From positions 1 through 64,000 of the forward strand of contig JAGVMN010000004.1 in assembly GCA_020053795.1 (NCBI GenBank): 64,000 nucleotides of DNA, given 5' to 3'. Made by a program: the position numbers and the translations under genes. This document shows, in pieces, positions 1-64,000 of the stretch (the first letter of the stretch is position 1; each line of letters begins with the position of its first letter). Under the pieces are notes generated by a model. It ran no database searches. It saw only the letters and a list, made by a program, of their open reading frames with translations, and was not told the DNA's origin. This stretch comes from Bacteroidia bacterium (lineage in GTDB: Bacteria; Bacteroidota; Bacteroidia; NS11-12g; UBA9320).

Positions 1-397
1 CTGATCTGCCAATTCGGGCATCAGAAAATTCAGTTGACCGGTGTTTTTGATGTTTTGTTTATCATCTCTGTTTGAAGGCTTTTCTCAAAATTTAGTAAAA
101 TCTTGCTGTTCGTTAGACACATTCATACAACTATATCCCAACCTGTCATTAGTCTTTAGTGTTTTTCAGGGTTGACTAAATAACTCAAGCCATAATAATA
201 CTTCACAAATTTTCACAACAAATGAGGATAGTTTTAGGTTAGAGATTCCGGGCAGAAAATTCAGGACGGTGAAAACACCCACCTTTGGCATAAAGGGTAT
301 TATTACATTTTAATCGGAAAATAAATGTTCACCAATCGGTTGGTATTCCGCAACCAACTAAAACCTACCCTGACGGAAATTTTATTTTCCAACCCCA

Positions 398-2539
398 TCA
401 CATCCTGTATTTCCTTTTCAGCTTTCCCACCCAAATTCCATTTCCGTATGAAGTCACATACAGGTGTTTGCCGTTGCTGCTAAAATCCAGGTCACGAATC
501 ATCAGTGCGGGGAGATTCTTTCCAACCTTAGCCCAAATGTTCATCGCTTTGTTTCTATAATACAATCCCGTATGGGTGCCAAGCCATATTTGGTCTTTGC
601 CGCCGCCATAAATCATCCTTTGTGCCCCCATGTTGGGCAATCCCTCGGAAATGTTATTCCAGTTTTGACCTCCGTCATCAGAATAATAAACGCGATGATT
701 ATCTCCCTTATCATCAAATCCTTCGAGGCAAACCCATATCTGAGAGCTGTCACCCGGCTTTGTCACCAAATCGGTGATATGACGCCATGCCAAAATGGGC
801 AGACGTCCGGAGATATCCACCCATTCGATTTTACCATCCCTTAATATTCCTCTGAACAATTTGTTCTTAAGTAACGCTCCGGTTTGCCAGGCGGGCTGAT
901 CTATGGCCATATAAAAAACTTTGCTGCTGTCAGGCAGGGTAACGATGGATACCGTATTGACCGCAAACTGTTTTCCATCCACTTTTTCCGATACATTGGT
1001 CCACCATTTCTCTCCTTCTTTTTTCCATAAGTGGTGCCAACCGGCATAAATAGTTCCAGGTTCAGAAGGGTCTTCAATCAATGGAAAAAAATACTTGTTC
1101 GTTACTTCCGGATTGCCTATTGGCAGCCAATTGGCCCCCTGAGTTTGAGAATTGTGCAAATAACTGTTCTGACTGATCATCCAGTTTTCGCCGGCTTTCC
1201 CCCATATCAAACAAGGCCCGCCATCTCCGTAAATGCGACTGACGTGTGTCCATCGTCCTTTTCTGTATATCATCGAACTCATATCTTGCGTTCCGGCCAG
1301 TAATATCCTCTTTTTCCCGGGTTGAACGGCAAGGCTGTAAAACTGGCTGATGGCTAAACCTCTCCCGTTCATGTCTATCCAGGTATTGGCCTTATCTTTG
1401 GTCAACGAAATACCCCCATCATTTCCTGTTACGACTGTCCCATCATCCAAAATAATCATTGTTCTGATGTCGTCGTGCATAAAATCCGGACTTCTCCAAA
1501 CCGGCTGAGAAGAAACTCGAAATGTCTTTCCATGATCGAGGCTCACAAAAGTCCAGACTGAACCAACATAAATAATGTTTGAGTCTCGGGGGTCAACACA
1601 TATTTCGGCATGATACTGATCGAGCCGCCCGAATATCGTGTTACTTGAAATGGGGTGCCAGGTTTTTCCCCGGTCTCTTGAAAGTCTGACATAGTTAGTA
1701 CTCTGTAGTTGATAGATGGCATAAAGATAATCCGGATTTTGAGGAGATACCGCAATGGCAATCCGGTTGATATCCTGTTGTATTTCGCCCGAGCCATCGC
1801 CAGAAATCAGGGATTCGTTTACCCGTTTCCAACTGTGGCCGGCATCGTATGAAATCATGAGATAATTGCCCGATGCATAGATTACCTGATCATCCAATGG
1901 ATGAAACAACAATTGTTTGAAATTGAATTTATCTGAATGCAAGGCCCTTTCCCATGTTCTGCCTGTGTCCCAACTCATCCATATTTTTTGCTCGCTAAGA
2001 GCCGCCCAAATATTTTTTTTCTTTTGGGCCCTTTTGGCTTTTACTAAAACTTCTTTTTCGCGGGGTTCAAAATTCAATCGTGTTTTTGTCCAGCTGCGTC
2101 CACCGTTTTTACTTTGGAGTAACCCATAGCCAAAATGGTTGTCCAGTAAGGTATTTCCTGTTGCAATTAGAATATCGTCTAAATTTTCAGGATTTACATC
2201 TATGTCGTTAACCCCAACAACAAAGTCACCTAATGGTAAATGCTTCCATGTTCTTCCCCAATTATCAGACCGAAAAAATCCACCCGAATTGCTTCCGGCA
2301 TATATTCTTTCAGATCCGGCTTTCATGAATAGATTTTCGATTCTACCCACTCCTGTTGCCGTTAAATTACCACTATCTACGTCCGGCACGGGTGTAGTAA
2401 AAGGTCCGAGTTGTTTCCATCTCAAATTGATGACAGATTGGCCAAATAAAAAAGCAGGAATAACCGAAAGCAATAAGATAAATGCCGCTTCATGAAAGGC
2501 CTTTCCGATGGTTCTTTCCATTTCCATTGAATTGTTCAA
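398..2539 (-). CDS. Secreted VPS10/sortilin-like or BNR-repeat beta-propeller protein
   Basis: 713-aa ORF with hydrophobic N-terminal segment and repeated Asp-box-like motifs (SDNWGRTW, SKNGGRSW, SWDTGRTW, SYDAGHSW, SRDRGKTW, SDDGGQNW). No clear T9SS tail. Confidence 0.85.
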   Translation of the reverse strand: MNNSMEMERTIGKAFHEAAFILLLSVIPAFLFGQSVINLRWKQLGPFTTPVPDVDSGNLTATGVGRIENLFMKAGSERIYAGSNSGGFFRSDNWGRTWKHLPLGDFVVGVNDIDVNPENLDDILIATGNTLLDNHFGYGLLQSKNGGRSWTKTRLNFEPREKEVLVKAKRAQKKKNIWAALSEQKIWMSWDTGRTWERALHSDKFNFKQLLFHPLDDQVIYASGNYLMISYDAGHSWKRVNESLISGDGSGEIQQDINRIAIAVSPQNPDYLYAIYQLQSTNYVRLSRDRGKTWHPISSNTIFGRLDQYHAEICVDPRDSNIIYVGSVWTFVSLDHGKTFRVSSQPVWRSPDFMHDDIRTMIILDDGTVVTGNDGGISLTKDKANTWIDMNGRGLAISQFYSLAVQPGKKRILLAGTQDMSSMIYRKGRWTHVSRIYGDGGPCLIWGKAGENWMISQNSYLHNSQTQGANWLPIGNPEVTNKYFFPLIEDPSEPGTIYAGWHHLWKKEGEKWWTNVSEKVDGKQFAVNTVSIVTLPDSSKVFYMAIDQPAWQTGALLKNKLFRGILRDGKIEWVDISGRLPILAWRHITDLVTKPGDSSQIWVCLEGFDDKGDNHRVYYSDDGGQNWNNISEGLPNMGAQRMIYGGGKDQIWLGTHTGLYYRNKAMNIWAKVGKNLPALMIRDLDFSSNGKHLYVTSYGNGIWVGKLKRKYRM

Positions 2540-2611
2540 AAAAAATCAGTTTTAAGAAACCAAATATATGCAATTACCATGATTTCTCTATACTAAGAAA
2601 TTTAATCGGCC

Positions 2612-3451
2612 TTAAGGTTTCACACCCCTGATCATCCTATGTTTGCCCTGCATATCCATTCGGGCTTCCAAAGATGTGAATCCCATTCCTTCAAGAAGTT
2701 TCAATGTAGGTTGGCAGAAGTCTTCATGAATCTCGAAATACAATCTAACACCATGTTTTCCATTGTTCATAGTTTCTTGGCCTATTGCCTTGTAGAAAAT
2801 CAGGGGATCATCGGACGGCACAAACAATGCAAGGTGAGGCTCATAATTTTTTACATTATTTGGTATGGTGTCTTTCCGGCTGTGCGGTATATAAGGTGGA
2901 TTACTCACTATTATGGTCTCTTCGCCATTCACAAAACCACCCTCAAAAACATTGTGTTGCACCCAATTTATTTTGTATTCGAAATGAAGAATTTCCTCAT
3001 TTCTCTTTGCCACAGTAAGTGCCGGTTTAGAAATGTCTAAACCTGTGATTCTACTGTTTCTCCGATTCGAAAAGATGGCAATGGCTATACATCCGCTTCC
3101 GCAACAGATATCGGAAATAACCTCTGTGTCACAGGTCTCGTCAAGTATCCATTTTACCAATTGTTCGGTTTCCGGGCGTGGAATCAAAACGCATTCATTT
3201 ACATTCAATTCTAAACCATAAAACCACGACTTGCCCAAAATATATTGAACAGGTTCGTGCAGTTTAAGCCGCTTCATCGCAACCATAAGAGCTTCAAATT
3301 TCACTGCCTCATCCATTCTTAACACCTGTTGCGTTCTGTTCATTTTTAGATAGTATTGAACCAAGTGGGTGAAAATTGCTTCGATTTCATTATCCGGATA
3401 AATCGCCCCAAGTTCTTCTTTGTATAGATTTTTGACGGTTCTTAATTTCAT
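2612..3451 (-). CDS. prmC: Peptide chain release factor N5-glutamine methyltransferase
   Basis: NPPYIP catalytic motif, SAM-binding DICCGSGCIAIAI, PRPETE motif. The ORF extends to 3493, but the internal Met (MKLRTVKNLY) at 3451 fits family length and the promoter position. Confidence 0.93.
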   Translation of the reverse strand: MKLRTVKNLYKEELGAIYPDNEIEAIFTHLVQYYLKMNRTQQVLRMDEAVKFEALMVAMKRLKLHEPVQYILGKSWFYGLELNVNECVLIPRPETEQLVKWILDETCDTEVISDICCGSGCIAIAIFSNRRNSRITGLDISKPALTVAKRNEEILHFEYKINWVQHNVFEGGFVNGEETIIVSNPPYIPHSRKDTIPNNVKNYEPHLALFVPSDDPLIFYKAIGQETMNNGKHGVRLYFEIHEDFCQPTLKLLEGMGFTSLEARMDMQGKHRMIRGVKP

Positions 3452-3463
3452 AAATGCCGACTC

Positions 3464-3494
3464 CAAAAATAATGTATTTTTGAACCATGCCAAA
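3464..3494 (-). promoter_or_regulatory. Bacteroidota sigma-A-type promoter for prmC: TTTG-N19-TATTTTTG
   Basis: On the minus strand, TTTG (3494-3491), 19-nt spacer, TATTTTTG (3471-3464); matches TTTG/TAnnTTTG consensus, about 12 nt from the prmC start. Confidence 0.55.
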
Positions 3495-4557
3495 CGCTAA
3501 TCTCCTTATGCTAAGATGTATGAATCTTTCTAAGAATGGATATGGTCTTGTGGCACCTAATCCAATGGTGGGAGCAGTCATATTTCATAAAGAGACCAAC
3601 AAAATTATTGGCGAAGGGTACCATAAATATTATGGCGGAATGCATGCGGAGAAGGAGGCCATAGCAAATGTCAGCGATAAATCCCTGCTGAAGGACTGCA
3701 CGATGTTTGTCAACCTTGAACCTTGTACACATCATGGCAAAACACCGCCTTGTACAGACCTGATCATTGAGAGCAACATTAGAAGAATAGTTGTGGCCGC
3801 ATTAGACCCAAATCCATTAGTGAGCGGTAAGGGCATTAAAAAGTTAAAAGCAGCCGGGATAAAGGTTGAGGTTGGACTTCTCGAGAAAGAAGCCCGCTAT
3901 CTAAACCGGTCATTTTACATTTTCCATCAGGAACAACGTCCTTATTATATTCTGAAATGGGCACAGTCACTTAACGGGAAAATGGGGAAAACAGAATATG
4001 AACCCCGGGAAAACAAAAGTGTCAGCGGAATTTTATCCTGGAAATTGTCGCACAAATGGCGTACTGAAAATCAGGCCATTTTAGTTGGCGTACAAACGGT
4101 CATAACTGATAATCCGAGCCTCAACGCCAGACTTCACCCCGGCAACAATCCCGTCATTTTGGTACTTGACCCCAATCTTAGAACTCCTGAGAGGGCAAAT
4201 ATTTTCGCTACCGGCTCAAAAGTCGTTATCTTTAACAAGACAAGAGATGAAACAATAGGCAACATCTTCTACAAAAAAATATCATTTGACGATAATTGGA
4301 CGAAACACCTGAGTCAGTCGCTTTTCGAAATGAACATTCAAAGTGTTTTGGTAGAAGGCGGCCCTATAACTTTGAATAAGTTTATTGAAAAAGGGCTTTG
4401 GGACGAGGCAAGAATTTTTCAATCGGATTTGTTTTTAGATTGGGATTTGGAAGCTCCACACATTCCAGGCAAATTATTGAGACAAGAAAGAATTGGAAGC
4501 GACTTGTACATTCAAACCTACCCTAATCATGAGCATTCCTACTTTGAGAGCAAATAA
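3487..4557 (+). CDS. ribD: Bifunctional diaminohydroxyphosphoribosylaminopyrimidine deaminase / 5-amino-6-(5-phosphoribosylamino)uracil reductase
   Basis: Deaminase motifs HAEKEAI and EPCTHHGKTPPC, APNPMVGAVI, and a C-terminal reductase domain (VLVEGGPITLNKFIE). Confidence 0.95.
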   Translation: MPNANLLMLRCMNLSKNGYGLVAPNPMVGAVIFHKETNKIIGEGYHKYYGGMHAEKEAIANVSDKSLLKDCTMFVNLEPCTHHGKTPPCTDLIIESNIRRIVVAALDPNPLVSGKGIKKLKAAGIKVEVGLLEKEARYLNRSFYIFHQEQRPYYILKWAQSLNGKMGKTEYEPRENKSVSGILSWKLSHKWRTENQAILVGVQTVITDNPSLNARLHPGNNPVILVLDPNLRTPERANIFATGSKVVIFNKTRDETIGNIFYKKISFDDNWTKHLSQSLFEMNIQSVLVEGGPITLNKFIEKGLWDEARIFQSDLFLDWDLEAPHIPGKLLRQERIGSDLYIQTYPNHEHSYFESK

Positions 4558-4632
4558 CCATAAACAATTACCGGGCAGGCATCGGACAAATTAGCATCGG
4601 ATACATTTCATTGAATAACCAAGTACTTCACT

Positions 4633-5241
4633 TTGGCTGAAAAATATAAGACAATTGCGGCACAAACTGCTTCTGAATGCAGAGAACGAAACAGCAGGTT
4701 TCTCGGATTTGCCTATCCTGTCTGTGAAGAAGGACAGATTAAATCAATCATTCATGATCTAAAATCAAAATATCCTGACGCTACTCACGACTGTTTTGCA
4801 TGGGTGTTGGGCAGCGAGGCTTCAAAATATAGAACATTTGATGATGGTGAACCATTGAATTCAGCCGGAAAACCCATTTTACGGCAGATTCATTCACTGG
4901 GATTGACAAACGTTTTAGTGGTGGTTGTCAGATATTTTGGGGGCAAGAAACTCGGAATCCCCGGATTGATTCAAAATTATGGGTTAGCGGCCAAAATGGC
5001 ATTAGAACAAGCCGTGATCATTGAAAAACAGGTAAAACAAATATTCTCGATTTATTCAAATAAAGAAGAATCCCATAAAGTTTATGAACTTGCACGCCGC
5101 CTGGGTGTTGAGATAGTAAGCAAAGATTCAAACGGAAATATGACTTTTGAAATGAAAGTTGATATTGAAATGTTGGATCAGTTTGTGCACCTTTGTTCAA
5201 AATATCCTAATTTAGTGGTCGAATACCAAAGAACGGAATGA
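4633..5241 (+). CDS. YigZ/IMPACT family protein (TTG start)
   Basis: SRFLGFAYPV...ATHDCFAWVLG...DDGEPLNSAGKPIL...VVVVRYFGGKKLGIPGLIQNYG. Confidence 0.93.
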   Translation: MAEKYKTIAAQTASECRERNSRFLGFAYPVCEEGQIKSIIHDLKSKYPDATHDCFAWVLGSEASKYRTFDDGEPLNSAGKPILRQIHSLGLTNVLVVVVRYFGGKKLGIPGLIQNYGLAAKMALEQAVIIEKQVKQIFSIYSNKEESHKVYELARRLGVEIVSKDSNGNMTFEMKVDIEMLDQFVHLCSKYPNLVVEYQRTE

Positions 5242-6974
5242 AAAACCTATTGGCAATATTGATTTTGTGGTTGAACTGCAATCCGTCTGGACTTGGTCAG
5301 AATTTTGAACGACCCATCAATATTCCTGAAAAGGGCTACACAGCTGAGATGTGTTTCGAAACTGCCACGCTCAAGGATTTGGATGCCATCAAAAACTTCA
5401 TTATTTCAAAAAATGATTTTCTTGAAAATCCTGCCCATAAGATTATTTTGACAGATACCAAAGTAAGTCCGATAGGAAAGCATTATATTTTTAATCACTT
5501 TGTCAACGGCATTCCGGTTAACAACTCTTCAGTCAGAATTTGTGTAGGCCCCCAAAATAATTTGGTAGCAGCCAGTTTCAATCTGATACCTGTAGATGCC
5601 AATAAATACTTAACTGCCCCTCAGGGTAACGTTATATTTTATCATCATGGAATCACTGCTTTGGCCCATAGAAGGGAATTTAGAAGAGGCCTTGGACATT
5701 ATGAGAGTTTTATTTCGCTTGAAGGTGACACCCTTTTGATGCAGGACCGCAAATTGCATTTATACAATAAAGATACCATCGCAAAGGCCAAGGTATTTTT
5801 ACCAAACCCGCTTCAGTCGGCAAAATTGAGTTACGGAATTCCTTATGTTGACAGTGGCGATATTGATGTTCAGGTTCTTAGAGAAGAGTTAAAGGAAGTA
5901 ATGATTCCCGCAAGATTCCAAAATGACACTTTCTTTTTGGGCACTTCACTGTATTCTAATGGCGAAGTTTACAACCCGAAAACAATACCTGCCTTTTCTT
6001 TGAATGATACTTTTTATTTCAACAGAAGTCAGAATATGTTTGAAGATGTAAATGCATTTTATCATGTATATTCAATGAGTGAGTATATCAGAACATTGGG
6101 CTTTTCAGATTTACTTGATACTTTAGTGATAGATGCCCATGCCGGAGAGACCGACAATTCGGCCTTCGATCCCTTTGCAACCCCTCGTACATTGGAGTTT
6201 GGACTTGGCTGTGTTGATGATGCCGAAGACGGGCAAGTAGTGGTACATGAATTTGCCCATAGCTTTTCGAATGCCGCTTCAGAAAAGACAGTTGAGGGGT
6301 CACAAAGAGAGTCAATGGAAGAAGGCACTGCCGATTATTTTTCCGTATCTTACAGTCGCCAATTTACTGATTTTAACTGGGATCGTATATTTTCATGGGA
6401 CGGGCACAACGAATGTTGGGAGGGATTTTCGGCCAAATCAAAAAAACGATACCCTGAAAATATTAAGAATATTCCGAATAACGATAGGGAGATTTGGTCA
6501 ACCGCACTCATGTGTATTTATGAACAACTTGGCAAGGCTGTAACAGACAGTTTGGTGCTGATCAATTTATATTTGCAGGCCCCCAATACTACTATGCCCC
6601 AGATGGCTCTGGTCATGTTGAAAGTGGATACGGTTATGTGGAATGCGGATCATGCCGGTTTGATTTATAATTGCTTTGTTGAACGCGGCATTTTAGCTTT
6701 TGGAAACAGTGTCGACAATAAAATCAAAGAAGAACTTTTTAGTATTCTTAATTCAGGAGCCTTCGCCTCGGGGACCGATGCTATGCAAATAAAAACTAAT
6801 TCTGAAAACGTTTTTTCTACGGCTGTTTATTCTGTCTCTGGACAATTGATTCAACGCTTTGATAACATCAAAAATACCATCAGCATTTCACCCGAATATT
6901 TCAGTTCCGGTGTTTACATTCTGGAGTTGCGGCAAAACGGCAAAAACTATCATTATAAATTCAGCAAATGGTAA
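5238..6974 (+). CDS. Secreted MA-clan (M4/M36-like) zinc metallopeptidase with T9SS C-terminal sorting domain
   Basis: HEFAH zinc motif, downstream EEGTADYF, FTP-like N-terminal propeptide region, C-terminal VYSVSGQLIQRFDN...SSGVYILELRQNGKNYHYKFSKW. Confidence 0.8.
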   Translation: MKNLLAILILWLNCNPSGLGQNFERPINIPEKGYTAEMCFETATLKDLDAIKNFIISKNDFLENPAHKIILTDTKVSPIGKHYIFNHFVNGIPVNNSSVRICVGPQNNLVAASFNLIPVDANKYLTAPQGNVIFYHHGITALAHRREFRRGLGHYESFISLEGDTLLMQDRKLHLYNKDTIAKAKVFLPNPLQSAKLSYGIPYVDSGDIDVQVLREELKEVMIPARFQNDTFFLGTSLYSNGEVYNPKTIPAFSLNDTFYFNRSQNMFEDVNAFYHVYSMSEYIRTLGFSDLLDTLVIDAHAGETDNSAFDPFATPRTLEFGLGCVDDAEDGQVVVHEFAHSFSNAASEKTVEGSQRESMEEGTADYFSVSYSRQFTDFNWDRIFSWDGHNECWEGFSAKSKKRYPENIKNIPNNDREIWSTALMCIYEQLGKAVTDSLVLINLYLQAPNTTMPQMALVMLKVDTVMWNADHAGLIYNCFVERGILAFGNSVDNKIKEELFSILNSGAFASGTDAMQIKTNSENVFSTAVYSVSGQLIQRFDNIKNTISISPEYFSSGVYILELRQNGKNYHYKFSKW

Positions 6975-7228
6975 GTACTTCCATCCATTGGGAGGAAAAG
7001 GACAATCAACTGATAAAGACTTTTGTATTCAAGAATTTTACCGAAGCCATAAATTTCATACAACTGGCCTCTTTTAAAATTGAAAAAATCAATCATCACC
7101 CGGAATGGACGAATATCTATAACAAGGTGATTGTAAAGATTTGCACCCACAGTGCCGGAAATACAATCACCTCCAAAGACCGTGAACTGGCCATAACATT
7201 GGACAAGCTGGCAAAAAATTGCATCTGA
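6968..7228 (+). CDS. 4a-hydroxytetrahydrobiopterin dehydratase (pterin-4a-carbinolamine dehydratase)
   Basis: 86-aa ORF with NHHPEWTNIYNKVIVKICTHSAGNTITSKDRELA signature; 7-nt overlap with the upstream gene. Confidence 0.88.
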   Translation: MVSTSIHWEEKDNQLIKTFVFKNFTEAINFIQLASFKIEKINHHPEWTNIYNKVIVKICTHSAGNTITSKDRELAITLDKLAKNCI

Positions 7229-7311
7229 ATTCTTCTCTTCGGAACTCCAACAATACCTTAAACGGTTAGGCGATTTTTAGCTTTGTAAATTATTTACATT
7301 ACGCAAAAATA

Positions 7312-8100
7312 GTGAGCAAAGCATTAGGTAACAATCCCGGAAGGGACTGGGAGATATTTTATAAAGAGAACGAGTTGAACTGGGAGAATAAGGAGTACTA
7401 TACAGAAAAATACATGCATTCATTTTTGAAAAGTGAATGGATGCACAGCCTTATTGCTCATTTGAAGCCAGGACAAAAGGTGTTGGAAGCCGGCTGCGGT
7501 ACCGGTCTTTTTTCAATAGCCCTGGCCTACGCGGGATATGAAGTGACAGCTATTGACTATAACGAAGCGGCAATTGAATTGTCACAAAACAACTTAGATT
7601 TATTCAACAGCCAATCCGAAAAAAAACTGAAAATTGATTTTAGCCAGGGTGATTTATTAAATCTTGAATTTCAAAACAACACATTTAACATGGTTTTTAA
7701 TCAGGCTGTGTTGGAATACTTCACCGATGACGACAACTTCGACAAGGCGATATCAGAAATGCATAGAGTTACTGTCGCTGGAGGTACGGTTGTCGCTATC
7801 GTTCAAAATACGCGTAATCCCATACGCCCACTATGGAACTTAATGGGGCTCCAATTTTACATTAATCAGCCCAATGTAAGACTGATTCACCGACAGGTGC
7901 TGCAAAAGTATTTTTCAAGGTACTTCAAAATAGTATCAATTGATGGACTTCTTCCCTGGAAAGCAGTTTTTATGGCACCAAAGAAATTCCATAAAGTAAC
8001 CTATTACTTAAATAGATTTTTTGAGAAATTTGTTCCGCAGCCAAAAGTACTTCGATCTAAAATTGGCATTCAGTTGGTGGTTGTCGGATTGAAGGGTTAA
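7312..8100 (+). CDS. Class I SAM-dependent methyltransferase (GTG start)
   Basis: VLEAGCGTGLFSIALA motif I plus downstream methyltransferase motifs; TAnnTTTG (TAGCTTTG) at 7278-7285. Confidence 0.85.
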   Translation: MSKALGNNPGRDWEIFYKENELNWENKEYYTEKYMHSFLKSEWMHSLIAHLKPGQKVLEAGCGTGLFSIALAYAGYEVTAIDYNEAAIELSQNNLDLFNSQSEKKLKIDFSQGDLLNLEFQNNTFNMVFNQAVLEYFTDDDNFDKAISEMHRVTVAGGTVVAIVQNTRNPIRPLWNLMGLQFYINQPNVRLIHRQVLQKYFSRYFKIVSIDGLLPWKAVFMAPKKFHKVTYYLNRFFEKFVPQPKVLRSKIGIQLVVVGLKG

Positions 8101-8402
8101 GGTTGATATGGTTCTTGATAAGTTAAGGTGCGAATTTTCGTTTTTGGATGCCTGAAAAAATATTGGGTGTTCAGCCAGAGAATCGGGCTACGCCATTACA
8201 TTGTGTTTACTTTTCAAACATGTCCACTTTGTTGTATCGGGTAAATTCTCCGACCATTTATTCCCCATTCATGTATTCTGTACATTCAAAATACCGTTTT
8301 TTTCGCATCCATTAACAATTGGACACATTCAGATGATTGCCTTTTGCCAAAAGAATTCATCAATAACCAATACTGAATAAATTCTGCTACAGTCACCTTT
8401 GT

Positions 8403-8750
8403 TTTCTTGTTTTGAACTGATTTAATTCCACAATTCTGAAGCTTAATTGTTGCGATATGGGGTGATTGAGAGGAATTTGAAGGTCCCCTTTCTTGTTTTG
8501 TAATTGGGGAAAGCTTCATTGAACTCCTCAACTCCAACAGGATAAATACCGATATGTTTCTTGTAACCCGCAAAGTATATCGGGTAAGTCCCTTTGAGCG
8601 TAAAGGTGGGAATATCGTAACTGATTTTTTCTTCAGCACTTGGAGCAGCCTTCTTTATGGTTACTCTTATTTGTTCTGGTCTGCGTTTCTTTTGGAAACC
8701 CAGCGATGTATTCATCAATATCTTTGGCCGGAGTGGTCTTCATAAGGAAA
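8403..8750 (-). pseudogene. DUF1801-family gene, frameshifted (copy A)
   Basis: Minus strand reads MKTTPAKDIDEYIAGFPKETQT, then (after a 5-nt deletion relative to copy B) EQIRVTIKKAAPSAEEKISYDIPTFTLKGTYPIYFAGYKKHIGIYPVG...KTRKGTFKF, then a 1-nt shift to PLNHPISQQLSFRIVELNQFKTRK. Confidence 0.75.
8649..8747. repeat. Direct repeat copy A flanking the XRE/DUF4411 cassette
   Basis: 99 bp aligning to 10638-10741 with about 13 hand-counted mismatches and one 5-nt gap. Confidence 0.85.
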
Positions 8751-8868
8751 AAATAGTGATCAATGGAAAAGTAAATTGCTTTTCAACAGGCATTCCTTAC
8801 AAACCACAAATAGAACTGTCCTCAGTTTTGACTGATAAGCGTACCTTATTTTTTCAATTGTGGACTTT

Positions 8869-9390
8869 TTATTTCTTTCGCTCCATTCTTAATCCTCGTT
8901 CCATTAGGAAATCATTTATGTCAATGCATTTTACACCATTCTTAATAGCAACAGCAGGAATTTTGTTGTGTTTCGCTTTGTTCTCATTGGTTATCAGAAC
9001 AGAGTTATGAACCTTACAATATCCGATTAGGTAAGGGTCAGCTTCTTCTTTTCCTTCCGCTTGCTTCTTCGCATCAAAAAATCCCGTACTGAATTCTTCA
9101 TTTACAATTGGAATTGCAGCATTGATACTTGCTCCGTCAGTTTTTACTACAAAATGTTTTTTCCATTTCTTAACCCAGTTTTTTAAAAAATCTTGTTTGC
9201 CTTCATAACTGTTTATTTCATCTTCAACAAAATCTATTGTTCTGAAAGTGCCTTGTGCGATCAAGTCTTCAATTTCATCCCAAATTGCTTTGAACACAGG
9301 GTTGTCATACTTGAACAAATATTCAAGATTGATTAGGCCGTTCGTGTCAATGACATAAATTGTCTGTCCAGGGGTGAAATCTAATTGCAT
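8869..9390 (-). CDS. DUF4411 family PIN-like domain protein, putative toxin
   Basis: YVIDTNGLINLE N-terminal acidic motif, KEEADPYLIGYCKVHNSVLITNENKAK; begins 2 nt after the stop of the XRE/ImmA gene. Confidence 0.85.
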   Translation of the reverse strand: MQLDFTPGQTIYVIDTNGLINLEYLFKYDNPVFKAIWDEIEDLIAQGTFRTIDFVEDEINSYEGKQDFLKNWVKKWKKHFVVKTDGASINAAIPIVNEEFSTGFFDAKKQAEGKEEADPYLIGYCKVHNSVLITNENKAKHNKIPAVAIKNGVKCIDINDFLMERGLRMERKK

Positions 9391-9392
9391 TA

Positions 9393-10541
9393 TCAGCCAT
9401 TCAGTAGTTGACGGGTTTTCGAAATGTAAGACAACTTAATACCTATAAAATCAGAGAGGTCTTTTAAATCAATTCTGTTTTGGTCAAAAGCCGAAAACGC
9501 TAGTGAGATATAGGTCCTGCCTTTTTCTTGAATGGCTTCTTTAGCAAGGTTTCTTCCTTCGGGAGTTTTGCTTCTCCCAAATGATGGTTTATTCCACACC
9601 TGATGTTTCTCATTGTAAAATGCCGCTGTGGTTAGCTTGTTTTCAAGCAAACTTCTGAGAATAGCTAAAGGCCCTGCATGAAAATAATTTCCAAGAGTAG
9701 TCAAATCTTTTAATCGCCAAATTTTATTACCTGCCAGTTTTTGTTCTTGCACAATATTCATTTGCAGGATTTCAGCAGAAGGAATTATTACTTCTGCTGA
9801 AAAAGCATTGCACCATTTTTCAATTTCAATAGTTGATTTCTCCGATAAGTCGCACAAACCGCCTTCGTTCAAAATGATGTGTCCTAACTCATGAAACAGA
9901 GTAAATATTTTTGCTGTTGCAGGTTCACCACCTCTTTTGATACCGATAATTGGAATTGCTTCATCGGTCAAAGAAAATCCTCTCAACCTATCTTGCGTCA
10001 AACCCAACTGGAATACTGCAACGCCAAGCGATTCAACTTTTTCAATGTATGCTTCCAAAGCATGATTGATGTTCTTTATTTCTCTTAACTCGTCAAGATT
10101 TAAAAACTGGCGAAGTCTAATTGCAACCAATTGCGGTTGGTCTTTTATAGAAGCAAAAAAGCTGAACTTAGGAATTTCAATTCCAAATTCCTGTTTCAAT
10201 TCAAAGAATGATTGTGATAAAGCACGGGCTTTGCGAATTGCCATGATTGACTTTTCGTGAAAGTTGCCAAGGTCTTTTGAATCAATTGTTCGTCTGTCTT
10301 TCGATAATGGTTTTTCCTTTGGTGGTTCTTTCAGAAGGAGCGTTGCAATGGTTCGTTTGTATGCTTTTGAAAACTCCTTCAACTCGTCTAAGGTGATTGG
10401 CTTTTCGCCGTCTTCCAACTGTGCCATTCTTTTGACTGATACTCCTGTTTTTTCTGCTGCCTGGTTTCGGTTTATGGCAAGCGATTCCCTTGCCCAAACA
10501 AGAACTTTGTGATTAACTTCTATGTGAATATTGTCGGACAT
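9393..10541 (-). CDS. XRE-family HTH plus ImmA/IrrE family metallopeptidase, putative antitoxin/regulator
   Basis: N-terminal HTH (LAINRNQAAEKTGVSVKRMAQLEDGEKPI) and FHELGHIILNEGG. The ORF runs to 10571, but a TAACTTTG -7 box at 10558-10551 supports starting at MSDNIHIE (10541). Confidence 0.9.
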   Translation of the reverse strand: MSDNIHIEVNHKVLVWARESLAINRNQAAEKTGVSVKRMAQLEDGEKPITLDELKEFSKAYKRTIATLLLKEPPKEKPLSKDRRTIDSKDLGNFHEKSIMAIRKARALSQSFFELKQEFGIEIPKFSFFASIKDQPQLVAIRLRQFLNLDELREIKNINHALEAYIEKVESLGVAVFQLGLTQDRLRGFSLTDEAIPIIGIKRGGEPATAKIFTLFHELGHIILNEGGLCDLSEKSTIEIEKWCNAFSAEVIIPSAEILQMNIVQEQKLAGNKIWRLKDLTTLGNYFHAGPLAILRSLLENKLTTAAFYNEKHQVWNKPSFGRSKTPEGRNLAKEAIQEKGRTYISLAFSAFDQNRIDLKDLSDFIGIKLSYISKTRQLLNG

Positions 10542-10550
10542 ATTTCTGTT

Positions 10551-10558
10551 CAAAGTTA
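10551..10558 (-). promoter_or_regulatory. Putative -7 element TAACTTTG for the XRE/ImmA-DUF4411 operon
   Basis: Matches TAnnTTTG, 9 nt upstream of the revised ATG. No convincing -33 TTG at canonical spacing. Confidence 0.35.
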
Positions 10559-10578
10559 GAAATATTTTCAAGTGTTTT

Positions 10579-10767
10579 CTATTCTTCAGTCACCAAAGTA
10601 ATTTTCTCCTCACTCATGGCATATTCCCATAGTTCAACTTTCTTTATTGTCGCTCTTATTTGTTCCAGTATAGTCTGGGTTTCTCTTGGAAACCCTGCTG
10701 TGTATTCATCAAGATCTTTGGCCGGAGTGGTCTTTATAAGGCAAAAATACAATTCCTTAATTGCCAA
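10579..10767 (-). pseudogene. Truncated N-terminal DUF1801 fragment (copy B)
   Basis: IKTTPAKDLDEYTAGFPRETQTILEQIRATIKK followed by an unrelated tail. The position matching the ATG of copy A is ATA here. Confidence 0.7.
10638..10741. repeat. Direct repeat copy B flanking the XRE/DUF4411 cassette
   Basis: 104 bp aligning in the same orientation to 8649-8747. Confidence 0.85.
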
Positions 10768-10844
10768 GAAAGATTTGCATATTTGGAATTCAGATTAATA
10801 CTTGACAAGTGAAAAACACCTGAAACCTATAAAATTTTAAAACA

Positions 10845-10881
10845 CAAAAACCCCACCACCAACAAACAGGCAGCAGGGTTT
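10845..10881 (-). terminator. Rho-independent terminator-like hairpin downstream of the VWA gene
   Basis: Minus strand AAACCCTGCTGCC-loop-GGTGGTGGGGTTTTTG: 13-bp stem if G-U pairs are allowed, followed by a short T run. Confidence 0.6.
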
Positions 10882-10906
10882 GTAAACCAACTTGAAAAAC
10901 CCGAAT

Positions 10907-12163
10907 TTATTCTTTCACGGTACCTTTCAGTTCTATGCCTTTGCCGCCTGTTTGTTTCTTCATGGTGCTGTAAACCTTGTTGGAGAAACTGTTGGAACTG
11001 ACATCTGATTCCGATGCTGTTTTGGTTTTGATGTACTCGTTTCGTTTTGATATATTTAGCTGCAATGCTGCCCGGGCAGAGTCGCGATCGGCTTTCATTT
11101 TTTGCAGATAGGCTGTCCTTTGGGCCACCGTCAAGGGTTGCAGGGTTTCTGATAAAAGCTCTTTGCGGATGGTATCAACTTTCACCACACCGTTGGCGTA
11201 GTCTGTCACCAGATCGTTTTTGAAATAGACGTCTTTGGTCACACCCTTAGTGGTTTTGTACTCTGCACGGCTGGCATTTTCGCTGGATTTCCCTTTGCTG
11301 TAAATGTCGTTTGCCTGCACTTTGCTACTTTCTTTTGAGACTCTAATTGTGTACGTACCGTAATAAACCACGGTGTTGTCAATGGTGTTTTGCAATCGGG
11401 CAATGTCATCATCATAAGGAGTGGTTAGCACATAGCCGTTGGCATTTTGATCTACAGGAATATAATCCCCGCCGGTGATCATAGCCACTTCACGCCAAAC
11501 TTGTTCGGCACCGGCACAGTTGCCCATTTTCAGGGTATTGATATAAATGCCTTTTTTCACCGCCTCGCGACAGGTGACCGGATATTTAACATCGTTTTGG
11601 TAATCCATATGTGGCGGACAATCACCCACCTGAAACACCGCTTTGTAAACGGCGGTGTCCGCATACCACTGAAACTTATTGACGGCATCGAACAAAGCCT
11701 GATTGACACTTTCGGGCGAATCGCCGCCTCCGGTGGCCACCATGTCCATCAGTTTGCCATAAACAGAGTCTATGTCTTCTGTAAATTCAATTCTTTTGGT
11801 TACAAAGTCATCACCACGGTCGCGGTAAAACACCATCCCGATTTGTAATTCGGGTTTGGGATCGGCCTGAAGAAGGCTGCTGGCGATGCTCCAGATTTTT
11901 TGCTTGGCTGTGGCAATCAGTCCACCCATGCTTCCGGTAACATCGAGGCAAAACACCAATTGGATGCGTTTGCTCTGCTCCAAAGTTGGTTGACCCTCAG
12001 AATTGAGATTGTTAAGATTTGGATTTTGAGAAATAGGGGGTTGAAGTTGGTGAGGTTGAACGAGAATACTTTGGGGATGATTCCACTCCTTGTCGGGTTG
12101 TGCCGTTGTACTGCCCAGGCATGTCACACATACCCAAAGGCCAATGATTGTTGTTGCTTTCAT
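10907..12163 (-). CDS. Secreted VWA domain-containing protein
   Basis: Signal peptide; VFCLDVTGSMGGLIATAKQKIWSIA MIDAS-like motif. Confidence 0.85.
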   Translation of the reverse strand: MKATTIIGLWVCVTCLGSTTAQPDKEWNHPQSILVQPHQLQPPISQNPNLNNLNSEGQPTLEQSKRIQLVFCLDVTGSMGGLIATAKQKIWSIASSLLQADPKPELQIGMVFYRDRGDDFVTKRIEFTEDIDSVYGKLMDMVATGGGDSPESVNQALFDAVNKFQWYADTAVYKAVFQVGDCPPHMDYQNDVKYPVTCREAVKKGIYINTLKMGNCAGAEQVWREVAMITGGDYIPVDQNANGYVLTTPYDDDIARLQNTIDNTVVYYGTYTIRVSKESSKVQANDIYSKGKSSENASRAEYKTTKGVTKDVYFKNDLVTDYANGVVKVDTIRKELLSETLQPLTVAQRTAYLQKMKADRDSARAALQLNISKRNEYIKTKTASESDVSSNSFSNKVYSTMKKQTGGKGIELKGTVKE

Positions 12164-12204
12164 AATTTTAGGATTTATTTTTTGCTTTAAGTTTTCACTC
12201 TATT

Positions 12205-12298
12205 GGCCCCTGAGTTTGTCGAAGGGCTCTTTTAATTTGAGCCGCGAAGCATCGCGGCTTTACTTTGGGTTTGTACCCTGACCGAAGTCGAAGGGTCA
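12205..12298. repeat. REP-like palindromic repeat element
   Basis: Two related units (CCCCTGAGTTTGTCGAAGGGC and ACCCTGACCGAAGTCGAAGGGTC) flank a perfect hairpin AGCCGCGA-AGCA-TCGCGGCT (12240-12259). Confidence 0.65.
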
Positions 12299-13315
12299 CT
12301 TCTTATAGTAGTTCAAGTGAATTTTCTGTCCGTTGCTTTTCAGCATGGTACCACTTTGCATTACCTGTGTTTCTTGTTTGTCTTCGTCCTGCAGAAATTC
12401 GCTGAGAAAAGCCATGACCCTTGATGCGGCAATGGCCACAACTGAACCATAAGTGATGGCATCAACGGCCGCAGATTTAATCAGTTGCGGAGACTGTTTG
12501 CGGAACATCTGGTTGGTGGCAAACAAATCTGCACTGATGATGGTATCCCCTGTGACGGCTACAAAGCCTATATAATTGGAGTCTTCCAACATCAGTTTTT
12601 CATAGTGCTTCATATATTTGGCTACTTCAGTATTCAGGGCATCGGAGTTTTGAAGGGCTGCATAGGTGCCGGAGGAAGTTTGTGATTTGTTTTTCTTAGT
12701 GGCATCGGCCACTTCTTCCCAAACCTTGCCCTGGTTTTTATCAACGACGGCTTTCCTTCTAACCTGTCCGGTTGCGACTCCAATGGTACCGTTAAACTGG
12801 TATCCGCTGTTTTGTGGCGTCCATCGGCCATGCTCCACACAAAAAACCGATACCTGCACTTTGCCACTCTTAGGTGGCAACATTACATCCTGCCCAATGA
12901 CCCGGTCCTGCTTTCCGCCGGTAACAACTTCCCCTGCTAAAATCATAATGGTGTCTTTAGAAATGTTTTCGATCTCCAATGTGTTGACGGTACCATCTCC
13001 CAATTCAGTAACCTTAATTTTTTTTGCTTTCAAAGCTTCCTGCAAACTGGTGTGATTGCCAATGCTTTTATACTCGTTTCTAAGGGTTTCGTTGGCACGC
13101 AGCATATAGATACGCAGGTTGCCGTAGGTGAAGCGGTCTTCCATTTTTTTGAAGTCGCTGTTTTCGTTCAGTGTGTATTTGCCGTTTTCCTGGCTGACAA
13201 AAGTTGGGTTGCCGACACTGATGTTTTGAAGGTTTAGTTGTGCCCTCGATGTTTCAAAGGCAAACAGTGCAATAATAAAAAGGTATTTTTTCATGACGTT
13301 TTGTGTTAAATTCAA
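12296..13315 (-). CDS. ARPP-1/DUF6569-like secreted protein
   Basis: Signal peptide (from MKKYLFIIALFAFETSRAQ); IENISKDTIMILAGEVVTGGKQDRVIGQDVMLPPKSGKVQVSVFCVEHGRW resembles the ARPP-1 family. Confidence 0.65.
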   Translation of the reverse strand: MNLTQNVMKKYLFIIALFAFETSRAQLNLQNISVGNPTFVSQENGKYTLNENSDFKKMEDRFTYGNLRIYMLRANETLRNEYKSIGNHTSLQEALKAKKIKVTELGDGTVNTLEIENISKDTIMILAGEVVTGGKQDRVIGQDVMLPPKSGKVQVSVFCVEHGRWTPQNSGYQFNGTIGVATGQVRRKAVVDKNQGKVWEEVADATKKNKSQTSSGTYAALQNSDALNTEVAKYMKHYEKLMLEDSNYIGFVAVTGDTIISADLFATNQMFRKQSPQLIKSAAVDAITYGSVVAIAASRVMAFLSEFLQDEDKQETQVMQSGTMLKSNGQKIHLNYYKK

Positions 13316-13443
13316 TTCAAAGGTCTGGTGCCTTTTTTAACTATTTTTTTGAAATGAGTGAAACGCCGTGGCAAATGAGTGAATGCTTACCTTTTGCTTG
13401 TGAACAGGCATTATAGCCAAAAGAAAAACCCCGAATTCAGATT

Positions 13444-15423
13444 ATGGCATTTTTTCGCTGCTTATCTTTGCTTGAGTTTTTACAGGAAACATTGAAAATA
13501 ACATTTGTCATAGTGTTCATTCTGATTACCATTCAGGGGTTTTGCCAAACCAGTGGTGGTAGGGAAAATGTGACAAAAAAAGCCAAACAGGTAAGTTCTT
13601 CTACGCCTATGGAATTGGTGAACGAGGCCAACAAACGCTCGGAAACAGATGCTGCCAAAAGTATGGAACTTGCTACCACTGCTCTTGAAAGGAGTTTGAG
13701 TCAGAAGGATAAAAAGGGAGAATATTATTCTTACAATACCCTCGGAACACTCTATTACAATATCGGCAACTGGGCCAAAGCGGTGCAATATTTCACGCTT
13801 GCCCGCAACGGTTTCACAAGCATCAAAGACGAAAAAGGAAAATCCTATTCCGAAAAGTATCTGGCTCTGGCTCTGGAAAAACAAAAGAACTATGGCGAGG
13901 CTCTAAAGGTAACATCTTCCGCACCGAGTAGGGTAAGCAGTAAAGAAGAAGAAGTCAGAAGTAAGTATAATAAGGCCCGGCTAAAATCAAAAGCCGGTAA
14001 AGACAAAGAAGCCATTTCTGAATTGAAATCACTGGCAAGGGACACCACACTTTCTATTGAAAACAAAATTCAGATTTATAAGGAACTGGGAGATTTATAC
14101 GTGGCAAGTAATGATACCGCTAGTGCTTTTAAAGCTTATGATGAGGTTTTGCAGGTAGAAAACGAAGGGACGTATCAGTTAAATTTATCCAAAACCGGAA
14201 AAGTGGGATATTTTGACGTGCTAAAAAAAGTGAGCGACCTTAACATCAAAAGCGGAAATGAAGCAGATAATTTCCTGCTTCAGAATACCATTCTGGCTCA
14301 GGGCTTGAAAAGCAAAGACCCTGATCTGGTGCAGGCTGCCAACCTGAACATCGGCACCACGCTGATGAGTCAGGATCAGGAAATTAAAGCCATTCCCTTT
14401 TTATTTACGAGTGCAAGCATTGCCCGTAGCCGCAGCAATCCGGTCGAAGAGCAGAAAAGCGTGAAGGAACTGGCTCAGGCCTACGAAAATCTGGGGCAAT
14501 ACGACAAGGCGTTGGATGTTTACAAGCGATATGTGCAATTGTCGGATTCTTTTAAAATCCTGCAGGCCGGAAGTGAGGAAGCCGCTTTGGCTTTAAATGC
14601 GGAATTTCTGAAGCAGGAAGACCGAATACGGGGACTGATGGACAGTCAAAAGGAAAAAGAAGTCAGCATTAAAAGGCAAAGAAATATTCTCTGGACGTTG
14701 GGTGGTGGGCTCATGCTTTTTGTATTGCTCACCTGGGCTTTGGTTCGGAACATTCGTCAAAAGCAAAAGGCCAATATGCTCATCAAACTGCAAAGTCTGA
14801 GAACACAGATGAATCCGCATTTCATTTTTAACTCGCTGAACAGTGTCAATAATTTCATCGCCAAGAATGACGAACGCAGTGCCAACCGTTACTTGTCAGA
14901 GTTCAGCAAGCTGATGCGGACCGTCCTTAAAAACAGTGATCAGGACTTTGTGAGCCTGGCTTCTGAGATTCAAACATTGGGCATCTATCTTGAGCTGGAG
15001 CATTTCCGGTTCGGTGATAAATTCGAGTACCGCCTTGAAGTGGCCCCTGAAGTAGAGCCCGAGGCGGTGCAAATTCCCTCCATGCTCATACAACCCTATA
15101 TCGAAAATGCGATATGGCACGGGCTTCGGTACAAAGAAGAAAAGGGCGTATTGGAAGTGAAGTTTTTTATTGAGGGCAAGAAGTTGTATTGCAGCATTTT
15201 TGATAACGGGATTGGCCGCAGGAAATCGGCGGAACTGAAAACCGATCATCAAAAGATCTATCAGAGCACCGGAATAAAAAACACCAAAGAACGGATTGAA
15301 ATACTGAACAAGCTGCACGGTACCTCACTTGGCATCACCATACAGGACATAGAGGAAGGCGAAGAAAAGGGGACATTGGTTAAGATTTCGCTGCCATACA
15401 TTATGGAGGAGATAGTTGTATGA
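13444..15423 (+). CDS. TPR-containing LytS-type sensor histidine kinase
   Basis: TPR repeats, TM helix (ILWTLGGGLMLFVLLTWALV), LRTQMNPHFIFNSLNSVNNFI H-box, HATPase motifs (IPSMLIQPYIENAIWHG, DNGIGR). Confidence 0.92.
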   Translation: MAFFRCLSLLEFLQETLKITFVIVFILITIQGFCQTSGGRENVTKKAKQVSSSTPMELVNEANKRSETDAAKSMELATTALERSLSQKDKKGEYYSYNTLGTLYYNIGNWAKAVQYFTLARNGFTSIKDEKGKSYSEKYLALALEKQKNYGEALKVTSSAPSRVSSKEEEVRSKYNKARLKSKAGKDKEAISELKSLARDTTLSIENKIQIYKELGDLYVASNDTASAFKAYDEVLQVENEGTYQLNLSKTGKVGYFDVLKKVSDLNIKSGNEADNFLLQNTILAQGLKSKDPDLVQAANLNIGTTLMSQDQEIKAIPFLFTSASIARSRSNPVEEQKSVKELAQAYENLGQYDKALDVYKRYVQLSDSFKILQAGSEEAALALNAEFLKQEDRIRGLMDSQKEKEVSIKRQRNILWTLGGGLMLFVLLTWALVRNIRQKQKANMLIKLQSLRTQMNPHFIFNSLNSVNNFIAKNDERSANRYLSEFSKLMRTVLKNSDQDFVSLASEIQTLGIYLELEHFRFGDKFEYRLEVAPEVEPEAVQIPSMLIQPYIENAIWHGLRYKEEKGVLEVKFFIEGKKLYCSIFDNGIGRRKSAELKTDHQKIYQSTGIKNTKERIEILNKLHGTSLGITIQDIEEGEEKGTLVKISLPYIMEEIVV

Positions 15424-15496
15424 AGATTTTGACTGATCTGTTTTGTCACATAATATTTTTCGGTTATTCGATGTTTAGAAAAACTCTTTCAAGACC

Positions 15497-16363
15497 ATGA
15501 TGAAAGCACATATTTCGACATTCTTTTTTGTTTTTACATTTCTGAATTCTGTCAATGGGAAACAATTTGAAAATGATAAAGGAAGTAATTCAGACTCTAT
15601 TAAAATTCCCTTTTATTTTGGACTTAATGTTAATGGTCCAACTTTTATTCAGATTAAAAATTCAATGGACAGTATTGTATTTAATCATGAAGGCGATTGG
15701 AAGGATTGGGGCTCCCAGTATCAAAAGACTTTATTAAAGGGGAAGTATCGAATTTTCATAAAGGTCGATCAAAACAGCTTGAATACCTTGATTGCAGAAG
15801 AACATTTTGAAATAATTGGGAATGAAACGCTAATAGATGTTTCTGTAGTTTTAATTAGAGGAAGGACACCTTGTAAAGAACTAATAGTAACTAAATACTA
15901 CGGTAATGAATTTGATATCAAGCTTAAGAGAATATGGAACCCACAATCCCAATTTGAAATGGATTCTTCCTTTCTTCCTGATTATGAAGTATTGAATTCA
16001 TCTGATTCTTTGCTTTATGGAATCTATCATAGGTTTTCTTCATCAATGTCAATTAGCTGGGTTCAACTTCACTATATTACTTTTTTAAGGTATCAAAAAT
16101 TTGAGAATGGTAATTGGTTGACTATTTCCTGCAATGCCCCGAGAATTCAAATGGGACTCAAGCCAAATGAGAAAGGTTGTACACTGAAGGATATGCGACT
16201 TGATTGTAATACTAATAACTTTCAAAAAAAAATTAGATATCGTGTCATTTTTCAGTACGGAATTAATAATACTATTGTTAGAATTCCTGAAAAGAGGGAT
16301 GAATCATTTACTTATATTGAACCTCATGTTTACCAAATATATGATGAATTTACAATCGAATAA
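15497..16363 (+). CDS. Hypothetical secreted protein
   Basis: 288-aa ORF with signal peptide; AT-rich compared with neighbours; no family recognised. Confidence 0.65.
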   Translation: MMKAHISTFFFVFTFLNSVNGKQFENDKGSNSDSIKIPFYFGLNVNGPTFIQIKNSMDSIVFNHEGDWKDWGSQYQKTLLKGKYRIFIKVDQNSLNTLIAEEHFEIIGNETLIDVSVVLIRGRTPCKELIVTKYYGNEFDIKLKRIWNPQSQFEMDSSFLPDYEVLNSSDSLLYGIYHRFSSSMSISWVQLHYITFLRYQKFENGNWLTISCNAPRIQMGLKPNEKGCTLKDMRLDCNTNNFQKKIRYRVIFQYGINNTIVRIPEKRDESFTYIEPHVYQIYDEFTIE

Positions 16364-16533
16364 TATTCGACCACAAGTATATTGTAATGTTGGTTTTTGG
16401 TTTGCAAATTTTCTTCTCCTAACTACCATTGTTCCGGTTGGAAAGTTTTGTGTCCAAAGCGGCACTTAAATCGGCCTCTGATAAATAGCGAGGTGTGGTA
16501 AACGAAATTTAATAATAGTCTGAGTGCATAATT

Positions 16534-17286
16534 ATGAGCATTAAAACAATCACCGCCCTCATCGTTGACGACGAAGCTGCCGCCAGAGAAACACTGTTGG
16601 CTTATATCGGAAAATACTGTGAAGGTGTCAACGTGATTGGCGAGGCGGCAGACGTTCCCTCGGCTGTTGAGACGATCAACCGCCTGAAACCGGAATTGGT
16701 TTTTCTGGATGTGGAAATGCCTTTCGGCAACGCCTTCGATGTATTGGAAAATACAGCCGCTATTGGATTCGAGACCATCTTTATAACCGCCTACAGCGAA
16801 TATGCTATCAACGCGTTTAACTTCAGTGCTGCCTATTATATCCTGAAACCGGTTGACATTGGCGAACTGATTAAAGCGGTGAACAAAGTGAGAACCTCCC
16901 TGAGTCAAAAATCAGTTCCGCGGGTTTCGCAGGTTTTGTATGAGAATATGCGGCATCCCGAAAACAAAAAATTGGTCTTGCCCACTACCACCGGGTTCGA
17001 AGTGGTGGCCATCAAAGACATTGTTCGCCTCAGCGGCAGCAGCAACTATACCGAGATATTCCTCAGCGACGGGAAAAAGAAAGTAGTCAGCAAGGTATTA
17101 AAATTCTTCGAAGAAATGCTTTCCGATCAAGGATTTATGCGGGTACACAAGAGTCATATCATCAACCTAGAACAAATAAAAAAATATCATAAGGGCAGGG
17201 GAGGGAGTTTAGAGTTGAGCGATGGTGTCGAGATAGAAGTTTCACCCAACAAGAAGCAAGAGTTGCTTGGGCATTTCGGGGGTTGA
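16534..17286 (+). CDS. LytTR family response regulator
   Basis: Receiver domain (ALIVDDEAAARETL, LVFLDVEMPFGNAFDVL) and C-terminal LytTR domain (FMRVHKSHIINLEQI). Confidence 0.95.
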   Translation: MSIKTITALIVDDEAAARETLLAYIGKYCEGVNVIGEAADVPSAVETINRLKPELVFLDVEMPFGNAFDVLENTAAIGFETIFITAYSEYAINAFNFSAAYYILKPVDIGELIKAVNKVRTSLSQKSVPRVSQVLYENMRHPENKKLVLPTTTGFEVVAIKDIVRLSGSSNYTEIFLSDGKKKVVSKVLKFFEEMLSDQGFMRVHKSHIINLEQIKKYHKGRGGSLELSDGVEIEVSPNKKQELLGHFGG

Positions 17287-17413
17287 TCAATCAATTGAAT
17301 TTTGATTTCGTTTTCAATCATTTTGATTCTTATTTCCATAGTAAGAACAACTTAGGTTTAAGTTCTTTGTTAAATGCTTCGAACACATTATCATCGCTAA
17401 AAAAGATATCGCC

Positions 17414-18586
17414 ATGAAAAAACAATTACTCATTCTTTCAGTCATTTTATCACCCGGTTTGCTGAAGGCTCAAATCACCCTGACCCAGGCAAATGCACCT
17501 ACTGTGTCTATATTGACTACGAGTGACACAGCAAATTCGGTCAAATTATTGGCAACCTATCCCGATTTGTCGGCCAAGACAAATGCCACCTGGGACATGA
17601 CATTGGTTAAGGACTCATTATTGTTTTCAACATTTAATGGAGCCATTACAAGTGCTGTTTTCCCAAATGCGACCTTTACAATTAAAAAGGAGTATTCATT
17701 TGCAGGTTCGTTGAAGTATTTCACCCAGGCAATGTTGGCGGTAACAGCCAACGGCGTTGTTCAGTATGGGGAGAGCATCAATCGTCAGGCGATTTCGCTG
17801 GCGGCAGTGAGCGGCGGAGCGAATGATTCATTAATTTTTCCAAAACAGGATGTCATTTTTTCCGCTGACAAGGTAGAAATAAAATACCCTTGCGGCATGG
17901 GTACCACCTGGGTTTCTTCACCCAAATTTACCACCAATTTTGGTATTACAATAGCTAGTTTGGGTTTGAACAAAACTAATGGTAAAAGACAAAGTGAATT
18001 GACTGTAACAAATACAGTTGTTGGTTGGGGAAAAATGAGGGTAAATGACAAAGGGGGTAACCCGACGGAGTATATGGATGTGTTGCAGTTGCAGATTGAA
18101 AATTCTATTAAAGACAGTTTCTTTTTAGCCGGAAAACCTGCACCAACAGCACTTTTGAATGCATTTGGATTGACACAGGGGCAAGTCTCAAAGTCCTACG
18201 AAAGGCAATTTCTCCGCAAAGGTGAATTCAGGCCATTGGTAGAAATTTCTTATACGGATAATACGTATAGCAAGAAGAACTTCTGTGAAGTTCACAAACA
18301 ACGGTTTCAGGCTGCTGCCGGTACAACGGATGTAACCACAAATCATTTTGAGGTTTACCCGAATCCGGTAACCGATTATTCTTTTATGATCGGTGGTGAT
18401 GATTTAAAGAAGGGAAACTTGAAATTTATTCTCCTCAATTCTCTCGGACAGGAAGTAATTGGTGCCGAAGTCCCTTCGAATGGTGAGGTGAATCTGTCAG
18501 AGTCCATTTCTTCCGGGCTGTATCAGCTTCAGTTAATGGCGGATGATCAGGTTTTGGGTGTGAAGAAAATTCATATTATCAACTAA
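17414..18586 (+). CDS. T9SS type A sorting domain-containing secreted protein
   Basis: Signal peptide; C-terminal FEVYPNPVTDYSFMIGG...ISSGLYQLQLMADDQVLGVKKIHIIN. Confidence 0.85.
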   Translation: MKKQLLILSVILSPGLLKAQITLTQANAPTVSILTTSDTANSVKLLATYPDLSAKTNATWDMTLVKDSLLFSTFNGAITSAVFPNATFTIKKEYSFAGSLKYFTQAMLAVTANGVVQYGESINRQAISLAAVSGGANDSLIFPKQDVIFSADKVEIKYPCGMGTTWVSSPKFTTNFGITIASLGLNKTNGKRQSELTVTNTVVGWGKMRVNDKGGNPTEYMDVLQLQIENSIKDSFFLAGKPAPTALLNAFGLTQGQVSKSYERQFLRKGEFRPLVEISYTDNTYSKKNFCEVHKQRFQAAAGTTDVTTNHFEVYPNPVTDYSFMIGGDDLKKGNLKFILLNSLGQEVIGAEVPSNGEVNLSESISSGLYQLQLMADDQVLGVKKIHIIN

Positions 18587-18608
18587 GAATCTATCCTTTA
18601 AAGAATAA

Positions 18609-18636
18609 AGAGCCTCTGAATTCAGGGGCTCTTTTG
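18609..18636 (+). terminator. Rho-independent terminator
   Basis: AGAGCCTCTGAATTCAGGGGCTCTTTT, 22 nt downstream of the 18586 stop. Confidence 0.75.
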
Positions 18637-18938
18637 TGCAAACAATTTTGAGTATAAACTTCAAAGTCATTTAGTTAGGGGTTAATTGTTACCTTTTAGA
18701 GCCGTAGGTTCGAATGATATTGTAAGGCCGGACTTTAGTCTTGTCAAGAAGCAACCACAATGAGGGATATCGGATTGGTGAAGATGCTACGTGGATTAAA
18801 TGGGTCGTCCCGTACATATGGGTCCTAACGTTTCAATCACTTTTGTAAACGGACTGAAGTCAGTTGTTACAATATTGTCCGTCCCTTCGGGACTGATTTG
18901 TTAACCAAATAACATTGATAAAAACACCATCTTTTGCC

Positions 18939-19070
18939 TTATTTGGTTTTACCTTTTGAAGTTGGTTTTGGTTTCAGTGACCGGACATAATGGTAACTCG
19001 TCTCAAAATAATTTTTCAATTCTTCAGTCTTTTCCAACAGGCTGAGGGGCACTTCAACGTATTCTTTCAT
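18939..19070 (-). CDS. Small 43-aa ORF, hypothetical
   Basis: Hand translation: MKEYVEVPLSLLEKTEELKNYFETSYHYVRSLKPKPTSKGKTK*. Below the 60-aa cutoff of the provided track. Confidence 0.4.
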   Translation of the reverse strand: MKEYVEVPLSLLEKTEELKNYFETSYHYVRSLKPKPTSKGKTK

Positions 19071-19203
19071 AATGACTCCGTGAGACAGAATTAAGTTGGT
19101 TTGGTCGAGGTTTAACTTTCAGGAGGGACGCTGTGTTCTTTTTTTGTTGGCATATATGAGGATTAATTTTGTGCAAAAGTGCTGGTAACTAAAGCTTTTT
19201 CCC

Positions 19204-19827
19204 TCATTCAGCCAAATATTTGTCAATTACGTTATGGTCTGTCGAGAAGTACATTCCTTCGTACGGCCCAAACACTTGTCCGTTCGTAAATATACTGTCT
19301 ATTTTTCCGTCTGTCCGTTCGAACACTAATTTCATTTTCTTGGCATATTTCCACGATCCCCGTTTATATTTTGCAAAACCAATGTCGCTGATAAAATCAT
19401 CTAAGTGTTGAACATCAATCGTGTCTAAAATGGTAATTATTTGTGCTCTGCGAATTGTCTGTTTGTAGAGATAGTGCTGCATTTTGGTTGACCCGCTTTG
19501 ATAATTTAAAAATGATTGTCGTTCAGAAAGAAAAAATGGAATAAAAACGATAACTCCAATCATAGTAACTGCCAGACTTGTTAAAAATGGTTTTTCGTTT
19601 GCAATCATTTTCTTAGTCAAGAAGTAGTTTATCAAAAGAACTATTATTGATACAACACTAAGCTGAACGAATATATCATTGGCTATAGAGTTTGCAATTT
19701 CAAGTCCTTTGTCTTTTCCCAACTGAACCACTATTAGTCTATAGGTTAATGCAGAACCCATAATGATGACATAAATAAAAGTCAAGTTTAAAATGACTAA
19801 AAGTCCAATGCCAATTTTGCGTCTCAT
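19204..19827 (-). CDS. Hypothetical membrane protein (about 3 predicted TM segments)
   Basis: 207-aa ORF with hydrophobic segments LLVILNLTFIYVIIMG, VSIIVLLINYFL, LAVTMIGVIVFIPFFL. Confidence 0.65.
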   Translation of the reverse strand: MRRKIGIGLLVILNLTFIYVIIMGSALTYRLIVVQLGKDKGLEIANSIANDIFVQLSVVSIIVLLINYFLTKKMIANEKPFLTSLAVTMIGVIVFIPFFLSERQSFLNYQSGSTKMQHYLYKQTIRRAQIITILDTIDVQHLDDFISDIGFAKYKRGSWKYAKKMKLVFERTDGKIDSIFTNGQVFGPYEGMYFSTDHNVIDKYLAE

Positions 19828-19917
19828 TAGGGTTGATGGTTACTCAAAGATTCAAGAATTATTTTCATTGAAAGACGCCAGTCAGATCAACAAAAATAAG
19901 AATTAAATTGCTGAATC

Positions 19918-20706
19918 CTACCTCTCCCAACTCTCCGCAATCTCATCTGCCGTCTTCCCAACCAGATTTTTACTCAGCAGGAGTTTAGCATTCTGCCCCA
20001 TGGGATTGTCAGGAAATTCTTTGGCAACCCGCTTGTAATATTCGAGAGCTTTTTCGTTATTACCCAATTCGTTTTCATAGAGGAAAGCAGTTGTAAAAAG
20101 GGCGTTTGGTGCTTTGGCATCTTTGGGGAATTTATCTGCAATTTTAAGATATTCGATGATAGCCCCTTCGAAAGCACCCGCTCCTGATAAAGCACCTGCC
20201 GCTTTGAACCAATAAGTCGGGGAACTCAAACTATCGTTAGCCTTATCGCCCAGAGTTGAATAGACCGCTGCCAAATCAACCTGATCGGCCACCGACAATT
20301 CTCCTTTTTCAGAAAAGAGATCGTAATAAATCAGGGCAGAATCCGGTTGGTTCAAACCCCTTCCGAAGGTCCTTGCCACATTGACAACCGTTGGTTGCCA
20401 TTCCTTTCCATTGGCGTAGCGACTCAAATATTTTTTGCTCAAATCAAGGGAGCTTTCATAGTCCTCCATCAGGTAGGAATAAATGGCGGCTTTGTGCAAA
20501 TACAAAGGACTCTTTGGGTCCTCCGGGTAGGCCTCTGCAAATTCCGCAAACTTGCCGGCCAACTCTTTCATGCCGGCAGGACTGGCACTGGTATCCTGAC
20601 TTTCCAGCTTTTGAATTTCACTTAAAAGTTTGTCTTTTTTGTTTTGGCAACTCGCTGCCAAAACCAGCATGGATAAAATCAATATCCCCGTTTGAATTCT
20701 TTTCAT
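19918..20706 (-). CDS. Tetratricopeptide repeat lipoprotein
   Basis: From internal Met: MKRIQTGILILSMLVLAASCQNKKDK (lipobox) followed by TPR-like repeats. Confidence 0.85.
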   Translation of the reverse strand: MKRIQTGILILSMLVLAASCQNKKDKLLSEIQKLESQDTSASPAGMKELAGKFAEFAEAYPEDPKSPLYLHKAAIYSYLMEDYESSLDLSKKYLSRYANGKEWQPTVVNVARTFGRGLNQPDSALIYYDLFSEKGELSVADQVDLAAVYSTLGDKANDSLSSPTYWFKAAGALSGAGAFEGAIIEYLKIADKFPKDAKAPNALFTTAFLYENELGNNEKALEYYKRVAKEFPDNPMGQNAKLLLSKNLVGKTADEIAESWER

Positions 20707-20708
20707 TC

Positions 20709-21116
20709 TCAATATTGCCCGATTGATAACATGACCAAGGTACAAGCCTCTATAGGTTGAATGTGGTTTTTTTCTAGAACGGTGTAAAAATCTTCATTTT
20801 CGGCACCGGGATTAAAGATCACCCTTCTGGGTTTCAGCGATATGATGTAATCGTAATACTCTTTCTGATGTTCCGGATTAAGGTACATGGTCACTGTGTC
20901 AATTTCTTCGCTCATCACCGGTGTCGCGTTGATGACATAACCTGCCACTGTGCCTTCGCGTTTTGCGACCAGTACAATATCTTCTCCGGCCTCGAGCAGC
21001 CTGTGTGCGGCAATATTCGAATACCGTGCAGGTTTGGTACTGGCACCTAAGATCAGGGTTTTGTTCTTAGTATGCCTTTCCAGTGTAGTTGTTTGGTGTG
21101 AGTTTTTTAAGTTCAT
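20709..21116 (-). CDS. CoA-binding domain protein (YccU-like)
   Basis: KTLILGASTKPARYSNIAAHRLLEAG...PRRVIFNPGAENEDF...EACTLVML. Confidence 0.88.
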   Translation of the reverse strand: MNLKNSHQTTTLERHTKNKTLILGASTKPARYSNIAAHRLLEAGEDIVLVAKREGTVAGYVINATPVMSEEIDTVTMYLNPEHQKEYYDYIISLKPRRVIFNPGAENEDFYTVLEKNHIQPIEACTLVMLSIGQY

Positions 21117-22419
21117 CTTTCACTTGATCATTTATTTTGAGTGTATTGATAAAGTCGTGAAGTGTTTCTTTTGTTATCGTTTGGTTGGTGCGTGTCAGTT
21201 GTTTCAAGGCCTCGTAAGGTTTGTCATAGTTCTCACGCCGCAGAATGGTTTGAATGGCCTCGGCCAAAACGGCCCAGTTGGCGTCCAGATCTTCGTCTAT
21301 TTTAGAAGAGTTCAGCATCAATCGGGACAGACCTTTTGTAATACTTTTCAGGGCAATAATTGTGTGAGACATCGGAACCCCTAAATTTCTCAATACGGTT
21401 GAATCGGTTAGATCTCTTTGCAATCTTGAGACAGGAAGTTTGCCCGACATAAATTCAAAAATGGCATTGGCCATTCCTAGGTTTCCTTCGGCATTTTCAA
21501 AATCAATTGGGTTCACTTTATGCGGCATGGCCGAGGAACCAATTTCGACCGATTTCAACTGCTGTTTGAAATATTCCATTGACACATAACTCCATATATC
21601 GCGGCACATATCAACCAAAATATTGTTGATGCGTTTCATGGCATCCAACTGTGCTGCAAGATAGTCGTAATGTTCTATTTGAGTTGTGGGGAAAGACCTA
21701 TGAAGTCCGAAGTGAGCAACAAAATTATCAGCAAATTTATGCCAGTCGGTTTCGGGGAATGCAACGTAATGAGCATTGAGGTTGCCTGTGGCTCCACCAA
21801 ATTTTGCCTGATGAGGAATGATTTTCATTTCCTTAAACTGTGCGATTAGCCTTACTTCAAAGACTTTGAATTCTTTTCCAAGCGTGGTTGGACTTGCCGG
21901 TTGACCGTGGGTGCGTGCCAGCATACTAATGTCTTGCCAGGTATCGGCCAGCCGGTTGATTTGAGCAATCAGATTCTCCATTAATGGAAAGTAAATCAGT
22001 TCAAGACTGTGTTTCCAACTAAGAGGAATGCCGGTATTGTTGATGTCCTGAGAGGTTAACCCGAAATGAACCCATTCTCTGAAATTACTCAAACCTTCTT
22101 GTTCGAGAATATCTTTTACAAAATATTCGACGGCTTTTACATCGTGATTAGTGACAGACTCAATTTCTTTTATTTTCAAAGCTTCGGAAACGCTGAAAGC
22201 GGTGATTCTATTACGCAGCGTTTCAAATTTGGCCGAGACTATTTTGAGGTCATCTTTTCCAAGGACCTTCTCGCTTAGAAAAATGAAATACTCCACCTCA
22301 ATCCAAACACGGTATTTCATCAAACCAAACTCTGACAGATAGGGTGCCAATTCCTCACATTTGTTCCTGTATCGCCCATCAATAGGGCTAATGGCCGTCA
22401 GTTCGCTTAGTTCTATCAT
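21067..22419 (-). CDS. purB: Adenylosuccinate lyase
   Basis: ELTAISPIDGRYRNK N-terminus; signature GSSAMPHKVNPIDFENAEGN. Confidence 0.96.
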   Translation of the reverse strand: MIELSELTAISPIDGRYRNKCEELAPYLSEFGLMKYRVWIEVEYFIFLSEKVLGKDDLKIVSAKFETLRNRITAFSVSEALKIKEIESVTNHDVKAVEYFVKDILEQEGLSNFREWVHFGLTSQDINNTGIPLSWKHSLELIYFPLMENLIAQINRLADTWQDISMLARTHGQPASPTTLGKEFKVFEVRLIAQFKEMKIIPHQAKFGGATGNLNAHYVAFPETDWHKFADNFVAHFGLHRSFPTTQIEHYDYLAAQLDAMKRINNILVDMCRDIWSYVSMEYFKQQLKSVEIGSSAMPHKVNPIDFENAEGNLGMANAIFEFMSGKLPVSRLQRDLTDSTVLRNLGVPMSHTIIALKSITKGLSRLMLNSSKIDEDLDANWAVLAEAIQTILRRENYDKPYEALKQLTRTNQTITKETLHDFINTLKINDQVKDELKKLTPNNYTGKAY

Positions 22420-22751
22420 TTGTAGTCGCGAAAATAAATACCTAAAGTACGCTTACGAATGTATGCATCCGTTAACTTGTTCACCACTTTTCATCAAATA
22501 CCAATAGAGTGAACACTTTGGCGAAAATTTGGTTTGAATAAAACTTGAATGAGGATGACTTTTTGAATTGACATAAAACAGGTGAAATTGTCTGTTTGTC
22601 AAACACACAAATTAAATAAACTGATTTACCGAATTAAGTTCATTTTTGAACGATTACGAAATCAGAATGGGCCTCCTCGCGATGTTCTTTGCCTTGCAAT
22701 TCCTTTTCAGTTAAGGAGTTTTACCACATTGCAACTATAAAAAAGTAAAGT

Positions 22752-24503
22752 ATGAAGGGTTTTTTAAAATTGGTTCTTGCCACCATAGTCGGTCAGTTGA
22801 CCTTGTTTTTCATTTTGGTACTTATCGTTTTGAACATGGTCTCTGGATTGAAAAGCGGCAAAGAAAAAACAACGGCTAAGAATTCGGTGTTGTTTTTACA
22901 ATTTAACACCGTAATACATGATCGAGCTCCGTCGGATGAAATGGCCCTTTTAAATGAACTGTCAGGTGGGAAGGGGGTACCCATTGGTCTTTATGACCTC
23001 ACCGGCAAAATTACAGAAGCAGCCAAGAATCCAAATATCAAAGGAATTTTCATGGATCTGACGGTTGTTGGAGCCGGACATGCCAAGATCGAAGAAATTC
23101 GAAATGCCATCATCAAATTCAAAGAATCTGGCAAATTTGTCTATGCTTATGCCGAGTTTTATTACAATGCTACCTATTATCTGGCCACCGCAGCCGATAA
23201 GGTTTTTATGAACCCACAGGGCGAAATGGTTTTCAATGGTCTTTTGGCAGATGTCACTTTCTATAAAGGAGCTTTGGGAAAATTGGGGGTTGAGGTTCAG
23301 GTGATCAAACGGGGTAAATTCAAAGGAGCGGTTGAGCCTTTTGTAAGAGAAAACCTAAGTCCGGAGAATCGCTCCCAAATCACAGCCAACATCAATTCTA
23401 TTTTCGACAATATGGTGAAGAACATCGCCACATCCAGAAAGAAAACTGAAGATGAAATCCGAGCAGTGGCAAATACTATGATGGTTCGCGGTCCGCTGGA
23501 TGCAGTAAAATACGGAATGGTTGACGCCCTGTATTACAGAGACCAAGTGATTGACGAAATTAAAAAAGCCTCGGGCCTGAAGAAAGATGATAAAATCTGC
23601 CTGGTCAAACCATCAGAACTGGATGAGGAAGAAGCCAAGGCAGAAAAGAACAAAATTGCTATTGTGTATGCCAGTGGTGATATTGTTTCGGGAGAAGGGC
23701 AACCAGGTGAAGTCGGGTCAGAAAAATTTGCCAAGGTTTTAAGGGATTTAAGAAAAGACAAAAATGTAAAAGCGGTCGTTCTGCGGATAGATTCAAGGGG
23801 TGGTAGTGCTTTAGCCTCTGAAGTTATCTGGCGGGAAACTGTTTTGTTAAAGGCGGCAAAACCATTGATCGTATCTATGAGTGATGTGGCTGCTTCGGGT
23901 GGATATTATATTGCCTGTGCGGCAGATACCATAGTTGTTTCGCCAAATACTATCACCGGGTCTATTGGTGTTTTTGGTTTAATGCCAAACGCACAGAAAT
24001 TGTTGAATGACAAATTGGGGATCACCAGCGACTATGTTGGTACGGGTGAGTTATCAGAATTCGGGCGAATAGACCGGCCTTTGACAGCCGATGAATTTTC
24101 TATCATGGACGGCATTGTGGGCAGGGTTTACGACAATTTCATCAGACGCGTAAGCGATGGCAGGGGCATAGAGGTGGCGATGGTTGATTCAATAGGGCAG
24201 GGCAGAGTTTGGACCGGAGAAATGGCCATTGAGCGGGGTTTGGTGGATGTGGTTGGGGGTTTAGACAAAGCCGTTCAGATAGCAGTTTATTGTTCCAAAC
24301 TAAAAAAGTATCAGATAGCTGAATATCCAAAAGCCGACAACAAAATTCAGGAAATATTAAACTCATTGAGTGGCTCTAAATCGGCACATGCCATGCTGAA
24401 AGCCGAACTTGGAGAAAGCTATGAAACCTACAATCAAATCAGAAAAGTTTCTCAGATGAACGGCGTACAGGCTTTGATGCCTTATGGTTTTGGGTTTAAA
24501 TGA
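22752..24503 (+). CDS. sppA: Signal peptide peptidase SppA, 67K type
   Basis: Two S49 domains; VLRIDSRGGSALASEVIWRE, SMSDVAASGGYYIACAADTIV, TGSIGVFG. Confidence 0.95.
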   Translation: MKGFLKLVLATIVGQLTLFFILVLIVLNMVSGLKSGKEKTTAKNSVLFLQFNTVIHDRAPSDEMALLNELSGGKGVPIGLYDLTGKITEAAKNPNIKGIFMDLTVVGAGHAKIEEIRNAIIKFKESGKFVYAYAEFYYNATYYLATAADKVFMNPQGEMVFNGLLADVTFYKGALGKLGVEVQVIKRGKFKGAVEPFVRENLSPENRSQITANINSIFDNMVKNIATSRKKTEDEIRAVANTMMVRGPLDAVKYGMVDALYYRDQVIDEIKKASGLKKDDKICLVKPSELDEEEAKAEKNKIAIVYASGDIVSGEGQPGEVGSEKFAKVLRDLRKDKNVKAVVLRIDSRGGSALASEVIWRETVLLKAAKPLIVSMSDVAASGGYYIACAADTIVVSPNTITGSIGVFGLMPNAQKLLNDKLGITSDYVGTGELSEFGRIDRPLTADEFSIMDGIVGRVYDNFIRRVSDGRGIEVAMVDSIGQGRVWTGEMAIERGLVDVVGGLDKAVQIAVYCSKLKKYQIAEYPKADNKIQEILNSLSGSKSAHAMLKAELGESYETYNQIRKVSQMNGVQALMPYGFGFK

Positions 24504-24784
24504 TGCCTAAGGGTGCGGCCTTAGAAAGCTACCCAATTTTGAAATACTTGATAAATAAATCCCCGTTTGACTGTTCGTCGTCTTCTCCTCTGGTGAATCC
24601 TTTCCGGAAAAAGAAGTGATTGTATGAACACTCCTACCCAATAGAAATCGTTTAATAAGAATCATATCGGCACCCTCTGAAGCCCCAAGCCCCGAACTAT
24701 TATAATTTACTCATGGATTAATGTAACCAGAAATTAAGCACAATTCTGACCATTAAAATATTAGCATTAGGAAATAATTCGTTC

Positions 24785-27232
24785 TTAAATCAGATTGAAT
24801 TTTATCCCGAAATTCACGGCACGCGGCAAGCCCGGTCTCGCACCGGCTGGGTTCCGCGATACGATATAAACCTTGTTTGTAATATTGGTTACTGTGGCGA
24901 AGAAATCAATGTTCTGGGTGATGCGGAATGTGCCGGCCCAATCAATAATGATGGCTTCATCTGTTGAAGTAGAAACAACTAAAGGCCCGCGACCGGCAAT
25001 GGTTCGCATAGCCCCATTGTAGCGTACACTTAAGGTTGTCATGAATGTTTTATGTTCGGCATTGATCAATAGGGCCATTTGGTTTTTTGCTATGTATGGC
25101 ATCTCATCTCCTTTTGTTACAGGACCCCACCCCTCAAATTCACTATTGAATGATGTCTGAAAAATGGCATGAGTCAGGGTATAAACCAGTGTGATGGGAA
25201 GCTGTATTTTTTTGTTTTTGCCCGAAATTGGGTCATAAGTGCCCTGAAATTCAATTCCTTTAACGTTTGCCTTTCCTTGATTCAATAGTTCTCCTGATCC
25301 GGCCCCACCGGATGCGGCCAAATCTGCACCAAGTAAATTGGAATAATCAGATAAGAAAAGGACGAGTTTTGTTTCGCGATTGTGATGGGTGTATTTAGCC
25401 CCAAACTCATAATTGACACTGTTCTCAGGTTTGGAGTTTTCGCTGGCACCTGCTGGGGCAAAACCTTTGTGAATACCTGCAAATGAAGTCCATAACCTGT
25501 TAAAGGTGTAATGTGCCGAAACGCCCGGAATAAAGGCTTTGGACCTGTTGTTATCCTCTTTAAGTTTGACGCCTGTTCGCTCTGTATCGGTTTTTTCGTA
25601 GTCCTTGTTGACAAGTTTTATATCTTCATAACGCAAACCGGGTGTAATGCGAATTTTATTGTATTGAAAATGGTATAACACATAGCTGCTAAATGCCTCA
25701 GCAGTTGTTATCACATTGCTTTCTGTGCCGGCTTTCCCAATCTCAGTCAGTTTCATTTGGCTGTTTTGCATGGCATATTTGTCAATCCACTGAAAGCGAT
25801 CCACGTCATCTCTATGGTATCTGGCTCCAAACTGAACGTTTTGCTTGATGGCTTTTGTTTTGAATTGATAATTCATTAGGGTTTGTATTCCATTCGACTG
25901 ATAGTTTCGGTTATTGGCCTTTAACTCCAGGGCATTTGAATTGTAAGAGGTGCCACCATTAACGATTCTGAAAGCATCAGCATATTTTTCGGGTGTGATC
26001 AGTAATGAAGCGATTGAAATACTTGTCCCGCTGCTGTCTTTCACTTTATCAAGTTTGTACCAGTTTCGCCCAAAATCAGTGTAATAGGCAGTGGTTGTTA
26101 TTTGTATCTTTTTAGACAAGGCTACAAAATATGAAAGTGTGATCTGATTCTGTTTGGTGAGCATATTATCTTTTTTGCTGGCGGCGTAACGCATCAATGG
26201 CGATTGCTCAAAATCGTTTTGACTCAAACCTAGATAGGTCTCATTAGAATTTTCATTTGATTGCCCCAGTTTCAATGCAATGGATTGATTAATCCTGGCT
26301 TTTTCTTTAGACTTCCACTTTAATTTCAGTAGGTAATCTGTTTTTATAAAACCCGTATTGCCGCCTCCCTGCAAATCTTTGAAGCCGGTGGCACTGTATT
26401 GATAGGTTTCAGCTAAAAAGCCAAATGGCCCTTTAGTTGAACCAACAAAAGCGTGCATGTTTCGGCTGCCAAAACTGCCCGCTGTAATATTTATTCTGGC
26501 TTTTAAATGCTCAGGAATGGAAGTGGATATAAGATTAATGGCACCGCCTGTGGTGAAAGGGCCATATTGAATTTGGCTGCTGCCTTTCATTATTTCAACA
26601 GCCTGCATGCGGCCAATCGTTGGAAAATAATAGGCCGCAGGAGCGGAATAGGGTGCCGGTGCAATCAAAACACCATCTTCCATCAATGTAATTTTAGAAC
26701 TTCTTTCACTACCTGTTCCCCGCAATCCGATATTTGGTCTCAAACCAAATCCATCTTCTTCCTGTATGTTAACGCCCGGTATGGCACGTAGGGTGCGGTT
26801 TATGTCAGTATATGAAAATTTAACGAGTTCTTTTGGTGCCACATAAATGGCTGATCCCGGCAGATTTTTTAACCCGTTGATTCCTCCGGTCAGGGAAGCA
26901 GAGTTGACGACCGAAGTTGGAAGATCGGTTACAATTTCATTAAGGATAATAGAAATTGAAATCTTCTGAGAATATGCTGTGCTCAAGCTTATTTTTTGCG
27001 TTTGATAACCCATCGAAGAAACAGCCAGTACAACTTGATCGGGGGTAATATTGTACAATGTAAAATCACCATTTCTATCTGTAAGTGTTCCAATGGTGGT
27101 ACCTTCAATGGAAACCAATGCATAGGGAATGGCTGTGATACTGTCGGATTCGGTAACCCTACCGGTCAGAGTTGTTTGGGCAAAAACGAAATTATTTCCG
27201 ATGAGCAGAATAATAATAGCGGTGGCTTTCAT
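24785..27232 (-). CDS. TonB-dependent receptor with CarboxypepD_reg-like N-terminal domain (FecA-like)
   Basis: TLTGRVTESDSITAIPYALVSIEGT, plug (VNIQEEDGFGLRPNIGLRGTGSERSSKITLMEDGVLIAPAPY), beta-barrel C-terminus. Confidence 0.93.
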   Translation of the reverse strand: MKATAIIILLIGNNFVFAQTTLTGRVTESDSITAIPYALVSIEGTTIGTLTDRNGDFTLYNITPDQVVLAVSSMGYQTQKISLSTAYSQKISISIILNEIVTDLPTSVVNSASLTGGINGLKNLPGSAIYVAPKELVKFSYTDINRTLRAIPGVNIQEEDGFGLRPNIGLRGTGSERSSKITLMEDGVLIAPAPYSAPAAYYFPTIGRMQAVEIMKGSSQIQYGPFTTGGAINLISTSIPEHLKARINITAGSFGSRNMHAFVGSTKGPFGFLAETYQYSATGFKDLQGGGNTGFIKTDYLLKLKWKSKEKARINQSIALKLGQSNENSNETYLGLSQNDFEQSPLMRYAASKKDNMLTKQNQITLSYFVALSKKIQITTTAYYTDFGRNWYKLDKVKDSSGTSISIASLLITPEKYADAFRIVNGGTSYNSNALELKANNRNYQSNGIQTLMNYQFKTKAIKQNVQFGARYHRDDVDRFQWIDKYAMQNSQMKLTEIGKAGTESNVITTAEAFSSYVLYHFQYNKIRITPGLRYEDIKLVNKDYEKTDTERTGVKLKEDNNRSKAFIPGVSAHYTFNRLWTSFAGIHKGFAPAGASENSKPENSVNYEFGAKYTHHNRETKLVLFLSDYSNLLGADLAASGGAGSGELLNQGKANVKGIEFQGTYDPISGKNKKIQLPITLVYTLTHAIFQTSFNSEFEGWGPVTKGDEMPYIAKNQMALLINAEHKTFMTTLSVRYNGAMRTIAGRGPLVVSTSTDEAIIIDWAGTFRITQNIDFFATVTNITNKVYIVSRNPAGARPGLPRAVNFGIKFNLI

Positions 27233-28307
27233 TGTTTTTAATTAGATCAATTCTAAATAGTGCCGCAAATGTGAAATTACAAATCGTCAAAAACAAGAAT
27301 AAAAATCAGAAACTGAGAAAAATCAGTACCGTAAGTTGTCGCTACCGAAGATTAAATCAAATTACTTTTCTAACGATATTCCACCAATGAAGGCGAAACA
27401 AATAATGCCACCTGAATTCCCTATGGAAGGCACATTGATAATCATCCTTGTTACATGACGAGAAAAAAGTTCTAAAGGGACGACAAATCAACGTCACTTG
27501 ATATAAAGGTTGTACCTTTTCTACCGATCTCAATTCAACAAAGGATTTCGTTCTACTATTTTACCCTCTTAACGGGAATTGGAAAGCATTGACTGAAATC
27601 TATTTGAACCGGTATTTTTCATCAATTTGGGTTTCTTTGTACTTTATTTTTATCTAACCCCGATTATATGGAAACGCCAATCGCCTTAAGTAAGAGAGAC
27701 TCATTTTAAAGAGCTTTTTCATGTTCTTCAACTTATTAAATAGATCATACCGCCAAGAATCCCATATAGACGACACATCATTTTCCGTCTATTCAAGTTA
27801 TTCCGTTTCCCGATATTTTGGAAGGCAAAACTTTACCAAACTCAATACGGGCGGATGGATTCTATTGTACTTAACACAAGGATTTTAGGATTCTGAAATA
27901 ATCCATAGAAAATAAATTGACCATTTTGATTTCTTTTATTCTTTTCATTTTGGTAAAAAACCAACCACGAAACGAGCATTAAATAATCATAATATTTTTT
28001 TTACAATTCTGTGACTTTTTTGGTGTTAATTAAAAAATAAAAGGCCCGAACAATTTTATTAATTCAGATCACAACAAATTTCAATTACTTTTCAAACTTA
28101 AACGATGAAAATCAGGCGTGTAAAAATACAATGTCTATTTGTATGCTGAAAAGCAAACTTATACCCTGACAAAATATTGTCTTTTCACCATTGAAACGCA
28201 TTGAACTATACCAACACAAGTCAAAGATCGAGTGAATAAAATCAAGCCTGAACCGTTAAATAATAGAAATATTTCTTATACATTCGTTGCCGTTAATTAA
28301 TAGTATT

Positions 28308-31300
28308 ATGAAAAGCACCCTACATGTCTTTGCCAAGTTTCTATTATCCCTATCATTTTTTTGCGATTCCTTTTCATCAATTGCCCAGTTAGAAGGTAAT
28401 TATTGGTATTTTGGACGAAATGCCGGTATCACTTTCAAGACTGGAACGGCCGTAGCCATTACTGATGGACAAATGACCAACTGGGAAGGTGTTGCCAGTA
28501 TGAGCAATAAGAAAGGAGAATTGTTATTTTATACGGATGGGGAATTTGTCTATAACAAGTCTCACAATATTATGACCAATGGTAGTGGATTGAAAGGCGA
28601 TAATTCAAGTACTCAGTCAGCCATTATTGTACAGCAACCAATAAGAGGTTGGCGATATTACATCTTCACCACAGATGCAGGGGAAAGCAATTATGCTGAC
28701 GGGCTTCAATATTCGATTGTAGATACCAATCAAAGTTCAGGCTATGGGGCAGTTCTCAGCTCTGATAAGAATAGATACCTGATGAAGAGTGGTGAAAAGG
28801 TGGCTGCGGTGAAACATGCTAATAAGGTTGATACCTGGATTGTTACCCAGGAATGGGGTAGCGATAAATTTAACGCCTACTTACTTTCTGCTACGGGATT
28901 AAATAACACTCCGGTATCAAGTCCAATTGCCACACCCATTGGGCCAGGATATCCAAAAAATCAAGTGGGATATGGAAAGGGGTTTCTGAAATTTTCTCCG
29001 GATGGTAAAAAAATGGTAAATCCGGTTGTAGGTAATCAGTCAAGCAATACTGACGGGTACTGGGAACTTTATGATTTTGACAATCTGACCGGCAAATTAT
29101 CGAATAGGATAGTATTTAACAATAGCAACAGGCCTGCTTCAGTAGCAAACTATAACGGTATTTATGGAGCCGAATTTTCTTCAAATGGGCGGTTTCTTTA
29201 TTTATCATGTAGAAATACTGGTGGTGGAACGAACAACAAAATCTGGCAGTTTGATATGAAAAATCCTAATTTCACAGATATCAATAATAGTGTAGTAGAA
29301 ATTGCAGCGAGTGGAAGTGGGATTAACGGCTCTTTTGGTGGTTTGCAGTTGGCCGTTGATGGTAAGATTTATGTAGCGAAATATGGGGCGAATAATTTAG
29401 CCATCATTGAGAAGCCAAATTGTAAAGGTACGGCATCCAATTTTATTAATAATGGGATTGGCTTAGCGGGAAAAACCTCTTATTGGGGTCTGCCCACTTT
29501 CATAGCCTCCTTTTTCAGCAAGCCGGAATTTGAATTTGGCGATTCAACCGGAGCCAAGTCTGGCGTGTGTTTTGGAGATAAGACTCAGTTTTGGTTGGGG
29601 GATACCGCTGGGGTAGATTCGGTACATTGGATTTTTGGTGATCCGGCTTCGGGGTCCAATAATTTTTCAAGCACCTTTAGACCCGAACATCTTTTTACAA
29701 AAGACACTACTTTCTCTGTTCAGGCAATAATCTTTAGGAAAGGAAGCATACAGAATTGCCTCCTAGATACAGTGAGCCGTTTGGTAACTATTTTCCCCGT
29801 GCCTAAATTTAATATAGGCAACGACACTACTATATGCGACGGAGAGGATATTTTTATCAACGCCCTTTCCATAAAAGGCTATTACGCCTGGCATGACAAT
29901 ACGAATAACCCAAATTTTACAGGAACAAAAAGTGATACCGTTTGGCTTCGGGTAACTTCAGGAGGATGTTCTTCTGCAGATACTTTGATTTTAACTGTAG
30001 TGCCATTCCCTACCATAGAACTGGGCCCGGACACTATAGTTTGTGAAGGAACCCCGGTGAGATTTGAATCAGGTAAGGCAGATAGCTATTTGTGGAGTAA
30101 TAGTAAAACTGATTCAGCCATTATAGTTGTTACTCCGGGGAAATATTGGGTGCGGTCAACAACTTTTCGCTGCGAATCAACAGATACTGTCGAATTAAAA
30201 AATTCGAAATATCCAAAGTTTAGTCTGGGCAATGACACTACACTGTGTACGTCAGATAGTTTGATCTTGAGGGCACTTGTTCCCGGAGCAACGCTCGACT
30301 ATTTATGGTCAACAACCGAAACAAGTCCGTTTATTCAGGTGAAAAATCCGGGTGGTACCTATTGGGTGTTGGTTAAAGATACCGTCTGTTCATGGTCTGA
30401 TACTGCAAAAGTTTCATTTAGTGCCCCAAAGCCGTTGGATTTAGGAGCCGACAAGAAAGTTTGCAATGGCGATACTGCTTCATTTAATGCTCTGGTTGTG
30501 GGTGCCACCAAATACAAGTGGCATAATAACACAACACTCCCAACCTTCAAAACCATTACTCAAGGTCAGGTTTTTGTGGATGTATTTGACGGCTTTTGCA
30601 ATTTAACTGACAGTGCTTTTGTATATGTAACAACCCCACTTGTAGTGAATTTAGGCAACGATACCATTTTGTGTCTTGGTCAACAAGTAGATACCAAGCT
30701 GAAATATACTGTTCAACCAAACTATGAATACAAATGGAATGGCATACCTAATCAAAAAGACACCATTATTAAAACATCTGGAAACTATTGGATGGATGTT
30801 ACAGACTTACCCGACAGAGTTTGCAAAACAACGGATTCTATCAGGGTTACTTTTCAGTCGGCCATTGTGTTTAGCCTTGGTAATGATACAGTGCTTTGTC
30901 TCGGGCAACAGATATTTTTGAATGCCACATCGGTTGGTCCGGTAGTATCTTCAAGATGGCAGGATGGTACAACAGGTTTAAGCCGAAATAACGACCCTGC
31001 CATTGTGAAACACTGGCTGGATATAGACAATGGCATTTGCAAATCGAGTGATACCATAAACATTTCATACAAAACATTGATGACATTTGATCTGGGACCG
31101 AATCAGCAATTGTGCGACAACAACACATTGGGCATAAATATAATAACAACCCCAACTGCTACCTCTTATATTTGGAAAGACATCAATGGTATAGTGGTAT
31201 CCAATGTTTCGTCATATATCATCACTAATCCCGGAGGTAGATATGATCTTACCGTTTCAGATGGCGTTTGTACAAAATGGGATACCATTAATGTAGTGTA

Positions 31301-32033
31301 CTTTACAACTCCGGTAGTTGATCTTGGTCAGGATACAATATTGTGCGATGATGCTGTGTTAGATTTGGGCAATCCTACGGTTGATGCCGACAAGTTTCAA
31401 TGGAAGATAAACGGGATAAACGATGCCACAACGCCCACCCTGCAAGTCAACGATCCGGGTGGAGAATATGAGTTAATTGTATCCAAAGGTCCTTGTCCGT
31501 CGTCAGATAAAGTGATTGTTGGTTATACCACGGCACCTGATTTTGATCTGGGATGGAGTGACACAACTTTATGTGAGGCGACCTTGTTTAAATTTGATTT
31601 TTCGGATTTGAAATACACTAATTTCCTTTGGAACGATGGAACAAACGAATCCATTAAGGAGGTTAAAGAAAAAGGATTGCACTGGATGATAGCAACAAAT
31701 ATATGCGGTGCTGATAGCATTGGGTTCAATATTATAATAGACGAATTGGGTTGTTTTGTGAATTTTCCGAATGCATTTTCACCGAACGGAGATGGTATCA
31801 ATGATATATTCCGACCTATAGGAAGGGTGCTTGAGTTTGTGGAGATGAATATTTATAACCGCTATGGTGAGTTGATTTTTTCAGGCCCGCCAATACCGGG
31901 CTGGGATGGAACCTACGGGAAATCAAATCCTGTGATGCCTGGTGTTTATTATTGGATGGTAACTTACAGGCAATTATCAGGTGGCTACCCAAGAAGATTT
32001 ACCGAGAATGGAATTGTACATGTAGTGAGGTAA
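28308..32033 (+). CDS. Large secreted protein with about 9 Ig/PKD-like tandem repeats and a gliding motility-associated (T9SS type B) C-terminal domain
   Basis: C-terminal FPNAFSPNGDGINDIFRPIGR...NIYNRYGELIF...W DGTYGKS; repeated xLGNDTxLC units; signal peptide from Met at 28308. Confidence 0.9.
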   Translation: MKSTLHVFAKFLLSLSFFCDSFSSIAQLEGNYWYFGRNAGITFKTGTAVAITDGQMTNWEGVASMSNKKGELLFYTDGEFVYNKSHNIMTNGSGLKGDNSSTQSAIIVQQPIRGWRYYIFTTDAGESNYADGLQYSIVDTNQSSGYGAVLSSDKNRYLMKSGEKVAAVKHANKVDTWIVTQEWGSDKFNAYLLSATGLNNTPVSSPIATPIGPGYPKNQVGYGKGFLKFSPDGKKMVNPVVGNQSSNTDGYWELYDFDNLTGKLSNRIVFNNSNRPASVANYNGIYGAEFSSNGRFLYLSCRNTGGGTNNKIWQFDMKNPNFTDINNSVVEIAASGSGINGSFGGLQLAVDGKIYVAKYGANNLAIIEKPNCKGTASNFINNGIGLAGKTSYWGLPTFIASFFSKPEFEFGDSTGAKSGVCFGDKTQFWLGDTAGVDSVHWIFGDPASGSNNFSSTFRPEHLFTKDTTFSVQAIIFRKGSIQNCLLDTVSRLVTIFPVPKFNIGNDTTICDGEDIFINALSIKGYYAWHDNTNNPNFTGTKSDTVWLRVTSGGCSSADTLILTVVPFPTIELGPDTIVCEGTPVRFESGKADSYLWSNSKTDSAIIVVTPGKYWVRSTTFRCESTDTVELKNSKYPKFSLGNDTTLCTSDSLILRALVPGATLDYLWSTTETSPFIQVKNPGGTYWVLVKDTVCSWSDTAKVSFSAPKPLDLGADKKVCNGDTASFNALVVGATKYKWHNNTTLPTFKTITQGQVFVDVFDGFCNLTDSAFVYVTTPLVVNLGNDTILCLGQQVDTKLKYTVQPNYEYKWNGIPNQKDTIIKTSGNYWMDVTDLPDRVCKTTDSIRVTFQSAIVFSLGNDTVLCLGQQIFLNATSVGPVVSSRWQDGTTGLSRNNDPAIVKHWLDIDNGICKSSDTINISYKTLMTFDLGPNQQLCDNNTLGINIITTPTATSYIWKDINGIVVSNVSSYIITNPGGRYDLTVSDGVCTKWDTINVVYFTTPVVDLGQDTILCDDAVLDLGNPTVDADKFQWKINGINDATTPTLQVNDPGGEYELIVSKGPCPSSDKVIVGYTTAPDFDLGWSDTTLCEATLFKFDFSDLKYTNFLWNDGTNESIKEVKEKGLHWMIATNICGADSIGFNIIIDELGCFVNFPNAFSPNGDGINDIFRPIGRVLEFVEMNIYNRYGELIFSGPPIPGWDGTYGKSNPVMPGVYYWMVTYRQLSGGYPRRFTENGIVHVVR
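29803..31750 (+). repeat. About nine tandem repeats (~205-230 nt each) within the surface protein gene
   Basis: Units begin FNIGNDTTIC, IELGPDTIVC, FSLGNDTTLC, LDLGADKKVC, VNLGNDTILC, FSLGNDTVLC, FDLGPNQQLC, VDLGQDTILC, FDLGWSDTTLC. Confidence 0.85.
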
Positions 32034-32211
32034 ATGCTTGCTTAAAGATTTCAGACTTAACGTTTTAGGTTAAGCAGATGAAATCAATCAGAAGTTGTTT
32101 TAATCAGAGACCCAATCGTCTTGCGGTTTTCAGGGTATCAGCCACGCGTATCAAAATTGAATCAAAGGTATTATTCCCAACCATATTTGAATAGAATTTA
32201 TGTCGGTTATG

Positions 32212-33459
32212 TTACTTTGAATTAGTTAAAGCATGATCTTCGATTTTTTCAGGCACTAATATTCGGAGAATTACATCCTTAATAATTTCACAAGCCTCGA
32301 GTAACTGGTCTTTAGTGATAACGAGCGGCGGGGCAAACCGTATGATGTGATCATGCGTTTGCTTGGCCAAAAGTCCTTTTCTCATGAGAGCCACACAAAC
32401 ATCTTTGGCGGTTTTGCCATTGCCAAAAGGTCGCACTACTATGGCATTAAACAGGCCTTTGCCACGCACCTCGGCGATAATGGGAGACTCTATGGCTTCC
32501 ATTTCGGCCCGAAATATATGCCCGAGTTCCTCGGCATTCTGAGCCAGGTTTTCTTCTTTCAGAACTTCAAGAGCGGCCATTGCCACCGCACAGCCAAGTG
32601 GATTTCCGCCATAAGTTGAACCGTGTTGTCCCGGTTTTAATGTCAACATTATTTCGTCATTGCACAAAACGGCTGACACTGGTATGGTGCCACCTGAAAG
32701 AGCCTTTCCTAAAATCAAAATATCCGGTTTAACCCCTTCATAGTCACACGCCAAAAGCTTTCCGGTTCTGCCCAAACCTGTTTGTATCTCATCCGCAATA
32801 AACAACACATTGAACCGGGTACACATATTGCGTATCTCAGTTAAATAACCCTCATCTGGTACCACAATACCGGCCTCACCCTGTATAGGTTCCACCATAA
32901 AGCCGGCAACATTTTTTTTACTGAGAGACTTTTCCAATGCTTCCAAATCGTTATAGGGCACTATATCAAAACCGGGCATATAAGGTCCAAAATTTTTATA
33001 ACTGTCAGGGTCGGTTGAACTTGACACGGCCGCAAGTGTTCGGCCCCAGAAGTTGCCTTCGGCGAAAACTATTTTGGCTTTGTTCTCCTCTATACCTTTA
33101 ACTTGATAAGCCCATTTTCTACAAAGTTTTAAGGCGGTTTCTCCACCTTCTACACCCGTGTTCACTGGTAATACGCGGTCATATCCAAAATATTGACAGA
33201 TATACTTTTCATAGGGCCCCAGAACATTGTTGTGAAAAGCTCGGGAAGTAAGGGTAAGTTTGTCTGCCTGTTCATGCAAGGCCTTTAATATTTTTGGATG
33301 ACAATGCCCCTGATTAACCGCACTATAAGCAGCCAGAAAATCGTAATACCTTTTCCCTTCCGTATCCCAAACAAAAACACCCATGCCTTTTTCCAATACT
33401 ACCGGCAATGGATCGTAATTATGGGCCCCGTATTCATTTTCAAGCTCGATGTAATTCAT
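32212..33459 (-). CDS. rocD: Ornithine--oxo-acid aminotransferase
   Basis: [51 protein letters not shown] motif [16 protein letters not shown]...LGKALSGG. Confidence 0.95.
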
Positions 33460-33588
33460 GCCGTTTGCAGTTTAATCACAAAGGTAACTTAAGTTTTTCA
33501 AATGCACGTTCAATGGCTTTGCTCACAATAAAGGGTCAGGTGGTATTTGTGATAAAATCTACCGAATTTCGTTTCCTGAAAGACAGAG

Positions 33589-36500
33589 ATGAAGGCCATA
33601 TTAAATATGTTTTGTTTATTGACCTTGTTATTCAATCCAATGGCTTCAATTGGTCAAGGCCTGAGGACATCTTTTCACATTCCACCACAAATTCAGGTCA
33701 ATGATTGGCAAATGCTCGTGTCGGAGCATTTTGTTATTTATTATCAAAGTGAATTTATTGAAACAGCACATGAAGTTCTTGGCATTGTCAATTCGGTTAC
33801 GCCATCAATTGAGAATATTCTTGGATTCAGGTTAAGCAATCGTCTGTCCATAGTTATATTTCCTTCGGCAAAAGATCTTAACCAAAGTGCTTTTTTTTCT
33901 AAAGAATTATTGCCCATACAGCAGAACCCGGGCGGAACCACTGAAATCACGGGAAATTCATTTGCTGTTTTTCACGATGGAAACAGAACTTCTATCATCA
34001 CACAAGTAAAAAAAGGAATTGCAGATATGCTTATTCGCGAAATGCTTTTCGGAGGAACCGTACACGAACGAATTAAATATGCTACTTTAATGCAGGTACC
34101 TTATTGGTTTTCAAGCGGATTGAGCCGTTATATAGTCAAGCCTTGGGATGCTCGGGATGACGATGCTGTGCGAGATCTTGTTTTCAGGAAAGGGTTTTTA
34201 AGAATTGGTGAATTATCGCCCGAAGAGCAAAGTCTGGTTGGCAAAAGTGTTTGGAATTATATTGCAGAGTTAAAAGGGGAGGTTTCTTTTCAGCGAATTT
34301 TGTATTTGGTTCGGCTGACACGAAAAGTAGAAAATGCCTTCACTTTTGTTTTTAATTGGAATTCCAGTCAACTGATAAATGAATGGCACGACTATGTGGT
34401 TGGAATTTATCTCAAAGATCAATTAAGAAAGCATCCGCGAAATCATGAAATGCGACCAAAAAAAAATGAAACACTATTGGATATCGGCTTTCTTCATAAG
34501 ACAATGATAATTAGAACTATCAGAAAGAAGAATCGCTTTAGGTTGGATGTTTTTGATCATGTAACGAGAACAAACGAGCTTTGGTTTAAAAGTTCATTCA
34601 AACCCTTAACAGAAGATGAAAACCGGTTTCTGCCACTTTGGTCTGCCGATAAAAAAGGGGGCTTTTGGGTTTCAGATTTTGATAAAGGTGGATTTAAGTT
34701 ACACTATTTACAAAAAGCAGGGGTGGTAGAGCGAAGTTTAGAATTAAGCGATATTTCATTATTATTAGACTTTGATTTTGATGCTACTGAAGAAAAATTT
34801 GTATTGTCCGTTATCAGCAAAGGAAAGAGCGAATTGTGGCTGCTGACAAAAGATGGGAAAAGAGAAATTCTTCATAGCGGTGTTGCAGGACTTTGGGATT
34901 TGAAATTTGAAGATAACGGATCTTCGTTCCTCTCAGTTGGCGATTGGCCAAACGACTCTATGGCTGGCAAAATGGCCGGCAAAATTTGGGAATCAGACAT
35001 TTTTGAATGGAAACGTCAGAATGGGAAATGGACGGCAAACAGGCTCACCCACACGCCAAATACAAAAGAAGAACAGCCCTTATATTATGTGCCTGGTAAA
35101 ATCTCTTTCCTTTCTGATGAAAATGGAATTTTCAATGCATGGTCTATGGATTTATCAACTAATGAAAAAATAAGACTTACCGATTATAAGCGAAATATTC
35201 TGAAAAACGAATACATTTCAGATGACCATCAGGTTGTTGAAATAATTACTATCAATGGACAGCGTGATTGGTATCTTTCACCTGGGGTAGATTATACTCC
35301 GGTTATTGAAGAATCAGCACAGACATCGGGTATCACTTATAACCGTATTAGATTTATGGATGGTTTTGCAGCATCAATTGTAAAAGTTGACACTATTGTA
35401 GCCGACACCCAAAACAATGTTTTACCCAAATCTTATTTTCAAACTGATTTTCCTTTTGAGGTTGATTTTATAGAAACGCTTCCAGACTCACTTTCGTTTG
35501 AAAACAAAACCAGCACAACCAATACCTTTCAAATTAAATATGTCCGATCATTTAAGCCCGATCAGCTTATTTTACAAATTGATAATAGTTTTGTGAATAC
35601 CACTTATGTTCCGGCCATGATGAAGCTTGAAGATGCTCTCGTCATTCTGCCGGGTCTTAATTTCTCACTACGCCTGAGAGAATTGTTGGGAAACTACAAC
35701 ATTACAATGGGTGCGAGGGTGGCCAGAAATTTTAACCATTTTGATTCTTATGTATCCGGGCGGGGAAGTTTGAAGAAAAAGGCGGTTCATGTTTATCTTT
35801 ACCGGCAGTCGAGAATCGTATTCCCAACCGATGGCTACAATAAGATAATTACAAACTCCGCTTCTCTCGCTGTTTATATGGCCCAAAAAAGGTTCATGGC
35901 ACTTCAAGTAAAAGGAGAGTTTAGATCGGACAATAAAATAGTGCTTTCAACCGATGACGAAACACTACGCCGTGGTGGGTTACATAGAATATGGCTAAGC
36001 CCATCAATAAATTACACCTTTAACAACACATTACCATACGGCATGAACGCATACAATGGCTTAAAAATGGTTCATTCATTTCAATATTGGCAGAATACAG
36101 CCCAAAAAGGAACCACCTTTGTCCTTGCCTCAGATGTGAGGATTGGGGTTAAACTCAGAAGCAATCTGTTTTGGATGAGTCGCTTTCAAATGGAAATTTC
36201 GGCTGGCAATATGAAAATGCTGTATGTGGCAGGGGCTATGGAGAATTGGTTGAAACCTGTCATTGACCAAAACACTGTATTAAGAACGAATGCGGCATTC
36301 ATCCGCATGGGTTCATCTATCAGAGGTCTAAATATGAATGTGAGAAACGGCAACACGATGGCCATTATAAATTCGGAAATCAGATGGCGAATTCTTTCAG
36401 ATCTGCTAAAAATCAATACCAGGATGGCATTTATAAATGATTTTATGATGACAGGATTCTTAGATGCAGGGAGTGCCTGGTACGGTGTTTCGCCCTTTGA

Positions 36501-36711
36501 TATTACCAATCCAAACAATGTTCAAATAATAAATAGCGGGCAAATGGTAATAACGGTTTATAACCATAAGCAGCCATTTGTTCTGGGATCAGGCTATGGT
36601 TTCAGAACAAATATTTTCGGCTATTATATCAAATTCGATCAGGGCATTGGGCTTGATAACGGTAGGTGGGGTAAGCCAATAAAATACATTACAATTGGTC
36701 TTGATTTTTGA
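33589..36711 (+). CDS. TolB-like (PD40) beta-propeller/outer-membrane protein with a peptidase_MA-like N-terminal region
   Basis: WQMLVSEHFVIYYQSEFIETAHEVLG resembles Bacteroidota peptidase_MA/TolB-like proteins; beta-rich C-terminus ending in Phe (YITIGLDF). Confidence 0.6.
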   Translation: MKAILNMFCLLTLLFNPMASIGQGLRTSFHIPPQIQVNDWQMLVSEHFVIYYQSEFIETAHEVLGIVNSVTPSIENILGFRLSNRLSIVIFPSAKDLNQSAFFSKELLPIQQNPGGTTEITGNSFAVFHDGNRTSIITQVKKGIADMLIREMLFGGTVHERIKYATLMQVPYWFSSGLSRYIVKPWDARDDDAVRDLVFRKGFLRIGELSPEEQSLVGKSVWNYIAELKGEVSFQRILYLVRLTRKVENAFTFVFNWNSSQLINEWHDYVVGIYLKDQLRKHPRNHEMRPKKNETLLDIGFLHKTMIIRTIRKKNRFRLDVFDHVTRTNELWFKSSFKPLTEDENRFLPLWSADKKGGFWVSDFDKGGFKLHYLQKAGVVERSLELSDISLLLDFDFDATEEKFVLSVISKGKSELWLLTKDGKREILHSGVAGLWDLKFEDNGSSFLSVGDWPNDSMAGKMAGKIWESDIFEWKRQNGKWTANRLTHTPNTKEEQPLYYVPGKISFLSDENGIFNAWSMDLSTNEKIRLTDYKRNILKNEYISDDHQVVEIITINGQRDWYLSPGVDYTPVIEESAQTSGITYNRIRFMDGFAASIVKVDTIVADTQNNVLPKSYFQTDFPFEVDFIETLPDSLSFENKTSTTNTFQIKYVRSFKPDQLILQIDNSFVNTTYVPAMMKLEDALVILPGLNFSLRLRELLGNYNITMGARVARNFNHFDSYVSGRGSLKKKAVHVYLYRQSRIVFPTDGYNKIITNSASLAVYMAQKRFMALQVKGEFRSDNKIVLSTDDETLRRGGLHRIWLSPSINYTFNNTLPYGMNAYNGLKMVHSFQYWQNTAQKGTTFVLASDVRIGVKLRSNLFWMSRFQMEISAGNMKMLYVAGAMENWLKPVIDQNTVLRTNAAFIRMGSSIRGLNMNVRNGNTMAIINSEIRWRILSDLLKINTRMAFINDFMMTGFLDAGSAWYGVSPFDITNPNNVQIINSGQMVITVYNHKQPFVLGSGYGFRTNIFGYYIKFDQGIGLDNGRWGKPIKYITIGLDF

Positions 36712-36748
36712 TGTTTACAAAATGTAAATCATTTATGCAGGAATAGGC

Positions 36749-36778
36749 TTGAAGCCGCAAAGCATACAATTACATTTG
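36749..36778 (+). promoter_or_regulatory. Bacteroidota sigma-A-type promoter of purH: TTG-N19-TACATTTG
   Basis: TTG (36749-36751), 19-nt spacer, TACATTTG (36771-36778); purH start at 36799. Confidence 0.6.
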
Positions 36779-36798
36779 CACTTCAAAATATTAATCAA

Positions 36799-38292
36799 TT
36801 GACTAAAATACAATCAGCACTTATTTCCGTGTACAACAAAGATGGCATAATACCCATTGTTGAAGTACTGAAAAATCTCGGGGTAAAGTTATTTTCAACG
36901 GGAGGCACTCAGAAGTTTTTATCGGCACTGGGCTATCAAGTTACGGCAGTAGAAGATGTTACGGGTTTTCCGAGCATTTTTGACGGGAGGGTAAAAACGC
37001 TGCATCCAAGTATTTTTGGAGGTATTTTGTTTCGGAGAGATCATGCCGGAGATGTGAAAGAAAAAGATATTCATCAAATTCCCGCTATAGATTTGGTAAT
37101 TGTTGATCTCTATCCATTTCAGGAAACAGTAAGAACTACGGCTAATGAAGCTGAGATCATAGAAAAAATTGATATAGGCGGCGTCTCTTTGATAAGAGCG
37201 GCAGCCAAAAATTTTAAACATACCTGTATTTTGGCCGACAAACGGGATTATCCATATTTTCTGGATTTAATGGTGAAGGCAAATGGTACAACGAATATTG
37301 AACAAAGGAAGAAATTGGCTCATAGGGCATTTGCCACCACTGCCAATTATGACAAAAAGATAGCGGCGTATTTTGAAGGAATTCGGGATAACGTGTTGAG
37401 ATATGGCGAAAACCCGCATCAAAATGCTGTTTTTGTTGCCAATGCAGGCAAAATCTTTGAACAGTTGCATGGAAAGGATTTGTCTTACAACAATCTGCTC
37501 GACATGGACGCAGCCATTAATTTGATGGCGGACTTAAGAGTTTATCAGAAAGCTGCTTTTGCCATTATTAAGCACAATAATGCATGTGGTGTTTCAATAA
37601 ATTCAAAATTAAAAGATGCATTTGTGGAAGCTCTGGCCGGAGATCCGGTTTCAGCCTTCGGAGGTGTTTTCGTAACCAATGAAATGTTGGATGAAGAAAC
37701 CTCAAAAGAAATTGATAAAATATTCTTTGAAATTATAATCGCACCGGATTTCTCGAATGAAGCTTTGAAGGTTCTCAAACAAAAGAAAAACCGGATGATT
37801 GTGAAACTCCATTCATGGGATTTGCCCGAAAAAACAGAAAGAACAATCCTTAACGGGGTTTTGATTCAAGACAGGGACAGCAGGGTTGAAGTTAGCAAAG
37901 ATGCTAAATTGGTGACCAAAAAAGTTCCAAAACCATCAGAAATGAGCGATCTTGAATTTGCCAATATTCTGGTAAAGCATACCCGTTCAAATGCAATCAT
38001 ACTGGCAAAAAACAAACAACTAATTGGCATTGGAACCGGTCAAACTTCGAGAGTTGATGCTTTGCATCAAGCCATAAATAAGGCGAAAAATTTTGGCTTT
38101 AATACCAAAGGTTCTGTCATGGCCAGTGATGCTTTTTTCCCTTTTCCTGACTGCGTTGAAATTGCAGGTGAAGCAGGTATAAAGGCGATTATTCAACCCG
38201 GAGGATCAATCAAAGATGATCTTTCAATAGAATATTGCAATGAAAACGATATAGCCATGTTATTCACAGGTTACCGTCACTTCAAACATTGA
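36799..38292 (+). CDS. purH: Bifunctional AICAR transformylase/IMP cyclohydrolase (TTG start)
   Basis: IQSALISVYNKDGI...LFSTGGTQKFL...FDGRVKTLHPSIFGGIL; RYGENPHQNA; C-terminal DAFFPFPDCVEIAGEAGIKAIIQPGGSIKDD. Confidence 0.96.
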   Translation: MTKIQSALISVYNKDGIIPIVEVLKNLGVKLFSTGGTQKFLSALGYQVTAVEDVTGFPSIFDGRVKTLHPSIFGGILFRRDHAGDVKEKDIHQIPAIDLVIVDLYPFQETVRTTANEAEIIEKIDIGGVSLIRAAAKNFKHTCILADKRDYPYFLDLMVKANGTTNIEQRKKLAHRAFATTANYDKKIAAYFEGIRDNVLRYGENPHQNAVFVANAGKIFEQLHGKDLSYNNLLDMDAAINLMADLRVYQKAAFAIIKHNNACGVSINSKLKDAFVEALAGDPVSAFGGVFVTNEMLDEETSKEIDKIFFEIIIAPDFSNEALKVLKQKKNRMIVKLHSWDLPEKTERTILNGVLIQDRDSRVEVSKDAKLVTKKVPKPSEMSDLEFANILVKHTRSNAIILAKNKQLIGIGTGQTSRVDALHQAINKAKNFGFNTKGSVMASDAFFPFPDCVEIAGEAGIKAIIQPGGSIKDDLSIEYCNENDIAMLFTGYRHFKH

Positions 38293-38423
38293 AAGTCGTG
38301 ATTTTCAATATAAAAGGTTTATACCAAAAGTTGTTAAGTTTTTCAGCATATATTCAAAATTTTCTGTCTTTTTACGCTAATATTGCAAAGCGTTTATAAT
38401 CAGTCAATTTGTTTTAATCAATA

Positions 38424-39446
38424 ATGGGTTTATTCGATTTTCTCACACAAGAAATTGCCATCGATTTGGGCACCGCTAATACTTTGATTATATACAAAGA
38501 CAAAGTGGTGGTTGATGAGCCTTCCATTATAGCCATTCGTCGTTCTACCAATGAAGTTATTGCCATAGGTAAAGAGGCACAGAAAATGCATGGAAAAACC
38601 CATGAAGATATCAAAACCATCAGACCCTTGAAAGACGGGGTGATTGCTGATTTTAGGGCAGCGGAGCATATGATTCGCGGTTTTATTAAAATGATTAACA
38701 AGGGCAAGAGGCTTTTTAGTCCGCAGTTGAAAATGGTTATTTGCATCCCATCCGGAATCACAGAAGTTGAAAAAAGAGCAGTTAAGGAATCTGCCGAAAG
38801 AAGTGGTGGAAAGGAGGTTTATATGATACCCGAGCCGATGGCAGCAGCTATTGGAATCGGGATTGATATTTCGGAACCCATAGGAAATATGATCATTGAT
38901 ATTGGGGGTGGGACTACAGAGGTAGCGGTGATTGCACTTTCCGGAATAGTTTCGGACAACTCAATTAGGGTTGCAGGTGATGCTTTCACTGAGGATATTA
39001 TTGAATACATGCGTCGTCAGCACAATCTGATGATTGGTGAAAGGACAGCTGAGATGATAAAAATTGAGGTCGGGGCTGCATTGCCGGAAATAGACAACCC
39101 TCCGGTTGATTATCCGGTAAACGGGCGAGACCTGATGACCGGAATTCCAAAACAGATTTATGTAAGCTATTCCGAGATAGCCCTGGCATTGGATAAATCA
39201 ATTTCAAAAATAGAAGAAGCTGTTTTGAAGGCTTTAGAGATGACACCACCTGAATTGTCGGCAGATATTTACCAAACTGGACTTTACCTCACCGGCGGTG
39301 GGGCAATGTTGCGGGGATTGGATAAAAGAATTGGAAGTAAGGCGAAATTACCGGTTTATGTGGCCGAGGATCCACTTAGGGCTGTGGTTAGAGGAACAGG
39401 GATTGCATTAAAAAATATTGAGCAATTCAAGACCATCATGCAGTAA
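38424..39446 (+). CDS. mreB: Rod shape-determining protein MreB
   Basis: EIAIDLGTANTLIIYKDKVVVDEPSI; IDIGGGTTEVAVI; LTGGGAMLRGLD. Confidence 0.98.
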   Translation: MGLFDFLTQEIAIDLGTANTLIIYKDKVVVDEPSIIAIRRSTNEVIAIGKEAQKMHGKTHEDIKTIRPLKDGVIADFRAAEHMIRGFIKMINKGKRLFSPQLKMVICIPSGITEVEKRAVKESAERSGGKEVYMIPEPMAAAIGIGIDISEPIGNMIIDIGGGTTEVAVIALSGIVSDNSIRVAGDAFTEDIIEYMRRQHNLMIGERTAEMIKIEVGAALPEIDNPPVDYPVNGRDLMTGIPKQIYVSYSEIALALDKSISKIEEAVLKALEMTPPELSADIYQTGLYLTGGGAMLRGLDKRIGSKAKLPVYVAEDPLRAVVRGTGIALKNIEQFKTIMQ

Positions 39447-39453
39447 TAAGTAA

Positions 39454-40290
39454 ATGCAGAATTTTTTCCTATTCCTGCGAAAATATTATCACCTTTTTCT
39501 CTTCATAATATTGGAACTGATAGCCCTTACAGCACTGGTAAAGTTCAACCATTATCAAAATGCTGTTTTTTATTCCACTGCCAACGAAGTCAGCGGATAC
39601 CTTTATCAAAAGAAATCTGACGCACTTTCTTATCTGAGCCTGAAAGAGGAAAACAAAAGACTACTGAACAATACTGCCGTTTTCATGAATGATAGTCTTG
39701 ATAATCATTTCATGATGTTTGGAACGGATTCTTTTCTGATGAACGATACGATGAAACGACCCTGGTTTAGTTTCTATGCCGCTGAGGTGATCAACAATAC
39801 CGTGCATAGAAAAAGAAATTATCTGACAATTAACAAGGGTTTTGCTCATGGAATTGAGAAGCACATGGGTGTTATTTCTCAGGATGGCGTTGTTGGAATT
39901 GTAATTGATGTATCGAAAAATTTTGCCTTGGTCATGTCGGTATTACACGATCAGTTTCAGGTATCACCTGAGATTGCAGGAAGCAATTATTTTGGAAAAT
40001 TAAAATGGGATGGAATGGATCCAAGAATGGCAAACATTGATGAGATTAGTCGCTATTACCCAGTTGAAAAAGGGCAGAGGGTGGTAACAAGTAACTTTGG
40101 AAGCACAAAATTCCCAAGGAATATCCCAATAGGAATTGTCGAATCTGTGAAAAAAAGTACTAAGAAACCATTTGCCACCATAAGGGTAAAATTGGCAACA
40201 GACTTTGGTCGGGTTCGCTCGGTGTATGTTATTAAAAATATATTCAAACAAGAGTTACAACAATTAGAGGAAAGGGTGGAAGATGAATAA
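39454..40290 (+). CDS. mreC: Rod shape-determining protein MreC
   Basis: N-terminal TM/coiled region, TINKGFAHGIEKHMGVISQDGVVGIVIDVSKNFALVMSVLH; between mreB and mreD. Confidence 0.95.
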   Translation: MQNFFLFLRKYYHLFLFIILELIALTALVKFNHYQNAVFYSTANEVSGYLYQKKSDALSYLSLKEENKRLLNNTAVFMNDSLDNHFMMFGTDSFLMNDTMKRPWFSFYAAEVINNTVHRKRNYLTINKGFAHGIEKHMGVISQDGVVGIVIDVSKNFALVMSVLHDQFQVSPEIAGSNYFGKLKWDGMDPRMANIDEISRYYPVEKGQRVVTSNFGSTKFPRNIPIGIVESVKKSTKKPFATIRVKLATDFGRVRSVYVIKNIFKQELQQLEERVEDE

Positions 40291-40801
40291 TATTTGGATC
40301 AGAACTATTTTCGGTGGCTTGCTCCTTCTGGCATTTCAGATTCTGGTGGTCAATGGCCTCGATATAGACGCTCACATTCATCCTCAGATATACATTCTAC
40401 TTCTTTTGTCTTTACCTGTGAATCTGCCCCATTGGATATCAATAATCACTGGTTTTTTTGTAGGCTATGCTGTTGACTGGTTTTCTGATACGCAGGGATT
40501 GCACGCAGCTACTTTAACAATGTTGGCATATATTCGGTATGGATATTTAAAAGCGGCTATTGACAAAGATCAGTATATTGAAGGTATCCGACCAGTCTAT
40601 GGTAATGTTGAAAATGTTTGGTATCTGGTGTATGTGAGCATTTTCAGTTTCATTTTTCATTTTATTCTCTTCATTTTAGAAGATTTTACTTTTAATCATT
40701 TTGGCGATACACTTCTGAAAATACTCTACAGTTCCAGTCTCTCGGTTTTGTTGATTCTTCTTATACAGTTTACGTTTAATACTAAGGTAAACAATGATTG
40801 A
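40283..40801 (+). CDS. mreD: Rod shape-determining protein MreD
   Basis: 172-aa multi-TM protein overlapping mreC and mrdA. Confidence 0.9.
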   Translation: MNNIWIRTIFGGLLLLAFQILVVNGLDIDAHIHPQIYILLLLSLPVNLPHWISIITGFFVGYAVDWFSDTQGLHAATLTMLAYIRYGYLKAAIDKDQYIEGIRPVYGNVENVWYLVYVSIFSFIFHFILFILEDFTFNHFGDTLLKILYSSSLSVLLILLIQFTFNTKVNND

Positions 40802-42626
40802 TGGAATAGTCAGACGAAACATTTTTATCGGAATGATGTTGGCCGTGTCCTTTTCTTTCATGGCAAGGCTTTTTTATCTTCAGGTTATAGACAAGAGTTA
40901 CACGGACTTTGCCAATCAGAATGCCCGCAAGGTACTTACAAAATACCCCGTCAGAGGGCTGATTCTGGACAGGAATAATAAACTCATTGTGTTCAATGAT
41001 GTGGTATATGACTTGATGGTGAATACACCCACAAGGCTTAAAAATTTTGACACAGCCTATTTCTGTTCGCTTATGGAGATTGATCTCATGGAATTCAAAC
41101 AACGGATTTTGAAGGCAAACCAGATGGCTTATCTGAGAAAGGGTGTTTTTAAAAAGAACCTGAATGCACCACAATTCGCTAATCTTCAGGAGAGTATGTA
41201 TGCTTTTGGCGATTTCTTTATAGAAATGAGAACTGACAGAAAGTATGAATCGCCGGTTGGTTCACATGTTTTGGGTTACATTGGGGAGATTTCACGGAAA
41301 GAATTGGAGAAGCAAAATGATGAGTACTATTCCATGGGCGACTATGTTGGCAAGAGTGGCATGGAACAATTCTATGAAGACATATTGCGGGGTGTCAAAG
41401 GAGAGGAAGTTGTTTTGGTAGATCACATGGGCCGCATAAAGGGGGCCTTTGCTGAAGGCAGATTTGATACCGAGCCCGAGTCCGGGAGTTTTGTTGTGTC
41501 GAGTATAGACCTTGAATTGCAGGAGTATGGGGAATTATTGATGAAGGATAAGATTGGCAGTGTGGTGGCTATTGAACCATCCACCGGTGAAATATTGGCC
41601 TTGATTTCAAGCCCTTCTTACGATCCCAACATGTTCAACGTAAGAAACCGTGGCCTTTATTACCCTATTTTAGCTCAGGATAAAACAAAGCCGCTTTATA
41701 ACCGGGCGGTAATGGCCATGTACCCGCCTGGCTCTGTTTTCAAGTTGGTTATGGCTTTGGTCGGGTTAGAGGAAGGAGTTATTTCTCCAGATACAAGATA
41801 TACCTGTTACAATGGCTTTCGACTGGGGAATCTTTTTATCCGTTGTCACCCGCACAATCCTCAACCCGATCTTGAAATGTCCATATCCACCTCGTGCAAT
41901 GCATATTACTGCAATGTTTTCAGGGCTGTGATGACACAGGAAAAATTTAAATCGCAACGCGATGCCTATGAAAACTGGACGAAATACATGTTTGATTTTG
42001 GATTGGGAAAAACACTTGGAATTGATGTGAACAATGAAACACCCGGAATTATAAAGAAACCGGAATATTTTGATAAAATATACGGTGAAGGAAGCTGGAA
42101 ATATTCGAATATTATTTCGCTGGCCATAGGGCAGGGGGAGCTTGGGATCACGCCTGTTCAAATGGCAAACATCGCAGCCATTATTGCCAATAGGGGCTTT
42201 TACTATGTGCCTCATACCATTCGCAAATTTGAAAATGGAAAGAGAATACCAGCAGTTTACACAAAAAAACATTTAAGCCGCGTATCGGCCTATAATTATG
42301 AAGTAGTGGTGGAGGCCATGGCCAAGGTTGTATTGCAGGGAACTGCCGCGGGTTCTAAAATAAAAGATATAGAAGTATGTGGAAAAACCGGAACAGTTCA
42401 GAATCCTCATGGAGAAAATCACAGTGTTTTTATTGCCTTTGCTCCGAAAATAAATCCAAAGATTGCTATAGCAACGGTGGTCGAGAATTCGGGATACGGT
42501 TCTACCTGGGCCGCTCCCATTGCTTCTTTGATGATAGAAAAATACATACAAAGGGATTCTACCGACCGCAAGGCATTAGAAGAGAGGATAATGAAAGCCG
42601 GTCTGATTCCTGACAATCTAAAATGA
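40794..42626 (+). CDS. mrdA: Penicillin-binding protein 2
   Basis: Transpeptidase motifs PPGSVFKL (SxxK), STSCN, VCGKTGTVQNP (KTG). Confidence 0.96.
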   Translation: MIDGIVRRNIFIGMMLAVSFSFMARLFYLQVIDKSYTDFANQNARKVLTKYPVRGLILDRNNKLIVFNDVVYDLMVNTPTRLKNFDTAYFCSLMEIDLMEFKQRILKANQMAYLRKGVFKKNLNAPQFANLQESMYAFGDFFIEMRTDRKYESPVGSHVLGYIGEISRKELEKQNDEYYSMGDYVGKSGMEQFYEDILRGVKGEEVVLVDHMGRIKGAFAEGRFDTEPESGSFVVSSIDLELQEYGELLMKDKIGSVVAIEPSTGEILALISSPSYDPNMFNVRNRGLYYPILAQDKTKPLYNRAVMAMYPPGSVFKLVMALVGLEEGVISPDTRYTCYNGFRLGNLFIRCHPHNPQPDLEMSISTSCNAYYCNVFRAVMTQEKFKSQRDAYENWTKYMFDFGLGKTLGIDVNNETPGIIKKPEYFDKIYGEGSWKYSNIISLAIGQGELGITPVQMANIAAIIANRGFYYVPHTIRKFENGKRIPAVYTKKHLSRVSAYNYEVVVEAMAKVVLQGTAAGSKIKDIEVCGKTGTVQNPHGENHSVFIAFAPKINPKIAIATVVENSGYGSTWAAPIASLMIEKYIQRDSTDRKALEERIMKAGLIPDNLK

Positions 42627-43897
42627 GAGAAGAAAAGATATACAGTGGCAGTACCGATTGGCCGGTTATTATTCTATATTTAATGTTGTGTTCAATTGGA
42701 GTAATGAGTATCTATTCTTCAAGTTATGAAACCGGTGGCAGCTTGTTTGATTTCGGGACGAAATATGGCAAACAGCTTCTTTGGTTTGGTATTTCATTGG
42801 CTGCAGGGTTTAGCCTATTCCTTTTCGATTCGAGATTTTTTAATGTGTTTGCCTATTTGTTCTATGCGATTTTTCTTGGTTTGCTATTAATAGTTTTATT
42901 GGTAGGCCGTGAGACTTTTGGGTCTAAATCGTGGATAGAAATTGGTGGATTTAGTCTGCAACCATCAGAATTTGCCAAGCTGGGAACGGCATTGGCATTG
43001 GGGAGGTATCTGAGCGAATATGGAACCGATGTCAGAAAATGGTCTCACAGATTAAAAGCAATAATGATTATCTGTGTGCCTATGTTGATGGTTTTACTTC
43101 AGGGCGATGCCGGCTCTTCTTTGGTTTTTATGGCCTTTGTTTTTGTTCTATACAGGGAAGGGCTGCCCGGTTTTATTTTGGTGCTTGGATTCGGGCTAGC
43201 TCTTATATTTGTGTTGACCTTGCTTTTTGGACCCGGAATCATCACTATGGTTGCCTTTTTCATCTGCCTTATTTTTGCTTCATTTGGCTTCAGGCGAAAA
43301 CAATTATTGGCTCTCTTGCTGGTTATAGTGGTAGTAGTGGCTGCCTGCTCTTTCAGCGTGCAATATGTGTTTGATAACGCATTGAAAGTTCATCAAAAAA
43401 AAAGAATACTGGTGACCCTGAAATTATTGGACGACCCAAAAGGATTTGGCTACAATGTAAATCAATCTAAAATAGCCATTGGATCCGGTGGATTTTGGGG
43501 CAAAGGTTATTTACAGGGAACCCAAACCAAAGGCGACTTTGTGCCAGAGCAAACCACAGATTTTATTTTTAGTAATATAGGTGAGGAATTTGGCATGGTA
43601 GGAACCTGGCTTCTGGTCATACTCTACACCATGCTGTTGGTAAGAATTGTGTTCATAGCCGAACGACAGAAAAACCGTTTCAATCGGATTTATTGCTATG
43701 GTGTGGCTTCCATCCTCTTTTTCCATTTTGCAGTGAATATAGGGATGGCTATAGATCTGTTGCCTGTTATTGGGATTCCCCTTCCTTTTTTAAGCTATGG
43801 AGGTTCATCACTGCTGGCTTTTACGCTGCTCCTTTTTCTTCTTGTCAGACTTGATGCCAACAGGGAGCATGAATTGGATACGATCGGCAAAAGTTAG
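42623..43897 (+). CDS. rodA: Rod shape-determining protein RodA (SEDS glycosyltransferase)
   Basis: SIYSSSYETGG, LQPSEFAKLG, VPEQTTDFIFSNIGEEFG, PLPFLSYGGSSLL. Confidence 0.96.
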   Translation: MREEKIYSGSTDWPVIILYLMLCSIGVMSIYSSSYETGGSLFDFGTKYGKQLLWFGISLAAGFSLFLFDSRFFNVFAYLFYAIFLGLLLIVLLVGRETFGSKSWIEIGGFSLQPSEFAKLGTALALGRYLSEYGTDVRKWSHRLKAIMIICVPMLMVLLQGDAGSSLVFMAFVFVLYREGLPGFILVLGFGLALIFVLTLLFGPGIITMVAFFICLIFASFGFRRKQLLALLLVIVVVVAACSFSVQYVFDNALKVHQKKRILVTLKLLDDPKGFGYNVNQSKIAIGSGGFWGKGYLQGTQTKGDFVPEQTTDFIFSNIGEEFGMVGTWLLVILYTMLLVRIVFIAERQKNRFNRIYCYGVASILFFHFAVNIGMAIDLLPVIGIPLPFLSYGGSSLLAFTLLLFLLVRLDANREHELDTIGKS

Positions 43898-43969
43898 ACA
43901 AAGAGATCATCAGATCATATATTAATGAGTAATGGTCTATTTTTAATTTTAAATTTCTGATTATTTCTT

Positions 43970-44317
43970 TTACATCAAATCTCTCCTGACTTTTAAAGGA
44001 AGCCCTTTCACCACTTCGGCATAGCTATGGTCTATCCATTCTTTCACCAGAGCATCGGCCAATGAGCCATTCATTTTAATGGTAATCCAATGTTTCTTGT
44101 TCATATGAAAGCCGGGTGCTACCTGAGGAAATTCTTCCCGAAGTTCAAGGGCCTTTTCGGGATTGCATTTCAGGTTAATGCTTTCAAAAAGGTTAATGTC
44201 TGCTAAAGCAAACATTTTTCCGGCCACCTTAAAAACAAGGGTGTTTTCATCAAAGGGTAAATCCTCAGTTGTCATTTTCTTGCTGAGGCAATATGCCCGG
44301 AATGCTTCCATATCCAT
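43970..44317 (-). CDS. MmcQ/YjbR family DNA-binding protein
   Basis: MDMEAFRAYCLSKKMTTEDLPFDENTLVFKVAGKMFAL...NLKCNPEKALELREEF...GFHMNKKHWITI. Confidence 0.92.
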   Translation of the reverse strand: MDMEAFRAYCLSKKMTTEDLPFDENTLVFKVAGKMFALADINLFESINLKCNPEKALELREEFPQVAPGFHMNKKHWITIKMNGSLADALVKEWIDHSYAEVVKGLPLKVRRDLM

Positions 44318-44436
44318 CCGGCAAAAATAGAATCATGATTTGATAAACCGGTCATTTCAATCTGCACAGAGGACTCCGGGTGAAAGAACAGAAGAGTGAT
44401 CAACGTATTAGTCGGTTAAAGTATCCCGATTACTGC

Positions 44437-44472
44437 AAAAAAAAAGCCCCTGGATTATCAGGGCTTTTTTTT
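44437..44472. terminator. Bidirectional rho-independent terminator
   Basis: AAAAAAAAAGCCCCTGGATTATCAGGGCTTTTTTTT: A run, stem AGCCCTG/CAGGGCT-type, T run; just past the 44499 stop of the minus-strand S8 peptidase gene. Confidence 0.85.
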
Positions 44473-44498
44473 GACTATAATGCGTTGATATTCTTAGG

Positions 44499-45743
44499 TT
44501 ATTTATGTGCAATGGAATAATATTTCCCATCGGTGCTGAGATATACAGAACCGTTTGTACTCAAATTTCCACCGGTAATTAAAAGCAATCCGGTGACATG
44601 AGGAGTTGCCATACTGGTTCCACTCATGGTCGCATAGGTGTTTCCTTTATATGTGGAAAGGATGCTTGCTCCAGGTGCGATGTAGTCCACAGGTGGCTGA
44701 CCGTAATTGGACCAAGAAGTGAAGTTATCTGTGTTGTCCATAGCTGAAATCGTGACAATATAAGTACCATTCACTCTGGCAGGGGAAGAGTTATTAGCAA
44801 CAGTTCCTTCATTACCTGCTGCCAAAGAAAACCAGATTCCCTTAGAAGCGGCGGATGCAACGGCATTATCAAGACTGGTTGATACCCCGCCACCCAGACT
44901 CATATTGGCGGCATCGCCGGCAGCCGCGTTGGCAGCAACATAGTCAACGCCTTTAATAACGCCAGATGTAGTACCTGACCCGGCATTGCTGAGTACTTTT
45001 ACTGCAACAACAGAAGCATCGTAAGCCACACCAACTACACCGATAGAATTGTTTTTGGCGGCAATCGTTCCGGCAACATGAGTACCGTGACCATGGCCGT
45101 CATTTGCAGTTTTAGCCCCACTGACAAAGGACTTGCTTTTGGTTTGGTTGACATTCAGATCGGGATGATTAAACTCCACTCCTGTATCAATTATCCATGC
45201 GGTTTTGCCGCTACCGGAGGCATTGCCTACGCGGGTAACACCCCATGGCGTTGTTTGAGCAGGCTGAGTTACACCGCTACCTCCTCCACCTGGTTTAGCG
45301 TTTGCATCAAAATCATTTCCCAAAACAACCCATCTGTCTGGTTCAACAGAAGCGATATTTGGATTATTTAGAATGTCATTCAGTTGCTTGGCATTAAGTT
45401 TGGCGGCAAATCCTTTAACCGATGCACCAAAAGTGTGAATTATCGCTGTTTCAGGTATATGCATGCTATTCAGCATTGGAGTGGCGGCTTCTTTCACCGA
45501 GTTGATGATGTCATCGTAGGTCATGCCTTTTTTAAATGATTTTCCGATCTCTCTTGAGAATGTTTCGGAATAAACTGCAATGTACTGCCCGGGTATGATC
45601 TCCCCGTTTTGATATTTTACAGGCATTTGATTGTTTCCGGAAATGTCGTAAGCTCTTTTCTCAGGTCTGTCTTCTGAACATCCAGAAATCGTTAAGGCCA
45701 ATGTTCCGGCTGTAATAAATAATAGGTTTTTAAATTGTCTCAT
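44499..45743 (-). CDS. Secreted/lipoprotein S8 (subtilisin-like) serine peptidase
   Basis: Lipobox ISGC; catalytic D (AWIIDTGVEFNHPDL), H (GHGHGTHVAGTIAA), S (GTSMATPHVTG); I9-like propeptide. Confidence 0.93.
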   Translation of the reverse strand: MRQFKNLLFITAGTLALTISGCSEDRPEKRAYDISGNNQMPVKYQNGEIIPGQYIAVYSETFSREIGKSFKKGMTYDDIINSVKEAATPMLNSMHIPETAIIHTFGASVKGFAAKLNAKQLNDILNNPNIASVEPDRWVVLGNDFDANAKPGGGGSGVTQPAQTTPWGVTRVGNASGSGKTAWIIDTGVEFNHPDLNVNQTKSKSFVSGAKTANDGHGHGTHVAGTIAAKNNSIGVVGVAYDASVVAVKVLSNAGSGTTSGVIKGVDYVAANAAAGDAANMSLGGGVSTSLDNAVASAASKGIWFSLAAGNEGTVANNSSPARVNGTYIVTISAMDNTDNFTSWSNYGQPPVDYIAPGASILSTYKGNTYATMSGTSMATPHVTGLLLITGGNLSTNGSVYLSTDGKYYSIAHK

Positions 45744-46111
45744 GGGTATAAGTTTATTTTCGATTCAAATGTAAGACACATTTATCACAAATAACGGAAA
45801 CTCGAAAATAAACCGGATACCATACTTTTGGGAATTAGTGAGCAACACTTATTCGTATTGGACTGTTCCGAAGGCTAAAAAATAACTTAAAGCTGATAGG
45901 CCGCCATATTATTGATTTAATTCCGCCTCAACATCTTCGAAAGGCAATTGTTAAGTTTCATGCAGACAAGTACTGTTATAAATATAAAAAAAACCGCGAT
46001 TATTATTTGCATTATTTCTGGTCAAACGGTTCGAATCATTAAGTTTTTAATTATTCCATTGGAAGAACAATTCCTATCACAGAATACACATGAAACTTTT
46101 GACCCGGAAGC

Positions 46112-49100
46112 CTATAACTTGGTGATTTTGTAGGTTTGAACCTTTTGTCCTGAAGTAACCCGCACGATATAGAGTCCTTTTTTGCAGAACGAAATATCAA
46201 CCGGTGTTACAAAATTTTGATTGCCATCCGGATCAAATTTCATTTCTTTCACAATGGTTCCAGCAATATCCATGATTTCAATTTGTATGCCATCGGCAAC
46301 CGAAGTGCGTGTGATATCGAGTGTCAACTCTCCAGAAGTTGGATTGGGATATGCCTGTATAGTTATTTTCGCAGAGGCAAAATCTACCACTTTGGTTTTA
46401 CTGTATTCATATTTCCCGTCATAGTCCACTTGTTTCAGCCTGTAATAATTGAGTTGAAAAGGTTTGTCATCCGTAAAATCGTATTTAATAATTTCGGAGC
46501 TGTTGCCATTCCCTTCAATGCGACCAATCTGAGTCCAACTTTTAGCATCACCGCTTCTCTGAACCTCAAAATGTGAGTTGTTGATTTCGCTCGCGGTAGC
46601 CCAAGACAACACGGCTGCCTCACCTTTAATTTCCGTGTTAAAATAAATCATAACGACTGGTAAGGGGCTTAAAAAAGGAACAGCATCATAAAAATTAATT
46701 GAGTGTAGTCGGGTACCGGAAAAGGTGGCACAATTTCCTCCATCGCAACATCCACCCAATTTAATGGTAAGCGAATCGGTGTTGGTATAATTGCAACTGG
46801 CAATGTACTTTGTCTCTGTCAAATCAATATCCGGAACATTAGAAACCGGCCCTTTGAAAATAATATGAGGTGGACTGGAGGTTATAGTTAAGGTTGTATT
46901 ACTTTCAACGCTGTACGATGCAGGATTATCAAATGTATTGTATTCTCTGACCTTACTGGCATCGCCATCAATGTCTATACCTTGTGCTTTGAAGGATGAA
47001 AGTGTGAGCCGGGCGTTGGTACTGGCATTGTAAAACCTAACCCTGAATTCAATTCCCCAGCAATTACCGTTGGTTTGCGATCCGTTGACAATTGGTTGCC
47101 AAGCTTCGTTGGAACCCAATTCTGATTGATCTATAGTTTCCAAACTGGCCCCACCGGTAATGCCGATGATTTCAATCACCGCTTTTATGGTGACTGACTC
47201 AGCAGTCCCAACATTGTTCCATGTGTATTTGGCTCCGACATTTCCTGGGGTTCCGGATATGGATGGAGTTCCTGTAAAATTAAGTTGAACTGAACCATCG
47301 TCTCCCTCAATACCAAAAGGGGAGAAGGTGCCATTGTAATCATAATAAATAATAGTCGCAGTTGTGTTACCGCTAATATTTTCTTTTTGGCCGCTTGGTC
47401 TTTCCCAGCTTGTTCTATAATGCAGCAACTGACAAGGTTTATTTCGGTTAACTGAAAGCTCACGGGTGGAAGACCACTGAAATTTAATATCAACATTAGA
47501 CCCACCGGAGTCGTCTTCCGTTATATTCCACATGGCTTTAACAATATTGGCCGTAATTGCAGTACCTGTTTTTGTGCCGTTGGTAGTAATGACGCTGTCA
47601 ACCCGTAAACTGAAATTATCAGTTGTATGGCTGCTGTTAAAAGTAAGTGCTACCGGTGAGTATCCCGCAGTTAGCGGATTTAAACCAACGGGGAAAAATT
47701 TAGTGCTATTGGCAGTACAACTCATCCATTTAAAAACGCCGGTATTTCCGGTATAAACGAATGCAGAACTACTGCCACCAAAAAGTGTTGAACCTGATGC
47801 CATTACAATATTGTTGTCTTCAAGAGAAATGATGCCATCTGTCAAGGTCAGAGCAGAGTTTATCGTAATGTTTGTCTCAAGAGCAATTTGAGGACTATTG
47901 ACGTAAGTATTGTTAATGGTCAGACTATCAAAGGTTGTCGGACTGGTGCCGCCAATTATTTGTGTGCCACTTCCAATGAAAGTAACCAAACCGGAACCTT
48001 GGGTAAAGGTTCCATTATTGGTGAAATTTCCTCCGATATTCAGCCTTGGGTTATTTGTTGATCCCAGATAAGAGGCACCTGTTTCTATAACTAAATCTTT
48101 CGAAAGTGTAACTGTTCCAGAGCCAATTATTTTGGAACCGGAGGTCAATGATAGGTTATCGTAATCCGTCCTAGCAGTAATTGTTTGGGTAGAGGATGCC
48201 GTATATTGAATGTTTGAATTGCTCCCTAATGAGATCGTTGGTGAATTCGTAGATTTAATTACGGTAGATGTAGAACCCGAAAAACCTGCGGTATTGGCCG
48301 TTTGAAAAACTCCGTTGATTGAAGCAGTTGCAGAAGTTCCAAAAGCGATAATGGACGATCCGGCATTCATGGTTGAACCATCAGCCACTGTCAGGGTTTT
48401 CGAATTGGATAATGAAATGGCATAGTTTCCGGTCGCAAAGGAACTTGCAGTTAATCCATCTCCAACTGACAGGTTTCCAGAAACAAGCGTTGATGTTATA
48501 GCCGTACTTAAGGTTGCCACTGCAGAATTGGAATTTTTAATGGCAAGATTGTAATAACCGGCCGTCGGGAAATTGATGGTTTGTGCAACTGTGCCAATAT
48601 AAACAACAGTACCCGTTCCTTTAGTGAAGCCGCAGTTTTGTGCATTAAAAGAACCCCCTAAACTCAAAGTACCTGCCCCTCCTCCCATATCTATCTTATT
48701 ATTTGTTGTAGTTCCAGCAATTACCACTAAATTTCCTGTAACTGTAAGTGTACCAGTGCTAAGGTAAATTTTGACAATTCTGGTTGAGGTGGTATTTGTT
48801 CCCGCCATGGTAAGAATACCACCGACAGAAACTTTGCCGGCATTCACATTTAAAGCGTTAGTTGTAGCTCCGGATGATCTGTTGATGGTTAAATTACCAC
48901 CTACGTTAAGTTCCGCAGTGGCATCAGACAGTGAAAGGCTATTTGCGGTGGCAAAACTACCCGAACCTATGGTGATGGTTGAACAGGCGGCCTTATAACC
49001 AGCGGGAATGGTTACCGAACGAGCCGTTGAACTTTCACCAATAATGACTACATCACCTTCCACAGGAATAGAAGCACCCGAGCTACCTCCAGAAGTAGCT

Positions 49101-49300
49101 GACCAGATAGATGTTGAATTCCAGTTTCCGCTGGCTACAGCATATCTTGTGACACCGGCTGCAAAAGTCTTTTCAGATGGAGCCAGATTACTGAAAATAA
49201 AGAAAATAATACCGAGTAATAAGGCTGCGACAACTGAAACAATTACAATTTTGTTTAGGCGAATTTCGGTGATTACATTAGGTTCGTTGTAAATTGACAT
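46112..49300 (-). CDS. Large secreted beta-strand-repeat protein with T9SS type A sorting domain
   Basis: Repetitive Ser/Thr/Gly-rich beta-strand region; EINNSHFEVQRSGDAKSWTQIGRIEGNGNS; C-terminal IQAYPNPTSGELTLDI...KKGLYIVRVTSGQKVQTYKITKL. Confidence 0.88.
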   Translation of the reverse strand: MSIYNEPNVITEIRLNKIVIVSVVAALLLGIIFFIFSNLAPSEKTFAAGVTRYAVASGNWNSTSIWSATSGGSSGASIPVEGDVVIIGESSTARSVTIPAGYKAACSTITIGSGSFATANSLSLSDATAELNVGGNLTINRSSGATTNALNVNAGKVSVGGILTMAGTNTTSTRIVKIYLSTGTLTVTGNLVVIAGTTTNNKIDMGGGAGTLSLGGSFNAQNCGFTKGTGTVVYIGTVAQTINFPTAGYYNLAIKNSNSAVATLSTAITSTLVSGNLSVGDGLTASSFATGNYAISLSNSKTLTVADGSTMNAGSSIIAFGTSATASINGVFQTANTAGFSGSTSTVIKSTNSPTISLGSNSNIQYTASSTQTITARTDYDNLSLTSGSKIIGSGTVTLSKDLVIETGASYLGSTNNPRLNIGGNFTNNGTFTQGSGLVTFIGSGTQIIGGTSPTTFDSLTINNTYVNSPQIALETNITINSALTLTDGIISLEDNNIVMASGSTLFGGSSSAFVYTGNTGVFKWMSCTANSTKFFPVGLNPLTAGYSPVALTFNSSHTTDNFSLRVDSVITTNGTKTGTAITANIVKAMWNITEDDSGGSNVDIKFQWSSTRELSVNRNKPCQLLHYRTSWERPSGQKENISGNTTATIIYYDYNGTFSPFGIEGDDGSVQLNFTGTPSISGTPGNVGAKYTWNNVGTAESVTIKAVIEIIGITGGASLETIDQSELGSNEAWQPIVNGSQTNGNCWGIEFRVRFYNASTNARLTLSSFKAQGIDIDGDASKVREYNTFDNPASYSVESNTTLTITSSPPHIIFKGPVSNVPDIDLTETKYIASCNYTNTDSLTIKLGGCCDGGNCATFSGTRLHSINFYDAVPFLSPLPVVMIYFNTEIKGEAAVLSWATASEINNSHFEVQRSGDAKSWTQIGRIEGNGNSSEIIKYDFTDDKPFQLNYYRLKQVDYDGKYEYSKTKVVDFASAKITIQAYPNPTSGELTLDITRTSVADGIQIEIMDIAGTIVKEMKFDPDGNQNFVTPVDISFCKKGLYIVRVTSGQKVQTYKITKL

Positions 49301-49366
49301 CGTGATTAAAGTTAGTAGTAATTAATGGCACTTAATGAAGTGTATTTGGTTATTCCTTCCCGTTTA

Positions 49367-50440
49367 TTATTTTATCATCAGTTTAAATGTTTCGGCTGTT
49401 GATTGAGTGTTTAACCTGATGTAATGCATACCACGGGCAAAACCTTCGGTGGCTAGGTTTGTTATTTCGAGCATTCCCAATTCCATTTGTGTGTGATCAA
49501 ACTGGGTTATGATGTTTCCTTTGACATCAATCACCATTATTTGATATTGGCCTGCCGGAACATTTGAAATATTTAATTGGGAAGTCTGACCGAAGTTAAC
49601 CAGTGAAGGGAAAAGCACTTTTTCGGCCATTTCTTCCTTGTCTGATTTAACAAAAATTGTCTTACTATAGTTGAATTTTCCGTCAAAATCAAACTGCTTC
49701 AACCTGTAATAAGTAGAGGATGAAATACTTTCCTTGTCTTTATAGGCATATGTTTGAATTTCTTGTGAGTTCCCATTGCCTTCTACACGACCGATTGCCT
49801 TGAAGGCACCGGTAGAAGGGGCTTTTTCAATAATGAAATGACTGTTGTTTTCTTCAGATGCAGTCTTCCAGTTCAAAGTAACAAAGTTTTCTTCAACCTC
49901 TGAATCAAATGAAAGCCATGTTACAGGAAGAGGCCCTGCAGAAAAACCGTCTGATTCTCCGGTTGCATGCACAGGTCCTGCAATCGAAAATGGCCCAGCT
50001 ATTTCATATTCATCATCGAAAATGATTTCTGAACTGGTGTTCCCTCCTGTTATCACCCCGCCTGACATAACTTCAACCACCCCAGCATTTCCGTCAAGGG
50101 TCAAATCTTTGCCGTTGTTAAACTTTAGGGTGCCATAGACTTTGATAGTGTCTATGTCATCCCGACTTGAATTAACCGTAACGGTATGACCTGAAAGTAT
50201 AATATATTTTACCGGGATTCCTGAACCGGTCTCTGTCCAGGTAGAAGTTGCAGTCCAATTACCGGTTTTTTTTGAGGTAAAAACTGTCCCACCACCATCT
50301 GCAAATGTCTTGGAAGATGGCAGAAAATTACCGGCAAAGAAGAAGATAGTTCCGAGTATTGCAGAAATTATTGCAGATACGATTACAATTTTTGCCAAAC
50401 CCAACTCTTGCCTTACATTTGGCTCGTTGCGTAATTCCAT
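49367..50440 (-). CDS. Secreted protein with T9SS-type C-terminal domain, paralogous at both ends to 46112-49300
   Basis: SEENNSHFIIEKAPSTGAFKAIGRVEGNGNS; C-terminal GMHYIRLNTQSTAETFKLMIK; N-terminus matches the downstream protein. Confidence 0.82.
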   Translation of the reverse strand: MELRNEPNVRQELGLAKIVIVSAIISAILGTIFFFAGNFLPSSKTFADGGGTVFTSKKTGNWTATSTWTETGSGIPVKYIILSGHTVTVNSSRDDIDTIKVYGTLKFNNGKDLTLDGNAGVVEVMSGGVITGGNTSSEIIFDDEYEIAGPFSIAGPVHATGESDGFSAGPLPVTWLSFDSEVEENFVTLNWKTASEENNSHFIIEKAPSTGAFKAIGRVEGNGNSQEIQTYAYKDKESISSSTYYRLKQFDFDGKFNYSKTIFVKSDKEEMAEKVLFPSLVNFGQTSQLNISNVPAGQYQIMVIDVKGNIITQFDHTQMELGMLEITNLATEGFARGMHYIRLNTQSTAETFKLMIK

Positions 50441-50650
50441 AAATGTAGATTTTAGTAATTAAAGTAGTAGTAGTTCGAGTTGTTAAAACTCTAAATGTGA
50501 CTCAAAAGTAGATAAAATATTCCATAATGTGGAAATATGACAATTCATTTGTGTAATTTAGAATGATTAAAAATAAACTATTGGTTACAAGGGAGAAGAT
50601 TTGGTCTATACGAAATGTGCAAATAATCTGAAGTATGGGAATAAAAAAGC

Positions 50651-51823
50651 TTAGATACTACTTGAAAAAATCAGGTCATTTTTGCTAATAACATCCGAAT
50701 CGCTCATTAATACACAGCGATCCATAAAAGCAATAAGCTCTCTGACATTGCCTGGCCATGGGTGTTTTAGCAAAGCTTCTCGGGCAGATTCATCAAGTGT
50801 TTTTGCCGGTACATGGTGTTTTCTTGTGAATACATTCAAGAAGTGATTTGCTAAGACTATGATATCATTTCCCCTGTCTCTTAACCTCGGCAGGTGAATG
50901 AGAAATCCCTGAATCCGGTAATACAAGTCTTCGCGGAATTTGCCGAGTTTTACCTGTTCACTTAAATTTCGATTGGTTGCAGTTACAATGCGTACACTTA
51001 ATGAAATCATTTTATTGCTTCCCAATCGTGTAATTCTGCCATCTTGTAAAACCCTTAAAAGTTTGGTTTGAAGAATAATGTCCATTTCACCTATCTCATC
51101 AAGAAACAAGGTACCGCCATCCGCTTCTTCAAATTTGCCTATTCTTCGGGAACTGGCCCCCGTGAAGGCTCCTTTCTCATGGCCAAATAACTCATCTTCT
51201 ACCAAATGATGGGGTATCGCAGCAAGATTTACCGCGATAAAAGGTTTCTTCCTTCTTTCAGAATTGAAGTGAATAGCCTCTGCTACTAATTCTTTTCCGG
51301 TTCCATTATCTCCGGTTATCATTACAAGAGAATCTGTTTTTTCTACCCGTTGAATGAGCTTCATTACCTTGTATATTGCAGTACTTTCTCCCACAATATT
51401 TGAGTACTTGCTCCGATCATGCAGTTCTTCACGTAAGACTTCCACTTCTTCCTGCAAAACAATCTGATCTACAGCATTTTTAATGGCATTCCTCAATTCA
51501 ATAACCGCGTTGTCATTCTTAACAACGTAATTTTTTGCACCATTTTTATATGCTTCAACAACTACATTGACATCTTCCTGACCGGAAACCACGATGGTTG
51601 CAATGGAAGGGTAAGAAGTTGTTATTTTTTGAAGAATTTCCAAACCCGACATATCAGGAAGCATATAGTCAAGGGTGATTATGTCTGGGTTCTGACCCAG
51701 GTTATCCAAAAGATCCTGACCATTATAAAAAACTTTTATTTCGTAGTCCATATCTTTCAATGAATGCTCAATGGCAGCAGCATACATCATATTATCTTCA
51801 ACAATAAATACTTTAGGTATCAT
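50651..51823 (-). CDS. Response regulator with receiver and sigma-54-interacting AAA+ domains, lacking a C-terminal HTH
   Basis: Receiver ([13 protein letters not shown]), Walker [19 protein letters not shown] loop, [12 protein letters not shown]; stop follows shortly after. Confidence 0.92.
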
Positions 51824-51962
51824 GTTTTAAATTTTTAGAATTACAAAGCTAAGGGATATTGATAGGGGATGCTTTCTGAAGAGTGGTTCGCTCCACGCTT
51901 ATTTTTCAACCTACTGAACGGAATAATGGATTTAGGGTTTATAAAAACAATGTCTCAGAACT

Positions 51963-54071
51963 TTACGAAATTCTGCTCCAGTCTTTTCCGGGGCTTTTTT
52001 GATTGAGGTAGTTGACTAATGGTTGATTAGATGCATGTTGAAGAAGAGGATCTTCGGATAAGATTTGTTCGGCTTGAAACCGGGCGACTTTAAGCATTTC
52101 TTCATCATCAACAATACTGGCTATTTTAAGGTCGGCTATTCCGCTTTGCTTGGTACCTTCAATATCACCCGGGCCGCGAAGTTTCAAATCTAGTTCTGCT
52201 AGTTTGAAGCCATCATTGGTGGAAAGCATAGCCTTGATTCTTTCTCTGCCGTTATAACTGAGTTTTTGGCCACTCATGAGAATGCAATAGCTCTGATCAC
52301 CACCGCGGCCAACTCTACCTCTAAGCTGATGCAATTGCGACAGTCCGAAACTTTCAGCATTCTCAATGAGCATCACCGTAGCGTTTGGTACATTAATGCC
52401 AACTTCTATTACGGTTGTTGAAACAAGAATGTGTATTTCTCCTTTTTTGAAACGGGTCATAATCATTTCCTTTTCATGAGCTTTCATTCTTCCATGAATA
52501 ATCTCCACCTGATATTTTGGACGTTTAAAGAAATTAGACAACAATTCGAAACCATCATTGAGGTTTTTATACTCCAGTTTTTCGGAATCTTCTATCAAAG
52601 GGAAGACGACATATACCTGTCGTCCTTTGTCAATCTCTGTTTGAATGAATTGAAAAACTTCCATTCTACGGGCTTCATTTCGATGGGCAGTGATGATGGG
52701 TACTCTGCCCAAAGGCATTTCATCAATAACTGAAACATCTAAATCACCATAAAAAGTCATAGCCAAAGTACGTGGAATTGGAGTGGCAGTCATCACTAAA
52801 ATGTGGGGTACCTCCTCACTTTTATCCCACATACGGGCTCTCTGGGCAACGCCAAATCGATGCTGTTCGTCAATAATGACTAAGCCCTGCCTTTTCATTT
52901 TCACCTTGTCTTCAATCAACGCATGAGTGCCAATCAGGATTTGAATGGTTCCATTTTCAAGGCCTTCATGAATGCGTTTTCTTTCAGCAGACTTTGTAGA
53001 ACCGGTTAACAAAGCACATTGCAAACCCACTTTTTCCATTTCAGTATGCATGTTGTTAAAATGTTGTGAGGCCAGTATTTCCGTTGGGGCCATTAGGCTG
53101 CTTTGTGTGCCGTTGTCTGCCGCAATCAGCATGTTGAGCAAAGCAACAACAGATTTGCCGCTTCCTACATCACCCTGCAACAAGCGATTCATTTGGCGAC
53201 CTGTTTGGGTGTCTTGCCTTATCTCTTTGATCACTTTCTTTTGGGCATCTGTCAGCTCGAACGACAAAACGTCCTTGTAATATTTGTTAAAATATTCGCC
53301 TACCACGGCAAAACGGATGCCTTTTAAAGTCCGTTTGTTGCGGTTTTTTATGCGGACAATTCTCATTTGGAGTAAAAACAATTCCTCGAACTTGATTCTG
53401 TTCTCGGCACTGATTCTGGACTGATTGTCTTTCGGAATATGAATGTTTGTAAAAGCCGCTTTTCGCCCAATGAGTTTGTGGGCGTCCAAAAGAGATTTAG
53501 GAAGGATTTCAGGCACTTCAAAATTGGGATGATTGATAAGTGACGAGATGAATTGGTGGATTGTTCTGCTTGTAATGTTTTTTGTCTTAAGACGCTCTGT
53601 AACATTGTACACAGGTTGAAATCCCTGATGTTTTTTCTCCTGGTCGGTAGTTTCCATTTCGGGATGAACAAAACTGATTTGGTTTTTAAATAAATTTGGC
53701 TTGCCGAAAACTATATATTCCTTCCCGGCTTTCAGGTTTTCCTTTACCCACTTTTGTCCCTGAAACCAAACCAAATCGCAGTAGCCGCTTTCATCTTTGA
53801 ACAAAGCCGTCAGTCTCTTCCCTTTGTCTTTGCCTGTTTGTTCTATCTTGCCCAAAATCCCTTTGATTTGGATATATGGTTGGTTGCCATCGAGATCCTG
53901 TATTTTATGCCAAACAGATCGGTCGATATATCTGAACGGAAAATGATACAAGAGGTCTTCGAACGTATATATTTGAAGTTCATTTTTCAGAAGTTCGGCC
54001 CTCATTGGTCCCACCCCTTTGAGATATTCAACAGGTGTATCGAGAAAATCGTTTCTGCCCGAATGGTTCAC
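51963..54071 (-). CDS. recG: ATP-dependent DNA helicase RecG
   Basis: PVEYLKGVGPMRAELL; helicase motifs LLQGDVGSGKSVVAL, IIDEQHRFGVAQR, MTATPIPRTLAM, LRGRVGRGGDQSYCIL. Confidence 0.97.
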   Translation of the reverse strand: MNHSGRNDFLDTPVEYLKGVGPMRAELLKNELQIYTFEDLLYHFPFRYIDRSVWHKIQDLDGNQPYIQIKGILGKIEQTGKDKGKRLTALFKDESGYCDLVWFQGQKWVKENLKAGKEYIVFGKPNLFKNQISFVHPEMETTDQEKKHQGFQPVYNVTERLKTKNITSRTIHQFISSLINHPNFEVPEILPKSLLDAHKLIGRKAAFTNIHIPKDNQSRISAENRIKFEELFLLQMRIVRIKNRNKRTLKGIRFAVVGEYFNKYYKDVLSFELTDAQKKVIKEIRQDTQTGRQMNRLLQGDVGSGKSVVALLNMLIAADNGTQSSLMAPTEILASQHFNNMHTEMEKVGLQCALLTGSTKSAERKRIHEGLENGTIQILIGTHALIEDKVKMKRQGLVIIDEQHRFGVAQRARMWDKSEEVPHILVMTATPIPRTLAMTFYGDLDVSVIDEMPLGRVPIITAHRNEARRMEVFQFIQTEIDKGRQVYVVFPLIEDSEKLEYKNLNDGFELLSNFFKRPKYQVEIIHGRMKAHEKEMIMTRFKKGEIHILVSTTVIEVGINVPNATVMLIENAESFGLSQLHQLRGRVGRGGDQSYCILMSGQKLSYNGRERIKAMLSTNDGFKLAELDLKLRGPGDIEGTKQSGIADLKIASIVDDEEMLKVARFQAEQILSEDPLLQHASNQPLVNYLNQKSPGKDWSRIS

Positions 54072-55048
54072 TTGTATAATTTACTAAGCAGGGCTCCTAT
54101 TTCCATCATCCAGGCAATGCCCATGTGAACGATGATGCCACCGGCTATACTCCTGCTGTAATAGGCTATAATACCCAAAAGCGTTCCTCCAAAGAAAGAA
54201 CTGATGGTTTCGCCAAGGGGTTTTCCAAAATGAATGAAAACATAAAAAGAGGCCATGGGCAAAATGACTGATGGGCCCGCTATAGCTGCAAATGCCAGAA
54301 TGAGAAATCCGCGGAAAAAAAATTCAATGAAGATAAAATCAATGCCATACAGAAATTCGTAAAGTACAAAGAATTTGTGATCAGGCTGATGACCAAATGT
54401 GAGGCCCGGCAATTCGCCTCCCCTGGGATAGGTTCCCAAAAAATCCGATTGGAAGGACGCCCATGCAATCAATGGAACCATTACCAACAACATAATCAAA
54501 TAGGGGCGTGTATCGTAGTTTTTTAGAGTAAATCCATACAATGGTTGATTTTTTCGATCAGTAAAAAACCAATACGCAGTAATTGGAATCAGAATAATCA
54601 ACATACGAAAAATGGTTTGTATAACCCTGTACCAGTAGATATCGAGCCTCTCCTTCTGTACCAATTCATAAATAAACTGACCGTAAATATGCGAACAGGA
54701 ACGAATAGTGAAAATGCTCAAAGCAAAAATGACAAGGAACCAAAACTTGGGTTCAGAAAGGTGTTCCAGCTTACCTGTGATTAGAGCTTGCAACAAAAAC
54801 GACCCGATAAATGGAATGGCATATAGCAGAAAATAGTAAAGGAAGATGAAATTGTTCCATGCGAGTTCGTCAGACTTTGCCTCAAGAAAGGGATGAAAAT
54901 AATTAAAATACACACCTGTTGCCGAAAAAATCATAATGGAAAAAAACAAAACAGGCGAGAATTGTTCGTGGTAAAACTGTTTGAGGTACGAAATAACTTT
55001 TTTCACGGTGCCAAATTTTGCATTCGCAATTTTAATATAAGTCGTCAT
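54068..55048 (-). CDS. CPBP family intramembrane metalloprotease
   Basis: Multi-TM; IFIEFFFRGFL (E..xR motif), FYVFIHFGKPLGE, GIIVHMGIAWMME. Confidence 0.82.
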   Translation of the reverse strand: MTTYIKIANAKFGTVKKVISYLKQFYHEQFSPVLFFSIMIFSATGVYFNYFHPFLEAKSDELAWNNFIFLYYFLLYAIPFIGSFLLQALITGKLEHLSEPKFWFLVIFALSIFTIRSCSHIYGQFIYELVQKERLDIYWYRVIQTIFRMLIILIPITAYWFFTDRKNQPLYGFTLKNYDTRPYLIMLLVMVPLIAWASFQSDFLGTYPRGGELPGLTFGHQPDHKFFVLYEFLYGIDFIFIEFFFRGFLILAFAAIAGPSVILPMASFYVFIHFGKPLGETISSFFGGTLLGIIAYYSRSIAGGIIVHMGIAWMMEIGALLSKLYK

Positions 55049-55282
55049 AAATTCATGTAAATTTCAATTTCGGCCTCGTGCTCGATATTTGATTGTATTT
55101 CGATTACTCACAATTTTATTCTATGTTTATTTTGGATTTTTACCAGATATCAGGGTTCGGAATTTATGCTTCAACTCATTGTATCGTTCGACGGAATCAA
55201 AAAATATTAAATAGCCCCTTTTGCATTCGTTAATAGTGGCAGAGAGCAAATATTTGTCACAAACGGATAATCTTGTGAAAAA

Positions 55283-55316
55283 GGGGCTTCTCCTATCCAG
55301 AGGAGAAAAAAGCCCC
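55283..55316 (-). terminator. Terminator-like hairpin in an intergenic region (minus orientation)
   Basis: Minus strand GGGGCTTTTTTCTCCT-CTGGAT-AGGAGAAGCCCC followed by TTTTT; 12-bp stem with a 4-nt bulge. Confidence 0.5.
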
Positions 55317-55783
55317 AAGAGTTTAGCGTCACAAGCCGATTTGCTTTTTAGCTTACGATTCGGGTATATACTTCAGGCGTTTTGCAGACGACCGGGAAAA
55401 AGCACGTTCTATCATTGTACGACCTATTTTAAAATGCAATCAGTCGTATGATTCTCCACAAGTATGATTATTTTTGATTAGGAAGCCTCAATGACGACTT
55501 AGGATGTGTTGCATTCGAAGCTGAAATTTTAAGGAAATTTTATAATACGGGTTTGATAAACAATTATTTTTTATGGCATGAATTAACATGGGGATATAAT
55601 GCACTATGGAACAATATTATGTGTTTTTTTTATTCCAAAGGCTTTTGAAACAATTTTGTTGGGGCTTTGTTCTTGGTGGGTTTGTAAATGGTGAAAATTT
55701 TGTTCTTCTGTGACTTTTATCATTCCCCTCTTGAATCAATCCTTGCAATTTTGAAAAAAATCATAGTTGCAAATGTCTTGTAA

Positions 55784-56356
55784 ATGAAAAAACCACTCTT
55801 AGTAAAATATGTTCTTCCATTTATTCAGTGGTATTCCCTGATGATTCTTATAGCCATCGGGATGGATTATTTGTTGCATCTCTTCGATATGGTTTTCATT
55901 GGTCGTTATCTGGGTTATTGGGGAACATTCGCTATTGTCATTTCCTTTGCCTATTCGCTTCGCAAACGAAAAGTTATCAAATTTGGCTCTCCCAAAAACT
56001 GGCTGACGTTTCATAATTATTTGGCATGGGCGGGTTCAATAATGTTACTTGTGCATGCCGGAATTCACTTTAATGCCGTGTTGCCTTGGCTTGCCATACT
56101 TACCTTGCTGAGTGCAGTGGCAAGCGGACTGGTTGGTAAGTTTCTTTTAAAAAGGGCTTATGAATCCCTGAATGAAAAACGATATTTATTGATCAGACAG
56201 GGTATGACTAATGATGAATTAGGCAAAAAACTGTTTTTCGATTCGATCACAGTAGATATGATGAAGAAATGGAGGGTTGTTCATTTGCCGGTTACCTTAC
56301 TGCTGCTTATTTTGTCATTGATGCACATCATTACCATAATTATTTTCAGTAAATGA
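55784..56356 (+). CDS. Diheme b-type cytochrome-like membrane protein
   Basis: 190 aa, multi-TM; two helices each carry His residues 14 apart (FHNYLAWAGSIMLLVH and VHLPVTLLLLILSLMH). Confidence 0.65.
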   Translation: MKKPLLVKYVLPFIQWYSLMILIAIGMDYLLHLFDMVFIGRYLGYWGTFAIVISFAYSLRKRKVIKFGSPKNWLTFHNYLAWAGSIMLLVHAGIHFNAVLPWLAILTLLSAVASGLVGKFLLKRAYESLNEKRYLLIRQGMTNDELGKKLFFDSITVDMMKKWRVVHLPVTLLLLILSLMHIITIIIFSK

Positions 56357-57261
56357 GAACCACCGTAGTAATGAGCATTGTCCTTTTGTGTCTTGGACTC
56401 ATGTACCGTTTGCCACAGGTGATGATAAACCCGGGACAATTAATTGAAGGACATCAGAAAATAAAAGAAAAGTGCCTTACCTGTCATGTTCCTTATAAAG
56501 GTATTGGGAATGACAAATGCATATCATGCCATAAACTTTCGGAAATAGGGAAAGAATCGATGTATCAAACCCTTAAGAACAACAGAACTGGCAAAATTTT
56601 ATTTCACAAGGGTCTGGCAAATCAAAAATGCAGCGGATGCCATACCGATCACAAGGGCAGATATCCGGAAGCGTCTGTCAACAGCTTTAACCATGAAATG
56701 CTTGGAACAGCGAATCGAAACAATTGCAATAATTGTCATGGCAAACCACTAAATGACCTTCATAAACCTTTATCATCAGCCTGTCATAGCTGTCACAAAA
56801 CAGCGGGATGGAAAACGGACCTGTCATTTGATCATGAAATGATTCATGGTGCAGATAAACGTAACTGTGCGGGATGCCATAAAAAACCAGATAATGACTA
56901 TCATCAGTTTATTAAAAGCAACTGCGGAAAATGTCATAACCTAAACAAATGGAAGCCTTCCTCTTTTGATCATTCAACTTATTTCCGACTGGACAGTGAT
57001 CATCAGACAACATGTAAAACATGTCATCAGAACAATAATTTCAACACATTCACCTGCTATGGTTGCCATGAGCATTCAGAAAGAAATATAAAGGCTGAAC
57101 ACAATGAGGAGGGAATATACGGTTTCAACGATTGTGCAGGGTGTCACAAAAGTGGTGATAAATATGGCATCAATATGAATGGCAATGAGGGTGGGCGGTT
57201 GAATCAAAAAGAAAATAATAAAGCAAGGGAGCAACATCACTCAGAAGAGGATGACGATTAG
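56353..57261 (+). CDS. Membrane-anchored decaheme c-type cytochrome (cytochrome c3/c7-like)
   Basis: Ten CxxCH motifs (CLTCH, CISCH, CSGCH, CNNCH, CHSCH, CAGCH, CGKCH, CKTCH, CYGCH, CAGCH); N-terminal signal/anchor; ATGA overlap with the upstream gene. Confidence 0.92.
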   Translation: MRTTVVMSIVLLCLGLMYRLPQVMINPGQLIEGHQKIKEKCLTCHVPYKGIGNDKCISCHKLSEIGKESMYQTLKNNRTGKILFHKGLANQKCSGCHTDHKGRYPEASVNSFNHEMLGTANRNNCNNCHGKPLNDLHKPLSSACHSCHKTAGWKTDLSFDHEMIHGADKRNCAGCHKKPDNDYHQFIKSNCGKCHNLNKWKPSSFDHSTYFRLDSDHQTTCKTCHQNNNFNTFTCYGCHEHSERNIKAEHNEEGIYGFNDCAGCHKSGDKYGINMNGNEGGRLNQKENNKAREQHHSEEDDD

Positions 57262-57396
57262 ACCCTTTAATTATTTCCGGTCTGTAACAATTTCAGTGTC
57301 ATATTTTCAATTTATTTCAAATAAATTACGAGAGTCAGACTAAACAGATGGGAGTTTAGTTATATTCAAAAATAAATCTGCGTCAATTAAAATAAA

Positions 57397-59622
57397 TCAA
57401 AAATCAATTCCCTCAATATACTCGGTAGGGGTTTTGGGTTCGGCGGTGTTACAATCGAGCGGCACGATTATTTCAGTATCGGGTTTCTTAAATCCTTCTT
57501 TTGATATTTTTAATTTTTCGTCGTTGTAAATCTTTTTCATGAACATGCCAACTATTGGTAGTGCTGTGCTTGCACCTTGTCCCAATGCCATACTCCTGAA
57601 ATGCACCTGTCTGTCTTCGGCACCTACCCAGCAGCCGCTAACCAAATCAGGGGTAATGGCCATAAACCAACCATCAGAGTTGTTCTGAGTGGTTCCGGTT
57701 TTGGCAGCTACTGGCACTGTTACATATCGTCTCAGGCGACTTCCTGTTCCTCCATCTACTACTTTTTCCAGCATCTTGAGCATCACATAGGCCGTTTGAG
57801 GACGCATGGCTTCTACCTGTCTTGGAAAAAACTCTTCAAGAATGTTGCCGTTTTTGTCTTCTATACGTGTAATGAAAATAGGTTCGGTCCATTCGCCATC
57901 GTTGGCAAAAGCACTGTATGCCCCCACCATTTCAAAAACCGAAACATCCATCGTTCCCAGGCAAATGGAAGGATAGGGCATGAATTTTCGCGTGTCAATT
58001 CCAAGCTTATCTGAGATATCCCTAACCGCAAAAGGCGATCGGGGTCCCAGTCTTTTCATGACTCTCGCGGTTACGGTGTTCAGTGATAGTTTCAAACCTG
58101 TGTACAAGGTGACTTCCGGGGCCGGTGCCTTTCCACTATTGGCTGGTGTCCATGTTTGCCCGTCTTCCAACTCGAGGGTCACAGGCCCGGTAGGTACCAT
58201 TTCACATGGTTCTATTTTGTCGTCATCAAGAGCACGGGCATATACAATCGGTTTGAAGGTAGAACCCACCTGCCGGGTTGCAGTTTTGTTCACATGATCG
58301 TATTGAAAATGCCTGAGATTGATGCCACCAACCCAAGCTTTGATAAAACCGGTATGCGGCTCCATACTCATAAAACCGGTATGCAGGATTTGTTTGGAGT
58401 ATTTCAATGAATCTAACGGACTCATCAGGGTATCCCTGTCTCCGTTCCAACTAAATATGGTCATGTGTACTTTCCTGTTCATGTAAAAGTTGATGGAATC
58501 CTCCCTTCCTCCAAACTTGTTTTTGAGATAAATGTATCTTGCAGTGCGTTTCATGTGTTTTGGGATATAATCCTTATCAACACGCCAAACCTCTTCTTCA
58601 CTTCGCCAAGGTTCCGACTTCAGTTTTTTGGTTTCTTCGAAAAACTGTTTTTGCAAATTGGCCATATGCTCGGCCACAACTTCTTCGGCGTATTTCTGCA
58701 TTTTTGAGTTGATGGTTGTGTAAATTTTCAACCCGTCGTTATACATGTTATAGCCTTTTTTTTCGCACCAGTCAGCAAGATAGTTTCTCAGGTATTCTCT
58801 GAAGTACGTGGCCAATCCTTTGTTATGAGTGGTAAGCTGATAATCGAGAACCAAGTCCAGATTTTTTAGAGAATCACGCTCCTCTTTGTTGATATAGCCG
58901 TATTTTGTCATTTGATTGAGGACAGTATTTCTTCGATTCACCGCTCTATCCGGATGATTTACCGGATGATAAATGGCTGATGCCTTAAGCATAGCTACCA
59001 AAACGGCAGCCTCTTCAACTTTCAGATCTTTGGTCTCCTTATTAAAAAACTTTTTGGAGGCAGATTTTATTCCATAACTATTTTCCCATGGAACCGTATT
59101 GAAATACATCAGAATGATTTCATCTTTGGTGTATCGCTTTTCCAGTGCTGTGGCTATAATCCACTCTTTGATCTTTTGCAACATCCGTTGAATATAATTT
59201 CGTCTTTCGGGATGAAACATGTTTTTTGCCAATTGCTGGGTTATGGTGCTTCCTCCTCCTTTTTTTCCCAAAAAAATAACGGCCCGGAACAAACTCCTGA
59301 AATCTATTCCGGAATGTTTGTAAAACCTTGCATCTTCGGTTGCAACAAGAGCATAGATCATGTACTTAGGCAAGTCGTTTATATTGATGTTTGTACGGTC
59401 TTCTTGCGAATATATCTTTCCTATTATTTTTCCGTCTTCTGAATAAATTTCGGAGGCCAGCTTGGTTGAGGGATTTTCCAATTCATTGATGTCGGGCAAT
59501 TTGCCGAGCCAACCAAAAGAGGTAATCAAAATGATTGAAAAAAACAATAACAGGCCTATCCCGAAAATTTGCCAAAGCCGCTTAATAAGTATTGAGGTCA
59601 ACGGTGATTTTTTAGATGCCAC
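57397..59622 (-). CDS. Class A penicillin-binding protein 1A
   Basis: GT51 motifs (ATEDARFYKHSGID, GGSTITQQLAKN) and transpeptidase motifs (GSTFKPIVYA, AAKTGTTQNNSDGWF). Confidence 0.96.
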   Translation of the reverse strand: MASKKSPLTSILIKRLWQIFGIGLLLFFSIILITSFGWLGKLPDINELENPSTKLASEIYSEDGKIIGKIYSQEDRTNININDLPKYMIYALVATEDARFYKHSGIDFRSLFRAVIFLGKKGGGSTITQQLAKNMFHPERRNYIQRMLQKIKEWIIATALEKRYTKDEIILMYFNTVPWENSYGIKSASKKFFNKETKDLKVEEAAVLVAMLKASAIYHPVNHPDRAVNRRNTVLNQMTKYGYINKEERDSLKNLDLVLDYQLTTHNKGLATYFREYLRNYLADWCEKKGYNMYNDGLKIYTTINSKMQKYAEEVVAEHMANLQKQFFEETKKLKSEPWRSEEEVWRVDKDYIPKHMKRTARYIYLKNKFGGREDSINFYMNRKVHMTIFSWNGDRDTLMSPLDSLKYSKQILHTGFMSMEPHTGFIKAWVGGINLRHFQYDHVNKTATRQVGSTFKPIVYARALDDDKIEPCEMVPTGPVTLELEDGQTWTPANSGKAPAPEVTLYTGLKLSLNTVTARVMKRLGPRSPFAVRDISDKLGIDTRKFMPYPSICLGTMDVSVFEMVGAYSAFANDGEWTEPIFITRIEDKNGNILEEFFPRQVEAMRPQTAYVMLKMLEKVVDGGTGSRLRRYVTVPVAAKTGTTQNNSDGWFMAITPDLVSGCWVGAEDRQVHFRSMALGQGASTALPIVGMFMKKIYNDEKLKISKEGFKKPDTEIIVPLDCNTAEPKTPTEYIEGIDF

Positions 59623-59625
59623 AAT

Positions 59626-62238
59626 TTATTCGATATAGTTGGTTGTAAAAAACTCGAAGTAGTTGTCTTGTTTTTTATCTGCCAAAAGCACCTTGAAATT
59701 TGCCTCTGAAATATATAGGTTGTCGTATTTTTTCAAGCCAAGTTCATCAAAGAAAGACCCATTTTTTATAAACTCCACATAATAGAGCTCTGCATCTTTC
59801 TTGTTCGTAAAACTCTTGACCACTAACATTTGCGATTCGCCAAGCAAAGTTGCTACAATTTGAAGATTCTTGTTTTTGTATAAACGCTCGTTATAATCTG
59901 AATAGGCTATTTTCACCTTGTCAGAATTTACCCCTTCAAAAATAAGAAGATAGTAGTGGTTGGTTTCCGGGGCAAAGAAGTATTTCGGAGCCGCAGAGTC
60001 AAAGGAAATTTTATTTTTATTATCCCTCTTATTAAAATATTCCAATGTATTGTCAGAAGTGTTTGCCACCAAAGTTCCAGGGTACGTCTCTTTAATATTT
60101 CTAAGCAAGTCGAGATAGCGACTCAAAGAGTCAGTTTTAGCAACGCATAACGCATAAAGATAATCGAATTTGGCCTGAAGCGAATTGCCCGCATGTTTCT
60201 TATCGCAATGGATTTTTATTTGTTTGGCCTCCTGATAATTTCCGGCTTTGAATGCCACATACATACTGTTATAGGCTTCCAAAATTTCCTTGCCTTCACC
60301 TTTGTTTTCCAAAACATCCTTGTTATTAATCACCATATTAAATGACGACTTAGGATATTTCTCATTGAGTATTTTACTGTATTTAGCGACCATAACTTTA
60401 TTTCCAATTTGATCGTAACATTTTATTAGATTGAAATAGGTCTCGGCTTCCAAATCACTTCCCGGATATTTGCTCAAAAGACTTTCGTAATAACTAATGG
60501 CCATTTCATACTCCTTCAAACTTTCATGATACACCTTAGCCGTCTGAAAAATGGCTTTTTCTATTTTCAGATGAGCCACCACTTTTGCCTGATCGCTGAA
60601 CGGAATATTGGTGTAATATTTTTGCAAATCCTTCGAGACATCCTTGATAGCATTTTGTTGCTCCTGATCCTTGGATGGGTCATAACTCACTTGGTCAACC
60701 TTTTCTTTTTTTTCCGGTTCATCTTCTTTTGTTTTTTCAATCTCAATTTCTTTTGACTTTGCGGCAATCCGCCAGTTGTCGGTCAATTTTCTGTTGCCCC
60801 ATTTTCTGGTAAAATCGGTAAATCCGCGTGAGAGGGATGTCGGATTATAAAAATACCAGTCGTTTCCCATTCCTGTTGGGGGCGATTGCCCTTGTTTATT
60901 TATGCTTTGATTTGAAGTTCCTTGAATATTGTTGGCATTATCTTCTTTCCGCTTCTTTTGTTCTTCTGCATCCCTTTCCTTTTGAGCTTTCCTTTCGATC
61001 ATCCGATCCAGATCAGATTTGTCCATTTTCGATAATAGCAAAAGGCTATCCTGTGTTTCAATCGTCACGATCCCCATTATCAAATCACTCAGAACATTTT
61101 GCCTGGCAATTATTTGATCATAATTCACATGCTCTTCCGAAATAAACGCAGCGGTACTATCGAAATATGTCTGTGCCAGCGAATAATTTTTTGCTTCAAA
61201 AAAGATATTGGCCAAAGCCAGATATGAATTGGCTTTTTGATTGGTGTTTTTTGTACTCGACCATGCAGACATTCTGTAATATTGAATGGCTCCGGGCAAA
61301 TTCCCATCCCCCTTTTCGAGATTGGCCAGTTCATAAAATATCTCATCAAAAAAATCAATATTCTTGTCATCGTTCAGCATCCGCTTCAGATATTTTCGGG
61401 AGCTTTTAGCCGTACTGCCGGGCAGCAATATTAACATACGCGACATGCCGAGATTTGCTTGAAATGCATAATCATAAGGAGGGTTCAGTTTCACTGTTTT
61501 CTCATAGTGGTAATAGGACTTCTTGTAGTTTGATTGCAAAAAATAGAGCTGCCCCAGAATGAAATGAACGCGGTATTTTTCATTTCTTTTTTTCATCAGA
61601 GGCAAGACTTTGACCATCATTTCGGACGCCTGCTTGTATTTCTTTTCTTTGATATAGAGGTTGGCTGCCGTTAAAAGCAAAGTTTTCTGAAGCTTCTTTG
61701 GAAATTTTATTTCCTGATTTATAAGTCCCAAAATTGATTCGGCGTCATTGAGTTTATTCTGTCTGATATAGGTTTTTAATACCCACAATTGTGCCTCAAA
61801 ACGTATTTCATTCCTTGGATACTCACCGTAAACAAACTGAAACACTTCCAAAGCGGCAAAAAGGTCGTACTTGTAGAAATAAGATTTGCCCATGAGCATC
61901 CATGAATTGTCAACCCATTTGCATTTTGGATATTTCTGAATGACTTTAGAAGTCTTTACTTGTATCTCATCCATTTTGGGGAATATACCTTTTGAGGCAG
62001 CCTCGTCACCCTCCGGAAATACCTCAATCACTTTCCCAAAGTCGTCTTTATGTCCCTCTTCCAGCGTTTCAAGGGCATCCAACAGTTTTTGCTCACCATT
62101 GAAATAGATATTGTAATGAGCGACCATATTGTGCCAAACCTTCTTAAACTTCCCCTCTTTCTTTACCTGTGCACCGGCTGTGAATTGCCAGATTGAAAAC
62201 ACTATCAGCAATAAGAATTTATTAATCTTGTAATTCAA
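59626..62238 (-). CDS. TPR protein, PorW/SprE-like T9SS/gliding component (TTG start)
   Basis: 870-aa TPR-rich exported protein (NMVAHYNIYFNGEQKLLDALETLEEGHKDDF...), characteristic PorW/SprE N-terminus and size. Confidence 0.78.
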   Translation of the reverse strand: MNYKINKFLLLIVFSIWQFTAGAQVKKEGKFKKVWHNMVAHYNIYFNGEQKLLDALETLEEGHKDDFGKVIEVFPEGDEAASKGIFPKMDEIQVKTSKVIQKYPKCKWVDNSWMLMGKSYFYKYDLFAALEVFQFVYGEYPRNEIRFEAQLWVLKTYIRQNKLNDAESILGLINQEIKFPKKLQKTLLLTAANLYIKEKKYKQASEMMVKVLPLMKKRNEKYRVHFILGQLYFLQSNYKKSYYHYEKTVKLNPPYDYAFQANLGMSRMLILLPGSTAKSSRKYLKRMLNDDKNIDFFDEIFYELANLEKGDGNLPGAIQYYRMSAWSSTKNTNQKANSYLALANIFFEAKNYSLAQTYFDSTAAFISEEHVNYDQIIARQNVLSDLIMGIVTIETQDSLLLLSKMDKSDLDRMIERKAQKERDAEEQKKRKEDNANNIQGTSNQSINKQGQSPPTGMGNDWYFYNPTSLSRGFTDFTRKWGNRKLTDNWRIAAKSKEIEIEKTKEDEPEKKEKVDQVSYDPSKDQEQQNAIKDVSKDLQKYYTNIPFSDQAKVVAHLKIEKAIFQTAKVYHESLKEYEMAISYYESLLSKYPGSDLEAETYFNLIKCYDQIGNKVMVAKYSKILNEKYPKSSFNMVINNKDVLENKGEGKEILEAYNSMYVAFKAGNYQEAKQIKIHCDKKHAGNSLQAKFDYLYALCVAKTDSLSRYLDLLRNIKETYPGTLVANTSDNTLEYFNKRDNKNKISFDSAAPKYFFAPETNHYYLLIFEGVNSDKVKIAYSDYNERLYKNKNLQIVATLLGESQMLVVKSFTNKKDAELYYVEFIKNGSFFDELGLKKYDNLYISEANFKVLLADKKQDNYFEFFTTNYIE

Positions 62239-62324
62239 TCCGAAATTTTATTGTTTCCCTATTAACTTTGAATTCGCAAAAATATTTTTTACCAACCAAT
62301 AATAAAACTGTAAAACTAAGGCTT

Positions 62325-63185
62325 ATGTCACGAATTAAGGACTTTTTTAAAAATAAAATCAGAGAACCATACCGGCTCATTGTAAGAAACGATGCTACGC
62401 TCGAAGTAAAAGTATCTTTTGTACTTACACCGCTGAATGTCATTTTACTTGCAAGTGGTACTCTGGTACTTTTCACCTTTATAGTATTATCTATTTTCAT
62501 TTATTCGCCACTCAGTGAATTTATGCCCCTACAGGATGGGGATAATGATTTACGACAAAAAATTGAACTGCAAACCCGTCTCGATTCTTTAGAACGTAAC
62601 AGCCGGATACTAAGCAAAGAGCGGGACAATCTGTTGAGTATTTTGCGTGGTACTCCCATCAAAGGGCTATTGAATGAAAGGGACTCCATCATAGTTACTG
62701 AAAACACAGATTTGGAAAAAGTAAATGATGAAGAAATAAAATATCGCAAAATGATGGAAGAAGACTTTGCCGGAGACCCTTTTTCCGAAGAGCAGAGTAT
62801 TGCCGTAAGTACCCTCAACAATTTGGCTTTTTTTACCCCGTTAAGAGGCCATATTACAGACACCTTTAGCCAACACGAACATTTGGCGGTAGATATTGTT
62901 GCCGAAAGAAACGCTCCGGTTAAGGCAACTTTAAGTGGAACGGTCGTTATTAGTTCATGGACGCCTGAAACCGGACATGTCATGATATTACAACATTCAA
63001 ATGATTTGATTTCCGTTTATAAACACAATTCTGTATTATTGAAAAAAGTAGGAACATACGTGAATGCCGGTGAAGTAATTGCCCTTGTTGGCAATTCAGG
63101 TGAACTCACCACCGGACCACATTTACACTTTGAATTATGGTACAACGGCAGTTCGGTAGATCCTCGAAATTATCTGACATTTTAA
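62325..63185 (+). CDS. M23 family metallopeptidase
   Basis: N-terminal TM/coiled region; LRGHITDTFSQHEHLAVDIVAERNAPVKAT...GNSGELTTGPHLHFELWYNGSSVDPRNYL. Confidence 0.94.
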   Translation: MSRIKDFFKNKIREPYRLIVRNDATLEVKVSFVLTPLNVILLASGTLVLFTFIVLSIFIYSPLSEFMPLQDGDNDLRQKIELQTRLDSLERNSRILSKERDNLLSILRGTPIKGLLNERDSIIVTENTDLEKVNDEEIKYRKMMEEDFAGDPFSEEQSIAVSTLNNLAFFTPLRGHITDTFSQHEHLAVDIVAERNAPVKATLSGTVVISSWTPETGHVMILQHSNDLISVYKHNSVLLKKVGTYVNAGEVIALVGNSGELTTGPHLHFELWYNGSSVDPRNYLTF

Positions 63186-63195
63186 GACAAAAATT

Positions 63196-63627
63196 ATGCT
63201 GATAGGAAAAAAAACTGAAAACCAACCACCATCCACAACTGCATTCAACGTGATAGGTGAAGGCACACGGATAGTTGGGGACATTAACTCTACAGGCGAT
63301 TTGAGGGTTGATGGTATTATTGAAGGCACTGTAAACACCAAAGCGAAATTCGTTCTTGGCAACTCGGGAAAGGTGGTTGGAAACATCATTTCCAGAAACG
63401 CCGATATCTCAGGCGAGATAAAAGGAAACATCAGAGTCTCTGAATTAACTTTTGTGAAGACCTCAGCCAAAATAAACGGAGACATTGAAACCAATAAGCT
63501 CGTGGTGGAATCCGGTGGGGAATTTAACGGAAAATGCATCATGGGTAAGACCATCAAATTGGGCGAAATAAACCATGAAAGAATACCCCAACCGGCGGCA
63601 GAACAAGTCCTCGAAAACCAATCCTGA
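63196..63627 (+). CDS. Bactofilin family polymer-forming cytoskeletal protein
   Basis: NVIGEGTRIVGDINSTGDLRVDGIIEGTVNTKAKFVLGNSGKVVGNI. Confidence 0.94.
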   Translation: MLIGKKTENQPPSTTAFNVIGEGTRIVGDINSTGDLRVDGIIEGTVNTKAKFVLGNSGKVVGNIISRNADISGEIKGNIRVSELTFVKTSAKINGDIETNKLVVESGGEFNGKCIMGKTIKLGEINHERIPQPAAEQVLENQS

Positions 63628-63808
63628 GTATCTTAGATATACTGGTTTAGGACTGCAAATTATTGGTGTGGTATTGGGTATGGCAATTATAGGCCATTGG
63701 CTCGACAAGCGATTTGAAAATGTGATTCCCGGATTCACATTATCCTTATCTTTGCTCGCTGTTTTCGCAATTCTTTACAAACTAATTAAGTCGGCTAATA
63801 AGAAATGA
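63575..63808 (+). CDS. AtpZ/AtpI family protein
   Basis: YTGLGLQIIGVVLGMAIIGHWLDKRFENVIPGFTLSLSLLAVFAILYKLIKS. Confidence 0.82.
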   Translation: MKEYPNRRQNKSSKTNPEYLRYTGLGLQIIGVVLGMAIIGHWLDKRFENVIPGFTLSLSLLAVFAILYKLIKSANKK

Positions 63809-64000
63809 GAACCCCTTTTTCTTTCCCTGTCAAACTGCTTTTACTGGCTGTATTTATTGCGGGTATGATCAAACTCACTTTTATCTTTGTACCCAATTAT
63901 AACCCAGGTGCATTCGTTTGGTATGCCTTGATTTTTTTTACGCTGCTCACATATATAATATATGCCATCGCTTCAATGGGTGTCAACAGGGGCAATAAAA
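63805..64000 (+). CDS. Partial small membrane protein, runs off the window (probably ATP synthase locus)
   Basis: ATGA overlap with the AtpZ-like gene; hand translation MRTPFSFPVKLLLLAVFIAGMIKLTFIFVPNYNPGAFVWYALIFFTLLTYIIYAIASMGVNRGNK... Confidence 0.6.
   Translation, partial: MRTPFSFPVKLLLLAVFIAGMIKLTFIFVPNYNPGAFVWYALIFFTLLTYIIYAIASMGVNRGNK

Follow-up and report, generated by a model that had tools for sequence, protein, structure and literature searches.

In Geobacter, the quinone-linked CbcL and CbcBA systems couple b-type and multiheme c components at the inner membrane, as is predicted for the pair of genes described here, which we call B and C. Porin-cytochrome clusters of the PCC3 and PCC4 types, together with their inner-membrane protein (IMP), were described earlier (He et al. 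2017, PMC5566968); they have been proposed for Fe(II) oxidation, and in the published model their IMPs exchange electrons with the quinone pool (PMC5566968). DUF4405/FezC proteins are another group of small b-type cytochromes that pass electrons through the membrane (PMC11334425). Analysis of a 64,000-nucleotide stretch of DNA from a Bacteroidia bacterium (the window), with comparisons across other genomes, indicates that the B-C pair is no new kind of system but a compact variant of the step performed by IMP and multiheme in PCC3-type systems, and that B and C very probably work together in moving electrons across the inner membrane.

The genes on either side, encoding a CPBP-type membrane protein upstream (54068-55048) and a penicillin-binding protein downstream (57397-59622), both named from sequence reading, lie on the minus strand, and B-C therefore forms an isolated two-gene unit (Table 1). 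A sequence-only reading of the window had delimited the two open reading frames and their ATGA overlap and had seen no reductase, iron-sulfur, nitrite or sulfite gene adjoining them, all of which holds. A 4-base overlap between B and C recurs in 18 of 28 relatives; apparent B-C fusions at three loci (L017, L025 and L035) in the first ORF pass proved to be read-through in ORF calling, B and C being separate, mostly overlapping genes. Promoter and terminator scans at the locus gave signals no better than shuffles, searches of Rfam and PHROGs yielded no matches, and B had no match in a plasmid collection.

Table 1. Features of the B-C locus in the window, and the related clusters L038 and L071 in the coordinates of their own records
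Feature	Coordinates	Strand	Remarks
Gene B	55784..56356	+	190-aa five-helix membrane protein, predicted diheme b, short IMP-family member
B H32	55877..55879	+	invariant, 88/88; predicted periplasmic end of helix 1
B helix, residues 70-94	55991..56065	+	first H-x13-H; H77 at 56012-56014, H91 at 56054-56056
B H95	56066-56068	+	invariant, 89/89; second of two additional His (with H32), predicted periplasmic side
B SGxxG (SGLVG), residues 114-118	56123..56137	+	fourth helix; common to PCC3/PCC4 IMPs
B helix, residues 164-187	56273..56344	+	second H-x13-H; H167 at 56282-56284, H181 at 56324-56326; W163 just before
ATGA, stop of B and start of C	56353..56356	+	translational coupling
Gene C	56353..57261	+	302-aa decaheme cytochrome c, N-terminal anchor, acidic C-terminus
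C N-terminal hydrophobic segment	56359..56415	+	likely uncleaved membrane anchor, followed by conserved (N/S)PGxL motif
C heme domain, ten CxxCH	56473..57147	+	motif starts 56473, 56518, 56629, 56725, 56782, 56866, 56923, 57013, 57055, 57133
L038 (G000:C75:3000-22000), PCC3-like cluster	8917-9759, 7583-8929, 5973-7586, 3895-5994, 2829-4112, 1170-2810	-	window's own genome, another contig
L071 (G321), complete PCC3-like operon ending in B-C	7128-19297	-	candidate single transcription unit

The histidines of B lie at positions 32, 77, 91, 95, 167 and 181, with H77/H91 and H167/H181 each 14 residues apart. Shuffling B at constant composition yields two such H-x13-H pairs in 0.6% of cases, and a chance origin is excluded by their conservation in 88-89 of 89 homologues (H77 and H91 each in 89/89, H167 and H181 each in 88/88). 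In the AlphaFold2 model (pLDDT 89.1, pTM 0.81), which places helices at residues 5-33, 37-54, 70-94, 99-138 and 164-187, each pair lies in one continuous helix, in keeping with the two His-paired helices noticed earlier; by the geometry of the 14-residue spacing, rather than from model coordinates, the members of a pair should fall on nearly the same helix face. Based on these features, B is predicted to be a diheme b cytochrome. Positive charges at its N-terminus and in the loops between helices 2 and 3 and helices 4 and 5 point, on a reading of the sequence, to a periplasmic C-terminus, beside C. Also conserved among the homologues are D28, a YS-RK motif, the SGxxG motif (S114, G115 and G118 kept in 88-89 of 89) and W163-R164, with W163, part of a W-x3-H motif in helix 5, present in 88/88. 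H32 and H95 are two further invariant histidines which did not figure in the sequence-only description, and could possibly constitute a quinone site, a docking site or ligands of a third heme.

No Pfam or NCBIfam family matched B above its cut-off: DUF4405 reached 13 bits (E 0.15; cut-off 26.7 bits), and neither Ferric_reduct (PF01794) nor PF01292 (cytochrome b561/Ni_hydr_CYTB) gave a match up to E 1. The best hit in a sequence search of the PDB was an ion exchanger at E 0.35, and a Foldseek search of the PDB with the B model recovered nothing at E 0.001, with b6 and b561 the only cytochromes among the weak matches listed. However, a profile built from 29 B sequences and used to search other genomes also retrieved, at much lower score, proteins mostly of 230-330 aa, including one in the window's own genome. 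Nearly all of these show H-x13-H twice, SGxxG and W-x3-H at nearly the same spacing as in B, and their neighborhoods contain multihemes of about 20 hemes, further large multihemes and often a porin-like protein. Profile-profile comparison with hhalign aligned B over its full length with the IMP-like proteins, which had been picked by motifs and PCC3-like gene context (probability 99.4, E 9.5e-22, 191 columns). This full-length homology, taken together with the common motifs and the PCC3-like neighborhoods of the relatives, establishes B as a short subfamily of the IMP family. The two share five helices, the H-x13-H pairs on helices 3 and 5, SGxxG on helix 4 (37 residues past the first His in B and most IMPs checked), W-x3-H ahead of the helix-5 pair and a gene adjoining that of a multiheme c protein. 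In contrast, B lacks the long loop between helices 4 and 5, and with 190 aa as against about 300 is no standard IMP. The helix-3 W-x3-H of IMPs is formed by W73 in the window's B, yet occurs in only 4 of 89 homologues.

C contains exactly ten CxxCH motifs and 15 other histidines, amounting to 30 aa per heme; three or more CxxCH arise in 0.04% of its shuffles. The heme count, the single N-terminal anchor and the F(D/N)H repeats (SFNHE, SFDHE, SFDHS) had all been read correctly from the letters, and the hydrophobic N-terminus shows no obvious cleavage site. C matches the class III-type multiheme cytochromes c (PF02085, Cytochrom_CIII; E 2.9e-14, 53.7 bits against a cut-off of 22.9), whereas NapC/NrfH gave no Pfam or NCBIfam match, and the NCBIfam models of OmcA/MtrC, the DmsE/MtrA decahemes and HmcA all scored far under cut-off. 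A PDB sequence search returned at best a cytochrome c7 (E 0.24). The AlphaFold2 model of C, computed by a method without hemes, is poor (pLDDT 59.5), apart from a helix at residues 2-19 with pLDDT about 90. The middle of the protein is a repeated two-heme module, and complete homologues mostly have 8, 10, 12, 14, 16 or 18 motifs, as counted in stop-to-stop frames, the few odd or low values including truncated, degenerate or read-through cases. Over its N-terminal 180 residues C aligns with the periplasmic 20-heme cytochromes of PCC3 (domain E of about 1e-19 to 1e-20); heme motifs inflate these scores, but the common SPGxL start lies outside them. Of 80 C proteins, drawn from distant phyla, 70 have a short acidic C-terminal tail (57240-57258 in the window), which often ends in DDD and may serve for docking.

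The pair is a recurrent module well beyond Bacteroidota, with C directly downstream of B in 112 of the 115 loci examined (some genomes being counted twice); one of the three exceptions is at a contig end, and the other two are from the same genome. As labeled in the deposited records, many of which are MAGs, the hosts include Bacteroidota, Chlorobiota, Ignavibacteriota, Calditrichota, Acidobacteriota (Holophagales), Spirochaetota, a Deltaproteobacteria-labeled MAG, Alpha-, Beta- and Gammaproteobacteria, and Magnetococcales. It is widespread in two genera of a family recognized as Chlorobiaceae because two of its B proteins are identical to those of named Chlorobiaceae loci; within the window organism's own sampled family it occurs in 1 of 34 other genomes. 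In the tree of B proteins, Bacteroidota plus Ignavibacteria, Chlorobiaceae, and Proteobacteria are largely separate, and distances between B proteins correlate with those between C proteins (Spearman 0.57, Mantel p 0.002), a correlation to which shared host phylogeny contributes. A literature search, with subscription journals and preprints outside its coverage, found no account of the B-C pair or of the reductase-B-C operon described below. At one locus (L014:2409-3797, the Deltaproteobacteria-labeled MAG), about 270 stop-free in-frame residues precede B as a possible N-terminal extension, and in three Bacteroidota loci (L002, L005 and L006) a DUF2231-like membrane protein of about 160 aa, absent in the window, ends a few bases before B.

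The window's genome also encodes a PCC3-like cluster on another contig (L038), comprising a 280-aa IMP, an FAD/4Fe-4S reductase, multihemes with 20, 28 and 13 CxxCH, and a porin-like protein. In a second genome (L071) the two arrangements are united in the order IMP, TPR protein, FAD/4Fe-4S reductase, 20-heme, 19-heme, porin-like, 34-heme, small protein, B, C, suggesting that C there probably feeds, or is fed by, a porin-cytochrome conduit. PCC3-IMPs are commoner in B-C genomes, both in Burkholderiaceae (4/13 vs 7/188, p 0.003) and in the Bacteroidota phylum outside Chlorobiaceae (3/6 vs 28/316, the total being approximate, p 0.013), both tests ignoring shared ancestry. Nevertheless, homologues are not always part of a known larger complex, as Chlorobiaceae genomes with B-C gave no PCC3-IMP match and most B-C loci have no porin or outer-membrane cytochrome nearby. 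The partner of B has 8-18 hemes, in contrast to the periplasmic protein of about 20 or more that accompanies the IMP, and B-C loci usually lack the porin and extracellular multiheme of PCC3/PCC4 clusters; as the window pair has neither a porin nor additional multiheme genes alongside, we do not classify it as a PCC3 cluster.

The only recurrent linked redox partner of B across its relatives is an FAD/2Fe-2S NAD(P)H-type reductase. In 20 genomes of the proteobacterial clade, a count which includes one partial match (L020), the gene directly upstream of B encodes a hydrophobic N-terminus followed by FAD_binding_6, NAD_binding_1 and Fer2 domains, separated from B by 0-5 bases or overlapping it where measured. 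Linkage thus supports NAD(P)H as the likely input to B where this reductase is present. The search of the window genome and of other Bacteroidota and Chlorobiota B-C genomes turned up no close orthologue, and the NAD(P)H input is therefore not directly transferable to these phyla; candidates for an unlinked orthologue in Bacteroidota B-C genomes were only weaker generic relatives (92 bits in the window genome, perhaps of NqrF type). In 20 of 22 Bacteroidota loci, that of the window genome among them, the PCC3 IMP for its part adjoins an N-terminally anchored FAD/4Fe-4S reductase, a protein that combines two 4Fe-4S sites with a pyridine-nucleotide reductase domain; L071 is the only genome in which this enzyme is linked to B-C. 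Such a reductase goes unmentioned for the clusters treated in the PCC3 section of PMC5566968. Multihemes at Bacteroidota IMP loci (L161-L180) have up to 61 CxxCH (L171, 1521 aa). The occurrence of two unrelated NAD(P)H-type enzymes beside one diheme membrane family suggests feeding at the cytoplasmic end.

In light of this, we favor as probable a model in which B-C is a diheme transmembrane wire leading from a donor on the cytoplasmic side to the multiheme C. B would hold two bis-His b hemes, one ligated by H77/H167 towards the cytoplasm and the other by H91/H181 towards the periplasm, and would hand electrons to the multiheme wire C, tethered to the membrane on its periplasmic face. C would relay them to periplasmic or outer-membrane partners, namely PCC3-type conduits where present and other periplasmic redox proteins otherwise. 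In the proteobacterial clade the electrons would most likely pass from NAD(P)H through the anchored FAD/2Fe-2S reductase to B, whereas in the window organism the donor could be a cytoplasmic-side reductase encoded elsewhere, such as the FAD/4Fe-4S protein of the PCC3-like cluster, or menaquinol. More tentatively, as an idea with less than an even chance, reductase-B-C may conduct electrons across the membrane from NAD(P)H to multiheme c independently of quinones, and cytoplasmic NAD(P)H-type flavo-iron-sulfur reductases, in place of the quinone pool, may feed all members of the IMP family, those of PCC3 as well, B-C being the minimal core.

Alternatively, B could be a quinone-active diheme cytochrome b and B-C a two-subunit menaquinol:cytochrome c oxidoreductase, or the reverse, like Geobacter CbcL/CbcBA, a reading which we regard as a genuine contender while judging it somewhat improbable. 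It conforms to the PMC5566968 proposal for PCC3/PCC4 IMPs. Quinone-active b subunits typically have two transmembrane bis-His hemes, the invariant D28, H32, H95 and N97 might make up a quinone site on the predicted periplasmic side, and most non-proteobacterial loci have no linked reductase. Furthermore, in two Comamonadaceae loci (L024 and L026) B-C lies within a cbb3-oxidase cluster, after ccoNOP, ccoG and a small FixH-like gene and ahead of fnr (names from sequence reading), without a linked reductase although the tree places both inside the reductase-bearing clade, and a quinol-fed or oxidase-linked role fits this context as well. Against these points stands the fact that the recurrent linked partners are NAD(P)H-type reductases; thus, of the quinone-to-periplasm relay proposed in the sequence-only reading, the compact, conserved diheme-b/multiheme-c unit stands, but quinone input is not established. 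Neither COX1 nor a cytochrome bd gene was seen in the window genome, which is weak evidence because that genome is only 74% complete. It has two NrfD-family genes, possibly of alternative complex III (ACIII), on account of which B-C as a stand-in for bc1/ACIII was set aside and an extra quinol:cytochrome c enzyme may not be needed. Where no reductase is linked, as in the window, quinone may be the input.

The gene surroundings of B-C bear on the output side. A further reading, which we consider rather unlikely, is that the pair supplies electrons to periplasmic peroxidases, oxidases or other periplasmic reductases, with no relation to extracellular electron transfer. The absence of a porin from nearly all B-C loci agrees with this, as do the cbb3 genes adjoining the pair in Comamonadaceae and, in Nevskia (L031), a di-heme cytochrome c peroxidase-like gene downstream of it (name from sequence reading). 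However, no acceptor gene recurs across phyla at B-C loci, and the L071 operon and the enrichment of PCC3-IMPs in B-C genomes point to porin-cytochrome systems in part of the range. Inward flow is improbable. In that reading C would draw on a donor in the periplasm or outside the cell, Fe(II) for example, and B would deliver the electrons to quinones or, in an uphill step, to NAD(P)+. Fe(II) oxidation has been proposed for PCC3/PCC4, Chlorobiaceae and Magnetococcales are among the hosts, and one wire can run in both directions, but most loci lack an iron oxidase or outer-membrane partner, and the reduction of NAD(P)+ by typical donors is steeply uphill. Chlorobiaceae often have a separate gene for a DUF4405-like membrane protein and genes for a response regulator and a histidine kinase upstream of B-C; at four loci (L076, L077, L082 and L085) these lie directly upstream, an arrangement that suggests regulated expression.

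Under the favored model of a wire with a cytoplasmic-side donor, reductase-B-C would act as a split ferric reductase/NADPH oxidase (NOX)/MsrQ system with a multiheme c output. The likeness lies in the two stacked bis-His b hemes, which are predicted in B, and in the NAD(P)H/FAD enzyme encoded alongside B in Proteobacteria; unlike those systems, B does not match the Ferric_reduct model of Pfam, the reductase has a gene of its own and carries a 2Fe-2S domain, and the electrons would go to a multiheme c protein and not to O2, Fe or MsrP. The resemblance to Geobacter CbcL/CbcBA is one of general layout, B giving no match to the cytochrome b561 (Ni_hydr_CYTB) family, while DUF4405/FezC proteins are similar to B as small b-type membrane cytochromes, although B falls below the DUF4405 cut-off. 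For the inner-membrane crossing step in PCC3-type extracellular electron transfer, B-C offers a small two- or three-gene version. The pair is common in Chlorobiaceae and scattered in Proteobacteria, including cultured strains, and this step is therefore testable in tractable organisms. The linked NAD(P)H-type reductase is the most interesting lead, as it makes the electron source testable; if it is indeed the donor, these bacteria could feed cytoplasmic reducing power directly to multiheme wires in the periplasm, with no passage through the quinone pool.
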